Origin: a virus
IMG/VR virus record: IMGVR_UViG_3300010157_000035
Location: 1 to 64,000 of that record
DNA length: 64,000 nt
Reading direction: 5' to 3' (one strand)
A program made the position numbers and the translations under genes. Of the stretch, positions 1 through 64,000 are shown piece after piece. Positions within the stretch are counted from its first letter, which is position 1, and every line of letters begins with the position of its first letter. Under the pieces are notes generated by a model. That model was not told where the DNA came from, did not search any database, and was given only the letters and a program-made list of their open reading frames with translations.

Positions 1-23
1 AACACCACCCTCTTTAAACCATT

Positions 24-1112
24 TTACTTGTCGCTGGCCTGTAAAATATACTTGCCATAACGCTGATGGAACTCGTCAAAGTTCTTCAGCTTGGTTGGCT
101 GGAATGGCAGGTTGTATGTGGTAAGTGCAATTCTAGCACCCATAACAACCAACTCAGTTTCAAAGTTCTTCATCATGTAAGCAAAGAAGTTATCGGCCAT
201 TTCATGGAACTGTTTATCGGATGTCTTGCGCTCAATAGCACCTTTGAGCTCGTAGCACATGGAGATCACTAAACTATACATGGCTGACACTTCTTTGACA
301 TTGAGTTCTTTTTCTTTGCCAGCCAAGATATCTTCGGGCTTGGGCATACGTCCGGCAATCTTACGATGTGCCATAAACTTCACAGCAAGGCCCTCACCGA
401 TAGTACCAGCAACCAAGTTCATCAAGGTGTCGTCGTCGCTGTCTTCGTCTTCAAGCAATTCACTCACAAAGGTCCACGAGCGTGGGGTGGCAAATGCACG
501 GCTTGCACTCTTGGCGTCAAAGTCGTACAGGTCCTGTTTGGCAAAACTCAAGTAACCCACCACGTCCTTGTGGATATTGTTGTTCACTGCCCACTCTTGG
601 TAACTGGCAAAATCCACTTTCATCTCTTGGTGGATGAAACGATTTGCCAGCGGAGTTGGCATACGATAAGTAACACCTTTGTCGCTTTCACGATTGCCTG
701 CGGCAACCATTACAACATTTTTTGGCAGTGCATACTTGCCAATACGTCGATTCAGGATCAACTGATAAGCCGCGGCTTGAACACTGGGTGCGGCACTATT
801 AAGTTCGTCCAAGAACAGCACCACCAGCGGATACTGTTCAGCAAGTTCTTCATCGGGCAGTTCAATTGGAGGAGCCCAATCCATCTTGCCCATGTCTTTG
901 TTGTAAAAAGGAATACCACGAATGTCTGTAGGCTCCATCTGACCCAAACGCAGGTCAATCATATAGCCGCCAAGCTCGGCAGTGATGTCGGCTACCAATT
1001 CCGACTTGCCGATGCCAGGAGGACCCCAAAGGAATAAGGGTCGTTGTTTTTTAAATGCTTTGAGCAGACTCTTGCGAGCTTGCACTGAAGTGACGGTTCT
1101 TGTTTCTGACAT
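24..1112 (-). CDS. MoxR-type AAA+ ATPase
   Basis: A 362-residue ATPase of the MoxR/AAA_5 kind. Walker A (GPPGIGKS) is at residues 30-37, Walker B (LFLDELN) near residue 100, and a sensor-1-like AAGN follows. Such ATPases act as chaperones that load or remodel partners, often with a VWA-domain protein; T4-like cyanophages carry similar genes. The partner is not visible here but could lie to the left, downstream of the stop codon. The ATG at 1112 fits the alignment of the N-terminus with the P-loop. A sigma-70-like promoter lies near 1157-1185, inside the neighbouring small gene. The family call is firm, the role is inferred. Confidence 0.85.
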   Translation of the reverse strand: MSETRTVTSVQARKSLLKAFKKQRPLFLWGPPGIGKSELVADITAELGGYMIDLRLGQMEPTDIRGIPFYNKDMGKMDWAPPIELPDEELAEQYPLVVLFLDELNSAAPSVQAAAYQLILNRRIGKYALPKNVVMVAAGNRESDKGVTYRMPTPLANRFIHQEMKVDFASYQEWAVNNNIHKDVVGYLSFAKQDLYDFDAKSASRAFATPRSWTFVSELLEDEDSDDDTLMNLVAGTIGEGLAVKFMAHRKIAGRMPKPEDILAGKEKELNVKEVSAMYSLVISMCYELKGAIERKTSDKQFHEMADNFFAYMMKNFETELVVMGARIALTTYNLPFQPTKLKNFDEFHQRYGKYILQASDK

Positions 1113-1156
1113 GGCTGTGTCCTTAGGTTACGGTTAAAATTAATTGCTATATGGCT

Positions 1157-1185
1157 ATTGTATATTAAACAGACTTCTGCGTCAA
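1157..1185 (-). promoter_or_regulatory. sigma-70-type promoter before the MoxR ATPase gene
   Basis: On the minus strand TTGACG (1180-1185) and TACAAT (1157-1162) are separated by 17 bp. It overlaps the 3' end of the upstream small gene and would give a leader of about 38 nt. Confidence 0.55.
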
Positions 1186-1374
1186 TCTGTCAATGATTTG
1201 TTGTTGCAAAACAGCAACATCATCACGATCCACATAAAAATCAGTGCGTGGGTCGTAATACTCTCCAGCTTTGGGATCGTAATACAAGACGGCGCCACTA
1301 GGGTAGTGGAACGGACCTTCCAGGCCCTTGCGTGGACCATATTCTTGGTTGTGCTTGAAAACGGTATAGGCCAT
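1165..1374 (-). CDS. hypothetical small protein (69 aa)
   Basis: No family recognised. The start is taken at the ATG at 1374, one base past the TAA of the upstream gene, giving a tight operon; a longer frame to 1434 would overlap that gene deeply. The protein is rich in Tyr/Asp/Pro in the middle (repeated YYDP motifs near residues 30-45), with a charged C-terminal helix ending VLQQQIIDRLTQKSV. Confidence 0.6.
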   Translation of the reverse strand: MAYTVFKHNQEYGPRKGLEGPFHYPSGAVLYYDPKAGEYYDPRTDFYVDRDDVAVLQQQIIDRLTQKSV

Positions 1375-1375
1375 G

Positions 1376-1642
1376 TTATACACCCATTTCGTAGAAACTG
1401 ACAGTAGGATCAAGTCTGAGCAATTCTTCGGCACAACGGGTCAAACGGCGCATCTTGTCACGCACCATTGCAGGAGGCAGTTCGCCATCACAGGTAAGAT
1501 TTTCAGGACTCATGTCGCTGTCGATACTGTTGGCAATGGTCTGGCGATCTTTGGCATTGAGTAGGCTCAATTCGCGTTTATTCCAAATCTTAGCCCAGGT
1601 ATTCTTTTGGGCCACATAGGCTTCTAGTGTGCTGATGTTCAC
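1376..1642 (-). CDS. hypothetical small protein (88 aa), GTG start
   Basis: A soluble, mostly helical 88-residue protein without a recognised domain. The start codon is GTG at 1642, preceded by an AAGGAG Shine-Dalgarno sequence about 8 nt upstream. A near-perfect promoter lies just before it, so this is the first gene of the small operon 1642-1165. Confidence 0.65.
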   Translation of the reverse strand: MNISTLEAYVAQKNTWAKIWNKRELSLLNAKDRQTIANSIDSDMSPENLTCDGELPPAMVRDKMRRLTRCAEELLRLDPTVSFYEMGV

Positions 1643-1671
1643 GTCTGCTCCTTTTTAGTTTCTATACAAGT

Positions 1672-1700
1672 ATTATAGCGAATCGGGCATTAATGGTCAA
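1672..1700 (-). promoter_or_regulatory. sigma-70-type promoter
   Basis: TTGACC (1695-1700), 17-bp spacer, TATAAT (1672-1677) on the minus strand. The first half of the spacer is nearly the same as in the promoter at 1937-1965 (both continue ATTAATGCCCG), suggesting duplication of a promoter cassette. Confidence 0.75.
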
Positions 1701-1930
1701 CCAAATGCTTTTACCAGCCCTGTAAACCCAATTGCAAGGGCTACAATATTGACCAACAACTGTGGTTTATTTGCAACACGGATGCTCCATGCCATGAACA
1801 GGATTGTGCCTAAAAAGAAGGCAAGTATATTGTAAGGATAAGCCGCAGGACCCACGGCATTGAGACCATGCCCTGCTATGATAAACACTGCTCCAGTCCA
1901 CTGTAAAATATCGTTTGTTTTTAAGTTCAT
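1697..1930 (-). CDS. small membrane protein, three predicted TM helices
   Basis: About 77 residues with three hydrophobic stretches (roughly residues 8-27, 32-52 and 57-75), so an inner-membrane protein with little outside the bilayer. The start is placed at the ATG at 1930 rather than the in-frame ATG at 1936, because the promoter -10 box ends at 1937 and transcription would begin at about 1930; the mRNA would then be leaderless. Function unknown. Confidence 0.6.
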   Translation of the reverse strand: MNLKTNDILQWTGAVFIIAGHGLNAVGPAAYPYNILAFFLGTILFMAWSIRVANKPQLLVNIVALAIGFTGLVKAFG

Positions 1931-1936
1931 ACCCAT

Positions 1937-1965
1937 ATTATAGCTGAACGGGCATTAATGGTCAA
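1937..1965 (-). promoter_or_regulatory. sigma-70-type promoter, leaderless configuration
   Basis: TTGACC (1960-1965), 17-bp spacer, TATAAT (1937-1942). The -10 box ends exactly 6 nt before the ATG at 1930, the same spacing as the promoters at 15650, 21825 and 27461. Confidence 0.75.
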
Positions 1966-1974
1966 CCGGAGTTC

Positions 1975-3126
1975 TTACGGTGCTGTTGCTTGCAGATCAA
2001 AAGGTTTTACAAAGTATTCTTTGCTCATGATCACATTTGGCTTTCCTATACTTTTTACCCGGGCTAATATTGTTTCAATTTGCTCAACACCGGTGAGCCA
2101 GCAATGATATACTTCTGGGTCAGACAGTTGTATATTGTTAATTAGATCTGTGGTTTCTTCGGCCCTAGAGCCAACAAATAAGTTTTTTGCAGTGAGCCCG
2201 CGTAGATATGGAAACAGTGGTAATTCTCTGTCCAATGCCAAATTCCATTGCATATATAGAAAATCATCTATTCCGTGTCCTTGTAATTGATGCACAAATT
2301 CATGAGACGTTTGTTTGAGAGTTTCTAGCCAACGTATCATCATCCAAGTTTGTTTTAGGTATAGGTCTGGTAGATACCAAAAATGTAAACTCCAGTCGTC
2401 AGCTTCTTGGAACACACATGAATCACTCCTCACAGAGTACCATTGGCCATCTCTGAGATTAACACGAGGTTTATCAATGCCATTTAATTGTATACTGCGA
2501 CCGGTCCGGTCCTGGGTCCTCCGCACATCATCGTTTTGTGTGCCTAAAATAGCACGACTATTTTGATTTATTTTTGACTGGCCACCATTGTTGTAGATCC
2601 AGTCCAGTTTGTTCTTGTTAAAGTGCTTGACCAACATGTTTTTATCACCCCATCGAATCTGGGTGATTTTTAAATCGGGCATCCAGTGTGTCTTTACAAA
2701 ATTTGCCGAGTCGATGGCCATTTGATTATCAAAGTTCAATTGACCTTTGTTCCACCAATCTCTTGAATAAATTATCAATTCATCAATCTTGACATTGTTT
2801 CTTAAAAAAGCCTTTAGTATAGTATAGCTGTCGTACCCACCACTCCAATGCAGAGCCACATGATCATATAGACCTCGTATGCTCATTACATGACGGTCCA
2901 CAAGATCATTCAGGCATGTTTCAGGCTCCACAGTCCAGTTGACTTGATCAAATCTATTTTCTAACCAGCTATAAGTTATCTTACCAGTATCATAGTTGGC
3001 CAGTTCTATTGCTTCGAGACGATTGGTTGCACGTTGACCATTTATAGTATATGCCACATCAGCAGTAGACGACTCACTGGCAATTATTTGCTCATAATAA
3101 TTTTTGTCGTTTTCTAAAATTATCAT
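1975..3126 (-). CDS. PP-loop ATPase, asparagine-synthase-like
   Basis: A 383-residue protein with a PP-loop (SGGYDS, residues 95-100) after a short beta-rich N-terminal part, as in the synthetase half of asparagine synthase B and related adenylating amidoligases. There is no N-terminal Cys2 glutaminase domain, so free ammonia or another amine would be the nitrogen donor. The gene follows the TctC-like gene with no gap (its ATG directly follows the TAA). Substrate unknown; adenylation chemistry is inferred from the PP-loop only. Confidence 0.6.
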   Translation of the reverse strand: MIILENDKNYYEQIIASESSTADVAYTINGQRATNRLEAIELANYDTGKITYSWLENRFDQVNWTVEPETCLNDLVDRHVMSIRGLYDHVALHWSGGYDSYTILKAFLRNNVKIDELIIYSRDWWNKGQLNFDNQMAIDSANFVKTHWMPDLKITQIRWGDKNMLVKHFNKNKLDWIYNNGGQSKINQNSRAILGTQNDDVRRTQDRTGRSIQLNGIDKPRVNLRDGQWYSVRSDSCVFQEADDWSLHFWYLPDLYLKQTWMMIRWLETLKQTSHEFVHQLQGHGIDDFLYMQWNLALDRELPLFPYLRGLTAKNLFVGSRAEETTDLINNIQLSDPEVYHCWLTGVEQIETILARVKSIGKPNVIMSKEYFVKPFDLQATAP

Positions 3127-4038
3127 TTATTTTTTAACGTTGAATTTTTTAACACGTTCTCTCAACGAGGTAATTTGTTGCCACATTTGTTGCTTGTTGT
3201 TGGTTGAATCGGCTACTCCGGCAAAAGATTCTATAGTGGTTTTCATCTCAGCAGTATTTACAGCTCGCCATAGTTCTCGTTTAAGATAAGCACTTTTCAC
3301 TGGGTCCAGTGTGGGTTTAAGGGCTAGTCCAACAAAACTGTTGAATCCTGGGGCTCCTGTGTGCTTACTCACAGACAGCAATGGTATTCCATCCAGCACT
3401 AGATCGGTGTGGTAAGTGCTGCCTACAATGTGTATTTTTCCAGCCTTGACTAACGACATTACATTAGGACCATTGCTTATCAAGGCCAGGTCTATTTCTT
3501 TGCCCATAATTGCTCTTAGGATTTCGGGTGTACCTTTGTAGTTCACTATCTCTATCGGCTGACGTGTATGTTGGGCCATGGCCTGCGTATTTAAATCCCA
3601 GTATGGACTGTAGCCGCCGACTAGATCTGGCATGCGAGTTATCAAGTCTGCTGGACGTTTGATATTGGTATCGGGCCTAGTTACCCATACTCCTGTTCCA
3701 GTGAAGATGTTTAGCACTAGGTCAAAATCATCGTCGGTGTAAGTCAATTGTTCAGGTCGTATCACCGGGTCTGCAACCAGTGACGAGGTTGTAGTTAGAT
3801 ATATTTCTATATCTCTGCTGCTTTTCCAGCGTTCGGTTCCGATCAATCCACTGGCACCTGGTACGTTTTCTACCACAATGGTATCGCCAGTGTTGTTCTT
3901 GAATGTTTCGGCAATTTTTCTCAGCACGGTATCAGACAGTGAGCCAACTGGCCACGGCAGCATGGCACGATATTCTGCGGCCAAAGCATTGAGAGAAACA
4001 CAAAACAATACAGTTGCAAACAAAATTCTCAAGTTCAT
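3127..4038 (-). CDS. TctC/Bug-family periplasmic binding protein
   Basis: A 303-residue protein with a clear Sec signal peptide (residues 1-20, cleavage after LNALA) followed by a Bug/TctC fold: PWPVGSLSDTVLR near the N-terminus and the ENVPGASGLIG stretch around residue 60 are characteristic. The family binds small carboxylates in the periplasm for tripartite tricarboxylate transporters and is greatly expanded in Burkholderiales. No transporter membrane genes are nearby, so the phage protein may feed or occupy a host transporter. The Shine-Dalgarno AAGGA lies before the ATG at 4038. Likely host-derived. Confidence 0.8.
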   Translation of the reverse strand: MNLRILFATVLFCVSLNALAAEYRAMLPWPVGSLSDTVLRKIAETFKNNTGDTIVVENVPGASGLIGTERWKSSRDIEIYLTTTSSLVADPVIRPEQLTYTDDDFDLVLNIFTGTGVWVTRPDTNIKRPADLITRMPDLVGGYSPYWDLNTQAMAQHTRQPIEIVNYKGTPEILRAIMGKEIDLALISNGPNVMSLVKAGKIHIVGSTYHTDLVLDGIPLLSVSKHTGAPGFNSFVGLALKPTLDPVKSAYLKRELWRAVNTAEMKTTIESFAGVADSTNNKQQMWQQITSLRERVKKFNVKK

Positions 4039-4057
4039 ACGTTTTCCTTTTTAAATG

Positions 4058-4699
4058 TTAATCCACTACTGGACGGTCAAACACATTGTATGGATCATAC
4101 GCAAGACTGACTTGCAAGGCAATACGATCCTTGGAGATATTTTTTTGTGCGTGTAAAATTCTACCATCGATCATGAGCCATTTGTGTAGTGGGGCACATA
4201 CTCGGTCGATCAAGGTCAACTTGGCCAATTGGGTTGGCCTACAGTTGTAAGGTCGGTATACATCCTCTCCTGTTTCTTGATAGAATTCAGTCCATTGATC
4301 ATCGTTGCCTTTTTCTATTAGATACAACAAGGCAAAATTTCTAGTGGTATCTGTGTGTGGCCCGCCCATGGTGGTTTCTGTGTCGTCGGCTCTGGGCATG
4401 AGACACACACTGACTCCAGACTCGACCACTACTGGCGCAATGTTGTCTCGCACCCAGGTGTTCCATTCATCGTCTAGAGGAAATCTCGGATTGCTTCTGG
4501 TAACAATTGGTTGATCATCTTGATCATACACTATTTTGGTACCAAACACAATGCCGGAACCGCCGGTATTGACCACAGGTGGTCTTTTGTCTGGATCGTA
4601 CCAATCCTGTTTGGCCTTGCGAGCTGCAGTCAGAGCCTGCTGTACCAAATGCTCGGGCACTGCCGGCAGTTGGTCCATGATTTGATAGCATTTAGTCAT
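4058..4699 (-). CDS. 2-oxoglutarate/Fe(II)-dependent oxygenase, copy 1
   Basis: A 213-residue double-stranded beta-helix oxygenase. Metal ligands H115 and D117 (in GGPHTDTTR) and H183 (GRILHA), with R192 placed to bind the 2OG carboxylate. The start at 4699 is chosen because all three tandem paralogs then begin M-(I/T)-K-C-(H/Y)-x-x-M. This is the last and most divergent of the three copies. Substrate unknown; members of the superfamily hydroxylate proteins, nucleic acids or small molecules. Downstream is the TctC-like gene. Confidence 0.75.
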   Translation of the reverse strand: MTKCYQIMDQLPAVPEHLVQQALTAARKAKQDWYDPDKRPPVVNTGGSGIVFGTKIVYDQDDQPIVTRSNPRFPLDDEWNTWVRDNIAPVVVESGVSVCLMPRADDTETTMGGPHTDTTRNFALLYLIEKGNDDQWTEFYQETGEDVYRPYNCRPTQLAKLTLIDRVCAPLHKWLMIDGRILHAQKNISKDRIALQVSLAYDPYNVFDRPVVD

Positions 4700-4709
4700 A
4701 TGTGTCCTT

Positions 4710-5372
4710 TTAGGGTTGATTGTTGTGTTCAAACAGGCCAAACACATCTTCATTGAAACTCACATGTATGGCAATGCGTTCGCCTTGATGGTTACCAGTT
4801 TGGTGTAGTATACCGGTTTCACAATATACCCATGAGTTCAATGGCATGTAGGCTTGGTCGATTTTCTCTACCAATGGCATGTAGGCCTGGTCAATTTTCT
4901 CTATGCCTTGCTGACCGGTCAATGTGATAGCAAGCGGTCTACGCAATGGTTGGCCTGACTGATGATACCATCGAGTCCATTGATCAGCATTGCCTTGCTT
5001 TATTGTGTAGAACAATGCGAATTTTCTATTTTTGTCACTGTGAATTGATGATAGGCCAGAATCTTTATATGCGTCGCTAGGAACTACCACACTAGATGCC
5101 ACTCCGGTGTCGGTGAATTTATCTGAAATATTTTCTCCAACCCATTGTTCCCATTCGTTGTCAAGTTGAAATCTTGGAATCCATCTCAATGTTTCGTAAT
5201 CCCCGTTGTTGTTGACTATCAATCTGGGATTGATACTGGGTTCCAAGGTAGAATTTAATACAGGGTGATCCACAAGATTTTCTTGCCAATTTTCAGCAAT
5301 TGATATGGACTGCTGAACAAAATGCTTAGGAACAGCTGGTAAATGATCCATGACATGATGGCATTTAATCAT
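4710..5372 (-). CDS. 2-oxoglutarate/Fe(II)-dependent oxygenase, copy 2
   Basis: A 220-residue paralog of its two neighbours with the H-x-D motif (SIHSD), a distal His (GILHQTG) and a following Arg (GERIAIHV). It contains an in-frame tandem duplication of 11 residues (EKIDQAYMPLV twice), encoded by 33-bp repeats at 4839-4904, just before the distal His strand; this looks like a recent slippage event. Its ATG overlaps the TGA of copy 3 (ATGA), so translation is coupled. Confidence 0.75.
   Translation of the reverse strand: MIKCHHVMDHLPAVPKHFVQQSISIAENWQENLVDHPVLNSTLEPSINPRLIVNNNGDYETLRWIPRFQLDNEWEQWVGENISDKFTDTGVASSVVVPSDAYKDSGLSSIHSDKNRKFALFYTIKQGNADQWTRWYHQSGQPLRRPLAITLTGQQGIEKIDQAYMPLVEKIDQAYMPLNSWVYCETGILHQTGNHQGERIAIHVSFNEDVFGLFEHNNQP
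4729..4780. repeat. 52-bp exact direct repeat, unit 1
   Basis: Identical to 5403-5454. It encodes the conserved C-terminal strand of oxygenase copies 2 and 3 (RIAIHVSFNEDVFGLF). Identity at the DNA level, while flanks diverge, suggests recent duplication or gene conversion. Confidence 0.85.
4839..4904. repeat. 33-bp tandem duplication inside oxygenase copy 2
   Basis: Two adjacent 33-bp units (4839-4871 and 4872-4904) differ at only a few positions and add 11 residues in frame. Confidence 0.85.
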
Positions 5373-6040
5373 ACCACTTCCTTGTTTGTTTTGTCGGTAC
5401 GATCAAACAGGCCAAACACATCTTCATTGAAACTCACATGTATGGCAATGCGTTGGCCTTGATGGTTGGTGGCCTGATGAAGAATTCTTACATCGGCATA
5501 CACCCAGGTATACAATGGCATAACAATTTCATCAATCAACTGGAATTCCTCTCCGGTTGTGCTGACAATTTGATCTATTGTATTTTTTTGCAAGGCATAA
5601 ACTTGTTTTTTAGCTGGAATCAACGGTCCGTCTTTAAGACAATACCATCGTGTCCATTGATCGTCATTGTCTTTCTTGACCAGGTAGAACAAACAAAATT
5701 TTCTTTCTGTGTCATTGTGCAGCGATGTTGCTTGTGTGTCTTCTACTCCGTCCTGTGGCACCAACAAACTTTGTGCTACACCTGTGTTGATATAACAGTC
5801 AGAAATATTGTTGTTGACCCATTCTTCCCATTGCTTTCCGATAAAAATTCTAGGAATATTTCTGCCGCTGTATTTCTTACCATCGTTGTCGACAGCAGGA
5901 GGTTTGGACTGTATACTCCCAGCGCCGGTGATTAGATTATCGAGATTGTTTTGCCAAGCATTTGCAATGCTCAGTGCCTGTTGCACAAAATGGTCAGGCA
6001 CCGGCGGCAAATGATTCATTATTTGATGACACTTAATCAT
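5369..6040 (-). CDS. 2-oxoglutarate/Fe(II)-dependent oxygenase, copy 3 (first in operon)
   Basis: About 223 residues, closest to copy 2. The H-x-D motif is SLHND, the distal His is in RILHQAT, and Arg follows in GQRIAIHV. The start at 6040 matches the common MIKCH N-terminus and lies after the tandem promoter at 6128-6232, so this gene leads the three-oxygenase operon. An upstream in-frame start at 6055 is less likely. Confidence 0.75.
   Translation of the reverse strand: MIKCHQIMNHLPPVPDHFVQQALSIANAWQNNLDNLITGAGSIQSKPPAVDNDGKKYSGRNIPRIFIGKQWEEWVNNNISDCYINTGVAQSLLVPQDGVEDTQATSLHNDTERKFCLFYLVKKDNDDQWTRWYCLKDGPLIPAKKQVYALQKNTIDQIVSTTGEEFQLIDEIVMPLYTWVYADVRILHQATNHQGQRIAIHVSFNEDVFGLFDRTDKTNKEVV
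5403..5454. repeat. 52-bp exact direct repeat, unit 2
   Basis: Identical to 4729-4780; encodes the shared C-terminus of the oxygenase paralogs. Confidence 0.85.
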
Positions 6041-6142
6041 ATTTCTCCACACCAAAAGTAGCAGTCAATACACCTGACTGTTTAATTACACAATTATAAT
6101 TGCTGGTAGAGAACTCTACTTACGGTAGGCGTTCTGTAGTAT

Positions 6143-6171
6143 ATTCTACAGTAAAGACATCACTATGTCAA
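6143..6171 (-). promoter_or_regulatory. sigma-70 promoter, proximal copy, with overlapping palindromes
   Basis: TTGACA (6166-6171), exactly 17 bp, TAGAAT (6143-6148). Drives the oxygenase operon. The palindromes over both boxes look like repressor operators (inference). Confidence 0.8.
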
Positions 6172-6197
6172 GCGTCTTTTTTGGCGTTCTGTAGTAT

Positions 6198-6226
6198 ATT
6201 CTACAGTAAAGACATCACTATGTCAA
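6198..6226 (-). promoter_or_regulatory. sigma-70 promoter, distal copy
   Basis: Identical second copy: TTGACA (6221-6226), 17 bp, TAGAAT (6198-6203). Confidence 0.8.
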
Positions 6227-6282
6227 GCGTCTGTTTCGTTGCGAAACCCGACGTCGGATGAACCCGGCGTTGCTAGATTTAT

Positions 6283-6903
6283 TTAGCTTGTCAGTTGAAA
6301 CTCAACTAATTCTGGATAATCTTTTATGAAACTGTCAAGATTGTAGTTGACTTCTGTTTCGGCGTCGCTGGTCAGTATTCTGATGGTTGTAAATATTCTA
6401 GTTGCGGTAAGGTTATCAACAGCATGACATTGGTCGGCCGCAAATGCATGCCAGCCTTGTGTAAATACTGTTTTGGTTCGAATGCCACCGGTCTGATCAA
6501 ATGGAATATTAGAGGCCTCTGAATCTTTTGCTTGTTTTGTAAAATTATAAAATATTGTTTCAACGCGATCCCCGCCCAGCTCAACAAAATAATTGATACC
6601 CAGTGCTCGCCCTCGATCAATGTGTGGTGGCAAACAGGACGGAATATTGTCATGGCTTTTCATAATACAAACAGTTGATGTAATTGTGTGCTTTGGAAAG
6701 AATTTTTGAAACTCCAAAATCATCTGTTCAGATATAATTTTGTCTTTGACTCCTAGCAAATGCAAAGGTGCAGTTATAGCACCATTGTGAAATTGTTCAA
6801 GCCATTGTTTTTTACTAGGATCAAATTGAACAGAATTGGCCCATGCTTTGATCTGTTCAATTACGGCATTTGATGGTGGCGGTAAGTTGAGTTTGACATG
6901 CAT
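6283..6903 (-). CDS. 2-oxoglutarate/Fe(II)-dependent oxygenase-like protein
   Basis: A 206-residue protein unlike the three tandem copies in sequence but with the same ligand pattern: H-x-D in PPHIDRG, a distal His in DQCHAVDN and Arg in TATRIFTTIRI. Such short phage oxygenases resemble prolyl/aspartyl hydroxylase cores. It lies next to the FeoA-like gene and upstream of the duplicated promoter. Substrate unknown. Confidence 0.65.
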   Translation of the reverse strand: MHVKLNLPPPSNAVIEQIKAWANSVQFDPSKKQWLEQFHNGAITAPLHLLGVKDKIISEQMILEFQKFFPKHTITSTVCIMKSHDNIPSCLPPHIDRGRALGINYFVELGGDRVETIFYNFTKQAKDSEASNIPFDQTGGIRTKTVFTQGWHAFAADQCHAVDNLTATRIFTTIRILTSDAETEVNYNLDSFIKDYPELVEFQLTS

Positions 6904-6912
6904 ACTAATAGC

Positions 6913-7113
6913 TCATCTGACAATTTTTACTGCTCTAGCATCTTGATCACGTATGGCCCATTCAGTTGAACCCACACGTATGTGAAGACAACAGGCCATG
7001 CGTCTTAACACAGTCACAGTCTGCGCAGCAACAATGCCCATTTGTTGCAACCGTTCATTGGCAACACTGGTAATCACTGCTACATCTCGTTCTTGTAAAT
7101 CGTTCAATGTCAT
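6913..7113 (-). CDS. FeoA-like SH3 domain protein
   Basis: 66 residues matching the FeoA pattern: hydrophobic strands, a RLQQMGI turn near residue 21, then TVTVLRR and a final strand AVKIV. FeoA domains act with the iron transporter FeoB or as the C-terminal part of iron repressors. Here it stands alone next to four iron-dependent oxygenases, which makes a link to iron supply attractive but unproven. Confidence 0.6.
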   Translation of the reverse strand: MTLNDLQERDVAVITSVANERLQQMGIVAAQTVTVLRRMACCLHIRVGSTEWAIRDQDARAVKIVR

Positions 7114-7121
7114 AATTTTTG

Positions 7122-7970
7122 TTACTTCTTATGTTTTAACATGAATCTTAAATTAGAATGGGGTGCCCGTCGGTATGATACACCTTGCCAACTTGTATCC
7201 CAATTTAATGTTAAGTAGTCAGGGAAATCTAAAAGGGTTACTTCATAGCCTGAATTATAAATTCTATCAATAAGTGTTGTTATCATTAAATCAAAGTTAG
7301 ACTTTAACTCAAGCGGCAAATCGTTAAATGTTTCAGTAATTATTGGACAAGCAAAGAAAAAACTATTGTTAACCAAACCCATCATTGAATGTATAAGATC
7401 TGTAAAACGGTGCCAACCAGAAAATACAGCATGAATACACATTCCGCAATCATATCGGCCTTGATGTTCTTTAAAAAACTTATCATCTACATCGCCAATG
7501 AGATCGGCTTGACTCCACGGATTAGTAGCTTGATCTACACCAAATATGTGTGGGAACCAATTTTTAAACCCATTTTCTCCGCAACCTAGATCGATTACCG
7601 ATGTCGGGTTTGATTTATATAATTGATCAATATACCAGTAGGTATCTCTTAAGGTAAATTTTATACCGCTTTGGTAAAAAAATCTAGGACTTATTGAAAA
7701 TGGGAAATAAGAATCGTATATGTAATCAAAATGTTGAGATAATCTATTGTCAAGATCAGGATACGTTTCAAAAGGAACACCTGGATAATATGGATTCAAC
7801 AATTTTAATTGGCTTCTATTAATCAAAAAATCAAATCCGTGAACATCTCTGCATTCATCAATGATGTGTTTTGGTAACTGTTCCAACTCAGCATAACTAA
7901 CACAATCGGGCCACGACTCGTCTTTAATAGCGTTGTAGGATGCTATTAAGTTTTTAACAACAGAGTTCAC
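7122..7970 (-). CDS. SAM-dependent methyltransferase-like protein
   Basis: 282 residues with a Rossmann motif I (VIDLGCGENG, around residue 130) and an acidic residue ending the next strand (FGVDQ). The N-terminal 120 residues are not recognised. The start codon appears to be GTG at 7970 with GGA upstream. The flanking tRNA-Thr is separated by a short spacer. Substrate unknown. Confidence 0.6.
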   Translation of the reverse strand: MNSVVKNLIASYNAIKDESWPDCVSYAELEQLPKHIIDECRDVHGFDFLINRSQLKLLNPYYPGVPFETYPDLDNRLSQHFDYIYDSYFPFSISPRFFYQSGIKFTLRDTYWYIDQLYKSNPTSVIDLGCGENGFKNWFPHIFGVDQATNPWSQADLIGDVDDKFFKEHQGRYDCGMCIHAVFSGWHRFTDLIHSMMGLVNNSFFFACPIITETFNDLPLELKSNFDLMITTLIDRIYNSGYEVTLLDFPDYLTLNWDTSWQGVSYRRAPHSNLRFMLKHKK

Positions 7971-7999
7971 TGTTATAATTTCCTTTATAAAAATATTTT

Positions 8000-8073
8000 T
8001 GGTGCCCCTTGACAGAATCGAACTGCCAATTGATGATTACAAATCAACTGTTATACCATTTAACTAAAAGGGC
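8000..8073 (-). tRNA. tRNA-Thr (TGT)
   Basis: Cloverleaf with acceptor GCCCTTT/AAGGGGC, TTCGATT T-loop, anticodon loop TTTGTAA and encoded CCA. The anticodon stem has one T-T mismatch. Confidence 0.88.
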
Positions 8074-8117
8074 GTATTACTACTTATTTGTCACAAACCC
8101 TATCCATAAATATCATA

Positions 8118-8267
8118 ATGAAAATTTACTATGACAACACAGGATACCACACCAAATTTGAACAGCCTGAATATTACATCGATCATACTGGCTGGTATGC
8201 CACAATAATGATTTTACTTGGTATAGTTGCATTTGGTCTAGGTTTACTGATAGGGTTTATCTGGTAG
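8118..8267 (+). CDS. small single-span membrane protein (49 aa)
   Basis: ATG at 8118, TAG at 8265. An N-terminal polar half rich in Tyr/His is followed by one long hydrophobic helix (about residues 26-49, ending FGLGLLIGFIW). It lies between tRNA-Thr and tRNA-Arg on the opposite strand, and its stop codon overlaps the tRNA-Arg 3' end. A CATAAATA box 5 nt before the ATG resembles a T4 late promoter. Function unknown. Confidence 0.55.
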   Translation: MKIYYDNTGYHTKFEQPEYYIDHTGWYATIMILLGIVAFGLGLLIGFIW

Positions 8268-8339
8268 GACCTGCTGGATTCGAACCCACGACCCTGGAGG
8301 TAGAAGCTCCATGCTCTAATCCAACTGAGCTAAGGTCCT
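8262..8339 (-). tRNA. tRNA-Arg (TCT)
   Basis: Acceptor AGGACCT/AGGTCCT, anticodon stem TGGAG/CTCCA around CTTCTAC, encoded CCA. Confidence 0.93.
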
Positions 8340-8342
8340 AAT

Positions 8343-8432
8343 TGGCGGAGAGTGTGGGATTCGAACCCACGATAGTGTTGCCACTATGACGGTTTAGTAG
8401 ACCGTTGGTTTCAGCCGCTCACCCAACTCTCC
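8343..8432 (-). tRNA. tRNA-Ser with ACT anticodon
   Basis: Class II tRNA with a long variable arm, acceptor GGAGAGT/ACTCTCC, discriminator G and encoded CCA. The anticodon stem ACGGT/ACCGT encloses CTACTAA, giving anticodon ACT for AGY serine codons. Bacterial tRNAs for these codons normally have GCT, so A34 is unusual. Confidence 0.88.
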
Positions 8433-8493
8433 GTAATTTTACTGTCACACATAATTTGATAAATAAATTTATAAAACATAAACGGCGTATATA

Positions 8494-8925
8494 ATGTTAC
8501 ACACAATCACCACCATATCAGACGATCTTGCTAGCCTTATCAAGGACGATCCGGTGCGCCCAGAGATACCCTTGTCGGAACGTGTAAACTCAAACAGTCG
8601 AATTTACATGTTAAAGGATGGTGATCAAACATTAGCCGTTACCTGTGTTAAATTCTTAGAAACAATTCCTTCAGCAGTTGATGATTTGGTTGTGATAATT
8701 GGTGGTGCAACAACCGCGGTATTTTATACTATCTGGAGTTACACAGCCGGGGCCGGTCGAGACCTTATTGTAGCAGCTCAACGGTCAATTGAATCAGAGT
8801 TTCCAGAGATTCAAACCTACGTGACATTGAGTCCTAAGACCGAAATGGCTCGACGCTTTCATTTGAAAAACGGCGCTCGAGAATTGAGAGAAAACCGCGA
8901 CACCATCAACTACATCTACAAGTGA
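8494..8925 (+). CDS. GNAT-like acetyltransferase (putative)
   Basis: 143 residues, one of the few plus-strand genes. A central beta-rich part and the C-terminal PKTEMARRFHLKNGA stretch resemble the end of GNAT acetyltransferases (alpha helix followed by the final strand), but the acetyl-CoA loop (Q/RxxGxG/A) is not clear. It converges with the omega-like gene, whose stop lies 3 bp away. Confidence 0.45.
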   Translation: MLHTITTISDDLASLIKDDPVRPEIPLSERVNSNSRIYMLKDGDQTLAVTCVKFLETIPSAVDDLVVIIGGATTAVFYTIWSYTAGAGRDLIVAAQRSIESEFPEIQTYVTLSPKTEMARRFHLKNGARELRENRDTINYIYK

Positions 8926-8927
8926 CA

Positions 8928-9149
8928 TTATTTCACTTTGGACATGTATCGAATCATATCAATTTTTCCTTCTTGCATTTCCAACAAGGCATCAACAGCA
9001 GTAACATACGCACCGGTTTCTCTGGCTCGGCGTTTGAGTTCACGCAGGCGTTGCGACACAGCAATGACCATGTCATAACGTGAGTCAGCTAAACCAACAC
9101 ATTTTTCAAGGTCAATTTGGGTGCCGCGACTGAGAGTAACTGGTTTCAT
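8928..9149 (-). CDS. rpoZ: RNA polymerase omega subunit-like protein
   Basis: 73 residues that follow the bacterial omega pattern: the SRYDMVIAVSQRLRELKR segment (residues 23-40) matches the omega helix 'NRFDLVLVAARRARQM', and ALLEMQEGKI near residue 54 matches 'ALREIEEGLI'. Omega binds the beta' subunit and helps assembly and ppGpp response. A phage copy could alter host RNA polymerase for middle or late transcription. It has its own strong promoter and a GGAG Shine-Dalgarno. The rest of a phage RNA polymerase is not seen in this window. Confidence 0.7.
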   Translation of the reverse strand: MKPVTLSRGTQIDLEKCVGLADSRYDMVIAVSQRLRELKRRARETGAYVTAVDALLEMQEGKIDMIRYMSKVK

Positions 9150-9172
9150 AATATCTCCTGTTGTAAAAGTGT

Positions 9173-9201
9173 ATTATATACGAAAAAACGTTGCTGGTCA
9201 A
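9173..9201 (-). promoter_or_regulatory. sigma-70-type promoter of the omega-like gene
   Basis: TTGACC (9196-9201), 17 bp, TATAAT (9173-9178). Confidence 0.75.
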
Positions 9202-9206
9202 GCCCC

Positions 9207-9214
9207 TATAAATA
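9207..9214 (+). promoter_or_regulatory. T4-late-like box TATAAATA
   Basis: An exact T4 late promoter core 4 nt before the ATG at 9219 of the SGNH gene. If used it would give a near-leaderless transcript. Confidence 0.4.
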
Positions 9215-9218
9215 TTCA

Positions 9219-9917
9219 ATGACACCTCGACACTCTAATTCATCCTTGGCCAATCAAGAAATACTGTGGCACGGAACCGATTCGGAAGAGTTATACCAAA
9301 AAAATTTAGTTCGAAATCGAACACAATTGGATCAATACAATTGGATCAATCGACCAATCACATATAAATTTAACAGTCATGGATTTCGAGCAGATGAATT
9401 TGATTCAGCTGGCTCTGGTGTGATGTTCATTGGCTGTAGTCACACACTGGGTATGGGATTGCCTGTTGAGTCTACCTGGGCACATCGAGTCAGCACCGCG
9501 TTGAAACTCAAAAACTACAATCTTGGAGTAGGGGGTGCATCCAATGACACAGCTTTTCGTTTGGCACACCATTGGATAGAACAATTAAAACCGGACTTGG
9601 TAATTTTTTTATCTACAGAGAGAACCAGACTTGAACTACACATTGACGAAGACCAACTTTATGATCTCAGCTGTTGGCCAATTGGTTTTCCAATGGTAGA
9701 CTCTTTTGCAAGAAGTTGGCTCAGTAATGATACCAACAGCAGTATGAATTATTTAAAAAATACGCTGGCCATTAAACAACTGTGCAGTGATCGCGGCATC
9801 AAATACATTCAACAAGAAGCATCTGCTATCACAATGACAGATCGAGCCAGAGATTTACAACACTATGGTGAAATTACCAATCGTCACATTGCAGATATGT
9901 TTCTTTCAAAACTATAA
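9219..9917 (+). CDS. SGNH/GDSL hydrolase-like protein (plus strand)
   Basis: 232 residues from the ATG at 9219. Block I is GCSHTLG with the nucleophile Ser; GVGGASND provides the Gly/Asn blocks; a DLQH motif near the C-terminus supplies the Asp-His pair. SGNH enzymes are esterases or O-acetyl transferases/deacetylases acting mainly on glycans. It is followed within 5 bp by a glycosyltransferase-like gene, and seven similar proteins occur elsewhere in the window. Confidence 0.7.
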   Translation: MTPRHSNSSLANQEILWHGTDSEELYQKNLVRNRTQLDQYNWINRPITYKFNSHGFRADEFDSAGSGVMFIGCSHTLGMGLPVESTWAHRVSTALKLKNYNLGVGGASNDTAFRLAHHWIEQLKPDLVIFLSTERTRLELHIDEDQLYDLSCWPIGFPMVDSFARSWLSNDTNSSMNYLKNTLAIKQLCSDRGIKYIQQEASAITMTDRARDLQHYGEITNRHIADMFLSKL

Positions 9918-9921
9918 TAAA

Positions 9922-10947
9922 ATGAAGTTTTTTTTAGACAATTTTTGTTTCTCGTTGGTTGAATCGACCTCAGACGTATATAAAAACTATCAACACATTG
10001 ACCAAATTTCCAATGCATGTGATTTGATTTCAATTACGTTTTACAACAGTAACTATTCAGCACATGCCAAGGTGATTGAGCAATTGTTAGATAAAACTCG
10101 ATTGCTGATAGTGATAGTTGATGAACCTACCGGAGATTTTTATCAGTTTGTTCAGGCACACAGTAGCTCTAAAATTATTATTTTTTCTCCTGTGATTGCA
10201 AATTTTTCTACTACCAATGTTGTTCCATTGATCAGTTGGTTTGGTCAATCCAACAATTACTACGCGACCGACGCTTGGGCAAAAAAGTTACAGTCACAAC
10301 TGCATATTGAATCAAATCGGCCGAAACGCTTTGATTGTTTACTGGGCACAAAAAAATCACACAGAGATCAAATTGAACAACTGTATAAATCCAGTGGCTG
10401 TCAAGATCATATTGTGTATAACTATTTCAAAGACCAAATTGGTCAAGGCATATGGTCACAGAATATCAATGGTGCTCAAGCAACTACACATCGAGTTCGC
10501 ATGGACACGCACGGAAATTTTGTTGCAATCAGCAACTTGTTACCGGTTGATATCTACAATCAAACTTTTTATAGTATAGTGGCTGAAACGGTATGCACTA
10601 ATTATTACAGTCAATTTACTGAAAAAACTGCCAAACCCATTGTAGCTGGTAGACCTTTTATAGTGTTCAGCGGCCAGTATTTTTTACGTAATTTGCGCAG
10701 CTTAGGCTTTCAAACTTTTAACTCAGTGATTGACGAAAATTATGATACTATTGATGATGAGACTGAACGTTTTGCCCAGGCATGGCAGCAAGTTGAACTC
10801 TTGTGTCGGTTGGATCCCGAGACAGTGATGCAAAAGTTGCAGTCGGTACTCACACACAATCAACAACATTTTTTATCAACTGACTGGATGCATCCTCTTA
10901 CTGAATACTTACGATCTGTCGAAACTGGAGCAACGGGCTGGATTTGA
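9922..10947 (+). CDS. glycosyltransferase-like protein (GT10-like C-terminus)
   Basis: 341 residues starting at the ATG at 9922, just after the SGNH gene. The C-terminal part (IVAETVCTN, SQFTEKTAKPIVAGRPFIVF, then LRSLGFQTF) matches the nucleotide-sugar binding half of fucosyltransferase-like enzymes and is shared with the proteins at 51128 and 59945. The N-terminus is not recognised. Its last 22 bp overlap tRNA-Cys on the other strand, an unusual arrangement that may mean the true C-terminus is slightly degraded. Confidence 0.55.
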   Translation: MKFFLDNFCFSLVESTSDVYKNYQHIDQISNACDLISITFYNSNYSAHAKVIEQLLDKTRLLIVIVDEPTGDFYQFVQAHSSSKIIIFSPVIANFSTTNVVPLISWFGQSNNYYATDAWAKKLQSQLHIESNRPKRFDCLLGTKKSHRDQIEQLYKSSGCQDHIVYNYFKDQIGQGIWSQNINGAQATTHRVRMDTHGNFVAISNLLPVDIYNQTFYSIVAETVCTNYYSQFTEKTAKPIVAGRPFIVFSGQYFLRNLRSLGFQTFNSVIDENYDTIDDETERFAQAWQQVELLCRLDPETVMQKLQSVLTHNQQHFLSTDWMHPLTEYLRSVETGATGWI

Positions 10948-11003
10948 ACCAGCGGTTTTACGGATTTGCAATCCGTTGCATTGGGCCACTCTGCCACCGT
11001 TGC
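10926..11003 (-). tRNA. tRNA-Cys (GCA)
   Basis: Acceptor GCAACGG/CCGTTGC, anticodon stem ACGGA/TCCGT around TTGCAAA, discriminator T as expected for Cys, encoded CCA. Confidence 0.93.
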
Positions 11004-11010
11004 ATAATAC

Positions 11011-11086
11011 TGGTAGGACCTGCCAGGTTCGAACTGACGACATTCTGCTTGTAAGGCAGACACTCTACCAACTGAGCTAAGGTCCT
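11011..11086 (-). tRNA. tRNA-Val (TAC)
   Basis: Acceptor AGGACCT/AGGTCCT, anticodon stem TCTGC/GCAGA around CTTACAA, encoded CCA. Its 5' end overlaps the stop region of the following membrane protein gene by a few bases. Confidence 0.93.
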
Positions 11087-11328
11087 ACGTTGATCTTTCG
11101 CTTGATCCACATGCCAAACAAGGTGCCACAGTAGGCACCGGCCAAGGCCGGAATCAAGGCCCAGTGATCAGCAGTATAATTGATCACTGCTACACTGGCA
11201 GTGAAAGTCACTGCCATACTCCACCAAGCGGCCATCAAGGGTCGGTTGTCCTGGATCGACTTGACAAAATACACATAAATCAAGTCAGTAGCAAATACTG
11301 CAAAGAATGTAACCGCATATTCTAACAT
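11077..11328 (-). CDS. small membrane protein (83 aa)
   Basis: Three hydrophobic helices (about residues 3-20, 33-50 and 56-74) and a basic C-terminal tail (WIKRKINVGP). Its last bases overlap the 5' end of tRNA-Val on the same strand. Similar short DUF-type membrane proteins occur in large phages; function unknown. Confidence 0.6.
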   Translation of the reverse strand: MLEYAVTFFAVFATDLIYVYFVKSIQDNRPLMAAWWSMAVTFTASVAVINYTADHWALIPALAGAYCGTLFGMWIKRKINVGP

Positions 11329-11342
11329 AAATTACCTTGGGT

Positions 11343-11416
11343 TGGAGCGGAGTAGGAGAATCGAACTCCTGACTTGAACTTGGAAGGATCTCGTTTTACC
11401 ATTAAACTAACCCCGC
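11343..11416 (-). tRNA. tRNA-Gly (TCC)
   Basis: Acceptor GCGGGGT/ACTCCGC, D-arm TAGTTTAATGGTAAAAC typical of Gly, loop CTTCCAA, encoded CCA. The anticodon stem has two mismatches, so function may be weakened. Confidence 0.85.
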
Positions 11417-11422
11417 ATATTG

Positions 11423-12088
11423 TCAAACCGATTGCTCGGCATATTTTTTCATCAATGCATAGACCGGTTTGGGGCCTTTTGAACTGTGAAAATGTAACAG
11501 TTTGTATTGATTGGCATACTCAGGATCATACCGAATTCCGTCAAATTGAGAATTTATAGGCACTTGTTTAAAAACAAAATCCGGTTGGCTGCATATCATT
11601 TTAGAATAAACCAATTGATCTCTATCCCATTCGGTATCATTGCCCCACTCTTTATATAATTCTAACCCGACAGCCCAAACAGCTGGATCCATAGTATGAG
11701 GAAAATAACGCAATCCGCAATTGTAAAATTGCTCTCTTATTTCGGTAAACATTGCGAAATTTTTATATTGATCAAAAAAATCAATCGATCCAAATGCCAT
11801 GATATCTAAGTCAACAAAAAGTATATTGCATGGTTGCTCGGACCATAATTGATAAGTTCTCATAAAAACATCCCTATGCATTTCTTGAGCATAGTCCACT
11901 TCGCCTTCAAACAATACCAATTCCCATTCGCCACCTATGTGTTTTTGCAATGTAGGAAGAGTTAAGTCGTGCATTTTTTTATATACACGATAATCTGTAG
12001 ATGTTATAGACGGTTGTCCACTGGGATAAATTTCTACTCCATTGTTGATTTTGTATAGAGATCTTACTATATAATTTTTAATTTTCAT
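11423..12088 (-). CDS. GT-A-like glycosyltransferase (paralog of 27486 gene)
   Basis: 221 residues from the ATG at 12088, chosen because the N-terminus MKIKNYIVRSLYK then aligns with MKNYLIKGLHR of the paralog at 27486. Shared features are WELVLFE, a Cys-Asn-Ile-hydrophobic strand ending in an acidic DLDIM motif (the likely DxD metal/nucleotide-sugar site) and a C-terminal LLHFHSSKGPKP segment. Acceptor and donor unknown. Confidence 0.6.
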   Translation of the reverse strand: MKIKNYIVRSLYKINNGVEIYPSGQPSITSTDYRVYKKMHDLTLPTLQKHIGGEWELVLFEGEVDYAQEMHRDVFMRTYQLWSEQPCNILFVDLDIMAFGSIDFFDQYKNFAMFTEIREQFYNCGLRYFPHTMDPAVWAVGLELYKEWGNDTEWDRDQLVYSKMICSQPDFVFKQVPINSQFDGIRYDPEYANQYKLLHFHSSKGPKPVYALMKKYAEQSV

Positions 12089-13055
12089 TTGATTGGCCTT
12101 GTGACAATTTATCAAGCACCGGGGCAACAGACATTATTGTGTCTGTAAACACCTGTGAGCTATTACTTATTCCAACAAATTGTATCTGTTTAGCAAGTGA
12201 GTTTTGTTTGTTACTAACAACATTGCCCAATGGATAATTTCCATGAAAGTTGTTGGGGTATTTGCCCAGCCAATTTATAAATTCTGAACTTTGATATATA
12301 GTTTCCTTGCCGTTGTTATTGTCGATTTGAATACCTCCTGAATACATAGTTGGTGGACGAATGTCTATTTGCCCAGGATCGTCATGATCGGCAAACCCTG
12401 TGATAAAATCTTTTCCTAATAGATCTTTTTTGATCCAAACATCATATCCAGATAACCGTAAATATTCAAACATGGCATCGTCGATGATGACATCAACATC
12501 ATCATGATACACAGTGACATCATCATATTTCGAGGCATTAAAAATAAGTTCAGTGGTATGCCATCCTGGCTTACGAAATTTATCTTTATGCGGTGTATGC
12601 ACATACAGTTCCAAACGATGTATATTTTGATTAATTAGGTCTACTGTATAATTGAATTGTTCAACTTCATAAGGCACCCAGTCAAATGTAGGTTCTTGGT
12701 CCCGCACCCAGCGATTTCGCGTATCAGCTGCAGCGACACAGTAACGATGAAGTCTGTTCAGTATTTTTTGTGTATCCAAATTTAAAAGTGCAAGTTCATT
12801 TTTGGATACTGTTTCAGGAAACGGACTTATATAAGTTAAACTGTTAGCCAGCTCTATTGATTTCATTAGATTTTCAATACAGTCAGTAGACTTGATACTG
12901 TCTGTAACAAATGGCCACGACACAGATCTACCAGTTAGATGATATTTGTTAACTATCTTTAAGAAATGTTCTAGCCATTGATTAACAAATAAATTGTCTA
13001 GTAATTCTATTGCAAATGGGCCTAACTCGGATTGGAAATTAAGTATTTTTGGCAT
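12078..13055 (-). CDS. hypothetical protein (325 aa)
   Basis: No family recognised. The central part is rich in acidic residues and has the strand VYHDDVDVIIDD (about residue 180), which resembles a nucleotide-sugar or metal-binding turn; its position immediately upstream of, and overlapping, the GT-A-like gene suggests a partner role. A TAAATA box lies 6 nt upstream of the ATG at 13055. Confidence 0.5.
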   Translation of the reverse strand: MPKILNFQSELGPFAIELLDNLFVNQWLEHFLKIVNKYHLTGRSVSWPFVTDSIKSTDCIENLMKSIELANSLTYISPFPETVSKNELALLNLDTQKILNRLHRYCVAAADTRNRWVRDQEPTFDWVPYEVEQFNYTVDLINQNIHRLELYVHTPHKDKFRKPGWHTTELIFNASKYDDVTVYHDDVDVIIDDAMFEYLRLSGYDVWIKKDLLGKDFITGFADHDDPGQIDIRPPTMYSGGIQIDNNNGKETIYQSSEFINWLGKYPNNFHGNYPLGNVVSNKQNSLAKQIQFVGISNSSQVFTDTIMSVAPVLDKLSQGQSNEN

Positions 13056-13086
13056 ATTATGTATTTACGTTAAAGTACCATTGTAT

Positions 13087-13170
13087 TGGTGCGACTGGCT
13101 GGACTCGAACCAGCATGTCTTTTGACGGCAGATTTTAAGTCTGCTGAGTATACCATTTCTCCACAATCGC
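13087..13170 (-). tRNA. tRNA-Leu (TAA)
   Basis: Class II tRNA with variable arm; acceptor GCGATTG/CAGTCGC, anticodon stem GCAGA/TCTGC around CTTAAAA, encoded CCA. Confidence 0.93.
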
Positions 13171-13177
13171 GACTGAC

Positions 13178-13253
13178 TGGTACTCGGTGGGGGAATCGAA
13201 CCCCTCCTTCCTGCCGTGAAAGGGCAGTGTCCTAGCCGATAGACGAACCGAGC
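13178..13253 (-). tRNA. tRNA-Glu (TTC)
   Basis: Anticodon stem CTGCC/GGCAG around CTTTCAC; acceptor GCTCGGT/ACCGAGT with a G1-T72 wobble; encoded CCA. Confidence 0.92.
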
Positions 13254-13258
13254 ATGTT

Positions 13259-13344
13259 TGGTGGAGACGGCTGGAGTCGAACCAACAGTGCCTGAAGGCG
13301 GCGGATTTACAGTCCACTGGGGTTACCAATTTTCCTACATCTCC
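13259..13344 (-). tRNA. tRNA-Tyr (GTA)
   Basis: Class II tRNA; acceptor GGAGATG/CGTCTCC, anticodon loop CTGTAAA, long variable arm, encoded CCA. Confidence 0.92.
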
Positions 13345-13345
13345 A

Positions 13346-13750
13346 AAACATATAAGAACACACTCACGTTTCTGATGTCTCTGTTGGCTATGGGCCAACC
13401 GAATGTGTTCATATATGCTCTGCGTCCCCCGGCGGTAATTATAGTGTATCAGAAATTTCGTCAAGTTGCCCTAACTAGTCTGTTCGTCACTTACACCTTC
13501 CACCCGCTTCCCGACAGGGACCGTTCTCGCATTGCTAGCGCCGGTTAGGTTGGACCGCACATACATCCATGTTCTATCATGGCTTCTGTGTGAAACTTTT
13601 CGTTTCAGAACCACCCGTGGTTGTCATACCACTTCTCATCGTCTGGGTCAGACTAGCCAATGACAGTTGGCACGTTAGGTGGGCTGGCCCCATAACGGGA
13701 TACCACTTAACCTGAACTGTCTTATGCATTTATGTTCAGGCACCCTAACT
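13346..13750 (-). ncRNA. large structured noncoding RNA (GOLLD-like candidate)
   Basis: About 400 nt between tRNA-Asp and tRNA-Tyr with no convincing ORF but dense complementary stems on the minus strand: CTGAAC/GTTCAG, GGGCC-type hairpin, GCCAA/TTGGC, GTCTG/CAGAC, AACCAC/GTGGTT, GAAAC/GTTTC, CCATG/CATGG, GTTGGC/GCCAAC, and a closing GAACACA/TGTGTTC helix near the 3' end. GTTAGG/CCTAAC segments occur more than once and could form alternative long-range helices. Large ornate RNAs such as GOLLD sit beside phage tRNAs, which is the basis for the comparison; I could not match a consensus. A weak promoter (13438-13464, 15-bp spacer) sits inside it. Confidence 0.6.
13438..13464 (-). promoter_or_regulatory. 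possible promoter for tRNA-Tyr/Glu/Leu
   Basis: TTGACG (13459-13464) and TATAAT (13438-13443) with a short 15-bp spacer, so weaker than the others in this window. Confidence 0.35.
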
Positions 13751-13825
13751 TGGCGGCTTCAAGGAGAATCGAACTCCTATTAGTGGCGTGACAAGCCACC
13801 GTACTAACCATTATACTATGAAGCC
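13751..13825 (-). tRNA. tRNA-Asp (GTC)
   Basis: Acceptor GGCTTCA/TGAAGCC, anticodon stem GTGGC/GCCAC around TTGTCAC, discriminator G, encoded CCA. Confidence 0.93.
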
Positions 13826-13832
13826 AAACTCT

Positions 13833-13909
13833 TGGTCGGAGTACGAGGGATCGAACCTCGGACCTCCTGGTCCCAAACCAGGCGCACTACCAGGCTGTGC
13901 TACACTCCG
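13833..13909 (-). tRNA. tRNA-Pro (TGG)
   Basis: Acceptor CGGAGTG/TACTCCG, anticodon stem CCTGG/CCAGG around TTTGGGA, encoded CCA. Confidence 0.93.
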
Positions 13910-13911
13910 AC

Positions 13912-14115
13912 TTATTTCTTATCCAACTTGGGTTCTTCGTAAACCACTTCTTTTTCTTCTTTTTGCACATAAGCTGGAAAAAAATTCCAACCAAAACTTT
14001 TCCAATATTTGTGAATGATATTATTAATAACAACTGCCGCTATTACAATAATAATAAATCCCAGTGCTGTTAAAATACTACCTGCTAAAAATACTGCCGC
14101 TTGATCAATGTCCAT
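13912..14115 (-). CDS. small single-span membrane protein (67 aa)
   Basis: A long hydrophobic helix (about residues 8-34, rich in Ile/Val/Ala) followed by an aromatic patch and a charged tail (QKEEKEVVYEEPKLDKK). It is embedded between tRNA-Met and tRNA-Pro, with an AAGG Shine-Dalgarno, so it is probably on the tRNA transcript. Function unknown. Confidence 0.6.
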   Translation of the reverse strand: MDIDQAAVFLAGSILTALGFIIIVIAAVVINNIIHKYWKSFGWNFFPAYVQKEEKEVVYEEPKLDKK

Positions 14116-14129
14116 GTTTACCTTTCGAT

Positions 14130-14203
14130 TGGTTGCGGATGATGGAATCGAACCACCAACTGGAGCTTATGAGACTCCCGAGATACCGTTTCTCTAATCC
14201 GCG
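14130..14203 (-). tRNA. tRNA-Met (CAT), initiator-like
   Basis: Anticodon loop CTCATAA. With the standard 7-bp acceptor the first pair is a C1-A72 mismatch and the D-stem has A11-T24, both initiator hallmarks; however the three G-C pairs of an initiator anticodon stem are absent (stem GGAGT/GCTCC). Encoded CCA. Confidence 0.85.
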
Positions 14204-14214
14204 ATTGAATTTGT

Positions 14215-14243
14215 ATTTTACACTAACTCCTATATCTTGTCAA
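14215..14243 (-). promoter_or_regulatory. sigma-70-type promoter for tRNA-Met and downstream tRNAs
   Basis: TTGACA (14238-14243), 17 bp, TAAAAT (14215-14220), lying between tRNA-Trp and tRNA-Met. Confidence 0.65.
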
Positions 14244-14261
14244 ACTATTTTTGGCATACCC

Positions 14262-14325
14262 CCAGAGACTCGAACTCCGACGAACGGTTTTGGAGACCGC
14301 TATGCTGCCATTACATCAGGGATAC
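14262..14325 (-). tRNA. tRNA-Trp (CCA)
   Basis: Anticodon loop CTCCAAA on stem GCGGT/ACCGT, acceptor GTATCCC/GGGGTAT with wobble pairs, discriminator G, encoded 3' CCA. The variable and D regions look slightly short, so the fold should be checked. Confidence 0.78.
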
Positions 14326-14330
14326 AAAAA

Positions 14331-14936
14331 CTACATCGTAGGACCATTTCCGTTCCTAAAACCTACTGCACCACCTTCTGCTTCAATTCGCTTGATCACG
14401 TCTTCAAACAAGATGGGTGCAAAATCAGTTTGCTCTACACAGACACAATGATAACGAACGTCGTTCTCATCACTGTATAAAACTTCTCCGGTTCTAGCAT
14501 CAACACCACGAGCCCGCTTGACACGGTTGGCATGCAAGTGTCCGTGAATGTTAACACCAAAACGACCAAGACTTTCTGCGTGAACAGGAATATGACTCAA
14601 GATCATACCATTCATCACATGGTATGCACGAAGTTCACGAAAATGTTCACGATAGTCGGCATCTTTGAAGATGTCATGATTACCACGGATCAACACCTTA
14701 TCACCGTTCAATCTATGCATAATACCCAAGGCCTTACGATTGATCACAACGTCACCCAAATGGTAGACCTTGTCTGTGGGCTTAACACGTTCGTTCCAGG
14801 CCTTGACCATGGCTTCGTCCATTTCTTCAGGACTATCCCACGGCCTTAACTTTGTAACACCGTCATTACGGGTGAAGCGGCAGACGCCGGTATGTCCGAA
14901 ATGCGTGTCGCTTACTAAAAATACACTAGGCATCAT
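14331..14936 (-). CDS. calcineurin-like metallophosphoesterase
   Basis: 201 residues with all the metal-binding blocks of this superfamily in order: SDTHFGH near the N-terminus, YHLGDVV, IRGNHD, a later ILSHIP and the final HGHLHANR. Stand-alone phosphoesterases of this size are common in large phages and may act on nucleotides or phosphoproteins. Its promoter and an AAAGGAGGG Shine-Dalgarno precede the ATG. Its 3' end is next to tRNA-Trp. Confidence 0.85.
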   Translation of the reverse strand: MMPSVFLVSDTHFGHTGVCRFTRNDGVTKLRPWDSPEEMDEAMVKAWNERVKPTDKVYHLGDVVINRKALGIMHRLNGDKVLIRGNHDIFKDADYREHFRELRAYHVMNGMILSHIPVHAESLGRFGVNIHGHLHANRVKRARGVDARTGEVLYSDENDVRYHCVCVEQTDFAPILFEDVIKRIEAEGGAVGFRNGNGPTM

Positions 14937-14963
14937 GCCCTCCTTTCTTCTAACTGTTACTCT

Positions 14964-14992
14964 ATTATAGCCGAATAGCTATTTTGGGTCAA
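14964..14992 (-). promoter_or_regulatory. sigma-70-type promoter of the metallophosphoesterase gene
   Basis: TTGACC (14987-14992), 17 bp, TATAAT (14964-14969). Confidence 0.75.
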
Positions 14993-15023
14993 CCAAATTG
15001 TTTGTAATACTTTTGTATTACCA

Positions 15024-15329
15024 TCAAGCAGTTAGCCAATATTCGTTTTTTTCCAGCACCAAACTTTCTGCTCCGTCGTGTTCATCAATACGGAAACGAT
15101 CTCCGGTTGAGACCCAATTGACCTCTAAGTCTTCTAATCCTCCGCAATAAACATCTGGATGCTTTAATTCCATATAGGTAAGAACTTTATCAAACGCTTG
15201 TTGTTCGACCCATTCCGCAATACTGGGATCGTAAAGCAATTCCTCATTACCGTGCCAGCTGTACCAACCAGCCCCATAACCGGGTGATACCAACACAGCC
15301 ACCTTGCCATCACGAATTAGTTTGTTCAT
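15024..15329 (-). CDS. hypothetical protein (101 aa)
   Basis: Starts MNKLIRDGKVAVLVSPGYGAGW; Gly/Trp-rich N-terminus and acidic C-terminal half. Similar small proteins of unknown function occur in phages and Proteobacteria, but I cannot assign a named family. Its ATG overlaps the end of the short upstream gene at 15310-15468, so the two are coupled. Confidence 0.6.
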   Translation of the reverse strand: MNKLIRDGKVAVLVSPGYGAGWYSWHGNEELLYDPSIAEWVEQQAFDKVLTYMELKHPDVYCGGLEDLEVNWVSTGDRFRIDEHDGAESLVLEKNEYWLTA

Positions 15330-15468
15330 TGTTCTTTACTTTTTTTACTGCTTCCATTTGAGCTATCATTGCGTCAACTTGCACACGGGCACGTTCGAGC
15401 TTGCGTTCAATTAAGGCCACACGCTCTTCGGGTGCTAAAAAAATTTTATCTTGTATTTTATTTTCCAT
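15310..15468 (-). CDS. short hypothetical protein (52 aa), coiled-coil-like
   Basis: ATG at 15468, TGA at 15310. After MENKIQDKIFLAPEE a continuous charged helix runs to the C-terminus (LIERKLERARVQVDAM and beyond) with hydrophobic spacing suggestive of a coiled coil. Overlaps the next gene by 20 bp. Preceded by GGAAGAAAAAT as a modest Shine-Dalgarno. Confidence 0.55.
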   Translation of the reverse strand: MENKIQDKIFLAPEERVALIERKLERARVQVDAMIAQMEAVKKVKNNEQTNS

Positions 15469-15480
15469 ATTTTTCTTCCA

Positions 15481-15507
15481 ATAAAAAACCCCGGAATGTT
15501 CAGTTTC
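15481..15507 (-). terminator. Rho-independent terminator
   Basis: On the minus strand a CCCCG/CGGGG-based stem (AACCCCG ... CGGGGTT) with a 12-nt loop is followed by TTTTTT. It would end transcripts of the 34-aa gene just upstream. Confidence 0.75.
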
Positions 15508-15538
15508 GGGGTTGTTGAATAAAAGTTAAAACTTACTG

Positions 15539-15643
15539 CTATTCAAAACCCACTCTACGATCTTCACAGCCATAGACCCATAAATCGGCTTGTCCAATTA
15601 CTGGGTTATTTCCTAAAGAAGGATGTAATTTATTAGTTTTCAT
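15539..15643 (-). CDS. very short ORF (34 aa) with its own promoter and terminator
   Basis: ATG at 15643, TAG at 15539. The peptide MKTNKLHPSLGNNPVIGQ... continues to CEDRRVGFE. Although tiny, it is framed by a consensus promoter whose -10 box ends 6 nt before the ATG and by a Rho-independent terminator, so it is a monocistronic unit. It may be a leaderless small protein or the unit may be a small RNA. Confidence 0.5.
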   Translation of the reverse strand: MKTNKLHPSLGNNPVIGQADLWVYGCEDRRVGFE

Positions 15644-15649
15644 AGTAGT

Positions 15650-15678
15650 ATTATACATGGTTATTTATGATTTGTCAA
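15650..15678 (-). promoter_or_regulatory. sigma-70-type promoter, leaderless configuration
   Basis: TTGACA (15673-15678), 17 bp, TATAAT (15650-15655); 6 nt separate the -10 box from the ATG. Confidence 0.78.
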
Positions 15679-16397
15679 CTGGCATATTGCCAATTGCGTA
15701 TCTTGTCGGCATAGATTTCTGCCAAATATTCCTGACCAGCCGGACTACCGTGGTATCCAGGGTCTGTGCTTTCAAACGGCCAATTGGTTATTGCATAATT
15801 AGGTGTTTCTTGGTAGTCAAGGGTCAAGTATCGATCGTCTACTACTTTAGGTATAGCTTGGCGTATATTTCCGGTATTCCAAAGTTCGCCGGCGATAATC
15901 AAAAATGGTATACCAGAATAGAACAACTGCATAATGCCATCGCGCATGATCCATTCATCTTGCTGTCGCTTCCAATTGACATCGTATATGTGGTTAATGT
16001 ATTGTCGAATCGCCTCCTGTGTATTTTTATCTAGTTCACCTGTGCGATATGGATTGTTATAATTCCCAACCAACGTAGTTATATTTTCACAAATCATGCG
16101 ATATGGATTTGTGCCATAGTTAACATTATCAATACCGGCTGTTTTATCGTAGCCACAGTCAGTGGCAGCAGGAATCTCTATACGATCACAAAATGTTGGT
16201 GCCACAATGACAAAATCAGGCTGTTGGCGTAGTGCTTCATCTATTTGTATACGGATACCACCGTTACTGCATCCTTGCCGTGCCAGTATCTCTACGTCCC
16301 AACCCAACCGCTTGGCTGTTTGATGGCCATAGCCTGTTCCTGGCCTGTCAATGCTATCAGCACTCAAACTACATCCGCATACTATTAATTTTGCCAT
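15675..16397 (-). CDS. SGNH/GDSL hydrolase-like protein
   Basis: 240 residues from the ATG at 16397. Block I CGCSLSADS holds the candidate nucleophile Ser; GCSNGG in the Gly/Asn block; near the C-terminus DPGYHGSPAG provides a possible Asp-His, with non-standard spacing. Part of the eight-member SGNH set of this window. The gene follows a bidirectional terminator, and its own promoter is not obvious. Confidence 0.6.
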   Translation of the reverse strand: MAKLIVCGCSLSADSIDRPGTGYGHQTAKRLGWDVEILARQGCSNGGIRIQIDEALRQQPDFVIVAPTFCDRIEIPAATDCGYDKTAGIDNVNYGTNPYRMICENITTLVGNYNNPYRTGELDKNTQEAIRQYINHIYDVNWKRQQDEWIMRDGIMQLFYSGIPFLIIAGELWNTGNIRQAIPKVVDDRYLTLDYQETPNYAITNWPFESTDPGYHGSPAGQEYLAEIYADKIRNWQYAS

Positions 16398-16420
16398 TCT
16401 GCTAACTCCGTTGATCATTA

Positions 16421-16443
16421 AAAAAGGCTCCGAAGAGCCTTTT
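16421..16443. terminator. bidirectional Rho-independent terminator
   Basis: AGGCTC-CGAA-GAGCCT stem with A/T runs on both sides. On the minus strand it ends the outer-membrane-protein gene, with TTTTTT after the stem. Confidence 0.85.
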
Positions 16444-16459
16444 GTTAGATTTTTAAATT

Positions 16460-17008
16460 TTAGAAACCGCGTGTGTAATTAACGGTCCAGATCTTTTGAT
16501 CGTTATCGCCATTGACACGATCATATCTTACAGCAACAGTATCAACTTTAGTCACTGCATAAGCCAATGTATAGCGCATGGTGTGTGTTTGGTCGTTGTT
16601 GCCGCTGTCAACAGCAGTACGAGTGCGCCAACCCACTTTGGCTGTCACCGGACCAAATGGAACACTAACTCCAGGCTCGATTGAGTAGTATGTAAAGTTG
16701 GCAGTATTGCTATACTTTTGTCCCAATGCAACACGAGTGTAGCCGTTTACAATACCATACAACGGTGCAGTAACAGTGCCACCTGTTTCGATGCGTGTGC
16801 TCAAGGCATTGGTGTTGTCGGTTACAGCATTACTGATAAGCACGTCACCGGCAAAGTTTTGATTGATTTCTTTCTTAACACCTAACAGATATACCTGTTG
16901 TGCGTTTCCAGTAACGTTGTTGATGTGTTGACTTTCTAGGGTCACGCTGTCGCCAGCAACGGCCAAACCTGATACAGCCAAAGACAAGATTGCGAAGATT
17001 TTCTTCAT
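16460..17008 (-). CDS. outer-membrane beta-barrel protein with signal peptide
   Basis: 182 residues: Sec signal peptide (1-18, cleaved after GLAVA), then alternating amphipathic strands (for example YGIVNGYTRVALGQ, FTYYSIEPGVSVPFG, THTMRYTLAYAV) and a C-terminal TVNYTRGF ending in Phe, the hallmark of BAM-inserted barrels. It is a small porin-like or OmpA/Lom-like barrel. A phage-made outer-membrane protein could block superinfection or change permeability. Followed by a terminator; a TAAATAATATG box lies about 35 nt upstream of the ATG. Confidence 0.75.
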   Translation of the reverse strand: MKKIFAILSLAVSGLAVAGDSVTLESQHINNVTGNAQQVYLLGVKKEINQNFAGDVLISNAVTDNTNALSTRIETGGTVTAPLYGIVNGYTRVALGQKYSNTANFTYYSIEPGVSVPFGPVTAKVGWRTRTAVDSGNNDQTHTMRYTLAYAVTKVDTVAVRYDRVNGDNDQKIWTVNYTRGF

Positions 17009-17106
17009 TTAGTTTTTCCTTATAAGAATGTGGACGTGTGCCCAACATATTATTTAGTGGTTTTACTGATACACAGTAATTTTTATCCACTCAAACAGTC
17101 GAAAAG

Positions 17107-17126
17107 AGACCCGCCGAAGCGGGTTC
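17107..17126 (-). terminator. terminator after tmRNA
   Basis: ACCCGC-TTCG-GCGGGT hairpin on the minus strand followed by CTCTTTT, directly after the coding piece of the tmRNA. Confidence 0.8.
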
Positions 17127-17445
17127 TGGTAGTTTCTGTTACGAGGCATTTCCTGCCCTATCGCGGCGATTAAACTGCGAAAGATTCGGCTTTCACTGTG
17201 CGAGCAGAGAACTTGACGTTCTTACCAGAAACAGTTACTTCGCCTGTAGATGCTTTTGCATTTACTTGATTTGCTTGATTTACGGTCATCGCCTACCGTG
17301 CTGTCCACTCTGTTACTCTTTGCCCTGTCGAAAACCAAGTCATCCCCACCTAAATATACCCCATACACTTAGGTGGAGATGCCGGGAGTCGAACCCGGGT
17401 CCAGAACACTTTTCTCTTTGCTTCTTCCCTTACGGGCTTTACAGC
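17108..17445 (-). ncRNA. ssrA: circularly permuted (two-piece) tmRNA
   Basis: The acceptor piece comes first on the minus strand: T-arm CCGGG-TTCGACT-CCCGG and 3' end CATCTCC-A (about 17373-17400). A roughly 20-nt linker (17348-17371) follows, then the coding piece starting GGGGATGACTTGG (17347). GGGGATG pairs with CATCTCC and contains the G3-U70 pair recognised by alanyl-tRNA synthetase; TTTTCGACAGGG is the conserved tmRNA D-region. A pseudoknot-like ACGGT/ACCGT stem precedes the tag reading frame. The 5' limit of the acceptor piece is uncertain. Confidence 0.88.
17170..17259 (-). other. tmRNA tag reading frame (candidate, 29 codons)
   Basis: Starting at a GCA resume codon at 17257-17259, the frame reads AKASTGEVTV... 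and ends AESFAV-stop (TAA at 17170-17172). That is far longer than the usual 8-20-residue tag and lacks the common (A)LAA ending, though the terminal Phe-Ala-Val is hydrophobic. A later resume codon would shorten the tag. Confidence 0.5.
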
Positions 17446-17456
17446 AATACTTTTAT

Positions 17457-17780
17457 TTACCCATTTAATCTTGGCGCTAGGTCCTTATAACTTGCTACAC
17501 CCGACGCCACAGCACCAACTACAACTTGTTTGAATACATTTTCTCTGCCACGAGTTCTATAATAAGATGCCTTTTGTTTACTAGTTAAGAAAGCAACTCT
17601 CATTTCAAGTGCTCCAATGTCTGTGTTAGAATTTCCATATTTGGTTTCCGCTAAAAACGAAAGAGTTCTTTTATAAGTTTGTCCTTTCCAATTTTTCACG
17701 GGCCCTAATATCAGTTTCAAAGACTCAAACAGCTCTTTGTCTTCGCCATTGTTCCAAGTATATAGGTGTTTTCTTGCCAT
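17457..17780 (-). CDS. hypothetical basic protein (107 aa) fused to the tmRNA unit
   Basis: A basic, helical protein (MARKHLYTWNNGEDKELFESL...) with no recognised family. Its stop codon sits directly before the acceptor piece of the tmRNA on the same strand, and it has its own consensus promoter, so gene and tmRNA are probably one transcript. The basic, Arg/Lys-rich make-up with a predicted helix-turn pattern would fit nucleic-acid binding, but this is a guess. It lies inside the segment between the two acceptor-piece copies, hence may have arrived with the HNH element. Confidence 0.6.
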   Translation of the reverse strand: MARKHLYTWNNGEDKELFESLKLILGPVKNWKGQTYKRTLSFLAETKYGNSNTDIGALEMRVAFLTSKQKASYYRTRGRENVFKQVVVGAVASGVASYKDLAPRLNG

Positions 17781-17855
17781 AATAATTTCCTTTGGTTAAT
17801 ACCCTAGCAGTAAGGGCGGATTAAAAATATATCGAAATAATATCAATATGCTAAC

Positions 17856-17884
17856 AGTATAGCATAGTTGTCGAATCTTGTCAA
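17856..17884 (-). promoter_or_regulatory. sigma-70-type promoter driving ORF 17780-17457 and tmRNA
   Basis: TTGACA (17879-17884), 17 bp, TATACT (17856-17861). It fires away from the divergent HNH gene. Confidence 0.75.
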
Positions 17885-17915
17885 CCATTTACTGTGGTTT
17901 CGACTAAATAATATT

Positions 17916-18392
17916 ATGCTACACAAACACCACATTGTCCCAAAATATTTAGGAGGCACAGATGATCCAAGTAATCTTGTTGATCTCACTGTAGACCAAC
18001 ATGCTGAAGCACATCGTTTGTTATACGAACAACACGGTAACTGGCAAGATTATGTTGCCTGGCAAGGATTAAGCAAACTTGATGCTAACTTTGATGCTGC
18101 CAAACAGTCAATGATCGAAGGTGGTAGAAAAGGTGCCGCAAGGTCTAACCTTCGTTGGAAGGATCCGATACAACGAGAATTAGCCAGTAAGAAGATGAAA
18201 GTAGTATGTGCCAATAGAGGCAAAACTTGGCAGGGCAAACTATACGAAATAACTCACCCAGATGGGACTGTGGAAACAGTTGAAGGATTACGCCAGTGGT
18301 GTGTAGACCGAGGCTATAATCCTAACAACTTTGGAAATGCTTGTTTGAGAGGTAGTGTAACCAATGGTGGATTTATGGTCCGCAGGGTCTAA
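17916..18392 (+). CDS. HNH endonuclease (probable homing endonuclease)
   Basis: 158 residues from the ATG at 17916 (an earlier start at 17868 would run through the divergent promoter). The N-terminus MLHKHHIVPKYLGG and DPSNLVDLT...HAEAHRLLYE form the HNH metal-finger: HH, N and a distal H. The C-terminal part (ITHPDGTVETVEGLRQWC) is a NUMOD-like DNA-binding helix seen in phage homing enzymes. It is the only plus-strand gene in this stretch and stops one base before a second, truncated tmRNA acceptor sequence. Confidence 0.8.
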   Translation: MLHKHHIVPKYLGGTDDPSNLVDLTVDQHAEAHRLLYEQHGNWQDYVAWQGLSKLDANFDAAKQSMIEGGRKGAARSNLRWKDPIQRELASKKMKVVCANRGKTWQGKLYEITHPDGTVETVEGLRQWCVDRGYNPNNFGNACLRGSVTNGGFMVRRV

Positions 18393-18393
18393 C

Positions 18394-18450
18394 ACCCCCG
18401 TCCAGAATGCCTTCACTCGGAAGGGATTACAACAATTCTTTACAGACTAT
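18394..18450 (-). pseudogene. truncated copy of the tmRNA acceptor piece
   Basis: On the minus strand CTGTAAAG... leads through a CCTTC/GAAGG hairpin to TTCTGGACGGGGGTG, which parallels CTGTAAAG...TTCTGGACCCGGGTTCG of the intact copy near 17395-17445 but breaks off in the T-arm where the HNH gene begins. It looks like the 5' remnant of an acceptor piece split by insertion. It overlaps the last codons of the gene ending at 18440. Confidence 0.6.
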
Positions 18451-18706
18451 TAACTACGGCCGATTCCGGCGGCGGAGTGAACGTATTGCAAAATGCTACA
18501 AATTCGTTCGCTGCATCCGACGACACCCATGCAAATGTGCTGACGCCATTGACTGTGGCTGGAAAAGACCCAAAATTTCCAGCCGCAAACATTGCACCTT
18601 TTTTGGACTGGACTAATGCTGATTCAGTATCAGTCAATGATCTGCCCCATGTAATTACGCTTTCTGCCGTAGCAGGAAAGAGAAAAGTAGTATCGACTTT
18701 TGACAT
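18440..18706 (-). CDS. hypothetical protein (88 aa), paralog of next upstream gene
   Basis: A soluble protein beginning MSKVDTTFLFPATAESVITW and ending NTFTPPPESAVVNSL. It shares layout and the C-terminal (T/N)PPP motif with the gene at 18739-19023 (GFNPPPTSVSLE), so the two are diverged tandem duplicates. No family recognised. Confidence 0.6.
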   Translation of the reverse strand: MSKVDTTFLFPATAESVITWGRSLTDTESALVQSKKGAMFAAGNFGSFPATVNGVSTFAWVSSDAANEFVAFCNTFTPPPESAVVNSL

Positions 18707-18738
18707 ATAAAACTCCTTTGATTATTTTAACTTGTAAC

Positions 18739-19023
18739 TCATTTGTAACTCATGTCTTCTAAACTTACACTTGTTGGCGGCGGATTAAATCCATTCACAA
18801 TTGATATGTATTCTTCCGCATCAGACAAATGAGACCACATGGTCGTTGGGGTGTAGTGACTGGCATCAACTTGACGATCAGTGACCATACAGGTTGATCC
18901 ATCCCAAAGGGTATTTTTCAATTTGATTTTTATCAAAACTTCTTCTTCTTCAGTTAACTCTCGATCAAAAACCACTTTGGTTCGAGCAAACGCAAGAAAT
19001 GTTGCTGATGCTACACATGCCAT
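18739..19023 (-). CDS. hypothetical protein (94 aa), paralog of 18440 gene
   Basis: Begins MACVASATFLAFARTKVVFD; a middle acidic helix (LTEEEEVLIKIKLK) and the C-terminal NGFNPPPTSV motif align with the 18440 gene. Both use an AAGGAG Shine-Dalgarno. Function unknown. Confidence 0.6.
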   Translation of the reverse strand: MACVASATFLAFARTKVVFDRELTEEEEVLIKIKLKNTLWDGSTCMVTDRQVDASHYTPTTMWSHLSDAEEYISIVNGFNPPPTSVSLEDMSYK

Positions 19024-19061
19024 AACAAAACTCCTTTTTTGTGTCTATTATTTATCATTTA

Positions 19062-19265
19062 TTAAGCAGGCATAATATTTGATGCCTGCTTGCCTTTTGG
19101 GCCCTGAACCAAGTCAAATTTTACCACTTGGTTTTCTTTTAATGTTTTGAATCCATTAATATTGATTGCTGAAAAATGTGCAAATACATCCTCACCCCCG
19201 TCATCTGGTGTAATGAATCCGAAACCTTTTGCGTCATTAAACCATTTTACTTTACCTACTACCAT
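19062..19265 (-). CDS. csp: cold-shock domain protein
   Basis: A 67-residue single-domain [18 protein letters not shown] (RNP1) and DVFAHFSAI (RNP2) are intact, and the length equals that of CspA. It binds single-stranded RNA/DNA and melts secondary structure, plausible as a translation or transcript chaperone during infection. A leader of about 30 nt links it to a consensus promoter. Confidence 0.93.
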
Positions 19266-19302
19266 AATATACTGCTTCCTTTTAAATTAAACATGAGTGC
19301 TA

Positions 19303-19331
19303 ATTGTAACCTTTTACAACCTTGCTGTCAA
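19303..19331 (-). promoter_or_regulatory. sigma-70-type promoter of the cold-shock gene
   Basis: TTGACA (19326-19331), 17 bp, TACAAT (19303-19308). Confidence 0.75.
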
Positions 19332-19371
19332 CCTCGAGATTGCCTCGTACGATCATGTTATTTAGCATGTT

Positions 19372-19446
19372 TGGTGGGCCAGCTTGGAATTGAACCAAGA
19401 CTCGACCGATTATGAGTCGGTTGCTTTACCATTAAGCTACTGGCCC
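19372..19446 (-). tRNA. tRNA-Met or tRNA-Ile2 (CAT)
   Basis: Acceptor GGGCCAG/CTGGCCC, anticodon stem ACCGA/TCGGT around CTCATAA, encoded CCA. It could be an elongator Met or an Ile tRNA whose C34 is converted to lysidine; sequence alone does not decide. Confidence 0.9.
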
Positions 19447-19454
19447 TGTAATAC

Positions 19455-19483
19455 AGTATAACACTAGGGCTCGTAGTTGTCAA
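19455..19483 (-). promoter_or_regulatory. sigma-70-type promoter of the tRNA(CAT) gene
   Basis: TTGACA (19478-19483), 17 bp, TATACT (19455-19460), ending about 9 bp before the tRNA. Confidence 0.75.
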
Positions 19484-19835
19484 GAAATTGTTGTAAATTT
19501 CCGTATAGATTTACCATAACTGCTTCTCGGCCACCAAAAAATACGATCCGTTTAGGTATGCCTTTGACTGCATGAATATAATAAGGCATTTGCATTTTAC
19601 GATCTAATTTTAGTATAAGGTGTTTGTCAAACGTGTATGGATCATCAATGCTGTATGCGTGGTGTTCTAGATCAAGCATGTCGGCCAATGCCGAATAACC
19701 TACACTGGTCAATCTCATGCCACCATTACGGCGTAAATTAAACCACCAAGCACTCATGGCAAATTTTAAACCAATACGGTCTTCCTCAGGCAGCAGTGCA
19801 ATTAGTTCTTCTGTGAGTTTACGTTTGTCGCGCAC
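19464..19835 (-). CDS. hypothetical protein (123 aa)
   Basis: A globular protein with a helical N-terminus (MRDKRKLTEELIALLPEEDR) and a beta-rich C-terminal half (MPYYIHAVKGIPKRIVFFGG). Its 3' end overlaps the promoter of the tRNA(CAT) gene. It follows the next upstream gene with a 1-bp gap. No family recognised. Confidence 0.6.
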   Translation of the reverse strand: MRDKRKLTEELIALLPEEDRIGLKFAMSAWWFNLRRNGGMRLTSVGYSALADMLDLEHHAYSIDDPYTFDKHLILKLDRKMQMPYYIHAVKGIPKRIVFFGGREAVMVNLYGNLQQFLDNYEP

Positions 19836-19836
19836 A

Positions 19837-20124
19837 TCAAGGATAAATTTGATTGCCTGCGGTCAACAACACCACTGTGAACTTTTCGGTTTTAAATTGT
19901 GTGTTTAATTTTTTTGCCAGGTTCTTGGCATGGCCCGGATTTGAGAATGAAACCTTTTTGTATTTTGGACCTGGATATTGAACCAATAGGTTTGATGTTT
20001 TGAGATTAATCGGCTTGGCATCATAGAACACTGCCCATACGCCCTCCGAGGACAAAACCTGTTCACTCTTGTAAGTGAGCTTGTTAGTGTGCTCGATCAA
20101 TACATTGGGTTTTGGACGACTCAT
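19837..20124 (-). CDS. conserved phage hypothetical protein (95 aa)
   Basis: A small alpha/beta protein with the segment GPKYKKVSFSNPGHAKNLA (about residues 52-70), which I recall from T4-like cyanophage proteins of unknown function. Probably intracellular. The upstream region 20136-20164 holds a near-palindrome with a GATAAATA box that could be a late promoter. Confidence 0.6.
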   Translation of the reverse strand: MSRPKPNVLIEHTNKLTYKSEQVLSSEGVWAVFYDAKPINLKTSNLLVQYPGPKYKKVSFSNPGHAKNLAKKLNTQFKTEKFTVVLLTAGNQIYP

Positions 20125-20135
20125 ATCATTAAACT

Positions 20136-20164
20136 CCTATATTTTATTTATCTAGAAATATAGG
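20136..20164 (-). promoter_or_regulatory. inverted repeat with a late-promoter-like TAAATA box
   Basis: CCTATATTT ... AAATATAGG arms flank GATAAATA on the minus strand upstream of the gene at 20124. Confidence 0.3.
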
Positions 20165-20169
20165 TAGTT

Positions 20170-20385
20170 TTAGAATGTTCCACCATCCATTTTTACCGTG
20201 ATTGTTTCTGTGTCTTTTTGTAGGGTTGCTACTGCATGTTCACGTAAAGCCTGAAGTTCTAACAATAGTCTAGTGATATCGGCATGTAGATCTTGTGCAT
20301 CTTTCAAGCTCATGATAAAGTCTCGAGCGCCTCGAGCCTGTTGGCCTTGCACACGTTCAATAAACTTACTGAGATGAATTGTCAT
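20170..20385 (-). CDS. hypothetical protein (71 aa), helical
   Basis: Start at the ATG at 20385, which overlaps the end of the upstream gene (20366). Predicted mostly helical (LHADITRLLLELQALREHAV), possibly coiled coil, with a short beta end. No function. Confidence 0.55.
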   Translation of the reverse strand: MTIHLSKFIERVQGQQARGARDFIMSLKDAQDLHADITRLLLELQALREHAVATLQKDTETITVKMDGGTF

Positions 20386-20824
20386 GAGCTTGTTGTTCTG
20401 AGTAGTAGGGACCTTGGTATGGATAGCGTTGCAACACAATCAACTTGGGTGCCAGCACTGTGCGCCAATTGCGACCTTTACGAACATTGTACCATCCGGC
20501 ACTAAACCAACTTTTGCTCTTGTTTGTCTTGGTATAAACCGGCAACTGTTGACTGACATCCCACATGGGGTTGCACACACGGCCCGACACTGGATATCCA
20601 TGCACATGATCCACGGTGGTCTTGGGACGGGTAATCTTTATTGCCGGTTCGAATTTGATATTGGCATTGCGAGCCGCCAATTTTATAGTTTTGTATTGAG
20701 CGATTTGATTGTTGATCTTTACTTGGAAACCGCCAGCACAGGCTTCAATGTTGCCGACCTTTTGATTGTTCTCTTGCAAGATCCAGAACTGCTTGTCTAC
20801 TACAGGTTTAGCTATTAATGTCAT
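20366..20824 (-). CDS. hypothetical protein (152 aa)
   Basis: Beta-rich first 70 residues (VGNIEACAGGFQVKIN), then a TVDHVHGYPVSGR motif (about residues 89-101) that is probably a conserved loop, and a basic C-terminal part. It directly follows the exonuclease gene with a 17-bp overlap, so it is in the replication operon. T4-like phages of Cyanobacteria and SAR11 have similar genes without known function. Confidence 0.6.
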   Translation of the reverse strand: MTLIAKPVVDKQFWILQENNQKVGNIEACAGGFQVKINNQIAQYKTIKLAARNANIKFEPAIKITRPKTTVDHVHGYPVSGRVCNPMWDVSQQLPVYTKTNKSKSWFSAGWYNVRKGRNWRTVLAPKLIVLQRYPYQGPYYSEQQAHDNSSQ

Positions 20825-21818
20825 TTAACACTCCTTTGTATGTTTCGTTCATCCAACGGCCGAAACTGTCGGCACTTTCACTGCACTTGTTTAATTCATA
20901 CTTGCCACAGAACTGCATGAAACGCACACCCACCTGGCCGATGTCTTTGTGACTGATCTGTTCACATATGGCTGCATCCACGGTGGCTTTGATCTCTTCG
21001 GGCTGTGCTGTCAAGTCGATCAGTTCTCGGTTGCGTTCGTAATCATCCAACACTCTGTGTTCTACACCATCTGGATCGATCCAGCGTTGCAGCATCATGT
21101 TGTTCCAATTATATCCGCGAGTTTTACGATCTTCAAATGCCTCTTGGAGACCAACTTTATTTTTTGTTCCTTTAGTTCGAACACCCGGATAAGCTGAAAA
21201 CACATTGTCTGAGCTGTCGCCTCGCATACACTTTTCAAACAGTAACCACTCCGGATTGGGTATTGTTTTCGCTTCTTTAGTTTTTTTATCAATGACCGCT
21301 TTACCTTTAGCATCAAAGATTCCTTCCGTGGTAATTAGTTCGTCGGTGATACCGTTGTATTGCGTGACATTGGGTGCTACTAATTGAACAAAATCTGTAT
21401 CGCTACTGATAACAATATGTTCGTCTTGGGGGTGTAGTGCAATCCAGCGAGCAATAATATCGTCGCCTTCTGCTGTAGGACATCTAATCACTGAGCAATT
21501 GGTCCTCTCAGCCAGGTATTTAGTCAAACTATCATAAGTTTCCCAAAACATCTTGTCTTCGTCTGCTTGGGCTTCGGTTAAGGCAGCACGGGCCACTGCA
21601 CGGTTATTTTTGTAGGGTTTGTAGTAGTCCTTACGCCAGCTGCGCCCTTCTAGGGCAAAAACCACGTGATCTGCTTCAAAGCGCCGGGCTACTTTGTTGG
21701 CACTCATCAGGGTCACATGGAGGGCAAATCCAATTTTCTCCCACGTGTCACTGGCACGAAAAGCACCGTGCCTGGCACGAAAGAACATATTAGCTGTATC
21801 AATAAGAACATATTTCAT
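20808..21818 (-). CDS. rnh: 5'-3' exonuclease / RNase H (T4 Rnh-like)
   Basis: 336 residues, PIN/FEN-like nuclease. Acidic metal ligands are visible in LIDTANMFFRARH, AEGDDIIARW and ISSDTDFVQL, and a helix-hairpin region follows MRGDSSDNVFSAYPGV. T4 RNase H (305 aa) removes lagging-strand RNA primers. The start is set at the ATG at 21818 rather than 21857: the promoter's -10 box ends 6 nt before it, and residues upstream of this Met overlap the promoter. Predicted leaderless. Confidence 0.85.
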   Translation of the reverse strand: MKYVLIDTANMFFRARHGAFRASDTWEKIGFALHVTLMSANKVARRFEADHVVFALEGRSWRKDYYKPYKNNRAVARAALTEAQADEDKMFWETYDSLTKYLAERTNCSVIRCPTAEGDDIIARWIALHPQDEHIVISSDTDFVQLVAPNVTQYNGITDELITTEGIFDAKGKAVIDKKTKEAKTIPNPEWLLFEKCMRGDSSDNVFSAYPGVRTKGTKNKVGLQEAFEDRKTRGYNWNNMMLQRWIDPDGVEHRVLDDYERNRELIDLTAQPEEIKATVDAAICEQISHKDIGQVGVRFMQFCGKYELNKCSESADSFGRWMNETYKGVLNDINS

Positions 21819-21824
21819 ACTGCT

Positions 21825-21853
21825 AGTATAGCAGATATTGACTAAGTTGTCAA
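21825..21853 (-). promoter_or_regulatory. sigma-70-type promoter, leaderless configuration
   Basis: TTGACA (21848-21853), 17 bp, TATACT (21825-21830); 6 nt to the ATG at 21818. The -35 box overlaps the end of the upstream SGNH gene. Confidence 0.75.
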
Positions 21854-22608
21854 ACAATTACGGTTTGTAAATATGGCATCAATACCGATCTGGTCCACCG
21901 TAACTGCCCGTATTCATTAGGATGAAAATTGTCGTCGGACAATAGATTGTATCTGACCGAAAAATGATAAGGATCCATGATATCAGTGATCATTGAATTG
22001 TATTTTTGCTGTGCTGATTCTGGCAAATATTTTCTAATTTCAAAAGAATTTGTACCGCCCACTGGATTTTTTGTGTCTATAAAGTTTAAAAATAAAAACC
22101 TATAATTCAATGATTTTAGATACTGGTAGGTTTTAACCATGTTAAGATAACTCTCTACAGCTCTAGATTCATTGTTTTTTGCCAAAGCAAACGTCTTTAA
22201 TTCTTCTTGAACACTGTGATTGTCAGCTGCCTTGTTGATAGCCGACATCACGCTTTGAGTATAATAAAATTGATATGAATGTTCGTTGATATAGTCCTTG
22301 GGCACTATATAATCATCTCTGTCGTGTCCAGACCACATTACTATTACCAGACTTGTGGCCGGATCTGGTTGATCTATTTCTAACCCCCAAATCAATGAAT
22401 TTGAAATATGACTGTTGCCAGCGCCCGGCAAAGAGCTGTCCAAAACTTGTTCAAATCCACCAAGGTCTCTTAGATAATACGGCCAAGTGTCTGCGACATT
22501 TTCAAGTTGATTGTAAGTGTAACTGCAACCACTTACAATCAATTTTTTAATTCCAAAATTATAAACTGTGCTGACTTGTTTTGGAATATTTCTTGTTTTG
22601 AATATCAT
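21850..22608 (-). CDS. SGNH/GDSL hydrolase-like protein
   Basis: 252 residues. The start at 22608 (ATGA overlap with the upstream SGNH gene) puts block I (VSGCSYT) near residue 22. GAGNSHISNS supplies the Gly/Asn blocks and DDNFHPNEYG the catalytic Asp-x-x-His. First of three SGNH genes in a row (21850-23956), each translationally coupled to the next. Confidence 0.7.
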   Translation of the reverse strand: MIFKTRNIPKQVSTVYNFGIKKLIVSGCSYTYNQLENVADTWPYYLRDLGGFEQVLDSSLPGAGNSHISNSLIWGLEIDQPDPATSLVIVMWSGHDRDDYIVPKDYINEHSYQFYYTQSVMSAINKAADNHSVQEELKTFALAKNNESRAVESYLNMVKTYQYLKSLNYRFLFLNFIDTKNPVGGTNSFEIRKYLPESAQQKYNSMITDIMDPYHFSVRYNLLSDDNFHPNEYGQLRWTRSVLMPYLQTVIV

Positions 22609-23309
22609 ACAAACTGATTGGACATTATGTATTTGAGCAGGTGTTTGAACCACCATGCATGTCCATCCCGTCCATAATGATATGAATCGGGCATGACTGT
22701 TTCGATTGCTGCAGCCTGTAATTGAGCATGATATGTGCTGGCTGGATCATAAGGTCCAATATAATTAACGCCCCAATCCTTTTGATCTTGGATGGATGAA
22801 AAATCACTATTACCGTTGAAGAAAATATGAGGAATATCTTGAGACACAAGTTCTTGATGAAACATCCAAATTTCATCGTGTGCGGTTTGTGTTTTTTGTC
22901 GCCAATCGAGCCCGACAACATAGTTGCGATACCGTTCAGCAGCTTCGGACGGAACTTGATCAATACCACTGCCGTTAACTTGATAATAAATGCCATCATA
23001 CAACCATTCTTCTCGTTCCCAGGTTGACCATTGAATAACAACTAACATATTTTGTAGGTTATTTTTTTGTTCTGCAAGCCAAGCACGGGTAGTTCTTAGT
23101 ATTCTAGCATTGCTACTGGCACTTTCTGCTTCGCATTGAAATCCAGCATTAAGCGCAAGACTTAATAGTTTACCCCAAGTGACTTGAAGATTTTCTGGAT
23201 GCGGTAGACGCCCTAGGTAATATAATTTGGGATCGTCTTCAGCAAATGCATGAGCATTTACCGCTTCGGCGCCAGCAGTATGACTGTCACCGTTGACATA
23301 CAAAATCAT
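22605..23309 (-). CDS. SGNH/GDSL hydrolase-like protein
   Basis: 234 residues beginning MILYVNGDSHTAG: the GDSH-type block I at the very N-terminus, ASSNARI in the Gly/Asn region, and DSYHYGRDGH near the C-terminus. The conserved STWEREEWLYDGIYY segment is shared with the next gene (TSFEREEWPWLYNN), so the two are recent paralogs. No signal peptide: cytoplasmic. Confidence 0.7.
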   Translation of the reverse strand: MILYVNGDSHTAGAEAVNAHAFAEDDPKLYYLGRLPHPENLQVTWGKLLSLALNAGFQCEAESASSNARILRTTRAWLAEQKNNLQNMLVVIQWSTWEREEWLYDGIYYQVNGSGIDQVPSEAAERYRNYVVGLDWRQKTQTAHDEIWMFHQELVSQDIPHIFFNGNSDFSSIQDQKDWGVNYIGPYDPASTYHAQLQAAAIETVMPDSYHYGRDGHAWWFKHLLKYIMSNQFV

Positions 23310-23956
23310 AGAACGAATTTTCGAGCATGGAGACTTAATTCAGTGCCCCAGGCTGCTTGAGCAGCAGAACCATAGTGAAATGGGTCACCGGCATTGGCTA
23401 AGATATTGTTTGATTCGAACCATTTGGCCATGCACCCGTTGGCATCGTAAGGTTTATAAAAACTCCCGTGCCAATCTTGATGATTAGCGATGGTGTCGAA
23501 GTTGTTATAGGTAGTCCAAAACAGGTGTGGTACGCCACGCTCACGCAATTTTAAATGCATGGCATGAATTCTGTCATGCCACAACTGTGTCATTTTACGA
23601 TAGTAGTCGCCGGTTAATGTTGTTTTCCATTGGTTGAATCGAGCCTTCATTGGTTCTGGCATACCAAAGTCTGGGCCACCACAAACGCTAATATTGTTAT
23701 ACAACCAAGGCCATTCTTCTCGTTCAAAACTGGTCCAGCCGATGAACAACATTGTGTTGGGTTCCCATCTTTCGTCAGCCAAGAAATAATCTATATGGTT
23801 TTCAATCCAATAGTTGCTGGCACCATTTTTAGCCCAGCAACTGAATGATTCAGCAAACTGCCGACTAAACACCACAATCATATTATCAAGGTCCACTGGT
23901 TGCTCTGACTCGGTGCAGGCCGGATATAAATTACTGTCGCCAATAGCTAGGATCAT
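23306..23956 (-). CDS. SGNH/GDSL hydrolase-like protein
   Basis: 216 residues, paralog of the 22605 protein (shared TSFEREEW block). Block I is AIGDSNL, ASNYWI gives the Asn block, and GDPFHYGS the catalytic Asp-x-x-His. ATG overlaps the upstream gene's stop. Confidence 0.7.
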   Translation of the reverse strand: MILAIGDSNLYPACTESEQPVDLDNMIVVFSRQFAESFSCWAKNGASNYWIENHIDYFLADERWEPNTMLFIGWTSFEREEWPWLYNNISVCGGPDFGMPEPMKARFNQWKTTLTGDYYRKMTQLWHDRIHAMHLKLRERGVPHLFWTTYNNFDTIANHQDWHGSFYKPYDANGCMAKWFESNNILANAGDPFHYGSAAQAAWGTELSLHARKFVL

Positions 23957-24345
23957 GACACTTCTGACCTTCCGTCACCAATGTTACGTGATTTAACTAC
24001 GCGATCACGTTCCGGGTCCATGGCTTTGTATTGCTCATATGTCTCCAACACAATATTGCGACATACCGCAGTGAACCAACGGTCCACAATGTCCGAATCG
24101 GTATCTTTGGGATTCATTCGATAACCGGCACGAACAAGATTGGCCACAAACTTGTCATTCCAATCAAGTTCAAAAGCACCATTTTGCATATTCTCAGGAT
24201 CAACTTCCATGCTGAGGATAGTTACATAAGGCTCGCCTTTTTCTGTGGCCAACTCTTTAGCAGTTTTTTCTGCCTTCTTGGGCTTAGCCTCAGGTTTGGG
24301 CGCAACCGCATCTGGCTTCTTTTTAAAGCGATCAAATAGTCCCAT
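23953..24345 (-). CDS. hypothetical phage protein (130 aa)
   Basis: A basic, Pro/Lys/Ala-rich linker (residues 1-35, MGLFDRFKKKPDAVAPKP...) precedes a globular part with a NGAFELDWNDKFV segment and a helix AVCRNIVLETYEQY. Similar proteins occur in T4-like cyanophages near glycan genes; no function known. Overlaps the SGNH gene by 4 bp. Confidence 0.6.
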   Translation of the reverse strand: MGLFDRFKKKPDAVAPKPEAKPKKAEKTAKELATEKGEPYVTILSMEVDPENMQNGAFELDWNDKFVANLVRAGYRMNPKDTDSDIVDRWFTAVCRNIVLETYEQYKAMDPERDRVVKSRNIGDGRSEVS

Positions 24346-24353
24346 TGGGTTCC

Positions 24354-25595
24354 TTATTGAGTTCTGGTATTGCCGTAGTGTAACACAGCAATGCCAGGCA
24401 TGTCAAATGGCAATTTGCGCCACGGATCGACTATGACACTGCCCGGTTGAATTTCACAATAGGGTTGTGTATCAGGGGTATTACCGGTATATTCGTATGT
24501 GATCTTACGATTGTGTGCCCATAAAAATACTGCTGGACCGTCAATGGTATCCAAGCAATGGGTGCGATCGTCGGCTAATGGATCAACGTAAACTACCGGT
24601 AATCCGGCTTCACGAATATAGAAACCTACCAGTGTTGAGTAACTGCCGATACAGTATTCAACATCGGGCTTGTAGGCCTTGCCATGAATTACAATTGGCA
24701 AACTGAGTCGTTGCGCTTGATCAACCAGGAACAAGGCCAAGTTTTTTGCCTGTATCTCTCTGGCATGCATCACTGTATCAAACAAGTCATACCCAATGTT
24801 GTATTCTTCCGCTAACCAACGTAAGGCAATGTTATCACGTGGATGGCAAGCACCAGCATCGCCCATACCTGCTGTCATGTATTTAGGACCCATTATTCGC
24901 ATAGTTGATCGTGCTAGAGCATTTGTAACCACGTCAACATTGATGTGACCAATCTTCATAGCAAAGTCTTGAATCATATTTACAAGCCCAACCTTGGCCG
25001 AGATAAATGTATTGTAGAAAATTTTAATAGCTTCGCATTCATCCCATGTGCCAATTTCATAACGTGGATTATTTTGCATGATTGTTTCATACAAGTCTCG
25101 CAGTTCACCAGCAACTCCGGTCAGATTGCCATCTTCGGTACCTAACATAATCATTTCAGGATTGACCATGTCCCACTTGACTGACCCCATGGCAATCAAA
25201 TAAGGATTGTAAACAAACTGATGTTTTTTATCTAATAACGGAACAAATTTGTTGCGAGTGGTTCCGGGTAATACTGTAGAAATTAACACTACTTTTTTAG
25301 GGCTAGTAGCGTATTGGTTTACCTTGGTAATAGCATCAATAACTGCATCGTGCCCAAAGTCTTTAGGAGTCATATGACTTGACGGAACTGACCCGTCATA
25401 GCCCTCAGCATGTGGAGTAGGAACAGCGATAAAGATCCATTCGCTTTCGTTGACTACTTCACTGATGTCACATACTTTTACTGTATTGCTAACACGTGGA
25501 TGAATGTCGTAACCACGAACTTCGTGTTTTTCAGCAAATACTTCAGCACAGTCTAATCCTAATTTCCCAATTCCTACAAATCCAATTTTTTTCAT
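24354..25595 (-). CDS. UDP-glucose/GDP-mannose dehydrogenase family protein
   Basis: 413 residues, three-domain nucleotide-sugar dehydrogenase: Rossmann GIGKLGLDCAE near the N-terminus, STVLPGTTR in the NAD domain, the central helical domain with NTFISAKVGLVNMIQ, GAGDAGACHPRDNIAL where the catalytic Cys (GACHPRD) sits, and the C-terminal UDP-binding domain (HGKAYKPDVEYCIGS). Family members oxidise the sugar C6 alcohol twice to give a uronic acid. Likely provides an activated sugar for the glycosyltransferases nearby. Confidence 0.82.
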   Translation of the reverse strand: MKKIGFVGIGKLGLDCAEVFAEKHEVRGYDIHPRVSNTVKVCDISEVVNESEWIFIAVPTPHAEGYDGSVPSSHMTPKDFGHDAVIDAITKVNQYATSPKKVVLISTVLPGTTRNKFVPLLDKKHQFVYNPYLIAMGSVKWDMVNPEMIMLGTEDGNLTGVAGELRDLYETIMQNNPRYEIGTWDECEAIKIFYNTFISAKVGLVNMIQDFAMKIGHINVDVVTNALARSTMRIMGPKYMTAGMGDAGACHPRDNIALRWLAEEYNIGYDLFDTVMHAREIQAKNLALFLVDQAQRLSLPIVIHGKAYKPDVEYCIGSYSTLVGFYIREAGLPVVYVDPLADDRTHCLDTIDGPAVFLWAHNRKITYEYTGNTPDTQPYCEIQPGSVIVDPWRKLPFDMPGIAVLHYGNTRTQ

Positions 25596-25648
25596 GTAAG
25601 TCCTTAAAGATAAATGATATAATAATTTATCCGTGTTTTGAACAGTGA

Positions 25649-26404
25649 TTAAGATTTCTTGAACACAGGAATAGGATTCATTTTGTGTAAACTACGAGCT
25701 TGTATAGCACGGAATTTTTCTAGATTAGCCACAAGTTCTGGCTCTGTGGATTGAATTTCTCCAAGATCCATACGCATAGCAACCTCAAGATCAGCATAGC
25801 TCATGCCCAGTTGATCTTCGTCAGTGCGTCCATCATCCCATAAGCCATCTGTGGGCGCCGCGTTGATAATATCATCTAGCACTCCTAGCTCACGTCCCAT
25901 TTGCCATACTTCTGTTTTGTAACAGTCAGCAATAGGACTAATATCCACGCCACCGTCACCATACTTGGTATAAAATCCTACACCAAAATCTTCAACTTTG
26001 TTGCCGGTGCCTACCACAAGTCCACTTACGCTTTGAGCAATTTGATACAAGGTAACCATACGTAGTCGACTGCGGCTGTTGGCCAATCCTAACAAGTTTG
26101 GATAAGTGGCTAACCGACTTTCAAACTCATCAAAGGTACTAGTTAAATCAATAATGTCGTGGCGCACATTATCAAAGTTCTGTGTCAACCAAACACCTTG
26201 TTGCAGACTGAGATCGTGTAAGTCGGGACGTTGACGTATAGGCATAGTTACTGCCACTGTGTGTAATCCAGTTCTAGCGCAGAGTGCGCTGACTACAGCA
26301 CTATCAATACCACCACTGATACCTACAACTAAGGATTTCATGCCGGCCTGTTCAGCATAGTCTCGAATCCAATCAGTAATACGATCTTGTAATGTTATAG
26401 GCAT
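25649..26404 (-). CDS. nadE: NAD synthetase, ammonia-dependent
   Basis: About 251 residues, stand-alone synthetase without a glutaminase domain. The PP-loop is GISGGIDSAVVSALC; GTGNKVEDFGVGF and YTKYGDGGVDISPIADCYKTEVW-like C-terminal motif are NadE signatures. It adenylates deamido-NAD and adds ammonia to make NAD. Start at 26404 (TGATG overlap with QueE). A phage NadE could sustain NAD for replication ligase or counter NAD-depleting defences (inference). Confidence 0.85.
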   Translation of the reverse strand: MPITLQDRITDWIRDYAEQAGMKSLVVGISGGIDSAVVSALCARTGLHTVAVTMPIRQRPDLHDLSLQQGVWLTQNFDNVRHDIIDLTSTFDEFESRLATYPNLLGLANSRSRLRMVTLYQIAQSVSGLVVGTGNKVEDFGVGFYTKYGDGGVDISPIADCYKTEVWQMGRELGVLDDIINAAPTDGLWDDGRTDEDQLGMSYADLEVAMRMDLGEIQSTEPELVANLEKFRAIQARSLHKMNPIPVFKKS

Positions 26405-27261
26405 CAGGTCCCCCATTCATTCTTAAAGAGTGGAACTTGTAGCCTGTCACTGTAACGAAGTCCGTGTTTCATTGCCAATAATGCTACATTACGATTGTTC
26501 ATAGCGTATACCGTTTCAACACCACCCACTGGCATTAGATAAACGTGTCCGGTAAAACCCGCCTTACGATATGCGGCGATAGCACACTCAGCATCTGCAA
26601 AGTCTTGTTCAGTGGCAATAACAAATTTTAAATATGCTGTGCCATATTCTTCATAGTCACAAACTACCTTGGGCAAGATGGCTTCTTCCCACTTTTCTCC
26701 ACTGCATGGCAGTTTGGCACTGACACTAAATGTAATCTCTCGCCAAAAGTCTCGGTCATGATGGTGTGCCCAGGTATGCAAATACGAAGCAAACTCTTTG
26801 GATATCTCTTGAGTGCCATTGGTTTCAAACGTAATTTCTTTAAGCCCTTGCATCTTGGGATGATCTAACAAATCTGGGTAAGCACGTTGCCAACCTAACA
26901 ACGGCTCACCACCTGTAATGACCAGGTGTTCATCACGCCATTCACCGTGTGGAAGTATTTCCATAATACGTTCTACAATGGCATCAGTTGTAAGCATTGG
27001 ACTTAGGTCTTTAAAACTAGGGTGCCAACTGGCATAACTGTCGCAACCCGTGCTTACTAATGGTAGTTCTTCATATCGATTATATAGATGTGCTACTTCA
27101 GCAAGCTCTTCGGCTTCTGCGCTCAACTCACCACGTGGCATGCCAAAGCCAGCGCATTTGAAGTTGCATCCAAACACACGCAAGAATACCGACGGCACAC
27201 CCATATAGCGTCCTTCGCCTTGCACTGAATAGAATAATTCTGCTATTTTTAATTTACTCAT
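26404..27261 (-). CDS. queE: 7-carboxy-7-deazaguanine synthase (QueE), insertion variant
   Basis: 285 residues, radical SAM. The N-terminus IAELFYSVQGEGRYMG is the QueE signature, and VITGGEPLL matches the SAM-binding GGE motif. The cluster cysteines are unusual: C32 and C36 are in GCNFKC, but position +7 is not Cys; the third Cys may be C73 in TGCDSYASWHPS after a roughly 36-residue insertion. QueE converts carboxy-tetrahydropterin to CDG on the way to 7-deazaguanine bases. Fused in operon with NadE; overlaps the upstream short gene. Confidence 0.82.
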   Translation of the reverse strand: MSKLKIAELFYSVQGEGRYMGVPSVFLRVFGCNFKCAGFGMPRGELSAEAEELAEVAHLYNRYEELPLVSTGCDSYASWHPSFKDLSPMLTTDAIVERIMEILPHGEWRDEHLVITGGEPLLGWQRAYPDLLDHPKMQGLKEITFETNGTQEISKEFASYLHTWAHHHDRDFWREITFSVSAKLPCSGEKWEEAILPKVVCDYEEYGTAYLKFVIATEQDFADAECAIAAYRKAGFTGHVYLMPVGGVETVYAMNNRNVALLAMKHGLRYSDRLQVPLFKNEWGT

Positions 27262-27454
27262 TGTTAACCTTTAATGGAATGCCTCTGAACATGTATTGCA
27301 CACTATTGTCTCTTAGGAATGATTTATCAAAACTACTAAAGTGTTGATTAAATTCTTCAGGGGTTAGTTCAAAATGATCAATAGGCTCTTTGCTGTCAGC
27401 AATGGCTTTTTTCATTTCTTCTAACAAATCAGGTTTTCTATAATGTATTTTCAT
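27254..27454 (-). CDS. hypothetical protein (66 aa), leaderless
   Basis: A short soluble protein, MKIHYRKPDLLEEMKKAI..., with an acidic middle and a YMFRGIPLKV end. Its promoter -10 box ends 6 nt before the ATG, so the mRNA would be leaderless; the same transcript runs into queE and nadE. Confidence 0.6.
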   Translation of the reverse strand: MKIHYRKPDLLEEMKKAIADSKEPIDHFELTPEEFNQHFSSFDKSFLRDNSVQYMFRGIPLKVNNE

Positions 27455-27460
27455 GTTGCT

Positions 27461-27489
27461 ATTTTAACATTTATAATCACAAGTGTCAA
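27461..27489 (-). promoter_or_regulatory. sigma-70-type promoter of the queE-nadE operon, leaderless
   Basis: TTGACA (27484-27489), 17 bp, TAAAAT (27461-27466); 6 nt to the ATG at 27454. The -35 box overlaps the end of the upstream glycosyltransferase gene. Confidence 0.72.
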
Positions 27490-28253
27490 GGCAAATGAGA
27501 GATATCTAAGGTTTTTGTTGGTCTAGGCCTTACCGGAACGTCGGGTATACCTAACTGATCATTAATGGCTTTCATTAAATGTAACTTTGAAGGAGCATGT
27601 CTACTACCGTGCCAGTGAACAATTTTGGCATCGTTTAGGGTACAACCGTTCCATGTGTCGGTAAATTGTTGAGCTTCTTCGTTACCAAGCAACCAAGGCC
27701 CTTGATAGGCCATTGTGGGATCAATCACTTGCTCTGTAGTTAGTCCTTGTCCCCAGACCATGTGGTTATACAATTTCTGATCACCATTCCATTCAGTGCA
27801 GTTGCTTAATTTACCAAGAGCCGCTTCGAACATGGCACGATCCATTTCGGCTGGGTAATAACGTATATCGGCGTTTAGAAAATGCGGCAGTTCGTCTAAG
27901 GTTTTAGGATCGGTGTAGTTGAACATTAGAAAGTGTTGGTATCGACCAAACACTTCGACTGGCTTTAATACCTGCACATCACTGCCACAGTAGTAAATGT
28001 TACAAGGTTCTGTGCTCCAAATATCCCATATGGCACGAAACTGTTGACGAAACACATGATTGACATCTGTGGCTGTTGATTCTAGTCGGATCAATTCCCA
28101 ATCGCCTTGTAGGTTATGAAAGAAGCTGGCTTCACTTAGCACGGCCATTTTTTCATAGTATGAATACAAGTCACCTTCGTCGGCTCGATCACGTCCAGGC
28201 CACCATTTGGTGCTGCCAATGCGATGTAGACCTTTGATTAGATAATTTTTCAC
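27486..28253 (-). CDS. GT-A-like glycosyltransferase (paralog of 11423 gene)
   Basis: 255 residues, aligning with the 11423 protein: MKNYLIKGLHRIG, WELIRLES, CNIYYCGSDVQVL (the GSDV replaces a canonical DxD), and IVHWHGSRHAPSKL near the end. Follows the C-methyltransferase gene with a 4-bp overlap. Confidence 0.6.
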   Translation of the reverse strand: MKNYLIKGLHRIGSTKWWPGRDRADEGDLYSYYEKMAVLSEASFFHNLQGDWELIRLESTATDVNHVFRQQFRAIWDIWSTEPCNIYYCGSDVQVLKPVEVFGRYQHFLMFNYTDPKTLDELPHFLNADIRYYPAEMDRAMFEAALGKLSNCTEWNGDQKLYNHMVWGQGLTTEQVIDPTMAYQGPWLLGNEEAQQFTDTWNGCTLNDAKIVHWHGSRHAPSKLHLMKAINDQLGIPDVPVRPRPTKTLDISHLP

Positions 28254-29482
28254 TGTGTAACTTCCACTTCTGGAAAATATCTAAGGAAGCGGTCATTGGA
28301 ATTGGTTCTAGCAGTTTGAATCTTTGATTTAATTTCCTTAAAGAAATTCCAGGCCAATGGTACAAACAGGATTCGGCAATTGGCATCAAGTTCGGCAAGT
28401 CGATCTACTCCGACAATGGCACAACCGGTACCGGGGGTAAACTTGCCTTGCTTGAGTGGATTGTCATCAATGATAAAATCTAACCGGATATCACCAAAGT
28501 TTAATAGTGTATTGCCTTTGGCCGCAGCTCCATATCCAACTAGGGTATATCCATCACGACGATATTCGCCGATGGTCTCAATCAACTGGTTCATGTTGCT
28601 CTTGACAGTAGATTCCCAACGAGTATATGTATCCTTGTTCAACAAGCCATATGCAGCTTCAAGATCAATAGCATTCTTTACACGATTTTTATTGACAGAG
28701 GCTTTGCTTAAAATAAAAATATAACTGTTGCCGTGTATAGGAGTTTTAATTGTGTCAACCAAATGTAAACCAGCACGTTCGGCCAGGCGGCTCATTGAGT
28801 TAACATTAAAAAAGTTAACGTGCTCGTGATAGATGGTATCAAACTCATTGTTCAACACCATGTCGGCCTGACTGGTCTGTATAAACAACACAGTATTGTC
28901 GGTCATTAGTTCAGCACATGATGTTATAAATTCGTAAGGATCTGGATTATGGGCACAGACATTTTGTGCTATGATAATGTCGTAGTTGACTTGTTTTAAT
29001 TTTTCAACAGCGGCTGGCCCAAAGAAATCACAAATCACTGAATGGCTAGCACTGCTACGGAGAAAAAGATTTTCAGCAGGATCGATTCCGTATGTGTTGA
29101 TTGGTTGTAACTGTTGACTTCTTGCTGTTTTAAAATAATTAAGTTGAGTTCCGTCGTTGCATCCAATGTCTAATACATTGCTAACTCCGATGCACGACTC
29201 TAAACAAAAATCAGCAAACCATTTACAATAGTCCTGTATGGTTTGATTGGTGCCAGTGGCATACAGATAATTCTTGTAAATGATCGCAGGATCTACTGTG
29301 TGGCTTAGTTGTAGGTGAAAACAATCATGGCAAAGACTTACAGCCAATGGATAACGGTCTTCTGTTGCATTGGCTGAATCTCTGTAACTGTTAGCCAGGG
29401 GCTGTTGTCCAAGATCTAATGCAGTATGAATATCCGCTGACCCACAGGCCAAACAATGTGTATTTTCTACGACGTGATTCAT
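28250..29482 (-). CDS. sugar C-methyltransferase-like protein
   Basis: 410 residues. The N-terminal Zn-binding module is CLACGSADIH...CHDCF; the middle holds SAM motif I (VLDIGCNDGTQL, about residue 100) followed by a Rossmann methyltransferase; the C-terminal third (LVGYGAAAKGNTLLN) is the C-methyltransferase C-terminal domain. This three-part layout is that of NDP-hexose C-methyltransferases such as TylCIII. It overlaps a dehydratase-like SDR gene on its 5' side, consistent with making a branched deoxysugar. Confidence 0.8.
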   Translation of the reverse strand: MNHVVENTHCLACGSADIHTALDLGQQPLANSYRDSANATEDRYPLAVSLCHDCFHLQLSHTVDPAIIYKNYLYATGTNQTIQDYCKWFADFCLESCIGVSNVLDIGCNDGTQLNYFKTARSQQLQPINTYGIDPAENLFLRSSASHSVICDFFGPAAVEKLKQVNYDIIIAQNVCAHNPDPYEFITSCAELMTDNTVLFIQTSQADMVLNNEFDTIYHEHVNFFNVNSMSRLAERAGLHLVDTIKTPIHGNSYIFILSKASVNKNRVKNAIDLEAAYGLLNKDTYTRWESTVKSNMNQLIETIGEYRRDGYTLVGYGAAAKGNTLLNFGDIRLDFIIDDNPLKQGKFTPGTGCAIVGVDRLAELDANCRILFVPLAWNFFKEIKSKIQTARTNSNDRFLRYFPEVEVTQ

Positions 29483-30519
29483 AATTTTAACCAGCGATCA
29501 TTCTTTAAGGTCCAGGTAACCATTTGCTCAATTCTAGTATCAAAACTATACTTGGGCTCCCAACCCAGCTGTTTCATATATTCACCACTGAGAGCATAAC
29601 GGAAGTCATGCCCAGGACGTTGTGTATCAACTCCGACCATGGTGTATTTTAATTCCTTGCCGAGTATGTCAGCAATTTTTTGTGCCACATCAAAGTTTGA
29701 GACTTCTTGTTGACCTACAATGTTGAACTTGGGACAGGTAGCACCTCCAAAGTCGTCGGCTAGTGGAAAGCCTTGGTGCGGCAACGCCATAATAAACATA
29801 GTGGCATCGGCAACATCTGCGGCATGGACCCAGTGACGTAGTCCACTCCGGGTGCCGGTTTCTTCATCGCAGTGGATAGAAACTGGCTCACCTGCTAGAA
29901 TCTTGCGCATGGCAATGCCGATGAACTTTTCTGGCAGTTGACGTTCGCCAAACACATTCATTGTATGTGTGCAGTAGATGGGCATGCCAAACGTGTTTTC
30001 GTATGCTACACATAACTCTTCTGCGCCAGCTTTAGTGGCACTATATGGACTGCGACTGTTGTAACGATCCCACTCCTTATATTCTACACCGTCGGGTGCT
30101 GACCCAAACACTTCGTCGGTGCCAAAGTTAATAAATTTTTCCAAGTCGGGCAAATAACGTCGAGCATAATCCAGCAAGTTACAAGTACCAACCACATTGT
30201 CTTGCACAAACAACATGGGATTTTCAATTGAACGAGTAACATGGCTACCTGCAGCCATATGGATAATAAGATCTACCGGTCCGATTTGTGCAGCCAATTG
30301 CGGATTAATCTCTGCACGTAGGTCATGATAAATTACTCGTAACCGACTCATTGCATCGGTTCCAAACTCTTGACTTAGTTCATGTAAACGATTTAAATTT
30401 CCTGAAAAGTCTAAACGATCCATGCTGATGATGTTATATTCGTCGTGTTTGAGCAATCGACGAATCATATGATGACCAATAAATCCAGCGCCTCCGGTTA
30501 CCAGTATAGTTTTTTTCAT
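29479..30519 (-). CDS. NDP-sugar SDR (dTDP-glucose 4,6-dehydratase-like)
   Basis: 346 residues from the ATG at 30519. Rossmann GGAGFIGHH at the N-terminus, catalytic YSATKAGAE (Tyr-x-x-x-Lys), FGTDEVFGSAPDG, and RHWVHAADVADA in the middle. These features fit RmlB-type extended SDRs that make 4-keto-6-deoxy sugars. Works upstream of the C-methyltransferase. Confidence 0.78.
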   Translation of the reverse strand: MKKTILVTGGAGFIGHHMIRRLLKHDEYNIISMDRLDFSGNLNRLHELSQEFGTDAMSRLRVIYHDLRAEINPQLAAQIGPVDLIIHMAAGSHVTRSIENPMLFVQDNVVGTCNLLDYARRYLPDLEKFINFGTDEVFGSAPDGVEYKEWDRYNSRSPYSATKAGAEELCVAYENTFGMPIYCTHTMNVFGERQLPEKFIGIAMRKILAGEPVSIHCDEETGTRSGLRHWVHAADVADATMFIMALPHQGFPLADDFGGATCPKFNIVGQQEVSNFDVAQKIADILGKELKYTMVGVDTQRPGHDFRYALSGEYMKQLGWEPKYSFDTRIEQMVTWTLKNDRWLKL

Positions 30520-30527
30520 AATGTTGA

Positions 30528-31349
30528 TTAGTTGGCCTTTAGTATAAATTGACGCATTTGATCGTTGATATCGTTTTCTCTTAGCTTTTCCCAGGGATCT
30601 TGTTTGCCTGTTTTGATACGATCCCACCAAGTTGAAGTTGATCCTTGACTTTTTAAATATGTGTCAATGATTTCACACTCTTGCATACGCAATTGAGTCA
30701 TTTTGGGATTGTGAAAATCTCTAGGATTACTGGGATTTCCTTCTAGCAGTTCTCTTTCTTTGTAGGTAGCATCCAAGTTGTTGCCGGTGAGGTCAGCACG
30801 GTCGTGTAGAACATTCACTTCAATACGTTCCCAGATATCTACTAGATAAGCAATTTGGCTTAACCAAGCATCAGTCATACTGTGCAAGCTCAAATGTCCA
30901 ACAAGATCCAGCCAAGCTCTAGGCACAATAGGAAATATACTGTAAGGATGGTCTTGGTGAGTATGCACAGCCAACAACTTGAAATCTCCAGTGCGTTTGA
31001 CAATTTCTAAATCCCAATCTTGACTTTCCATCAGTGCATCGTCATTCCAGAAAAATATCCAGTCTGCGTCTGAATTTTTACTTAGGGTATTGATGTATTC
31101 GTTAAGACGACTGTATCCAAGTGGTTCAAAAGTCATAGCAGTGTATGCGACCTCCATCTTGTCCAGTTGCGGTTGCAATGATTCTTCGAAATGGGCCAAG
31201 CCCACTGTGTCGTCTGTGTCTAGACCCAACAACACTTGTATGCTAGACAGATCTGCGGCTTTTTCAAGCAAGCCAACGAGACTGCGTGTTAATGCCGCAG
31301 TGCGACCCCGGGTGGGCAATATGATTGCTATTTTGTATTCATGTGGCAT
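30528..31349 (-). CDS. family-2-like glycosyltransferase
   Basis: 273 residues: N-terminal AIILPTRGRTAALTRSL is the GT2 nucleotide-binding start, and WIFFWNDDALMES carries an acidic DD in place of the usual DxD. The Arg-rich tail is unusual. A TATAAATA box lies upstream (31358-31365). Its 3' end is 9 bp from the SDR gene. Confidence 0.7.
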   Translation of the reverse strand: MPHEYKIAIILPTRGRTAALTRSLVGLLEKAADLSSIQVLLGLDTDDTVGLAHFEESLQPQLDKMEVAYTAMTFEPLGYSRLNEYINTLSKNSDADWIFFWNDDALMESQDWDLEIVKRTGDFKLLAVHTHQDHPYSIFPIVPRAWLDLVGHLSLHSMTDAWLSQIAYLVDIWERIEVNVLHDRADLTGNNLDATYKERELLEGNPSNPRDFHNPKMTQLRMQECEIIDTYLKSQGSTSTWWDRIKTGKQDPWEKLRENDINDQMRQFILKAN

Positions 31350-31357
31350 AGTGCGAA

Positions 31358-31365
31358 TATTTATA
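31358..31365 (-). promoter_or_regulatory. T4-late-like TATAAATA box
   Basis: Exact TATAAATA on the minus strand, 8 nt before the ATG at 31349. Confidence 0.4.
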
Positions 31366-31398
31366 TGCGCCGTTTATTCAGTGATAATTTGTTGTTCA

Positions 31399-31557
31399 TC
31401 ACCAATGACGTACGACGCCTGCGATTATAAAAAAGTTTGTGACGACGTATATCAATACAATTACCGTTCTGATGCGGGCAACACGATCTGCTTCTGCATC
31501 AGTGTTGCCGGCTTTTTCGCCTAGTGCTTTGGCCCAAAGTCTCCAGATCCTTTTCAT
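31399..31557 (-). CDS. small membrane protein (52 aa)
   Basis: ATG at 31557 overlaps the stop of the upstream gene (ATGA), which decides the start over the GTG at 31584. N-terminal MKRIWRLWAKALGEKAG, a charged middle and one hydrophobic helix (TVIVLIYVVTNFFIIAG). This arrangement is familiar from T4-like cyanophages (recollection). Function unknown. Confidence 0.6.
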   Translation of the reverse strand: MKRIWRLWAKALGEKAGNTDAEADRVARIRTVIVLIYVVTNFFIIAGVVRHW

Positions 31558-31751
31558 GTGCCACAATCTATACGCCATGGACACTGTGATAATGTGTTGG
31601 TGCTACAGTCGTCTTGACCAAAGCACCACGGTGATTCTGAGCCACGTTTTAATCGAATTACAGTGTGAAGTTGCATACGCTCTTCACTATTACCTAACCC
31701 CTCGTTAGAGAACCGGGCTTCTTCGTTTAATAGATTTTGTAATTCACTCAT
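31554..31751 (-). CDS. small Cys-containing hypothetical protein (65 aa)
   Basis: Ends with CFGQDDCSTNTLSQCPWRI followed by DCGT: four cysteines in a tight pattern suggesting a metal site. Coupled upstream and downstream by ATGA overlaps, always beside the 52-aa membrane protein here. Confidence 0.6.
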   Translation of the reverse strand: MSELQNLLNEEARFSNEGLGNSEERMQLHTVIRLKRGSESPWCFGQDDCSTNTLSQCPWRIDCGT

Positions 31752-32476
31752 CGAATAGTGATTCCACGTTGTATAAGATTTTCATGTTCTTGAACAATGT
31801 TGGACTTGTTACTCGGATCTAATTCTACGCCTAATCTCGGTGCAATAACAGTTTCAACGTAATCCCAGTGGGCCAATGGTGTTGGGTGCGAGTCGTTTTT
31901 GTTGTATCTATGACTGGTATGTATATTATGATTTTGTTGTCTAAATGTTTCAAGTGAAATGTCTAATAGACAATTGTTATCAATTTGAAATCCTTTATAT
32001 ATTTCCTCCAGCCTTGGATCATTTTTTATATCTGTTTCGGCATGAAATAAAGGAAATGCTGCAAAATGATAAGCAGAATATCCGACAGATTTACTGTGTA
32101 AATCAATCAACTGTATATAATCCATTGTGGTTTGAAAACGTTCCACTGGATGATAATAGTTAACAAAAAACTCTTTGCTTTTTAAAACAGCACTGCCTTG
32201 ATGTCGCCAATGGTTTGTTGGATCCTTGTTGGGCATAAGGTATGGCTCCTCGCTATAAAAACTCCAGCGATCAAAACTGGTCCACAGGACAATAACTACA
32301 TCCTGTGGACGTGCATGTTTTACAATAGATCTTGCAACAGTGGCATTGTCACATCCGCCTATGCCAACTCGAGAATAAGAATTAAATTCTCGTCCTAAAA
32401 TATCAGCCCAGGTGCTCCAGCAGTATGAGGTATAACTACAACCAGAAGCTAACAAGCGACTGTTTTTTATGCTCAC
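31748..32476 (-). CDS. SGNH/GDSL hydrolase-like protein
   Basis: 242 residues from a GTG start at 32476 (GTGA overlap with queD). Block I is ASGCSYTSY; GIGGCDNATVA supplies the Gly/Asn blocks; KNDSHPTP near the C-terminus carries the His with Asp at -2 rather than -3. The same WTSFDRWSFYSEEPY segment as other members. Confidence 0.65.
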   Translation of the reverse strand: MSIKNSRLLASGCSYTSYCWSTWADILGREFNSYSRVGIGGCDNATVARSIVKHARPQDVVIVLWTSFDRWSFYSEEPYLMPNKDPTNHWRHQGSAVLKSKEFFVNYYHPVERFQTTMDYIQLIDLHSKSVGYSAYHFAAFPLFHAETDIKNDPRLEEIYKGFQIDNNCLLDISLETFRQQNHNIHTSHRYNKNDSHPTPLAHWDYVETVIAPRLGVELDPSNKSNIVQEHENLIQRGITIR

Positions 32477-32979
32477 GCAAACAGATCCTCGTCCCATTCA
32501 CGATGACCTTCGCGGAATGCCATGTTACTTTGTGTTTCGCGCACTTCTACACGATAGCACCATAAACGAGCAGCCTCACCAGGTCCCCACATCTCTGGAA
32601 TGTAAACACCGTTGACGTATTTGTAAAGCATATCACTGAGTCCTTCACACCCTAATCGAGGTAGCACTACAATCTTGGCCATATTCTTTTCTTGTAGTAA
32701 CTTAAATGTCTCCATCTCGGGATCATCTTGTGCCACAATAAGCGTGTGGTCAAACTGATCTTCTAGGGTTTTCTTTAGTTCTTTAAGTCCACCATAGTCG
32801 GCGGCCCAGTTACGCACATCCAGTTCGTTAGTTCCAAAATAGAACTTCATACTAAACGAATAACCGTGTATCAAGTTACAATGACTGTCTGCCCTCCATT
32901 GTCTATATGCACATGGAAATGCGTCGTGGTACTCTTTGGTACTAGTGTATTTGTAAACTACGGGATTTAATGTTGTCAT
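32473..32979 (-). CDS. queD: 6-carboxytetrahydropterin synthase (QueD)
   Basis: 168 residues of the T-fold. The FPCAYRQWRADSHCNLIHGY segment holds a Cys and His residues of the Zn/catalytic site; the usual HGH is HGY, as in a QueD subgroup seen in cyanophages. QFDHTLIV carries the Asp-His pair; the C-terminal half has an extra RLWCYRVEVRE strand. It turns dihydroneopterin triphosphate into carboxy-tetrahydropterin for QueE. Strong promoter and AGGAG Shine-Dalgarno upstream. Confidence 0.85.
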   Translation of the reverse strand: MTTLNPVVYKYTSTKEYHDAFPCAYRQWRADSHCNLIHGYSFSMKFYFGTNELDVRNWAADYGGLKELKKTLEDQFDHTLIVAQDDPEMETFKLLQEKNMAKIVVLPRLGCEGLSDMLYKYVNGVYIPEMWGPGEAARLWCYRVEVRETQSNMAFREGHREWDEDLFA

Positions 32980-33000
32980 GCTGTTTTTCTCCTATGTTAA

Positions 33001-33029
33001 AGTATAGCATAGGCGGCGGAGTTTGTAAA
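33001..33029 (-). promoter_or_regulatory. sigma-70-type promoter of queD
   Basis: TTTACA (33024-33029), 17 bp, TATACT (33001-33006). Confidence 0.7.
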
Positions 33030-33057
33030 GCGGGACGATGCCGATAGGCCGCTGAGA

Positions 33058-33288
33058 TTACTTTTTCTTATCTGGTGCTTTTTTTCTAGCCGATTTAGTG
33101 TCAGTGACATCAGCTGATTTAATCAATTGTTCCACTGTGTCAAGGGCCTCGGTGGTGGCAAACATTTGCCAAAGTCGATTGCCGGTGGCGTCAATGGGCG
33201 AAAACTTGAATTCGATCACTGAATCATCTTTAAGACGCAGTTGAATAATTCGTTCTTGTGGTAGGTTTACTGTGCGGAGGCCTGTCAT
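33058..33288 (-). CDS. hypothetical protein (76 aa)
   Basis: A beta-rich N-terminal part (RIIQLRLKDDSVIEFKFSP) and a Lys-rich tail (SARKKAPDKKK). No family recognised. An AATAAATA-like box is about 25 nt upstream. Confidence 0.6.
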   Translation of the reverse strand: MTGLRTVNLPQERIIQLRLKDDSVIEFKFSPIDATGNRLWQMFATTEALDTVEQLIKSADVTDTKSARKKAPDKKK

Positions 33289-33312
33289 GTTGTGTCTTTC
33301 ATTGTGTTGAAT

Positions 33313-33471
33313 CTATTTATTATCTTTATTTGTGTTGTTAGTGTTTGCAGGTTGTGTCTCAACCTTATCAAACGCCGGATTGATATATGGTTCTACCACA
33401 GTCTTCTGTGCAACTCCCCAGCCAACAGCTGAAAAGAAACCAACCACTATCCATGTTGCAACTATTACCAT
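33313..33471 (-). CDS. small membrane protein (52 aa)
   Basis: ATG at 33471, TAG at 33313. One N-terminal hydrophobic helix (VIVATWIVVGFFSAVGWGVA) then a polar Asn/Thr-rich tail facing the periplasm or cytoplasm. Directly downstream of the large lipoprotein gene; AAGGTAA is a possible ribosome binding site. Confidence 0.5.
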   Translation of the reverse strand: MVIVATWIVVGFFSAVGWGVAQKTVVEPYINPAFDKVETQPANTNNTNKDNK

Positions 33472-33489
33472 TTTACCGTTACCTTTTAG

Positions 33490-36126
33490 TTAAAATGTAT
33501 ATCTGTATTCGGCCATTGCACGATACTGACCGTTTTGTGTGGCCATACCTGACAATCTATAGGCATTGTGTCGATCAATAACACCGGTATATAATGCACG
33601 AACATACGGAGTGGTTTGACTCACAACACCCATCTTAGTGTTAGTATACACTGGATTGCCTGCGTTGTCAACACCAGTTGGCATAGTGGCAGTTACATTG
33701 CCACTCAATACAACCGGTTTCACACCTGCATACACACCAAGATCACCAAAGCCCAATTCGTTATACCGATAACCGGTTTCGACCCATCCAGCAAAGATTG
33801 GACTTACATCAGTTATGATGCCAGATTTAAAATTGGTAGTGGTCATCATCACGGCGCCTTGAACACTGAATCGATCTTTCTTATATGTCATCACTTGCTC
33901 TAAGGTGCTACTACTGTTAACTGATCCAAAGGATCCAGTAAAGTTCAACCACGGATTGGTGTTGAGACTGGTAAACTGTAGACCGGTAGAAAAGTTACCA
34001 CGTCGGTATATTTCTGGTAGACCAAAGCTCCATTGGTTAGTGGGTCTAGGTTGTCCGGGATACATGCCGACTGATTGTTCTCCAAACTCTTTTGGCAGTA
34101 ATGGGGCACCAATCATGTTGGTTTGATTACGGTTCTCTGCGCCAAGGCGCACAGCCATGCCTTGCGTATTATACACAGTATGTGTATTGCTATTCAGCAT
34201 GTATTCAGTATGACTGGTAAGATCATATTGATCAATATGTTCGGTGTTGAATGTGTAACCGTTGGGTCCAACCGAGTTTGTGGTGGCAAAATTCAAACTG
34301 TAATTGCGCCCCAAAGAATCAAATGCCTGCATCTGATTGAAGCCCGACATGTTGACACCAGCAACACCACCGGTTATACTGTTCAATGCCACAGCACCGG
34401 ATCGGGTGGCAATGCTCAATGCTCCGGCTGGACTTAGTAATTTGTCAGGATTCAATACCAATCCAGAACCAGCGTCGGTCAGGTATGTGCTGGATGTTTG
34501 TGCCAACACTTGATTGACCTGTGCCGAACTCATCCATGGCCATGTTGCTTTGACAGTATTGAATGCTGTTTGTGCTGTGATCGGACTGACTTGCGATCCT
34601 ATGAGACTGAGATAGGTAGACATCCGCATAGGACTTGTGGCATCGTTGTGCCATTGTAGTGTGCTGACCAGATACAAGTTGTTGCTTCGATCTTTGACCA
34701 CAGCTACTTGATTGCCGCTGTTGGCAGTGTTGGCAACCAGGTTGGCTTGGCTGGCAAAGTCAGTGATGATATTTTGGAATGCCGCCACATAAGGACCTGT
34801 GGCACTTTGTTTGATCAAGATTTGTGTGCTGCTGTTGGCAGTACCAGACCAGTCGGTGCCACTCAGGATCATACTTTTAAAGCCGTTGCCCAGATCCACA
34901 AATTGTGGACGATAGGTACCATAGGTATTGGTATTATAACCGGTTACCATGGTCGCTGTTACATCGGTGAAATTGCCTGCGCCGTCGTTTTGTAAAAATT
35001 GTATGGCTGATTGTTTTACTCCGCCACTGGTGCCGGGTGAACTGAACAGAATTAAACTTTGATTGCCACTGGCATTGAAATCATAGTTTATGATCAAGTA
35101 ATTGTGACTGCTGTTGCCCAGTATTGGCGCAGGCAAGTCTCGGGCCCAATTGATGCTGAGTTTGTTGGTAGCAGGATCTATAGCCCAGGTATACATTTTG
35201 GTAGTGCTACTGCCGCATCCACTCCATGCCGTAGCACCAACACAGGCCCTACTGTCAGTGGCCACCAGTTGTGTTGAGCCATTGTTTATGAAGTCAGCGG
35301 CCGCAATGCTACTTGCACCCCAGAACAGATCATTGTTGCCACGAGCTTGATATACCGTAAATCCGTTCACACGATTGTTCATCAAGAATGTGGTGTTGGG
35401 ACCATAGTCTGTGATAATAGCATCGGTCCAACCCGACCGGGTTAGGTCAGCAATCGTACTTCCATGCCCCCAAACCTGAGCACCCAATTCGATGGTATCA
35501 CGAGTAAACTGACTGCCGGTATTTCGAAACAACCAAGCCTGACTAGATCCAGCGGAACCATACCAGTTCATATCAGTGGCTGGAACAATCAACATGTCGG
35601 TCTTGCCGGTCTTAAAAAAGTCGGCAAAATGCACACCTGTGGATTCGGCTCCTAGGATTGAGTTTGTTCCGTTGGGAAACCATTTGGCTGTTTCATTGAC
35701 AAAACTGCCATCTTTCCAATTGAACAGTTGTATACTACTGTTGACCCACTCGCCACTGGTAGCCGGTTGACTCATGCGTCCGGTTACAATCATACTGTCA
35801 GCACCGTCACCGGTCAGATTGTTTACCACATGCTGTTGACTCACTGCGGTTTTGGTCGAGTCCGCGGTGTAAGGATTGAATGTGCCGGCCAGTGTAGGTG
35901 TGCTGAACGGAACAGTATCGCGGCTGCCGGATGCAAATCCATATCTAGACAAGGTGCCAGAACTGTAATAAGGTTCATCGCGTTTGAGGATCGGATTGGA
36001 GCCATTGGTGGGCCAAGTCGTTGTGCCACCACCGCCACCACCACCACCGCCACAGGCTGTGAGTAAACAAACGGTCGCTACAGCCAAGGCCATAACAGTT
36101 GGTTTGATTACACATGATTTTTTCAT
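33490..36126 (-). CDS. large surface lipoprotein with FG-GAP/VCBS-like repeats
   Basis: 878 residues. A lipoprotein signal (lipobox LLTAC, Cys about residue 25) is followed by nine Gly. Residues ~80-480 contain repeated strand-Asp/Asn-rich turns typical of integrin-like beta-propellers (NLTGDGADSMIVTG, ADLTRSGWTDAIIT, DFINNGSTQLVATD, DFNASGNQSLILF). The last ~250 residues alternate aromatic/hydrophobic positions and end YRYTF, like an outer-membrane barrel. Probably exported to the host outer membrane and possibly surface exposed. Own promoter upstream. Looks host-derived. Confidence 0.72.
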   Translation of the reverse strand: MKKSCVIKPTVMALAVATVCLLTACGGGGGGGGGTTTWPTNGSNPILKRDEPYYSSGTLSRYGFASGSRDTVPFSTPTLAGTFNPYTADSTKTAVSQQHVVNNLTGDGADSMIVTGRMSQPATSGEWVNSSIQLFNWKDGSFVNETAKWFPNGTNSILGAESTGVHFADFFKTGKTDMLIVPATDMNWYGSAGSSQAWLFRNTGSQFTRDTIELGAQVWGHGSTIADLTRSGWTDAIITDYGPNTTFLMNNRVNGFTVYQARGNNDLFWGASSIAAADFINNGSTQLVATDSRACVGATAWSGCGSSTTKMYTWAIDPATNKLSINWARDLPAPILGNSSHNYLIINYDFNASGNQSLILFSSPGTSGGVKQSAIQFLQNDGAGNFTDVTATMVTGYNTNTYGTYRPQFVDLGNGFKSMILSGTDWSGTANSSTQILIKQSATGPYVAAFQNIITDFASQANLVANTANSGNQVAVVKDRSNNLYLVSTLQWHNDATSPMRMSTYLSLIGSQVSPITAQTAFNTVKATWPWMSSAQVNQVLAQTSSTYLTDAGSGLVLNPDKLLSPAGALSIATRSGAVALNSITGGVAGVNMSGFNQMQAFDSLGRNYSLNFATTNSVGPNGYTFNTEHIDQYDLTSHTEYMLNSNTHTVYNTQGMAVRLGAENRNQTNMIGAPLLPKEFGEQSVGMYPGQPRPTNQWSFGLPEIYRRGNFSTGLQFTSLNTNPWLNFTGSFGSVNSSSTLEQVMTYKKDRFSVQGAVMMTTTNFKSGIITDVSPIFAGWVETGYRYNELGFGDLGVYAGVKPVVLSGNVTATMPTGVDNAGNPVYTNTKMGVVSQTTPYVRALYTGVIDRHNAYRLSGMATQNGQYRAMAEYRYTF

Positions 36127-36159
36127 ATAGTCACTCTAAGAATAATTGTTCATGCAACT

Positions 36160-36188
36160 ATTATAGCAGGTGACTATTTCTGGGTCAA
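36160..36188 (-). promoter_or_regulatory. sigma-70-type promoter of the lipoprotein gene
   Basis: TTGACC (36183-36188), 17 bp, TATAAT (36160-36165). The -35 box overlaps the ferredoxin stop region. Confidence 0.75.
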
Positions 36189-36511
36189 TCGCGCTTTAGA
36201 TACTGTAGTTTATCAGCAACACCGGACCATTTTTCATGATCGGGCATGGATTCTTTGGATTTGGTAATGGGTTTCCAACTTCGAGCCAGTTCACGATTAA
36301 GGTCAATAAACTGTTGCTGATCCTTTGGCACATCCGATTCGGCATATATAGCATCTTCGGGGCATTCTGGAACGCACACTGCACAGTCAATACAGCCGTC
36401 TGGATCAATGGCTAAAAAGTTTGGGCCTTCTACAAAACAATCAACTGGGCAAACGTCTACACAATCGGTGTGCTTGCAAAGAACACATCCGTCGGTTACA
36501 ACATAGGTCAT
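36185..36511 (-). CDS. fdxA: 7Fe ferredoxin (FdxA type)
   Basis: 108 residues: cysteines in TDGCVLCKHTDCVDVCPVDC and GCIDCAVCVPECP provide [3Fe-4S]/[4Fe-4S] ligands (C9, C12, C17, C21, C25, C40, C43, C46, C50), followed by the FdxA-type C-terminal extension. Start at 36511 by ATGA overlap. Phage ferredoxins are usually plant-type; a bacterial FdxA could supply electrons to the radical SAM enzymes here (inference). Confidence 0.88.
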   Translation of the reverse strand: MTYVVTDGCVLCKHTDCVDVCPVDCFVEGPNFLAIDPDGCIDCAVCVPECPEDAIYAESDVPKDQQQFIDLNRELARSWKPITKSKESMPDHEKWSGVADKLQYLKRD

Positions 36512-36732
36512 GCTTGTTGACCTTCTAACCATTCATCAACACGCTGTTCGGCCTCTGCCTGCGTGATAGCTGGCACTGAGATTTCGGCCAATTCTCCCAT
36601 ATTGTGTCGAATAGAATACGGCGCTGGTTTGCCAGAAAAAATAATTTCATCCATTCGACGAAATACAGCAAATTCTTGTAGATGTTTGGCTCGTTCAATT
36701 GCCACTGCTGTCAAATCATTTATATCTTTCAT
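36508..36732 (-). CDS. hypothetical protein (74 aa)
   Basis: A small acidic, helical protein; the C-terminus VPAITQAEAEQRVDEWLEG resembles a capping helix. Located between folE and the ferredoxin gene, coupled to the latter. Confidence 0.55.
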   Translation of the reverse strand: MKDINDLTAVAIERAKHLQEFAVFRRMDEIIFSGKPAPYSIRHNMGELAEISVPAITQAEAEQRVDEWLEGQQA

Positions 36733-36746
36733 TGTATTTTCCTTGG

Positions 36747-37490
36747 TTATCGTGGAGCAAAGTCCTGTTGCAGTTTAATGTTGTCAAAGAATTCTTTCTT
36801 TGTACCTGGATCTGTATTAAATGATCCTTGTAATACAGTTGTCTGCGTTAGACTTGAATGTGCCATAATGCCACGGTTTTCACAGCAACCATGTGTGGCT
36901 TGAATGTAAACACCGACGTTTTCTGAGTCTGTAGCTCGCATAATTTCACGGGCTATGTCGTTACACAGTTCTTCTTGTAGGGTTCCACGACGACTGCACC
37001 ACTGGGCAATACGTGTATATTTTGACAGTCCAATGAGTTTGTTGGCTGCAATGATTCCGATGTAGGCAACACCAGCCACAGGCTGATGATGATGGCTACA
37101 CATACTACGAAGCTCACTCCTAACCACCAACATACCTTCATAACGATCCGGGCTATCGTTTGGAAAAGCTGTTGCATCGGGTGCTGGTTCATATCTTCCT
37201 GCCATTATCTCATTAAAATACATCTTGGCCAGTCTACGTGCTGTGCCTTGGCTATTAGGATCCGTTTCTCGATCAATTAACAATCGGTCTAGCACTAGTT
37301 CAAATGCTTCTGCGGCTTCATCAATTAAGATTTCCTTATCACCTTCAAATAGGTAGTCACTGATGTTGTCACCGGCCCAAAAACGTTTCTTATCGCGCTT
37401 CATTGCAAAACGAATTGCGTCTCCAAGATAACCTTCTTCGTATTCCTTGGTATCCATCACATCCAGTGCTGTTTCATTTTTTTCTGTCAA
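36747..37490 (-). CDS. folE: GTP cyclohydrolase I
   Basis: 247 residues. Zn ligands are present: C131 and H134 in SMCSHHHQP, and Cys in HGCCENRG (202/203). GLSKYTRIAQWCSRR and the ATHGCCENRG active-site region are intact. It makes dihydroneopterin triphosphate from GTP, the first step of the 7-deazaguanine pathway. The start codon appears to be TTG at 37490 with GGAGAG 6 nt upstream; no in-frame ATG is nearer than residue 12. Confidence 0.9.
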   Translation of the reverse strand: MTEKNETALDVMDTKEYEEGYLGDAIRFAMKRDKKRFWAGDNISDYLFEGDKEILIDEAAEAFELVLDRLLIDRETDPNSQGTARRLAKMYFNEIMAGRYEPAPDATAFPNDSPDRYEGMLVVRSELRSMCSHHHQPVAGVAYIGIIAANKLIGLSKYTRIAQWCSRRGTLQEELCNDIAREIMRATDSENVGVYIQATHGCCENRGIMAHSSLTQTTVLQGSFNTDPGTKKEFFDNIKLQQDFAPR

Positions 37491-37535
37491 TTTTTACTCT
37501 CCGAGTTAGGGTCGAGGATGACCAGTCATGTTGAT

Positions 37536-37564
37536 ATTGTAACAGGTATTTAGATTTAAATCAA
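37536..37564 (-). promoter_or_regulatory. sigma-70-type promoter of folE
   Basis: TTGATT (37559-37564), 17 bp, TACAAT (37536-37541); -35 overlaps the end of the upstream gene. Confidence 0.6.
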
Positions 37565-38139
37565 TGGTTAAATGTAATTTTTCTGCAATCAGGATAGATT
37601 CCAGGTTGTGCTTTTGGTTCGATAACGGGCAACAATTCCAATCCCTTTGCACACAATTCCAAGGTAGGGCAGTAATGCCAACCTAGTATTAGTTCGGTTT
37701 CTTTTTGCCAAGGTAAATGCAGGTCACGGCCATCTGAACGTTGACGACTCATTATGCGATATGCTTCAGGATCATCAAGCAGTATAGCACCCATCTTTCC
37801 TAATTGTAATGGTTTGGTCCATCCAAAACTGAGACACTGCATTGAGCCAGGTCGATACATGTTTCTTTCCAGTCGACGGGCACTGTCCCATATACGAGTG
37901 TTTATAAAATGATATTCGCCGGTCCAGGCCTCGTCAGTCATGGTGTAATCTATGCCCAGATGAGTCAATGCCATTGGTACGCTGAGATAGGTGTAGGCAG
38001 AAAATTGACATTCTTTAACACCCTCATACCGCATACACAGTTCGATGGCATGGGTGCAACCATCAGTTACAACCACATAAGGAGCACCGGTGTATTCGGC
38101 CAATGCCGATTCAAAGTCAAACAAGGTCTTAAAGCTCAT
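37561..38139 (-). CDS. short DegT/AHBA-type aminotransferase-like protein
   Basis: 192 residues from the ATG at 38139 (ATGA overlap with galE). EYTGAPYVVVTDGCTHAIEL is the N-terminal start of DegT/DnrJ PLP enzymes and SFGWTKPLQLG is where the PLP lysine would be. Normal family length is about 370, so both the large middle part and the C-terminal domain are shortened. Either a minimal sugar aminotransferase or a decayed one. Confidence 0.6.
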   Translation of the reverse strand: MSFKTLFDFESALAEYTGAPYVVVTDGCTHAIELCMRYEGVKECQFSAYTYLSVPMALTHLGIDYTMTDEAWTGEYHFINTRIWDSARRLERNMYRPGSMQCLSFGWTKPLQLGKMGAILLDDPEAYRIMSRQRSDGRDLHLPWQKETELILGWHYCPTLELCAKGLELLPVIEPKAQPGIYPDCRKITFNH

Positions 38140-39083
38140 TGATCGTACCAGGTCCATACGTGTTGTATGATATCAGTTAATCCAAATCGTGGTTGCCAGC
38201 CACTTGCGGTCATAAATTTGTTGGCATCTGCTATCAGTTGAGCTGGGTCGCCTGCACGTTTTGGTCCGTGTAGATAAGCAATGTCTCGTTTCAGCACAGT
38301 AGATGCTGCTTGTAATATTTGTAAATTGCTATGGCCTTGGTTGGTGCCTAAATTGTATATGTCTGATTTGACAGCAGGGTCAATGGCCGCAATATGTGCC
38401 TCGGCTAAATCTTCTACATGGATGTAATCACGAACGCAGGTGCCATCTTCGGTAGGGTAATCAGTGCCATACATGGTAAAGTCGCGGCCGTCACGCACAC
38501 TTTCTAGTATGCGAGCCACAATGTGTGTAGCACCAGGTGCTTGTCCATGACGACCTTGACTGTCGGCGCCACACGCATTAAAGTAACGAAATGACACAAA
38601 GTCCAATCCATAAGCCTGATGATAACTCTTCAACATCCAATCGGTCATCAACTTGCTTTCGCCATACGGGCTAATAGGTTCAGTAGGATCGACCTCCTGT
38701 ATCGGAGTCATGATAGGATTGCCATACGTTGCGGCACTTGAACTAAAAATAAATCTGGCACTGATCTTGTATTGTATCAACCGATCCAATAGCCGTTTAG
38801 TTTTGACAAAATTGTTGTCGTAGTATTCGGCAGGATCCTTTACACTGGGACCTACTAAACTTGTGCCTGCACAATGAATGATAGCATCTGGATTAAACAA
38901 CACAATCGAATCCAGCGCAACATCGCCGCTGAAATCTCCGGTGAGCCATTTGGCACCTGAGTCAAGTAACCGCTCACTGGGCACGACACGATCAATTGCG
39001 TAGACACTGTGCCCAGCATCTAGCAATTTAAGAACAGTTTCACCACCAATGAATCCAGCACCGCCAGTTACAATTACTCTCAT
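38136..39083 (-). CDS. galE: UDP-glucose 4-epimerase-like SDR
   Basis: 315 residues: TGGAGFIGGETVLKLL at the N-terminus, SSSAATYGNP, YGESKLMTDWML (catalytic Tyr-x-x-x-Lys), RYFNACGAD and RDYIHVEDLAEAH are all GalE hallmarks. It interconverts UDP-glucose and UDP-galactose (or N-acetyl forms). Overlaps both neighbours. Confidence 0.88.
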   Translation of the reverse strand: MRVIVTGGAGFIGGETVLKLLDAGHSVYAIDRVVPSERLLDSGAKWLTGDFSGDVALDSIVLFNPDAIIHCAGTSLVGPSVKDPAEYYDNNFVKTKRLLDRLIQYKISARFIFSSSAATYGNPIMTPIQEVDPTEPISPYGESKLMTDWMLKSYHQAYGLDFVSFRYFNACGADSQGRHGQAPGATHIVARILESVRDGRDFTMYGTDYPTEDGTCVRDYIHVEDLAEAHIAAIDPAVKSDIYNLGTNQGHSNLQILQAASTVLKRDIAYLHGPKRAGDPAQLIADANKFMTASGWQPRFGLTDIIQHVWTWYDQ

Positions 39084-39826
39084 ATATAATTTTTTCTCAG
39101 CAAAAACGGTATAATAATTTCATTGACAAATTTTTCGTTGTGCTCAGTGGTAGGATGATCATCGACTCCCCACTTGCACGGAAAAAATGGTAATCCTGTG
39201 TCTACAGCCCACTCATATTGTCCGTTAATTGGCAAAAACTGATCATGATCAATTTGATTGTATAGATGTGCTGTATCAGCATGTCTTAAGATTTTATTTT
39301 GAAACAACTTATTTTGATTATAAAACACAGTTCCCATATACGTAGTCATAAAGTATCGAATCTTATGTAATTTCAAAAACCATTGCACTCTAAGTATGTG
39401 CTCATAAGTGTAAATGAGTGAACCTATATCGTCATGGAATGTGCTGTAATAGGACTTGGCATAATGATTTTTCCAATGAGCATTTAGTATAATCCATTTT
39501 TTATTTGTAGTGGGTGATAAACTTGTGTGGAGATAATCAGGATGATCATCAATATTTTTATCATTGTTATTTAGATAAAAATCGTGTCTATCTGGACCAC
39601 TCCACATGATACCAACTAAAATATCCGAAGCGTTGTTGGTTTTCAAAGTCTCAGTAACTTGATGTATGATCTTTCTACTGATCATTCCATTTCCTTGAGA
39701 CTGAAGGGCTGTGTTTATAAATGGCACATCCAAATGATCAGCTAGTTGAACTGGCCATTTTCTTGGAGAATTTTCATCAGGCATTGTAAAACTGCAACCA
39801 CCAGTGACCAATAGCTTGGTGGTCAT
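39080..39826 (-). CDS. SGNH/GDSL hydrolase-like protein
   Basis: 248 residues; block I VTGGCSFTMP near residue 10, QSQGNGMISR for the Gly/Asn blocks, and a distal VDDHPTTEHN. Between galE and a glycosyltransferase, both overlapping it, so part of the same translationally coupled glycan operon. Confidence 0.68.
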   Translation of the reverse strand: MTTKLLVTGGCSFTMPDENSPRKWPVQLADHLDVPFINTALQSQGNGMISRKIIHQVTETLKTNNASDILVGIMWSGPDRHDFYLNNNDKNIDDHPDYLHTSLSPTTNKKWIILNAHWKNHYAKSYYSTFHDDIGSLIYTYEHILRVQWFLKLHKIRYFMTTYMGTVFYNQNKLFQNKILRHADTAHLYNQIDHDQFLPINGQYEWAVDTGLPFFPCKWGVDDHPTTEHNEKFVNEIIIPFLLRKNYI

Positions 39827-41061
39827 CCTTCAATTTTCCTTACCGGATACTTGGATTGACTCACATGGTCTCGATATCTGTTGCCAGAACGATTCCACTT
39901 GGTAGCCTTGCATTCTGCAGAGCCTTCCACAATAGTACCAGCAGTTTCAATAATGTCACAGATACGATCAATGCTTCCATCGTTCCAATCAGAGATCAAG
40001 CCCATGTTGTGATGTGGCGTTTGCAACAAGTTTTCTAACTTGTGATACGCATCATCTATTGACCAAGGAACGTAGAGCCTGTTAGGATCATCTGCAAAAG
40101 TTTCAGGGAAACTGCGATAAGCAGGATATAGAACGTTGGCTCCGAGGGTATCTGCTTCAGACACAGTGTTCGAGACCCAATCTTGTAGAGCACAATTGAA
40201 CAGCACACGAGTATCGTTAAGGAGAGCATAGTAGTCGTTCTTGGTTAAGTTTTCATAGATTGTCAGTTTGCCTTCACTAGCTAACTGACGAGCACGAGCC
40301 ACATACTCAGGATTATTACTGCGTAATGGGCCACCCGAGAACACAGCAAATTCAATATCCTTTTGACGGCCTTGAATGTAATACATTTCAATCAAGTCCA
40401 TAAAGAAGCCTGGTTGTTTCTCTTGGTCAAAGCGGGCAGCAAAGCCCACACGCATCTGACGCTTGTTAAATGGCTTGATATTTTGAACGCCACCAATACG
40501 TTCTAACACTTCTGCCTTGCCAAATGCTAGGCCACTAATATTATATATAGGAGCACTCCATCCAGCAATCCGCATATGAGCAACCATTTCTTCGTTTGTG
40601 GCGAGAACTCCTGTAACAAACTCATTAACCATTTGTTCGTAGAGTCCCATCCATCGTGCCATACCCCATACATGTACGAAATCATCAGGATCAATGGATT
40701 GAGCAAGACAGCGAACAAACACACGAGGCCGAGCATTTTGAGGGATCTGGTCCATAATATAAGGTAGACTCTCGATACCGGGTTGAAACATGTCTTCAAA
40801 GTAGATAACATCTTCATGTGTGACTTCTCCATTACGCATCATTTGAACTAGATTCATCATTTGGCTCATGCCAAAATAACTGCGGCCATGTGCATCTAGC
40901 ACCTGTCCTACACTGATACTTTGTGTGTTATCAATGGTAGTGCCAGGAACATAGACTACATCTAGTCCACGTTGATCAAACACACGTCGATTCCACTCAG
41001 TCAATTGTAATGTGTAACGGGCTTCGTAACTTTCCAGGCCCATGTAAAATAATTTACGCAT
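39823..41061 (-). CDS. GT4-like glycosyltransferase
   Basis: 412 residues, GT-B style. VGFAARFDQEKQPGFFMDLI (about residue 213) is the typical start of the second Rossmann domain in family 4 enzymes, followed by IYENLTKNDYYALL, and NCALQDWVSNTVSEA carries the Glu-containing donor-binding loop. Donor unknown; probably a UDP or GDP sugar. Confidence 0.78.
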   Translation of the reverse strand: MRKLFYMGLESYEARYTLQLTEWNRRVFDQRGLDVVYVPGTTIDNTQSISVGQVLDAHGRSYFGMSQMMNLVQMMRNGEVTHEDVIYFEDMFQPGIESLPYIMDQIPQNARPRVFVRCLAQSIDPDDFVHVWGMARWMGLYEQMVNEFVTGVLATNEEMVAHMRIAGWSAPIYNISGLAFGKAEVLERIGGVQNIKPFNKRQMRVGFAARFDQEKQPGFFMDLIEMYYIQGRQKDIEFAVFSGGPLRSNNPEYVARARQLASEGKLTIYENLTKNDYYALLNDTRVLFNCALQDWVSNTVSEADTLGANVLYPAYRSFPETFADDPNRLYVPWSIDDAYHKLENLLQTPHHNMGLISDWNDGSIDRICDIIETAGTIVEGSAECKATKWNRSGNRYRDHVSQSKYPVRKIEG

Positions 41062-41770
41062 TGTAATACCTTTCTTCCAATAGTTCTAAAATTTTATCGG
41101 CTATCTTGCGATGTCCTTGATCGTTGGGGTGATGGGTTTCGTCATAGTCAACACTGTCATCTAGTAATTTACTCAAAGCCGTTTCGGTATATGGCCAATC
41201 TTTACTTAATTCTCTAAGTTTTTCAAACGCACGAATATATTCTTGAGAATAATATGTTTTTTTTGGATACTTCTTGTTTACATAATTATAAATATTTTCA
41301 GTAGATTGAAGCAACCCCAATTCTTCCAGTTCTCTGTCCCAACATTGAACAAAAATATATGGACAGTTGAATTGTTTACAAAGTAGATCCATGGTCCATA
41401 TGTCTCGATAATATCTATATACACTATCTACTTCATTGTAACAATGCTTAATTAATATATTTTTAAGTTGCTCATTGGCCTCGCTACCGCGATCATTGCG
41501 AGCAACACTAGGACTAATACTCCATGCACCAAAATTTTCAGCAGGCACATGAAATCGATTATGAGCCGTTAATGCTATTATAATTAAGTCTGGTTTTAAT
41601 CCAAAAATAAGTTGATTTCTTAAACAATCGACTATTCTAGAATTACTACCACATCCCATAGCTTCATTGTAACAAGATTTGTTTATTTTTTTAGCTACTA
41701 CATTGGACCAAAGAGTTTCCAGTTGTAAATTTTTATTCCAAGTCCAACTGTCGCCGTTGACATACAGCAT
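41054..41770 (-). CDS. SGNH/GDSL hydrolase-like protein
   Basis: 238 residues: MLYVNGDSWTWN block I at the N-terminus, GCGSNSRIVD for the Gly/Asn blocks, YDETHHPNDQGH with the catalytic Asp-x-x-His at the C-terminus. The best-preserved SGNH tetrad of the set. Confidence 0.75.
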   Translation of the reverse strand: MLYVNGDSWTWNKNLQLETLWSNVVAKKINKSCYNEAMGCGSNSRIVDCLRNQLIFGLKPDLIIIALTAHNRFHVPAENFGAWSISPSVARNDRGSEANEQLKNILIKHCYNEVDSVYRYYRDIWTMDLLCKQFNCPYIFVQCWDRELEELGLLQSTENIYNYVNKKYPKKTYYSQEYIRAFEKLRELSKDWPYTETALSKLLDDSVDYDETHHPNDQGHRKIADKILELLEERYYNA

Positions 41771-41994
41771 TATCGACGAATACCTGCAAATCTACGAGCA
41801 TCTTCGTCCCACATGTTCTTGGCATGTTTGCCCTGTGCAAACTTGTTATACTGTTGCCAAGCATAACTGCGAAAGTTGTATAAATCTTCTTCTCGATACC
41901 GGTAGCCGTAGTCCTTACAGAATTCCAAGTAGTTTGACAAATCTTCAAAGGCTTGAAGGGCTCGGGGGTTTGTACGATATTGGGATTTACCCAT
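41770..41994 (-). CDS. conserved small phage protein (74 aa)
   Basis: Basic/aromatic, mostly helical (FRSYAWQQYNKFAQGKHA), with a C-terminal basic tail. Similar sequences occur in T4-like cyanophages (recollection); function unknown. AAAGGA Shine-Dalgarno. Confidence 0.6.
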   Translation of the reverse strand: MGKSQYRTNPRALQAFEDLSNYLEFCKDYGYRYREEDLYNFRSYAWQQYNKFAQGKHAKNMWDEDARRFAGIRR

Positions 41995-42005
41995 GATAGT
42001 TCCTT

Positions 42006-42449
42006 TTAAATTACGATTGATTGAGCAGGACGGGTGAGATTATAAGCGATCGAACATCCGTTTTCACCGTCCTCGGACACTTCAATTGTAACACAACGAC
42101 TGGGATAACGTGCAGCAATTTGGACATATAGGTCGTCTGCAATCATTTCACAGCTCTTGTAGTTGAGTTGCAACACACCGTCTTTGTATAAGTTTTCCAA
42201 CCAACGTTTGAATTGAATAAATTCAATGTCTCGATCATTATGGAACACATCAATTGACACTTTAAAATGGAATATGTGACGATGCGGACTAGCCAAAAAG
42301 CTAACATCGTATTCATCTCCGGTGGCCAGTTGTGGATCAGTTGCTGCCGCCGGATAGCAGTGAATGCCTTCTTTTCGGAATGTAACCCAAATTTGACGAC
42401 CTGCGGCATCTTTGATGCGTTCAACAGTTTCTCTTTGTTCTTGTATCAT
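42006..42449 (-). CDS. T-fold (QueD/PTPS-like) protein, putative
   Basis: 147 residues. SPHRHIFHFKVSIDV, DIEFIQFKRWL and CEMIADDLYVQIAARYP resemble the Zn-binding strand, the EF-x-LK region and the E-x-I-A helix of pterin synthases. Because a bona fide QueD exists at 32473, this is a diverged paralog or another T-fold enzyme. ATGA overlap with the upstream gene. Confidence 0.45.
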   Translation of the reverse strand: MIQEQRETVERIKDAAGRQIWVTFRKEGIHCYPAAATDPQLATGDEYDVSFLASPHRHIFHFKVSIDVFHNDRDIEFIQFKRWLENLYKDGVLQLNYKSCEMIADDLYVQIAARYPSRCVTIEVSEDGENGCSIAYNLTRPAQSIVI

Positions 42450-42778
42450 TTTTGCAATAACTCCATAGTTACAATTTTACCAATTGATTCTGACAAGTCT
42501 TGGTCAGAAGTGACGATATGTAATTTGACACGACTTTCGTCTTTCCGTTGATCATACCAACGAGTTTCAATGATCGTGCCACCATTGACAGCCTGCACAC
42601 TGAACCTGATAGGATCCGGTAAGTCGATTTTGTTGGTCTCATCATCACAGATGGCAAGAGAACTAGGCACGGCACCACGTCCTCTTCGACGAACCTTGGG
42701 TTCTTCCTCATATCCTCTAACGTCGCGATTGAAATCCCAACCCCATTTCATCAAGTTTGACCATAACCATCTAATCAT
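42446..42778 (-). CDS. hypothetical phage protein (110 aa)
   Basis: Trp-rich basic N-terminus (MIRWLWSNLMKWGWDF) and a beta-rich C-terminal domain (RFSVQAVNGGTIIETRWYD). Present between genes shared with cyanophages. Function unknown. Confidence 0.6.
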   Translation of the reverse strand: MIRWLWSNLMKWGWDFNRDVRGYEEEPKVRRRGRGAVPSSLAICDDETNKIDLPDPIRFSVQAVNGGTIIETRWYDQRKDESRVKLHIVTSDQDLSESIGKIVTMELLQK

Positions 42779-43314
42779 TTTATTACCTCATCTTGTGTGT
42801 ATTTAGACCAGTCTGTAAACACTGATCGTTTTTGCAAGTCGTGTAGGCTGTGACACCATACTCCGGGATTGGTTGCTCGAAAGTCCTTGTCGTCCAGTTT
42901 AAGTGTAGCATTATAACCCAATTGATTGATGTAGGGCAACTTTACTGAAATCATTGGAATAAAGTTATGGTTCTCGGTCAATCCACTTTCCAACAGGCCT
43001 TCTACACAAGTGCTATCAATGTCCAAGGTACATAGAATGTTACGTTCCAATACCGAATGAATCATAGTTTCCCACGGAGCCCAGCCTGCACCATCGTTTA
43101 CCGCAAGACAAGGGAAACTCATGTTTGCTCCAAAATACACATGTTCAATATGTTGACTGGTATCTAGTAGTGCGCGAGAATCCCGTACTATTTCAATAAT
43201 TTTATGATAGTCTTGAATACCAACTACAAATAGAGTTTTCTTACCGTAGGCAGGAGTATGTTCAACTTCGGTGCCAACAAAAAATTTAACATTATCATGC
43301 TCGGGTCTATTCAT
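42775..43314 (-). CDS. hypothetical phage protein (179 aa)
   Basis: Alpha/beta protein; ends with NPGVWCHSLHDLQ and a Trp-containing helix. It directly follows the radical SAM gene (8-bp overlap) and precedes the T-fold group, in the order ATPase-unknown-radical SAM-DpdA. Possible role in the deazaguanine pathway by position only. Confidence 0.55.
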   Translation of the reverse strand: MNRPEHDNVKFFVGTEVEHTPAYGKKTLFVVGIQDYHKIIEIVRDSRALLDTSQHIEHVYFGANMSFPCLAVNDGAGWAPWETMIHSVLERNILCTLDIDSTCVEGLLESGLTENHNFIPMISVKLPYINQLGYNATLKLDDKDFRATNPGVWCHSLHDLQKRSVFTDWSKYTQDEVIK

Positions 43315-44368
43315 TATATAATTCCGGAAAAATTGAACGGTGATTTTGATTTGTTAGTTGATCAAATTCTTCATACCGAGGAAGATGTGTAGTTTTTCTT
43401 TGACTTTGAGCCAAGTGTATTTGATCTAGTAATCTTTTTTGCAGCGGCATTGGTAGTTGCTTACTGTATTCAATGTTGTTGTGATTTACAGATTGTAACA
43501 CATTTTGCCCTACAAAGTCAAATCCATGCCCTCCAGATTGGCTAACAATAAAAATATTGTCCGGACCTGTGTATTCAAGCGCAACATCAATGGCTTCACC
43601 GATGCCAACAGCACTCAATGGAAAATAAACCATATTTGTTTGGATGTCTGAAAAATCTCTGGACAGTTGTTCTAAATTAGATTTAAACTCGGTCCAAACA
43701 GCCCCATTGCGAATATATTCGAATCGACAACCAGTGCTCTCAAAACTAACTATAAACGTTACGTTAGCAAAGTTTTTTAACAGTTGGTAAATTTTATTAT
43801 TGCGAATTGATGTTAAATTGGTTGTCACTTCAATTTTGATAAATGGATTGATCTTTGACAAACGTTCAAGTAAATCAAAATTTTCTTTAATCAAAAACGG
43901 TTCACCGCCAGCCAATTGCAGAAATTTCAAATTGATTAGATCTACGTCACTGACAGTTGGAAATATTCGAAACTTTCGAGTCACTCCTTTGAGTTCGGCC
44001 CATTTACTACTCCAACTGGGACCACAATACACACAATTGAGATTACAGGTATTGCTCCAACGCAGATCTAAATGCTCCAGTTGAAAAGAATCAGCACCGT
44101 TGAGGTTATGAAAAAAATTGTCGTATTGATATATGCTTCTACGACTATTGACATCGCCGCTGGCTTCTCGATCCCAACAGGTTTGACAACTTGGATGTTG
44201 TTTATCGTCAATTACAGATTTTCTTATATCTGTAAACACAGGATTATTTTTGACATCCTTAAACTGTTCAATCGGCACGGTTGCTGTGTTAATGCAACAT
44301 ACTTTACCACGGCCGTCGGGATCTAAACTTAATCCTGCCCATGGTGCTGCGCAGAAGTTTTCCCTCAT
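43307..44368 (-). CDS. radical SAM/SPASM protein
   Basis: 353 residues. C-x-x-x-C-x-x-C is in WSNTCNLNCVYCGPSW (about residues 110-121), and an additional SPASM-like Cys group is at the N-terminus (CAAPW...KVCCIN...CQTCWDRE). LQLAGGEPFL is the GGE SAM-binding motif. Radical SAM/SPASM enzymes modify peptides or glycans. Sits between DpdA and small phage genes, all overlapping. Confidence 0.8.
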   Translation of the reverse strand: MRENFCAAPWAGLSLDPDGRGKVCCINTATVPIEQFKDVKNNPVFTDIRKSVIDDKQHPSCQTCWDREASGDVNSRRSIYQYDNFFHNLNGADSFQLEHLDLRWSNTCNLNCVYCGPSWSSKWAELKGVTRKFRIFPTVSDVDLINLKFLQLAGGEPFLIKENFDLLERLSKINPFIKIEVTTNLTSIRNNKIYQLLKNFANVTFIVSFESTGCRFEYIRNGAVWTEFKSNLEQLSRDFSDIQTNMVYFPLSAVGIGEAIDVALEYTGPDNIFIVSQSGGHGFDFVGQNVLQSVNHNNIEYSKQLPMPLQKRLLDQIHLAQSQRKTTHLPRYEEFDQLTNQNHRSIFPELYNE

Positions 44369-46047
44369 GATGCTTCGAGTTGATCTAATTTAGATTGATC
44401 AAACTCGATATCTTCATCTTCAACTTCTTCAAACAATGCATTAAACTGACTGTGTGCATTTTTGGCTTTTTTGCCTTTGAATCCTCTAGTGCCTACAATG
44501 TCCATCCAATAACGATCATAGTGTTCGATAATAGCTTCGGCTTCGGCGCGATCTGCGGTGGCAAAAATAGCATCTACTATGTCTTTGAAACGAGCATGGT
44601 CTCCGTTTTGATTCCACATCATAGCCGGCCATGATCCGTTGTCATATTCACGGTTGGCACGTTGAACTGCTTCGAGATGCATCCAAACATTATGGCCCAT
44701 CAGTAGTGCATAACTGAAACTATCCCAACTAGTCTTGCCTTCTTTGCCAATCTTGTTTAGGTCACCTGGCTTGTAATAACAAATGTCCTTCATTTGCAGT
44801 TGTAGGCTGATCGGACTTTCATCAAAATGATCAATCAGTCTATCGGCTACCACTGCCTGACCAAATGGACGAGTATCTGTGCTGTATTTCTTGTCGTCTA
44901 CAATAGGACTCATTCTATAGCACCATTTGTCGTTGTGCGGAAGATCGATATGATGATATACCTGACCATTTGCCGTAGCCAGGAACGGTGACGCACAGTC
45001 GAAACTGATGGTAAATGCTGGATTCACATACTTACGCACAGCTCTTTGGATGTCTGTTAGTAATACTGCCCACTCTAATTTACTTGTTCCTAAGAAGTGC
45101 ATCCAATCGTGAATGCCTTCTTGAAGTAATCCATCGTGACGCAATGCCACAAGTCTACGCAATACCAAGTGAACGTCACACATGTTCTGCCCACCCATGC
45201 TCCAACCATCAAAGTGTGTGTCAGGATACATGTTGGGATCACAATAGTGCTTCATTGTGTCATACCAACGATCTGCATCGGCATGGTTGGCACCTTGTAA
45301 CACGTTAAGCACTTTCATGCCACCATTCCGAGCACCTTTGCGATGACGCATGTAGTAGTCGTTGTTATACTTGGTGGCCGCTACAGCCTCTTCTAAGGTG
45401 GTAATACCACAGGCATCGCTGGCTTTCTTGTCATGAATAACCCAGGTAGGAATATCTAGTGTCATTCCGTAGTTGGCAATTCCGTCTAACCATTTGAGCA
45501 CAGCTTCACGTTTCTTCTGTGCGGCATCCAGCAAGTTCTGATAATTTTTTGCATGATCGATCTTGACATACTTGATATTACCATTTTTGTCATGCTTGGC
45601 TGTGCCGTCGGGTTTGAGATCTGGCACGTGTTCAATACCCTTGGCCCGAAATTCGGCCATCTTGGTCACAACCTCTGAGCTAGTTGGATCACGCCACTCG
45701 CCTTCCCACAGGCCCTTAGCAATCTGGAATCCACCTGAGTCACCTAGCATTAATGTGCCTGGTTCACGGTTACGCACCATGTCTTCGGACCAGTCTTGCT
45801 TAGTAAGATCCAAGTTGGCGTGACCACCTGAATACAAACTCCATCGGTATGGAAACAGACCTTTAGAACTATTAAGCCAATTCATCTGTTCCATGTCTTT
45901 CATACCAGCTGGCATACGTGCTGGGTCTACATAAGGACCGTTTACAGGATCGCGTTGTTTGCCTATGTAAGTGGCATAGAAGCCTGATATAGCCGGCAAA
46001 AACACAGCGTAATCGTTTTGTTTAGCAGTTAAATTATCTTGGGCCAT
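44365..46047 (-). CDS. dpdA: DNA-guanine transglycosylase (DpdA), TGT family
   Basis: 560 residues. TLMLGDSGGFQIAKGLW is the TGT substrate-pocket motif (SGGFQ), ISFDCASPFLATANG matches the distal Asp loop, and YYMRHRKGARNGGMKVLNVLQG aligns with the TGT central strand. The length and position beside folE, queD and queE fit phage DpdA, which swaps guanine in DNA for a 7-deazaguanine base to evade restriction. Confidence 0.82.
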   Translation of the reverse strand: MAQDNLTAKQNDYAVFLPAISGFYATYIGKQRDPVNGPYVDPARMPAGMKDMEQMNWLNSSKGLFPYRWSLYSGGHANLDLTKQDWSEDMVRNREPGTLMLGDSGGFQIAKGLWEGEWRDPTSSEVVTKMAEFRAKGIEHVPDLKPDGTAKHDKNGNIKYVKIDHAKNYQNLLDAAQKKREAVLKWLDGIANYGMTLDIPTWVIHDKKASDACGITTLEEAVAATKYNNDYYMRHRKGARNGGMKVLNVLQGANHADADRWYDTMKHYCDPNMYPDTHFDGWSMGGQNMCDVHLVLRRLVALRHDGLLQEGIHDWMHFLGTSKLEWAVLLTDIQRAVRKYVNPAFTISFDCASPFLATANGQVYHHIDLPHNDKWCYRMSPIVDDKKYSTDTRPFGQAVVADRLIDHFDESPISLQLQMKDICYYKPGDLNKIGKEGKTSWDSFSYALLMGHNVWMHLEAVQRANREYDNGSWPAMMWNQNGDHARFKDIVDAIFATADRAEAEAIIEHYDRYWMDIVGTRGFKGKKAKNAHSQFNALFEEVEDEDIEFDQSKLDQLEAS

Positions 46048-46741
46048 TTAAATTATCGATTAGTTCATGGTACCAGCGATCTACTAACGCAAGCATTTCG
46101 GCTTTTTTTGATCGCACGATTTCATCGCTTGGTGTAGTTGTCTTCCATTGATTGTATAGAATTACTACTGCAGCTAATTCTTCTACAGATAGATCGTGGT
46201 TGATGATATTGCAAATTTTTGTAAACTCTGTAACAAATGTTTCTTGACTGCTGACTATATTTTTAAGATTTATTTTAAAAATACCAGGATCCTCTAACAT
46301 TCGTTTATATTCGTTAAACCAATTTATAGCCTGAAAAGACTCTTTTATTTCGGCACTTACAATCATCCAATTCCACATGTTAGTAGAGTCAATACAGAAA
46401 ACAAATAACTTATCATTTTTATCAATGTATCTAGCAATTTTATTACTAGGATGTTCGACTATAACTCCAACCTCGCTATCTTTAACAGTATGGTTGAACT
46501 CATTACAACACGCTACAAAATGATGTTCCCATCTCGACCAGTTCAGTCGATATTTTCTATCTTGATTTGGATAATTAAGAACATCCGTGTATTTCAATTG
46601 ATCGAGTTTTTCATCAATACCAGTGGGCATCAGAGAGTCTCTAGGTTGCCAAACATGAAATCCTGTTAACAAATTTAAACATCTGCTGATAAAATTTCCG
46701 GCTGATCCTGGTAAAAAATTTAAAACTACAAATCGCTTCAT
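46034..46741 (-). CDS. P-loop sulfotransferase/kinase-like protein
   Basis: 235 residues with FLPGSAGNFISRCLNLL (P-loop-like GSAGNF) near the N-terminus. The same motif (PGSGGKFLS) starts the large fusion protein at 51128, so the two N-domains are related. Could be a sulfotransferase-type enzyme; the 5'-PSB and 3'-PB loops are not clear. Confidence 0.4.
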   Translation of the reverse strand: MKRFVVLNFLPGSAGNFISRCLNLLTGFHVWQPRDSLMPTGIDEKLDQLKYTDVLNYPNQDRKYRLNWSRWEHHFVACCNEFNHTVKDSEVGVIVEHPSNKIARYIDKNDKLFVFCIDSTNMWNWMIVSAEIKESFQAINWFNEYKRMLEDPGIFKINLKNIVSSQETFVTEFTKICNIINHDLSVEELAAVVILYNQWKTTTPSDEIVRSKKAEMLALVDRWYHELIDNLNGPR

Positions 46742-47463
46742 TATTTGCTTTGTGCTGGAATAATGTAAGTGTAAGTGGCCAATCCTGAGTCAACTGTGAT
46801 TTGTGCCGCACCATCATCACTGATACGCATAACTTTGTCACCAGTTAGGTCCAGAATACTGATAACTGTTTTGATGGGCCATGACCATGTGCGTTTGAGT
46901 GTGCCGCTGACACCAGGTTGGAATACAAAGTTGCCAGCGTGTGTGCTATGGTCGCCAAAGAAAAACTTTAGATCACCATTTTCTGTTTTGGCCTGGAAGT
47001 TAACTTCCTCAGCATTGGCCTGTGCCTGCATCTTAAGGCGTTGAATAGCGGACACTGTGGGTTCAAATTCGATGTGCCAGTTGACACCTTTGAATTTAAC
47101 AGTCTTGGCCTTTTCAGTTACAATCTCCGATGCCATAAAGCGATAGGTGTTCTTAAAATCTTTAGTGGCATTTTGAAAACTAATGCCATCGGGCTCGCCT
47201 GTGGCTTTCTTTGTAACACTGAGTTCAGCACCTTCTTTATATTCTGTAAGGTTCAAAAGAATATTAAGTTTTGCCAAGTTTGGCATACCAAACAGGCCAA
47301 TGAATTCTGGGACTGGGTTGGCATACTCGCCCTCTACCACTACACTACGATCCTCGGCAACACCAAATATGTCAGTTGTCTTATCATCGCCTGTGATCTT
47401 AACCAGGTCGATACAACCCAATTTCAATGTGTGTTCTACTAAGTCTAGTAAATGATCTTTCAT
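46741..47463 (-). CDS. 45: sliding clamp (T4 gp45-like)
   Basis: 240 residues from the ATG at 47463 after a strong promoter and AAGGAG. The two-domain beta/alpha clamp pattern is preserved (LLDLVEHTLKLGCIDLVKI, SVVVEGEYANPVP, FKGVNWHIEFEPTVSAI). T4 gp45 is 228 aa. It encircles DNA and tethers the polymerase next door; in T4 it also activates late promoters. Confidence 0.85.
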   Translation of the reverse strand: MKDHLLDLVEHTLKLGCIDLVKITGDDKTTDIFGVAEDRSVVVEGEYANPVPEFIGLFGMPNLAKLNILLNLTEYKEGAELSVTKKATGEPDGISFQNATKDFKNTYRFMASEIVTEKAKTVKFKGVNWHIEFEPTVSAIQRLKMQAQANAEEVNFQAKTENGDLKFFFGDHSTHAGNFVFQPGVSGTLKRTWSWPIKTVISILDLTGDKVMRISDDGAAQITVDSGLATYTYIIPAQSK

Positions 47464-47482
47464 ATATTTCTCCTTGTGTTTG

Positions 47483-47511
47483 ATTATACTGGGTTTATTT
47501 AGATTTTGCAA
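47483..47511 (-). promoter_or_regulatory. sigma-70-type promoter of the sliding clamp gene
   Basis: TTGCAA (47506-47511), 17 bp, TATAAT (47483-47488). Confidence 0.65.
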
Positions 47512-48472
47512 CGGGTTTAGGTAATATTTTTGCCAGGCTTTGACCACCACGCAATGAAGTAAACTCACCTGATTTTTGAAATTCTATCCACACACTAGGG
47601 CTACCAGTCTGGTGACAAAATATTTCTTCAAATCCTAAATAGTCAGCCCAGCCTCTAACCAACGAGCCTGGTGTGTAACCAGTAATACCTTGTTCAACTG
47701 CTTGCATGGCCTGGTGCCGATCACAATCATTAAAGGTCATGGCCAAAACACCGCCGGGCAACAACTTCTGATAAATTTCTTCAAGATATATTTTTACCAA
47801 CTCAAACGGACGATAATCTAAATAGTTGTAGACCAAACAAAAACCAATTTGTTGATCAGGCAATCGATTTAAAATTGGATGATTAAATGATTCTTTAATC
47901 ACATAAGGTCGCAGTCTATTTTTATATACTGGGTTAAATTGTTCCAATGTGGGCTCAAGCAAGTAATGACTTTCATCCACGAGATACAATGGATCGCTGG
48001 CTGTCATTTCGTGTATAAACGGTTCCAACATTGGATGTATAACCATTGACGGATGCTTCCAGTCGCATCGACTAGCAACTCGACTTTTTAATACTGATTC
48101 TGTATCTGCATCTCTTCTAATTGGTTTATTACGATGTAATCCTAGGTAGTCTTCGGTTTGTGCGTAGTCGGTTTCTAAATATCTTTCATATTCGGTATAA
48201 TTTCGATGTAACCACGCTTGCCCTTGTTCAGCAATTAACCGCGATACTTCAGATTTTAAGTCTATTAATTCTTCTTCAACACTGACAAATACTGATTGTA
48301 ATGCATGATTTTTTTCTTTAAGTCTTTGTTGAAATCCTGAATCAACTCCGGCCTGAGGCACATCAACCCGGTCAATAATCAACTCGAATCTATTACTAGA
48401 TTCATATTGAAGATCTTGCATGGTCAACTCTTCCAAATGATTATGTAAGCGTATTAATTCAGTTAGGTTCAT
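47495..48472 (-). CDS. methyltransferase-like protein (325 aa)
   Basis: From the ATG at 48472. A long helical N-terminal half (coiled-coil-like, SVFVSVEEELIDLKSEV) and a C-terminal Rossmann-like part with LLPGGVLAMTFNDCDRHQAM, resembling post-motif-I methyltransferase strands; motif I itself is not evident. Between clamp and polymerase, so perhaps a replication-associated factor or an inserted enzyme. Confidence 0.45.
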   Translation of the reverse strand: MNLTELIRLHNHLEELTMQDLQYESSNRFELIIDRVDVPQAGVDSGFQQRLKEKNHALQSVFVSVEEELIDLKSEVSRLIAEQGQAWLHRNYTEYERYLETDYAQTEDYLGLHRNKPIRRDADTESVLKSRVASRCDWKHPSMVIHPMLEPFIHEMTASDPLYLVDESHYLLEPTLEQFNPVYKNRLRPYVIKESFNHPILNRLPDQQIGFCLVYNYLDYRPFELVKIYLEEIYQKLLPGGVLAMTFNDCDRHQAMQAVEQGITGYTPGSLVRGWADYLGFEEIFCHQTGSPSVWIEFQKSGEFTSLRGGQSLAKILPKPVAKSK

Positions 48473-48473
48473 G

Positions 48474-51131
48474 TTACCACTCAAACAATGTTTGGAAAGT
48501 GTTTTCTGTATTAGTGGCACTAGCCAAGTCCCATTCTAATACACCTAACAAGTTGTCTAATTTTTGGTCCACCACTGTGGCTTCCATCTCGCTGTCGGCA
48601 AACGGAAGTTCTTTAAACCATTGTGGTAAATGTGTTTCGTCTGTAGGATAACCGATACTGGTCCATCCAAGTGGATTTTGTTTCAATTTACACACAATTG
48701 TTTTCATACCATCTACAATCTGCATTGAATACTTGTCGCCATTCATACGACGCAAATTGTTCCAGTTGAGTGCGGCTCGCACATGCCCTGGCATGTTGGC
48801 TTTGCCCAGTCGTTCTTCTTCTTTGCCATATTTGGTCAAGTTGTTTACACGTTTTGGGCTACCTTTCTCCCAACCTGGACGCTCTTTAAACACATATTTG
48901 AATTCACGAATCTTTTCAATAATGTCCTCGCGACTTGTACCAATCAGCACCTCATTGAGAATTTGACTTAAGAATTCTTGAATAACCTTAGGAGTATCAC
49001 TGCGTTTGAGATCAAGACCCATGGCTTTTACTTTGCCGGGGCTACCATGTGTATCTACACGTTTATTCTCTTTGTCGTAATACATGACAGCATAACGCTT
49101 CTTGGTAATGAACAAGCCCTTGCTTGCAACAATTTCTCGACCGCCCTTGATTACTGATCCCATTTCTCTGGGCACATGGAATGCCCGTTCCATAAAGCCC
49201 GGAAAGCTATCATTAACTTGGTCAGCAATACTGTTATACAGTTGCACAGCAATTTCTCGATTCCAAGTCATATTACCTGCTTCTATTTCTTTTTGCAATA
49301 CAGGATAGGCTGTAAAATAACACGAGTCTGTGTCACCATAAATGATTGCTTCACCTACGTGATCATATTTGCCAGTGATACACTCATTTACATGAGCATC
49401 CATGTGCCGGGCGATTGCACGACCAGTGAGAGTTGTGGATTGACCAATACGCTTGTCAAAGAACCTGCAACCAGGATTAAGAATAGCGCCATACAAACTG
49501 TTCAAGTTAATCTTCTTGACCAACTGACGTTTGTCCCAGTATTCTTCATCTTCTGCATTTTTACACTCTTTCAATTTGGCCTGCATCTCTTTACGTTCAG
49601 CATACCAACGTTTTAGTAACCCAGGAATAACTGCTTCCTTTTCGAAAGTAAAGATTGTGCCATTGGCAGTGATCATCCAAGGGCGATTGCTGTCAAAAAT
49701 TATCTTCCATACGTCAGCGGCACTATGAACTGACTCTTCACCATCTTTCCAGTCAATGGTAATTTCTGTTCCTGGCTCTGTAGCCATTACTGCTTCATAT
49801 TCCAAACTGCCAAACAAACCTTCCCATGCCGCGGCAAAACTACTGCCTCCTCTCATCTTATCACTGATATAACGATCCGTCATTACAGGTCTAAGTTGTC
49901 CTACAATAGTTTCTGGACCCATGTTAAGGGCTCTAATAGCACTGGGATATAGTGAGTTGATATCTATTGACCCTACATACTCATGGATACCTTTCTTAGG
50001 AAATGCAACATAAGCGCCAGCGGCTTGTGTGTCCTCATCGCTATACCGTTCCTTGCGATTGGGTACGACCATGCCACGCTCGTGGGCTTCGTTGATAATT
50101 GCCTGTTCAGTCACAGCCACGGCACCCATTGTGGTTTGCAGTAGCACAGTATTTTCGTGTGCTAGTGTGTTGGCTAGGTCTAAGAATTTTAATTTTTTAT
50201 CCAACTTAGCCAGAATCATCGTGTCCTGTCTGTTGTATTCAATAAACTTTTTAAAGTTTTGATTATACAATTGATCCAATGTGCCTTCGAATACTGTTTT
50301 GGTTTCTTGTAGTTCATACTCAGCAATGGCGTCAAGTGAATAACTGTGACGTTCTTCATAAGTGTATTTTCGATACAGTTGCATATAGTCCATATGCACA
50401 CGACCAATCAAATCGTAGGTCTCATTCTCGGCCCCAAAGCGTTCGAATATACGCTTCTTAGGATATTGATTCCATAAACAGAATCTACGTGTATCGTCTT
50501 TGCTGAGAATCCTAGTAACACGATTCACAGTATAAGGAATATCATAGCCCTCACTATTCCAACCGGATATTGCATCAGCATCTTCGATTAGGTCCAAGAA
50601 AGTTTTTAACATTTCTTCTTCCTTATCAAACACAACGCAATTTTCAAACTCCTGGGCAATCTCGTCAGCAGTCTCACGGCTCATGTGTTTGGGCGGAACT
50701 ACCAGAGTGACCATTTGCTCTAGCCATTGCAGATATACTGAAATAGCAGTGATAGCATTGAATGGGTCTGTTGTTGGTGAGAAACCACGTTCAGGGTCAA
50801 AGTCAACTTCAATGTCAAAGAACGCTACGTTTAATCGAGGACCGTCTTGTCCTTTATAGTTTTCTTCTAGGCAACGGAAAATTGGATTGATATCAGACTC
50901 GTATAATTTTTTGCCGGATTGAATACGAATTTCTTTGCGAAACTCTTTGTTGTTTCTAGTGCTGAATCTGCTGACTGGTGTACCAAAGATACTTTGAAAT
51001 TTACCACGAGGATCCTCGTAATAAAAAACATAGTTGGCTGGATATTCTTGATAGCGTCTTTGGCCATCTCGGCGTTCAACTACATGAATACGATCGTGTT
51101 CACGATCAAATAGTGCATCTATGTAACTCAT
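48474..51131 (-). CDS. 43: family B DNA polymerase (T4 gp43-like)
   Basis: 885 residues (T4 gp43 is 898). Exonuclease motifs: FFDIEVDFDPE (Exo I), NSEGYDIPYTVNRV (Exo II), YNRQDTMILAK (Exo III). Polymerase motifs: SIDINSLYPSAIR (A), KKINLNSLYGAIL (B), IYGDTDSCYF (C). All catalytic residues are present, so proofreading and synthesis should be active. Replicates the phage genome with the clamp at 46741. No intein or frameshift seen. Confidence 0.96.
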   Translation of the reverse strand: MSYIDALFDREHDRIHVVERRDGQRRYQEYPANYVFYYEDPRGKFQSIFGTPVSRFSTRNNKEFRKEIRIQSGKKLYESDINPIFRCLEENYKGQDGPRLNVAFFDIEVDFDPERGFSPTTDPFNAITAISVYLQWLEQMVTLVVPPKHMSRETADEIAQEFENCVVFDKEEEMLKTFLDLIEDADAISGWNSEGYDIPYTVNRVTRILSKDDTRRFCLWNQYPKKRIFERFGAENETYDLIGRVHMDYMQLYRKYTYEERHSYSLDAIAEYELQETKTVFEGTLDQLYNQNFKKFIEYNRQDTMILAKLDKKLKFLDLANTLAHENTVLLQTTMGAVAVTEQAIINEAHERGMVVPNRKERYSDEDTQAAGAYVAFPKKGIHEYVGSIDINSLYPSAIRALNMGPETIVGQLRPVMTDRYISDKMRGGSSFAAAWEGLFGSLEYEAVMATEPGTEITIDWKDGEESVHSAADVWKIIFDSNRPWMITANGTIFTFEKEAVIPGLLKRWYAERKEMQAKLKECKNAEDEEYWDKRQLVKKINLNSLYGAILNPGCRFFDKRIGQSTTLTGRAIARHMDAHVNECITGKYDHVGEAIIYGDTDSCYFTAYPVLQKEIEAGNMTWNREIAVQLYNSIADQVNDSFPGFMERAFHVPREMGSVIKGGREIVASKGLFITKKRYAVMYYDKENKRVDTHGSPGKVKAMGLDLKRSDTPKVIQEFLSQILNEVLIGTSREDIIEKIREFKYVFKERPGWEKGSPKRVNNLTKYGKEEERLGKANMPGHVRAALNWNNLRRMNGDKYSMQIVDGMKTIVCKLKQNPLGWTSIGYPTDETHLPQWFKELPFADSEMEATVVDQKLDNLLGVLEWDLASATNTENTFQTLFEW

Positions 51132-52966
51132 TGTAGCTCATTATATAGTATATTTGTTGCTTTGTCTATGGAAGATTGAATTTTAATGTTCCAACTTTTA
51201 TCCCAATTACGCATTATTTGTTGATTATGGTCTGCTATATCTATCCAACTTTGAGGTATAGTGTAGTCTGTGTTTCTTAAACTTCTTTCTAACTGTTCTA
51301 AAATTAATGTTTGTCTTGTAATCCAATGTTCTTTGGTGTCATAACTATGGTCTAGTCCATCATTGATTATTCGAAAACCAAGACTTGTCAAGTATTGTAT
51401 TGTGCCCTTAGGGGCAAACAATAAAAATGGCCTTGGTAGTTGTAATGCCCTAAAAGTTTTTTCACTCAGTGCAATGACTCGATTATCATCGAAGTATGTT
51501 TCTATTACCAAAGAGACCATGCTTTTGGCAATAATATTTTCAATATTGCTGGTTTGCTCAAAATTACAATAAGGAACCAACGGCCTAATTTTTTCATATT
51601 GCCGCTGAAATATTGTATTATGTTCGTAATGCAACCGATCAAATATGGCCAATTTGTCGGCATAGGCGTGACTTGGTGTGAGTCGATAATCAATATTAAA
51701 ACTTACAAATCCCTTATCTAGCCCAATATCAGACAATTTGTAAAACCAACTTTGTCGATTTGCACAAATACGATTGATAAAACAGTTATATGCCCGTTCT
51801 GGACTTGGTAAATTTTCTAAATTAAACGGCATATAATGTATGCCGTAAAACTCAGGAGAAATATTTAATATTGTTTGATTGGCACTTGTGGGCACTGTAA
51901 TTTTGTTATCAGTCACCAACACTGTTTTGTTGGTATTTGATAAAAATTTATCCAGAACAACCGAATCAACTTGATCACCAAGAAAACCTATATAGTTTGT
52001 ATGTTTTACAGCTTTACGCACATGAGATTTAGATGCTTGCATCCTGTCTTTATAATCATAACTTGTTCCAGACATAATAGTGTTGTTCAACGCCGGGCGA
52101 TGTATACTTTGATAGTGTTTTAATATTTTTGAAATCAAAAACACTGGTGCTGGTGTTATTCCAAGTTGATTACAAAGATCTTGAAATTGTTCTATAAATT
52201 TGATTTCGTTGTCGTATAATGAAAGATCAAAAAAGAAATTGTCAACGTTAACATTTGATGGATGATTCTCGATCAACTGTTTACTGGTAAACAGTTTCCC
52301 AACTTCATCATTTATGATATATTTTTTTACAAAACTGTACCATGATCCTTGAAATGTTTTTTCATTATTGAATTTGACAGCTAATTTTGCTCGTTTGGGT
52401 GAGCAATAATCTTCATGTTCTTGTTTGATTACGTAAGAACGTTCGTCGAGTTTAGTAAATAATTTTTGAAGTCTTGCAACCCGAAACCATTTTTTGCTCT
52501 TGTTATTGTCTATTAGAATATTGACAATATTAGCTTGACCCCAGATCCACTGTGGCACCTGTGACTTATTTAAAATAAGAACTATTTGACCGTTGGTATT
52601 GAAATCATGTTGATATTTTGAATCATTTATCAATAATGTTTGTGCCTGTTCAAAAGTGATGTCATCACCACGAGGGAAACGATTACTTACAAAATCAGTT
52701 TGGTAAGGGACTTCCGGTTCAATTTTTTGCCAATCTTCAAAGTTTGTTGTAAATTTTGAACTTACGTAACTAAAAATTTTTTCATAATCTTTTTCTTGCT
52801 TGGCTAGAGTAAGATCCTCGTCCCAGGCATGAACCGAGTCACTGCATTGAAATAATGTTGAAAGAAATTTTCCTCCGCTACCGGGTGCAAATCTAACAAT
52901 CAAAAACTTCTTTTTTTGGTCTTGCAATATATATTCTCCGTTTATGGCCGGGTAGCCATGATTCAT
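51128..52966 (-). CDS. P-loop/glycosyltransferase fusion protein (putative)
   Basis: About 612 residues. The N-terminal part (FLIVRFAPGSGGKFLSTL) matches the 46034 protein; the C-terminal ~200 residues carry SMVSLVIETYFDDNRVIALSEKTFRALQL then RPFLLFAPK, the GT10-like nucleotide-sugar half shared with 9922 and 59945. Thus two enzyme modules appear fused. The start is set at the ATG at 52966; a TTG at 53002 would extend it by 12 residues. TATAAATA at 53003-53010 precedes it. Confidence 0.55.
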   Translation of the reverse strand: MNHGYPAINGEYILQDQKKKFLIVRFAPGSGGKFLSTLFQCSDSVHAWDEDLTLAKQEKDYEKIFSYVSSKFTTNFEDWQKIEPEVPYQTDFVSNRFPRGDDITFEQAQTLLINDSKYQHDFNTNGQIVLILNKSQVPQWIWGQANIVNILIDNNKSKKWFRVARLQKLFTKLDERSYVIKQEHEDYCSPKRAKLAVKFNNEKTFQGSWYSFVKKYIINDEVGKLFTSKQLIENHPSNVNVDNFFFDLSLYDNEIKFIEQFQDLCNQLGITPAPVFLISKILKHYQSIHRPALNNTIMSGTSYDYKDRMQASKSHVRKAVKHTNYIGFLGDQVDSVVLDKFLSNTNKTVLVTDNKITVPTSANQTILNISPEFYGIHYMPFNLENLPSPERAYNCFINRICANRQSWFYKLSDIGLDKGFVSFNIDYRLTPSHAYADKLAIFDRLHYEHNTIFQRQYEKIRPLVPYCNFEQTSNIENIIAKSMVSLVIETYFDDNRVIALSEKTFRALQLPRPFLLFAPKGTIQYLTSLGFRIINDGLDHSYDTKEHWITRQTLILEQLERSLRNTDYTIPQSWIDIADHNQQIMRNWDKSWNIKIQSSIDKATNILYNELQ

Positions 52967-53002
52967 GTTCGTAACGTGAACGACTCGATTGTTTGAAAAC
53001 AA

Positions 53003-53010
53003 TATTTATA
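53003..53010 (-). promoter_or_regulatory. T4-late-like TATAAATA box
   Basis: Exact TATAAATA on the minus strand, about 36 nt before the ATG at 52966 and overlapping the stop of dsbA. Confidence 0.4.
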
Positions 53011-53269
53011 AGGTCTTGCCTACCGAAGTCAGAATTGTTTCTAACAATTCGTGATCCTGTTGTTCACGACCAAATTCGCTCTTGTGTGCCAAGCGGATGG
53101 CTTTTTTAAGCACGTTGGGTTTGATATCCATTTCTTCGGCAATGGCCTTGACTGTGTCATTGAGACCACCAGTTAGTGTTTCGATTTCCATCATGACCTG
53201 CATACCTTCATTGATCACTTGGGTAAGTTTGGCCTGTTCTGCACCGCTAAAAATTCTACTATTGGACAT
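53006..53269 (-). CDS. dsbA: DsbA-like dsDNA-binding late transcription protein
   Basis: 87 residues from the ATG at 53269 (AGGAGAAACC upstream). MSNSRIFSGAEQAKLTQVIN and the acidic helix TVKAIAEEMDIKPNVLKKAI match the small DsbA-type proteins of T4-like phages, which bind double-stranded DNA at late promoters. In the DNA replication/transcription block. Confidence 0.78.
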   Translation of the reverse strand: MSNSRIFSGAEQAKLTQVINEGMQVMMEIETLTGGLNDTVKAIAEEMDIKPNVLKKAIRLAHKSEFGREQQDHELLETILTSVGKTL

Positions 53270-53294
53270 TGGTTTCTCCTGTGTAAGTTTCACT

Positions 53295-53322
53295 ATTATA
53301 CACGATTATTTCATAAAGTCAA
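53295..53322 (-). promoter_or_regulatory. sigma-70-type promoter of dsbA
   Basis: TTGACT (53317-53322), 16 bp, TATAAT (53295-53300). Confidence 0.65.
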
Positions 53323-53353
53323 TTGATCAACTCGAAGATTCGAGCAATTGACT
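53317..53353. repeat. nested inverted repeat over the dsbA -35 region
   Basis: Outer arms AGTCAATTG (53317-53325) and CAATTGACT (53345-53353) are perfect complements, and an inner CTCGAA-GA-TTCGAG hairpin lies between them. A T-run follows on the plus strand (about 53357-53365). Could be an operator or a terminator. The rest of 53354-53470 holds GGCCAG-CAC-CTGGCC and TCGAA/TTCG hairpins (about 53417-53449) but no ORF. Confidence 0.7.
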
Positions 53354-53470
53354 CGTTATTTTTTTGTTGGCATTGATTACTTATTGCTAATAAATGGTCA
53401 CTTTTAGTTTCACGGTAGCGAATTGTTCGACTAGGCCAGCACCTGGCCCACCTCGCAACAAGTTACAGTA

Positions 53471-54529
53471 TTAGTTTGATTTGTTACGTTGTTCTAAATA
53501 CTTACTAATTCCGGCCGCCACTGATATTCGTCCTGGGTATTGAGCTCGTACTCGAATAATACTGTCAATTACGGAGTTAAATGTATCTTTGGATCTATCT
53601 AAGACATTATTGTTGTGCCACCAGGCAATATTCCAATGTCCCCAGTCTGTGAGCTTTTGATAAGTTATGTTGGCTTTGTATTGATTGGCAAAGTCAGCGA
53701 ATGATTCAATTTCGTGATAGTTATTTTTTTGTATACAAAATTGAAAGTCTACAGATTTTTTTAAATTATTCCTTACAAAATCTAATCCCAGCAACAGTTC
53801 ATCCCAATTGCCGCCTCTAACTTGAGCATAGGTTTCGGCAGTGCTAGCATCGATACTGACGGTAAAAATGTCAATTAAATGGTCAATGTTGCTGAGCAGT
53901 GTTTGATTGCGACTAATCAAGGTTCCATTGGTAGTAATAGTCAATTTGATATTGTTGTGGGGATAGTCTTGCAAAGACTTTAAAAAAGCCAATCCGCTGT
54001 GGCTTGCAAAAATTTCTCCGCTATTCATTGGAATAAGGCGTATAAACTTAGTAGGATTGCTGAGAGCCCATTGTTTTATATGCTCGTATAGTTCAATTTG
54101 TTTGTCAATGCGATCCGAGTGCTTTTCGATAATAACGTCTTCTCTGCAACTGGGACATTTTAGATTACAACTACGATCCATATCTATCTTGATCGTTTTT
54201 GGAAAATCTTGAACCAGTGGCACTATTGCCGGACGGTTGGGCAAAGTGGCCAAGTGAGAACAGGCCCAACTACAGTAGGTAAATTCTTCGTCGACCACTG
54301 ACTGTCTTACACGATCAGCAGCTTCATTTGTCCAAATGTCTTGTAAACTATTTTTGTAAATGTTGCCAATCGTGTAGGGCATAAATGCTTGGCAGTCACA
54401 CAATTGCACATCACCGTCTTGGTCGATTTGTAAAGTATCAAACGGTAAGCGACAAAATTTACCCTGATATTTGGGTTTTTTGATCGGACTGTATTTGTAA
54501 AATTTTAATTGATCAACATGCATATACAA
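53471..54529 (-). CDS. radical SAM/SPASM protein
   Basis: 352 residues. The radical SAM cluster motif is SCNLKCPSCRED (about residues 118-129), the N-terminal SPASM-like cysteines are in FCRLPFDTLQ...VQLCDCQ and TYCSWACSH, and IPMNSGEIFAS replaces the GGE. LTITTNGTLIS is the typical beta4 region. Paralogous in layout to the 43307 protein. Substrate unknown. Confidence 0.8.
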   Translation of the reverse strand: MYMHVDQLKFYKYSPIKKPKYQGKFCRLPFDTLQIDQDGDVQLCDCQAFMPYTIGNIYKNSLQDIWTNEAADRVRQSVVDEEFTYCSWACSHLATLPNRPAIVPLVQDFPKTIKIDMDRSCNLKCPSCREDVIIEKHSDRIDKQIELYEHIKQWALSNPTKFIRLIPMNSGEIFASHSGLAFLKSLQDYPHNNIKLTITTNGTLISRNQTLLSNIDHLIDIFTVSIDASTAETYAQVRGGNWDELLLGLDFVRNNLKKSVDFQFCIQKNNYHEIESFADFANQYKANITYQKLTDWGHWNIAWWHNNNVLDRSKDTFNSVIDSIIRVRAQYPGRISVAAGISKYLEQRNKSN

Positions 54530-54570
54530 TTACTTATTGTGTCCTATACTACTAGAAATATTTGCTTATA

Positions 54571-55164
54571 CTATTTGATACCAATTTTCATATAATCTTC
54601 ATACGGACCATCTGAGTCTATCAGATCAAGTGTTGCCTGATATATAGTTTTAGAAATAGGCAATGCTGTATCAAATTGTTTAAAATCTTTGTATTGATTA
54701 ACCGCCCCGGGGTTATTGTTGCGAGCTTGAAGAACAACCATGGTTCCCTTAGGGATATTATCTAACCATGCTAGTCCTTCAATGTCATGGCAACTTAAAT
54801 TGATCACTAGACCATTGGGACCAAGTTGTTGATAATCTAATTTGTTGGCATCTTTGAGCATGGCTTGAGTTTTGCTATCTAAGCCCAGTTGCTTCAGTCG
54901 TTGTTGCCCAACTTTGAGTGAGGTAGGATTAGTATCAACGTTGACAATTTGATCAAACGCGATATACTTGTCAAGCATGAACAACAATAAGGCCACATTG
55001 CCGTACCAAGATCCCAAAATATAAATGGTATCAAAGCGGTTTTTAATTTGAGATAGTGTGGCAACTGCCCAAAATCTTTCAAGATTAAGACTACTGCTTT
55101 TGCTACCGGTCAAAGTATCCGGAGATAATTCAACAAGGGGCGTAAGGATTTCTTGGGCGATCAT
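54571..55164 (-). CDS. SAM-methyltransferase-like protein (197 aa)
   Basis: A Rossmann protein: TIYILGSWYGNVALLLFML replaces motif I (ILGSWYGN), IVNVDTNPTSLKVGQ ends in the acidic motif II, and LVINLSCHDIEGL follows. The same ILGxWYG pattern occurs in small phage methyltransferases. Confidence 0.6.
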   Translation of the reverse strand: MIAQEILTPLVELSPDTLTGSKSSSLNLERFWAVATLSQIKNRFDTIYILGSWYGNVALLLFMLDKYIAFDQIVNVDTNPTSLKVGQQRLKQLGLDSKTQAMLKDANKLDYQQLGPNGLVINLSCHDIEGLAWLDNIPKGTMVVLQARNNNPGAVNQYKDFKQFDTALPISKTIYQATLDLIDSDGPYEDYMKIGIK

Positions 55165-55203
55165 AGCCGTCGTCTTCGGGATATACAGGATATGGATAGT
55201 CCA

Positions 55204-55839
55204 TTACTTGCCATCCACGTGTAGTTGTGAGCCTTTGTTGAAGCTGGGGCTCCATGGACTGTTGGCCACACGTCCACCTTTGCTTTGACTCCAGGCATAG
55301 CCGGCTCTATGACCTGAACAGTCTTTGGTACATTGCGATCCTAAGAACGTGAGTTCGTTTAATTCATCTTTTAAAAACGTATCAGCAAATGCCTTGCATA
55401 GTTGTTGTATTTTGGGATTACGTGTGATTTCTATGTGATATTTTTTACGTATCCGTTCCTGGCTAGGGTCTTGATAGCCAGCATAGACTTTGTGGACACC
55501 AACTTCGTCAACAAGATCACTACAGTTAATGCCTGCACGTTCAGCCATGTCTTGAGTGCATGGGCTACAGGTTGTAATGATAATGCTGCCCGCAGGAATA
55601 GAACCAAAACGAGCATGATAGCTGTCAATAGCAGCACGTTCACCGTGAACTCGTCGTCCGTCTCTGGCAGGATAGTTGACACCCATTACACAACGGTTGT
55701 CGGGATCTAATACTGCGGCTGCAACCATGCCATATTGATCTGGAGCCTGTTGTTGACCCGCAACAACCATGTCACATAGACGCACTAGAATACGATCTAA
55801 TTTGTCATGGTTACTGATTTGAAAATCAGCAAGTATCAT
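55204..55839 (-). CDS. cytidine/deoxycytidylate deaminase-like protein with C-terminal extension
   Basis: 211 residues. VHGERAAID (HxE) and TTCSPCTQDM (PCxxC-like) form the Zn-deaminase site. Residues ~165-211 are an added module with CTKDCSGHRAGYAWSQSKGG, a Cys-rich motif found in several phage virion-associated proteins. Acts on a (deoxy)cytidine nucleotide or a modified base. Confidence 0.7.
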   Translation of the reverse strand: MILADFQISNHDKLDRILVRLCDMVVAGQQQAPDQYGMVAAAVLDPDNRCVMGVNYPARDGRRVHGERAAIDSYHARFGSIPAGSIIITTCSPCTQDMAERAGINCSDLVDEVGVHKVYAGYQDPSQERIRKKYHIEITRNPKIQQLCKAFADTFLKDELNELTFLGSQCTKDCSGHRAGYAWSQSKGGRVANSPWSPSFNKGSQLHVDGK

Positions 55840-58271
55840 TAGGCACCTAGTATTTGTCTTACTTGATTGACATAAGCACTGACATCGCTGGTGCCAATTT
55901 CATCAACATCGCCTACTCCGTAAGCAACTTCTTCAGCGGCCTGCATGACTTTGTCTGGTCCAAACCGCATCAACAGGTCTGTGTGCGCTACCATGATGCG
56001 ATTGAGAATAGCCCGTTCAACTGCATCACTGGCAGTGCTGGAGCCTTCCGCCATGCCCGGTGTATGTGTGGGTTGTGTCAATTGAGAGAACTCACGCCTG
56101 GCATGTTGTAGGGCATCAACTGCATGAGTTGATGACATTGCCTTTTTTCTTTTGTCAGTCTTTTTCCATGTGACCACGGCTTGACCATTGTCAATACTTT
56201 GTATTTGACCTATCTGCCATGGATTGTCTGGATGTCGTACCCAGTCGCCGCGATAGACGCCTTCCGCCACACCTTGCTGACCATGTTTCTTGAGATCGTT
56301 GGCAAATTGTTTTTTGGTTGCTTTTACGATTCCTGCAAAACGTTTGTCACCACGCTCGTAGTCACCACGCTTGTCAGCAGCACCAGCATCAAGTGCCGAG
56401 GCTGTTTTATATTGTGCCAACTTATCTGTTGACAATTCGTTCAGACTTTCACTCAAGTCTTCATCTGAGAATGCCATAAAGTCATATGGTCCCCACTTTT
56501 GGCCTGTGCGACTGTCTATGGTGTCATCGTGATCACCGTATTCATAATAGTCATCACTGTAGATTTCCACACCGTCAAAGTTGGCATTGTAATCAATATG
56601 CAGTTTACGAGTCTTGCCATCAGGACAAACAACGCCACGATTCAACAAGCGTTCCACGTCCTCTTGACTCTTGATACCTTTTTGCAGGCTACCTGTGTCA
56701 AAGGTGCCATTATACCAGGCCGAAGCCAGGGCCTGGAAATAGTTGCCTGAATCTCCACCTTGCCCAGATGCAAATTCATTTACTGTGGATTCTTCTACAT
56801 CACCCACTGCCTTGGCACGATTGTATTCATCGTAACCGTGATACACTTTGGCTTTTGCTCCAGGAACTCGTGATTGCGGGTTCTGTCTATTAGATACTAT
56901 TTTTGCAATCATTGGGTCAACCGGTTCAGATTTTTTCGTTGGTTCAGATTTTTTATTTGCTATAAAACCCAATAGCCCTTCGTCGGTACCGGTTCTGGTC
57001 AGCACTCCTTTATCGATCATGCGCTTGGCCATGGGCCCTAGGTCTTTTTTGGCAATCGCGGCCTGGGCTCGTCGTACCGGATCGATGTAACTTACGTTGT
57101 CACCCCTGATGCTGGGTGCCGGGCCTTGATCAATGCCTTGAACTTGTCGTGTTTGACCTAAACTTTGAGCCATGCGACCTATTGCATTTGATTTTGATTG
57201 CTGCACGGGTTCGGTTGGCTCAGCAGCCGCTTGTGACTGTGGTTGGCTTGGTGCATCAGCAGGAGCATTTGGGAGAATATCAACCACTCGAGATTGCGGC
57301 GAAACTGATTGTGCTCGACCACTCATCTGTCCAATGGCCTGTGCTAATCGTGCATTGGTTTTCTCTACATGCTTTAACTGTTGATCAAGACGATCATTTT
57401 CATTGTCTAGACTGCCAATTTCGGTACCTTGTTTTCGATCCAGGGCCACCAGTTGTTGTAGCAAGCGGTCTTGTTCGTTGTTGGCACCTTTGATGGCGGC
57501 CAATTGCTGTTGACTGCGCTCATTAGAATCTATTTCACTTTTGGCCACAACTTCTACGTCGCTTCGTGCTGCAGGATATTGGGCACGAAGTTTTTGTAGT
57601 TCTCTAGCAACCTTGACATCGCCAGCAGGTACATCTGTATTACGATCTAATCTTTTTTTTTCTTGCAGTGGCAGTTCGCCTTGTCGAGGTATGCCAGGAA
57701 GTTCGGGTTGAACTGCATCGTGCCATCCTAGTCGTTTCAATATGGTCAACACTTCATCTGCGCTGGGCAACACACGATAGATAAAATGGTTTTTAATTGC
57801 GTCAGTTTTTAATCCATCATAGTAATCGCTGATTAAGTCAACACCTTTTCTGTCCAACACAATGTTGTCGTTGGGATCAGCAAACTCCAGGGTAACTGTA
57901 GGAAGATTGCCCATATTGGCCTTCACAATGCGTTGAAAGTTGCCAACACCAAATGCTCTGGGTGATTGTTTGTAACCGCCGAATGGATCTGTTTCTTCTG
58001 CTACACCTTTGTTTTTTTCTGCCCAGGCCTTTTTCAAGCGTTCTTGTTCGGCACGTAGTCTACGTTGGTCTGGATCCATAAAGTCAGGATCATCTGGATG
58101 ACGTCTCGGTGTAGTGCCGCCGGATGGTTTTGGTCGACGTGATGCGTCTCCAGGACGGTTGTAGTCAATACCGGGCAAATCGTATGGGCCACCTTCGCTG
58201 ACCACTTTGTCTACTGCACCTTCTTTGAGTGCTCGTTCGTACTGTGTGTTGAATAGATCCAATGCAAACAT
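55839..58271 (-). CDS. large virion-associated/structural protein (810 aa)
   Basis: A long, low-complexity, modular protein. It has a Pro/Arg-rich N-terminus (YDLPGIDYNRPGDASRRP), a coiled-coil region (~residues 230-320), a globular part (KLHIDYNANFDGVEIYSDD) and two VAE-type repeats (NKGVAEETDPFGGY, QQGVAEGVYRGDWVRHP). VSEG and VAEG could be cleavage sites of a gp21-like prohead protease. Conserved in T4-like phages of Cyanobacteria by layout. Confidence 0.5.
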   Translation of the reverse strand: MFALDLFNTQYERALKEGAVDKVVSEGGPYDLPGIDYNRPGDASRRPKPSGGTTPRRHPDDPDFMDPDQRRLRAEQERLKKAWAEKNKGVAEETDPFGGYKQSPRAFGVGNFQRIVKANMGNLPTVTLEFADPNDNIVLDRKGVDLISDYYDGLKTDAIKNHFIYRVLPSADEVLTILKRLGWHDAVQPELPGIPRQGELPLQEKKRLDRNTDVPAGDVKVARELQKLRAQYPAARSDVEVVAKSEIDSNERSQQQLAAIKGANNEQDRLLQQLVALDRKQGTEIGSLDNENDRLDQQLKHVEKTNARLAQAIGQMSGRAQSVSPQSRVVDILPNAPADAPSQPQSQAAAEPTEPVQQSKSNAIGRMAQSLGQTRQVQGIDQGPAPSIRGDNVSYIDPVRRAQAAIAKKDLGPMAKRMIDKGVLTRTGTDEGLLGFIANKKSEPTKKSEPVDPMIAKIVSNRQNPQSRVPGAKAKVYHGYDEYNRAKAVGDVEESTVNEFASGQGGDSGNYFQALASAWYNGTFDTGSLQKGIKSQEDVERLLNRGVVCPDGKTRKLHIDYNANFDGVEIYSDDYYEYGDHDDTIDSRTGQKWGPYDFMAFSDEDLSESLNELSTDKLAQYKTASALDAGAADKRGDYERGDKRFAGIVKATKKQFANDLKKHGQQGVAEGVYRGDWVRHPDNPWQIGQIQSIDNGQAVVTWKKTDKRKKAMSSTHAVDALQHARREFSQLTQPTHTPGMAEGSSTASDAVERAILNRIMVAHTDLLMRFGPDKVMQAAEEVAYGVGDVDEIGTSDVSAYVNQVRQILGA

Positions 58272-58281
58272 TTCGTTTTCC

Positions 58282-58971
58282 TTATGCTTCGTCGATGTAA
58301 TCTGCTGAGTCGTTTACTTTGCGACGACGTGCTGCAAACATCTCCAAGGCCATTTCGGCCTCATCTAAATTTCTAAAACGTGTGGGCAATCGACGATTGC
58401 CATGACGAATTTCAAACCCGGACTTCTCATTGCCATGCACTTCCCATAGGCCGCATTCGTTGGTAACAGTTTTAACTGGTGCTGATTCTTTCATACTTAC
58501 ACCTGGTTCACCTGCAGGTTGTTGGGCAGGAATCTCACCACTCAATGCTGCACCTATTTCACTGTCAGCTTCTTTGATTTTTTGTTGTTTGGCCACCAGC
58601 GCACGATCTGTTGTGCTTTTTTCTTTTATGTCTGAGTCTTCGTGTTTTTTATCTTTGAGATCTGAGTCTTGACGGATTTCGTCTGACACCGTTTTCAAGT
58701 AATCAGCAAACGAAGATTTGACTCGGTCCAGCACATCCTCGCTGGTAACAGCTTCTTCCAATGGCTCGTCTGGCTCTTCGCCTTCTTCGCAGCCAACTAG
58801 TTTGCCAGCCAAGGGATTCTTAGGATCTGTTTTGGCTGTCAACACTGCCACAGTTTTTGGTTTGAATGTAGCTGAAAGTTGATTGACACTTCGTTGATTC
58901 GTGTTTAGTCCTTCTTCAATTACTCGAAGACGTTCAACAATAGTATAGATATCGTTATGGTCTTGTGTCAC
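58282..58971 (-). CDS. virion-associated hypothetical protein (229 aa)
   Basis: Very acidic and Lys-rich middle (KEKSTTDRALVAKQQKIKEA) with a short folded C-terminal part (CGLWEVHGNEKSGFEIRHGN). GTG start. Scaffold- or internal-protein-like composition. Upstream neighbour is the Dps-like gene. Confidence 0.5.
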   Translation of the reverse strand: MTQDHNDIYTIVERLRVIEEGLNTNQRSVNQLSATFKPKTVAVLTAKTDPKNPLAGKLVGCEEGEEPDEPLEEAVTSEDVLDRVKSSFADYLKTVSDEIRQDSDLKDKKHEDSDIKEKSTTDRALVAKQQKIKEADSEIGAALSGEIPAQQPAGEPGVSMKESAPVKTVTNECGLWEVHGNEKSGFEIRHGNRRLPTRFRNLDEAEMALEMFAARRRKVNDSADYIDEA

Positions 58972-58974
58972 GGA

Positions 58975-59415
58975 TCATGCCCTTACTGCCTTTAAATAAC
59001 TCTTGAGCTGCCACATATACTTGCCATGTGCAGCCATTCTGTCTGCGGCAAAGTTAGCAACATCGTCACGACCCTCTTGAGTCGACACGTCAAACGCTTG
59101 TTTGCTCAAGTCTATCATGGTCTGTGTATCTGCGAGTAATTCTTCTAACATCAATCGGGCACGAGGAACTTTGATTTGGTCCTGTATTTGACTTAATTCT
59201 TGGAAGCGACTCAGGCTTCCGGGTGCATATTCTTCTGTGGTACGGATAAATTCAGCAATAGGATCTACTGCTCCAAATGCATCTTCATATATGTTGCTGA
59301 AAAATTCGTGCAATTCACCAAAATCTGGACCCTCCACGTTCCAATGAAACATGTGAGCCTTTAAGTAATAGGCAAATGTTGAGGCCAAGTAAGTTTTTAG
59401 TAAATCAGCTAGCAT
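58975..59415 (-). CDS. dps: Dps-like ferritin (DNA-protection protein)
   Basis: 146 residues, four-helix ferritin fold. Ferroxidase ligands of Dps are all in register: H24 and H36 (HMFHWNVEG...LHEFF), D51 and E55 (VDPIAEF). Dps oxidises iron with peroxide and protects DNA. Unlike host Dps there is no Lys-rich N-terminal tail. Lies inside the block of probable internal head proteins, so it may be packaged (inference). Confidence 0.85.
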   Translation of the reverse strand: MLADLLKTYLASTFAYYLKAHMFHWNVEGPDFGELHEFFSNIYEDAFGAVDPIAEFIRTTEEYAPGSLSRFQELSQIQDQIKVPRARLMLEELLADTQTMIDLSKQAFDVSTQEGRDDVANFAADRMAAHGKYMWQLKSYLKAVRA

Positions 59416-59621
59416 TATTTCTTCCGTTTATACTTTTTATACTCTGCAGGCGTGTTAGGCGTTGCGTCGTCAGTAGTGTATTTAGCACCCGTAAAGAAAT
59501 GGCCACCATTTCTACTAATCATCCCGCCTAGCGGCATGGCTACAGGGGCTATACTACCGCTGACTGTGCTGCCCACAGTAGCACCATCTTCTCGTAAGTT
59601 GACAAATTCATGCAGTCTCAT
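59415..59621 (-). CDS. small virion-associated protein (68 aa) with MRxxEF start
   Basis: Begins MRLHEFVNLRED, like other proteins in this block (62280, 60994), then a Gly/Thr/Ser-rich beta part and a Lys-rich tail (YKKYKRKK). Such short N-termini resemble the capsid-targeting sequence of T4 internal proteins. Small conserved phage protein without function. Confidence 0.55.
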   Translation of the reverse strand: MRLHEFVNLREDGATVGSTVSGSIAPVAMPLGGMISRNGGHFFTGAKYTTDDATPNTPAEYKKYKRKK

Positions 59622-59901
59622 TGCGAATCCTTAGCACATTATTTTTTACATTTGCAGGGCCAAAATCTACCCGCATGTCTGTTACAGCGAGTGTGGCCAA
59701 GTGTGGCGGAACCAATTCATGACGTATGACATACTCACCCGGCTCTGCTTCAATTTGTAACATTTCTTCAAGATAGCAGTCAGTCCAACGCCAGGTTCTT
59801 TCCGCAAATAATTCGTCGTTGACATAGGTGCGATACGTGGGCTCAAAACTTTCCCACTCGCAGTCGATATTATACAACACCCGTATGAATTGCTTGGTCA
59901 T
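59608..59901 (-). CDS. conserved phage protein (97 aa)
   Basis: Start at the ATG at 59901. All-beta with alternating aromatic residues (FIRVLYNIDCEWESFEPTYRT), ending in FGPANVKNNVLRIRNE. Overlaps the next gene by 14 bp. Probably structural. Confidence 0.55.
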   Translation of the reverse strand: MTKQFIRVLYNIDCEWESFEPTYRTYVNDELFAERTWRWTDCYLEEMLQIEAEPGEYVIRHELVPPHLATLAVTDMRVDFGPANVKNNVLRIRNETA

Positions 59902-59944
59902 GCTGTATTTAGTGGGAATCGTTATATGTTTTTGTATCGCATTA

Positions 59945-60997
59945 CTACGGTAAGAGTTGTGCAAGATCTACGCGATCATAATCTCTAATTTGAAAATATC
60001 TTTGATTTGCCAACAACAACGCTAGATTATCTTTCCAATGCTGTCGCCACGTGTCTAAATCCATTGCTAATAGTCTATCTATTTCGGCGCTGTATAGTTG
60101 CCATCTTCGTTCTACATCGGGTTCACGATCATACGAGTAGTCTATAAATGCAGGTAATCGGATACCAACGTCTCGCAGTCGTTGTATAAAGTTACACGAG
60201 CTAAATGGTAAAATGAAATGTCCTTTGATCAGGGGATCCCAGGTTTTTTCAGTGATCATAATGGTATTGCCGTATTCAATGGTTTCTCCGTAGATACTTA
60301 CGAATGTATTTTTATAGTATTCAACATGCGGAGGAGAATAACCACGATCGTCCCATTGTGGTTGTGTTGCATTTTCTAACTGGTCGATGTTGGTAAAAGC
60401 ACCTGGAAATTCAGCTTGGCTGTATAAAAACAAACTGGGATCGTCGTCTCGATTGCCGACATAACCTAGCTCGCTGTAATTGCTTATTTTCGACACGAGT
60501 TGACTGCGATATTTTCTTGTACCATTGTATGTTTTTCCAGGCGAAACAAAAATTTTCTTTTTTGCATCAGCTGTGCTTAGTCGTGGTGCCTTGTAGGCGA
60601 TCGCGTCATAGTAATACCATAATTGTGTATCTGGTGAGAATGGATACTGACTGTAATAGGCCTTGGTTCTATTGAACAAAAAGTCATTGAAAATTACATG
60701 ATCATTGTCAATGGTAGGATCCCAACCATTGGTTATTGTCCAGCAGTCTCGACGATTGCATTGTTCTCTAACAAAATCTTCAAAGCCATGAAATATTCTA
60801 AAGTTAAGTTTTTGTCGGTAATTGAATTGAACTGAACTGTTGTAGCTATTTAGAACGAAAAAATCAACAGTTCCTGTATAATCTCTATCTACAAACTCAT
60901 AATCATCACCATTGATATCCCACCACATCTTGATGTCGGTAAGAATGCCACGATCGGGCTTGTGAAAAAGGGTATACTTTGGACGAGCGCCGGTCAT
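59945..60997 (-). CDS. GT10-like glycosyltransferase (putative)
   Basis: 350 residues. The C-terminal half has YGNTIMITEKTWDPLIKGHF then ILPF, the TEK-type donor-binding motif of fucosyltransferase-like GT-B enzymes, shared with 9922 and 51128. The N-terminal half is unrecognised. Overlaps the next gene (ATGA). It sits among virion genes, so it may glycosylate a virion protein. Confidence 0.6.
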   Translation of the reverse strand: MTGARPKYTLFHKPDRGILTDIKMWWDINGDDYEFVDRDYTGTVDFFVLNSYNSSVQFNYRQKLNFRIFHGFEDFVREQCNRRDCWTITNGWDPTIDNDHVIFNDFLFNRTKAYYSQYPFSPDTQLWYYYDAIAYKAPRLSTADAKKKIFVSPGKTYNGTRKYRSQLVSKISNYSELGYVGNRDDDPSLFLYSQAEFPGAFTNIDQLENATQPQWDDRGYSPPHVEYYKNTFVSIYGETIEYGNTIMITEKTWDPLIKGHFILPFSSCNFIQRLRDVGIRLPAFIDYSYDREPDVERRWQLYSAEIDRLLAMDLDTWRQHWKDNLALLLANQRYFQIRDYDRVDLAQLLP

Positions 60998-62283
60998 CTT
61001 ATTCGGTATAGTAGATAAACTGTAGTGTTGGCCATGTCACTGCGATCCAATCTATAACCCCAAGACTGAGCATAGCGTTGCACCAAGCGATCATAGAGAT
61101 TGCTTCGGCTCATGGCTTTTTGTCCAGGCTCAACATCTTTGTCGGCCGTGAAACGAATGGTTTCAGGCTGTTCCATTTCTATGAATTGACCAATAGCAGT
61201 CAACACTGTGGCAAACACACGCTGAGCATCACCGGCTCCGGAAATGTCCAAACGATTCCCACGCCAGAATTCAACCATCCAATCTTCATTGTCAGCATAG
61301 TTAGAATCAGTGTAGAAATTGATTGTTAGATTGGTGCCATCTGGCAGTCGCGCCAGGGCATCATATCTACGATCAAGATCGGGATCAAGGTCGTCATTGT
61401 TGTCCCACCTGAAAGCATAAGGTTGGTCAAATGCTTCTGTGACACCTTGTTTCTTCACTGGCCGCCAATGGAACACAGTCATTCCCATGCTGGGATATTC
61501 TTCATGCTGCCATTTTGGTCCCAAGATGTTCTGCACCACAGGAACAAAATATCGGCGATACAGGTTGGCACGGTTGTCACCTTTGGCAGTGAATGATATG
61601 CCAGGTGGCCGGGATTTTGCTATGTATTCGGGCAGTTGTTGCTTAATAATATTGAGAACTGTGCTCAATATGCGAACTGTGCTCTTACTGGCCGAGGTAG
61701 GTTTTTCAGGTGTATCATAGTCGCCATTTACGGCAAATGTAATATGCAAGGTATCATTGAACTCACTGCGGTCAAAGAATACATCCACCCATTGATTGTC
61801 TACTGTGGCGTGAAACAAACTGCGGGATCTTTTTCTATTGGGTTTATAGTCAGCTGGTGCATTGCCTAATTCTGTAAGTTGCTCAATAGGAACCCAGGCC
61901 ATGATATCGGTCTTGTTCAACAGCTCGGCAGCAGCCCAGGCTCTGTGATTGCCATCGATGATCCAACCATCTGAATCTACCACAATGGGTCTGCGATCTA
62001 CAAAGTTTGCGCTGTATTCGCCAGCATGTTCAGGGTCTATCACCTGCACTCGATTGTAAGGATCCGCTTCAGGTTCCTGTTCTTCATCATCATACTCTTG
62101 ATCGGGCAAGTGTAAACTGGACAGTGAAACACGTTGTAGTTCATACTGCGGATAACGCAGGATCAATTTTTTTAAGAACCCGCCGCCCTTTTGATCGTCT
62201 GGGTGTATACCATCTACATAATTCCAAACCTGTTGAGCCGAAGCAGTTTTAACAGATTCAACAACAAACTCATGGGCTTTCAT
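60994..62283 (-). CDS. ParB-like domain protein with internal duplication (429 aa)
   Basis: Residues 1-12 are MKAHEFVVESVK, a capsid-targeting-like start. Then a ParB/sulfiredoxin-like part (RRPIVVDSDGWIIDGNHRAW, about residues 95-115). Then two copies of one ~120-residue domain, seen as ISFTAKGDNRANLYRRY and IRFTADKDVEPGQKAMSRS, each followed by a Leu/Tyr/Arg helix. Between them is KKQGVTEAF, a possible processing site. Probably virion. Confidence 0.6.
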   Translation of the reverse strand: MKAHEFVVESVKTASAQQVWNYVDGIHPDDQKGGGFLKKLILRYPQYELQRVSLSSLHLPDQEYDDEEQEPEADPYNRVQVIDPEHAGEYSANFVDRRPIVVDSDGWIIDGNHRAWAAAELLNKTDIMAWVPIEQLTELGNAPADYKPNRKRSRSLFHATVDNQWVDVFFDRSEFNDTLHITFAVNGDYDTPEKPTSASKSTVRILSTVLNIIKQQLPEYIAKSRPPGISFTAKGDNRANLYRRYFVPVVQNILGPKWQHEEYPSMGMTVFHWRPVKKQGVTEAFDQPYAFRWDNNDDLDPDLDRRYDALARLPDGTNLTINFYTDSNYADNEDWMVEFWRGNRLDISGAGDAQRVFATVLTAIGQFIEMEQPETIRFTADKDVEPGQKAMSRSNLYDRLVQRYAQSWGYRLDRSDMANTTVYLLYRIR

Positions 62284-63206
62284 CGTTGTGCTACTTGATA
62301 AGATTTAAATTGGTCTTTGCGTGACTGTAGGCCTTTTGCGGCAGGATTGATAGTTTTAGTTACAGCCGCGGTGTTGCCGAAATCTTTTATTTTTGTAGCA
62401 ACACGATTTTGCCAATACCATACTGCCACTTTGGCAGCAACGTCGGGTCTAGCAGCCAAATCTGGTTGTTGTGCTAATGGCAATCCTAATGCAGCACCAG
62501 CTCTAGTATAATTGTCACGCCCGGTCAATTGTATAAACCCACGTCCTTTGAAACGTTCACCATCACCTTTGACCTTGTTGCCTAGGATCCGTGCCTTGCG
62601 TGGGTTCTGTTCGTACTTTTTAGTAAAGTAAGTTGGACTACCACGTTCTTCCATACTGGCAAAGTTTGCACTTTCATGGGCACATTGTGCCAAAAACTGT
62701 GCCAATTCGGTACCTTTGATTCCGCTGGCCACGGCAACTGCTTTTAATTGATCTACTAGTGAAGATTGTTGTGCAGGTGCCGCTTGTTGTGTTAAGGCAG
62801 CTGGTCGTACCGGTGCAGCTGCTGTTGATTGAGCAGTTGTTGCGGCTGGTGCTTGTGCAACAGGTGCAGTCATTTTTGCATTTGCTGCGCCACCACCTAG
62901 GGCCATTGCTCCAGCCAGTGCAGCACCACCTAGGGCACTTTTCCATCCTTCTTCTAGTTCTTCTAACTCCTCAGCAGGCCAACTGATAAAACTATTGCCG
63001 TTGATGTCGCCGGCTCGCACAACAAACGCACCACCGTTGTCGTATCCTTCGTCTTGGCCAATTTCCCAACCCATTGACGCCAGTGTGCGTTCGGCACGTG
63101 GATCTTCGTCACCTTGCCACCATTGTGCGGCCAGCTGACGTAGGATTTCTTCTTCGTCGGGCTGTCTATCGTCACCACCTGCGGGTGCAAATTCGCGTAG
63201 TCTCAT
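62280..63206 (-). CDS. GH19 chitinase/lysozyme-like virion enzyme
   Basis: 308 residues. The N-terminal part (MRLREFAPAGGDD) is targeting-like; LEELEEGWKSALGG may be a protease site; a hydrophobic Ala/Gly stretch and Ala/Pro/Gln-rich linker follow; from about residue 150 the GH19 domain: QCAHESANF (catalytic Glu178), FKGRGFIQLTGRDNY. It would cut peptidoglycan or chitin at entry or lysis. Confidence 0.75.
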   Translation of the reverse strand: MRLREFAPAGGDDRQPDEEEILRQLAAQWWQGDEDPRAERTLASMGWEIGQDEGYDNGGAFVVRAGDINGNSFISWPAEELEELEEGWKSALGGAALAGAMALGGGAANAKMTAPVAQAPAATTAQSTAAAPVRPAALTQQAAPAQQSSLVDQLKAVAVASGIKGTELAQFLAQCAHESANFASMEERGSPTYFTKKYEQNPRKARILGNKVKGDGERFKGRGFIQLTGRDNYTRAGAALGLPLAQQPDLAARPDVAAKVAVWYWQNRVATKIKDFGNTAAVTKTINPAAKGLQSRKDQFKSYQVAQR

Positions 63207-64000
63207 TTAGCAATTCCATCTACGACGTGCTTTACATATGGCCTTGTCTGGAGTTTTAGCACAGCTGATGTTGTGCATTTTCATTTGACCACGACTGCGA
63301 CTACAATAACTCTTGCGGCGCTTTGATGCTTTACTACCCTTCTTCAACTTTGAAGGCTTGGTAGTCACAGCAGTTTGTAGTTTTGATCCTGGGTGTTCTC
63401 TGCGATATGTTTTAACAGCCTTACGACTCATGCCATCTGTTTTGTCGCGATTGTTGGCTTTTTGCCATGCTTCGGTTTCTGATAGATTTTCTTTGGCAGG
63501 TTCCTGTGTCACAGCAAACACATACAACTCATCATCTGACAAACTTTCTAAATCTTCCCAGATTGCTTCTGCATCTACACCATTGCGATCAGCAAGATCA
63601 GTTATAATGCTTTCTATTAGATCAAACTCTTCAGACAATTCTTGTTGACCCCCGATAGCTTGTAGCATAGCACGAGCAACCACACGATCTTTTTCTTTTT
63701 CATCTTCGGGCAATTGAGCATACTGTTGAGTCATTAGTTTCTGACGCTGTGCTATCTTGGCTTGTAGTTTTTCTGGAGCCATTGTTTTGGAATCATCAAA
63801 CATCTGTGGATTTTTAACAAACGCCTGTGCTGTTACATTCCAACCTTTGTGGATGGCATCGCTAATTGCCTCAATATCTGTAACACCACGATCAATCATT
63901 TGTTTGGCAAAGGACGCAGATTTTAAGTTGGCCTGCCAACCAAATGTATTGCCTGGACTACTACGACCATAACCATATGCTGCATCCAATGCTGCATCAC
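63207..64000 (-). CDS. virion-associated protein, cut by window edge
   Basis: Frame is open to the right edge, so its N-terminus is outside. The first visible part (YGYGRSSPGNTFGWQANL) is followed by a helical stretch, an acidic segment and a basic Cys-containing end (KLKKGSKASKRRKSYCSRSRG then CKARRRWNC) that I believe corresponds to a conserved DUF of T4-like phages. Directly upstream of the lysozyme gene. Confidence 0.6.
   Translation of the reverse strand, partial: DAALDAAYGYGRSSPGNTFGWQANLKSASFAKQMIDRGVTDIEAISDAIHKGWNVTAQAFVKNPQMFDDSKTMAPEKLQAKIAQRQKLMTQQYAQLPEDEKEKDRVVARAMLQAIGGQQELSEEFDLIESIITDLADRNGVDAEAIWEDLESLSDDELYVFAVTQEPAKENLSETEAWQKANNRDKTDGMSRKAVKTYRREHPGSKLQTAVTTKPSKLKKGSKASKRRKSYCSRSRGQMKMHNISCAKTPDKAICKARRRWNC

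Follow-up and report, generated by a model that had tools for sequence, protein, structure and literature searches.

A 64,000-nt stretch of DNA (the window), taken from a partial IMG/VR virus record of 130,621 bases, carries a permuted, two-piece tmRNA gene on its minus strand. ARAGORN calls the gene (tmRNA*) at 17463-17079 with the tag AKASTGEVTVSGKNVKFSARTVKAESFAV, and the proposal of a phage-encoded permuted tmRNA made in the first-pass annotation, for which a covariance-model search had been suggested as a check, is borne out by two Rfam models, both above gathering: tmRNA_permuted (RF04321; 17427-17170 (-), 98.5 bits, E 6e-18, cut-off 47) and beta_tmRNA (RF01850; 89.1 bits, cut-off 84). 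RF01850 is also the best model of its clan in the long-tag relatives L123, L129, L157, L168, L251 and L309. Two-piece tmRNAs have previously been counted in phage genomes (53 cases; PMC9004378), and a single Rfam model now spans all permuted forms (PMC11915505); since permuted phage tmRNAs are already known, the permuted layout is ordinary here. The elements of the locus are the following:

17079..17463 (-), permuted (two-piece) tmRNA gene (ARAGORN; RF04321, RF01850)
17372..17398 (-), 3' acceptor half: T-arm CCGGG-UUCGACU-CCCGG (17398-17382), acceptor 3' strand CAUCUCC (17381-17375), A73 (17374) and CC (17373-17372) (sequence, Rfam alignment, fold)
17348..17371 (-), intervening linker of 24 nt, presumed removed (19-bp precursor helix)
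17327..17347 (-), 5' half: acceptor 5' strand GGGGAUG (17347-17341), then UUUUCGAC (17334-17327) (sequence, Rfam alignment)
17170..17259 (-), tag frame of 29 codons plus stop, AKASTGEVTVSGKNVKFSARTVKAESFAV; resume codon GCA 17259-17257, stop UAA 17172-17170 (ARAGORN; viral tag family)
17195..17235 (-), RNA stem-loop within the tag frame (pair counts, consensus fold, codon choice)
17158..17183 (-), helix around the tag stop codon (pair counts, 24 distinct sequences)
17105..17124 (-), intrinsic terminator ACCCGC-UUCG-GCGGGU followed by CUCUUUU, also given as 17124-17109 (terminator scan)
17856..17884 (-), promoter-like TTGACA-17-TATACT with TG before the -10 (promoter scan, 11/12 matches)

The acceptor half precedes the coding half, with the intervening segment between them, in both the ARAGORN call and the Rfam alignment. 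The original extent of 17108-17445 placed the locus correctly, the gene reaching slightly past both coordinates, and the linker described as about 20 nt is present and measures 24 nt. The claimed G3-U70 acceptor pair is recovered in the pairing of GGGGAUG with CAUCUCC, and the 29-codon frame running from GCA to SFAV stands as first described. In the precursor, one 19-bp helix spans both halves (17381-17341), the 66-nt fold reaching -30.5 kcal/mol (z -4.6 against shuffles). The promoter-like site would drive a 107-aa ORF (17780-17457) together with the tmRNA. Elsewhere in the window, 14 tRNA genes are scattered around the tmRNA (8000-19446 (-)), and a phage gene at 3127-4038 (-) matches the TctC receptor of tripartite tricarboxylate transporters (PF03401).

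The encoded 3' end reads CC-U, so that the terminal A of CCA is absent from the gene and CCA addition would be needed. A search of the long-tag phage records turned up no CCA-adding enzyme, so the host enzyme would have to serve; the phages Phosso and Atu_ph07 have one. Likewise, no SmpB was found in 16 phage records, so that host SmpB would be used. In the proposed working of the molecule, cleavage of the transcript at 17371-17348 would yield two pieces, one acceptor and one coding; CCA addition would complete the 3' end, and the tmRNA, charged through G3-U70 by the alanyl-tRNA synthetase of the host, would be carried by host SmpB to stalled ribosomes, where translation would resume at GCA 17259 and add a 29-residue tag ending in SFAV.

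A virus-borne family of long tags

A typical tmRNA tag has about 10 residues and an LAA end. A scan with a pattern built from the tRNA-like part alone recovered at least 120 viral stretches, and among the matches listed the ARAGORN tag lengths of viral permuted tmRNAs were bimodal: 84 tags fell within 8-14 aa and 19 within 22-33 aa, with none in between. The long class among these matches comprises several unrelated peptides, the window's tag falling within one large family. Collected through patterns anchored on the resume region or the tag end rather than on the tag core, this family spans 99 viral contigs and 66 distinct frames, all of which hold VTVS[GA]K[NGS][VILF][KR]F or a close variant; variation within the fuller core, GEVTVS[GA]K[NGS][VILF][KR]F, is conservative. 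The unusual length is thus conserved across a family of viral tmRNAs and is no slip of annotation. The window's tag, ending in SFAV, lacks the C-terminal Ala-Ala of the ssrA degron, and its relatives end mostly in LAV or FAV, with a few in LAA or VLA.

When the core pattern alone was scanned across 84,980 bacterial and archaeal species, no tmRNA carrying the tag core was found. Because of this absence from the bacterial and archaeal tmRNAs scanned, the tag family looks virus-specific, with the caveat that its hosts may be unsequenced. Six matches to the core pattern in genome contigs were set aside, none being an ARAGORN tmRNA and all reading as protein frames or unrelated sequence, and a weak likeness to cyanobacterial tags (ANNIVRFSRQTAPVAA) was dropped. 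In the literature searched, neither this tag family nor a stem-loop lying within a tag was found to be described.

Proposed constraint on the tag as RNA and as peptide

The length of the frame is explained by an additional RNA stem-loop that it traverses and that the viral lineage keeps. This element, ACUGU..GGUAAGAAC-GUCAA-GUUCUCUGCU..ACAGU (inner part 17226-17203), is formed by the codons for S-G-K-N-V-K-F-S-A. Across 49 distinct sequences, 98% of cells in the nine pairs of the inner helix are paired, with one pair taking the forms C-G, U-G, U-A and A-U and two others alternating between A-U and G-U, and the RNAalifold consensus fold recovers the same helix. The covariation score of the stem-loop was matched by 6 of 500 shuffles, a figure to be read in the light of the kinship among the sequences, which shuffling leaves in place. 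Conservation of the outermost helix is poor (81% paired, with one pair broken in 31 of the 49). Furthermore, the folding energy of the tag interior shows no clear excess over synonymous recodings (mean z -0.74, with p<0.05 in only 10% of 49 frames), so that the case for the RNA element is carried by codon choice and pair conservation.

The strongest sign that the stem-loop may be under selection comes from its codons. The Phe codon of the stem is TTC in 66/66 frames against 30% genome-wide, and its two Lys codons are AAG in 64/66 and 63/66 against about 30%, while synonymous positions in the loop and immediately flanking the stem vary freely. In one member (L228) and its relatives, AAC GTC AAG is replaced by GGA ATT CGT (N-V-K to G-I-R), with both pairing and residue type retained. 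For other viral long-tag families (L012, L099, L106 and L019), hairpins that differ in sequence are predicted inside the frame.

A further element lies at the end of the frame, where, among 24 distinct sequences, pair (-7,+10) of the helix around the stop codon is AU in 16, GC in three, CG in two and UA in one. The third base of the Leu (TTA/TTG) or Phe (TTC/TTT) codon thereby meets all four Watson-Crick partners, and this covariation ties the SFAV ending to RNA pairing. Equally, the peptide itself is narrowly confined: only NTN codons (V, I, L or F) occur at the loop position, the core Lys is replaced by Arg only, and the core Ser is kept through both TCN and AGT codons. It can therefore be proposed, from comparison of sequences, that constraints act on the tag at both the peptide and the RNA level, a view held with moderate confidence since part of the peptide conservation could reflect needs of the RNA loop. 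Our reading of the locus is that the tmRNA is functional and its long tag dual-coded.

Clp proteases and the possible fate of tagged proteins

Four long-tag phages of 317-347 kb (G002, G215, G216 and G217) and a fifth of 158 kb (G218) encode ClpX, a ClpA-like unfoldase and ClpP, and no SmpB was found in these five records. The ClpX of G002 has an NCBIfam equivalog score, and the ClpA-like unfoldase of the long-tag records has an IGF loop. The record from which the window derives (G000/L318) carries a ClpA-like unfoldase of 758 aa at 74140-74361 and its neighbourhood, adjoining a DnaJ-like gene beyond the window; it lies about 57 kb from the tmRNA, which matches the spacing in G002 (about 60 kb). 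This partial record yielded neither ClpX nor ClpP, an absence that is uninformative because their G002 counterparts lie beyond its reach. Three long-tag phages (L320, L324 and L331) each have two different ClpP genes, one near bacterial ClpP and one divergent. Genes with radical-SAM-like cysteine motifs occur near clpP in the relatives L323, L324 and L331, and radical SAM genes lie in the window at 43307-44368 (-) and 26404-27261 (-), the second below the Pfam cut-off.

In E. coli, ClpX contacts the ssrA end through Tyr153, Val154, Thr199, Val202, Arg228 and His230 (PMC7652416). In the five long-tag phages, His230 is lost (V, T, Q, S and T at this position), and four of them carry Ser or Ala in place of Thr199. 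Thr199, Val202 and His230 are all kept in G221-G223, whose tags end in MVA, and the ClpX of Phosso, whose tag ends in LAA, keeps Thr199 and has Asn at position 230. Circumstantially, these changes match what would be expected had tag and protease changed together, in a sample that is small and made up of related phages. Together with the Clp genes of the relatives, they also bear circumstantially on the suggestion in the first-pass annotation that a phage tmRNA might redirect host rescue or employ another degradation tag.

It is possible, if doubtful, that this lineage of large phages runs its own tag-and-degrade pathway, in which a phage-only, dual-coded tag is a degron read mainly by phage ClpXP/ClpAP rather than by the host protease, the tag-binding loop having changed with the tag, so that phage clean-up is kept separate from that of the host. 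The three Clp genes in the five phages, the ClpA-like gene in the window's record, the substitutions at positions 230 and 199 set beside the retention of both residues in G221-G223 and of Thr199 in Phosso, and the precedent of Mesoplasma florum, where a longer tag is read by the cell's own Lon (PMC8138137, PMC9382460), all speak for such a pathway. However, the genomes are few and related to one another, phage ClpX may act on other substrates, ClpX and ClpP were not found in the window's own partial record, and Clp genes also occur in Atu_ph07 without a permuted tmRNA match and in Phosso with an ordinary tag, so that the Clp set did not arise for the long tag. That the stem-loop alone is selected, as a structural stand-in for a lost pseudoknot with the residues merely following, is rather unlikely: stem codons fixed to the third base against genome preference, a covarying stop-codon helix, and other viral long-tag families differing in both peptide and predicted hairpin agree with it, but a Ser kept through TCN and AGT, substitutions limited to V to I/L/F and K to R, and the N-V-K to G-I-R swap that preserves residue type count against it.

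The C-terminus, AV instead of AA, could also suggest a stabilising or dead-end tag that escapes host proteases, freeing ribosomes and sparing partial phage proteins. The first-pass annotation had set the tag apart from LAA-type tags, which is fair for the final residues (LAV/FAV), although endings of this kind are themselves variants of the LAA degron; the LAV/FAV end is still small and hydrophobic, a few relatives end in LAA or VLA, and AAV remains a degron in E. coli, which makes a stabilising role improbable. Finally, tmRNA genes often serve as integration sites (PMC11915505), which would fit a captured host fragment or functionless pseudogene, but the gene is complete, has its own terminator, belongs to a family of 99 contigs with compensatory changes, and has a tag core for which no bacterial source was found by the core pattern in 84,980 bacterial and archaeal species, leaving this origin highly improbable. 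The locus is probably a working permuted tmRNA of a large uncultivated phage, the tagged fragments most likely being degraded by a Clp protease of phage or host.

A virus-only tag family about three times the usual length, with an in-frame stem-loop, would indicate that constraints on RNA and on peptide can act together in shaping a tag. Should the phage Clp enzymes read it, this would be a second natural case, after Mesoplasma, of a tag and protease changing together. To our knowledge, such a co-changed pair would be the first in a virus, and it could supply an orthogonal degradation tag for laboratory bacteria.

Relation to known systems

The hints as to the host diverge, the DNA polymerase, nearest to those of the jumbo phages Phosso (50%) and Atu_ph07 (47%), pointing to rhizobial jumbo phages and the RNA model to betaproteobacteria. 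With the betaproteobacterial permuted tmRNA (RF01850; general model RF04321) the phage gene shares the order of halves, the acceptor and T-arm, UUUCGAC, the resume context UAAAUGCA and the processing layout, but differs in its tag of 29 codons (10 being the commonest length there), its extra in-frame stem-loop, its FAV end and the unencoded terminal A of CCA. Plasmid-borne permuted tmRNAs occur in Cupriavidus (L214 2945-3277, tag ANDKRFALAA) and Pandoraea (L215 2945-3279, tag GKNDAFYYEAA), and a genome of the cyanobacterial phylum (G160) has a second, weaker permuted tmRNA match (C1:926965-927111, 61.6 bits) beside its main one.

Among phages, methylophage Melnitz and other aquatic phages likewise carry a two-piece tmRNA (PMC9004378), that of Melnitz being of alphaproteobacterial type with a riboswitch, and the accessible text of that account describes no such long-tag family. 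The Sinorhizobium jumbo phages AP-J-162, for which tmRNA plus Clp genes have already been listed (PMC11242549), and Phosso (PV764938) share a related DNA polymerase and the joint presence of tmRNA and Clp genes, whereas the Phosso tmRNA is of alpha type with a 13-aa tag, ANDNVSTKVALAA. This permuted Phosso gene is unannotated (L183 4199-3597; PV764938.1 349596-350198) and was missed by ARAGORN, its intervening segment being about 400 nt. The tmRNA and Lon of Mesoplasma florum (PMC8138137, PMC9382460) likewise combine a longer tag with a changed end, there matched by a changed protease; that system is cellular, employs Lon rather than Clp and has a tag ending in NYAFA, whereas the tag-protease pairing of the phage is putative.
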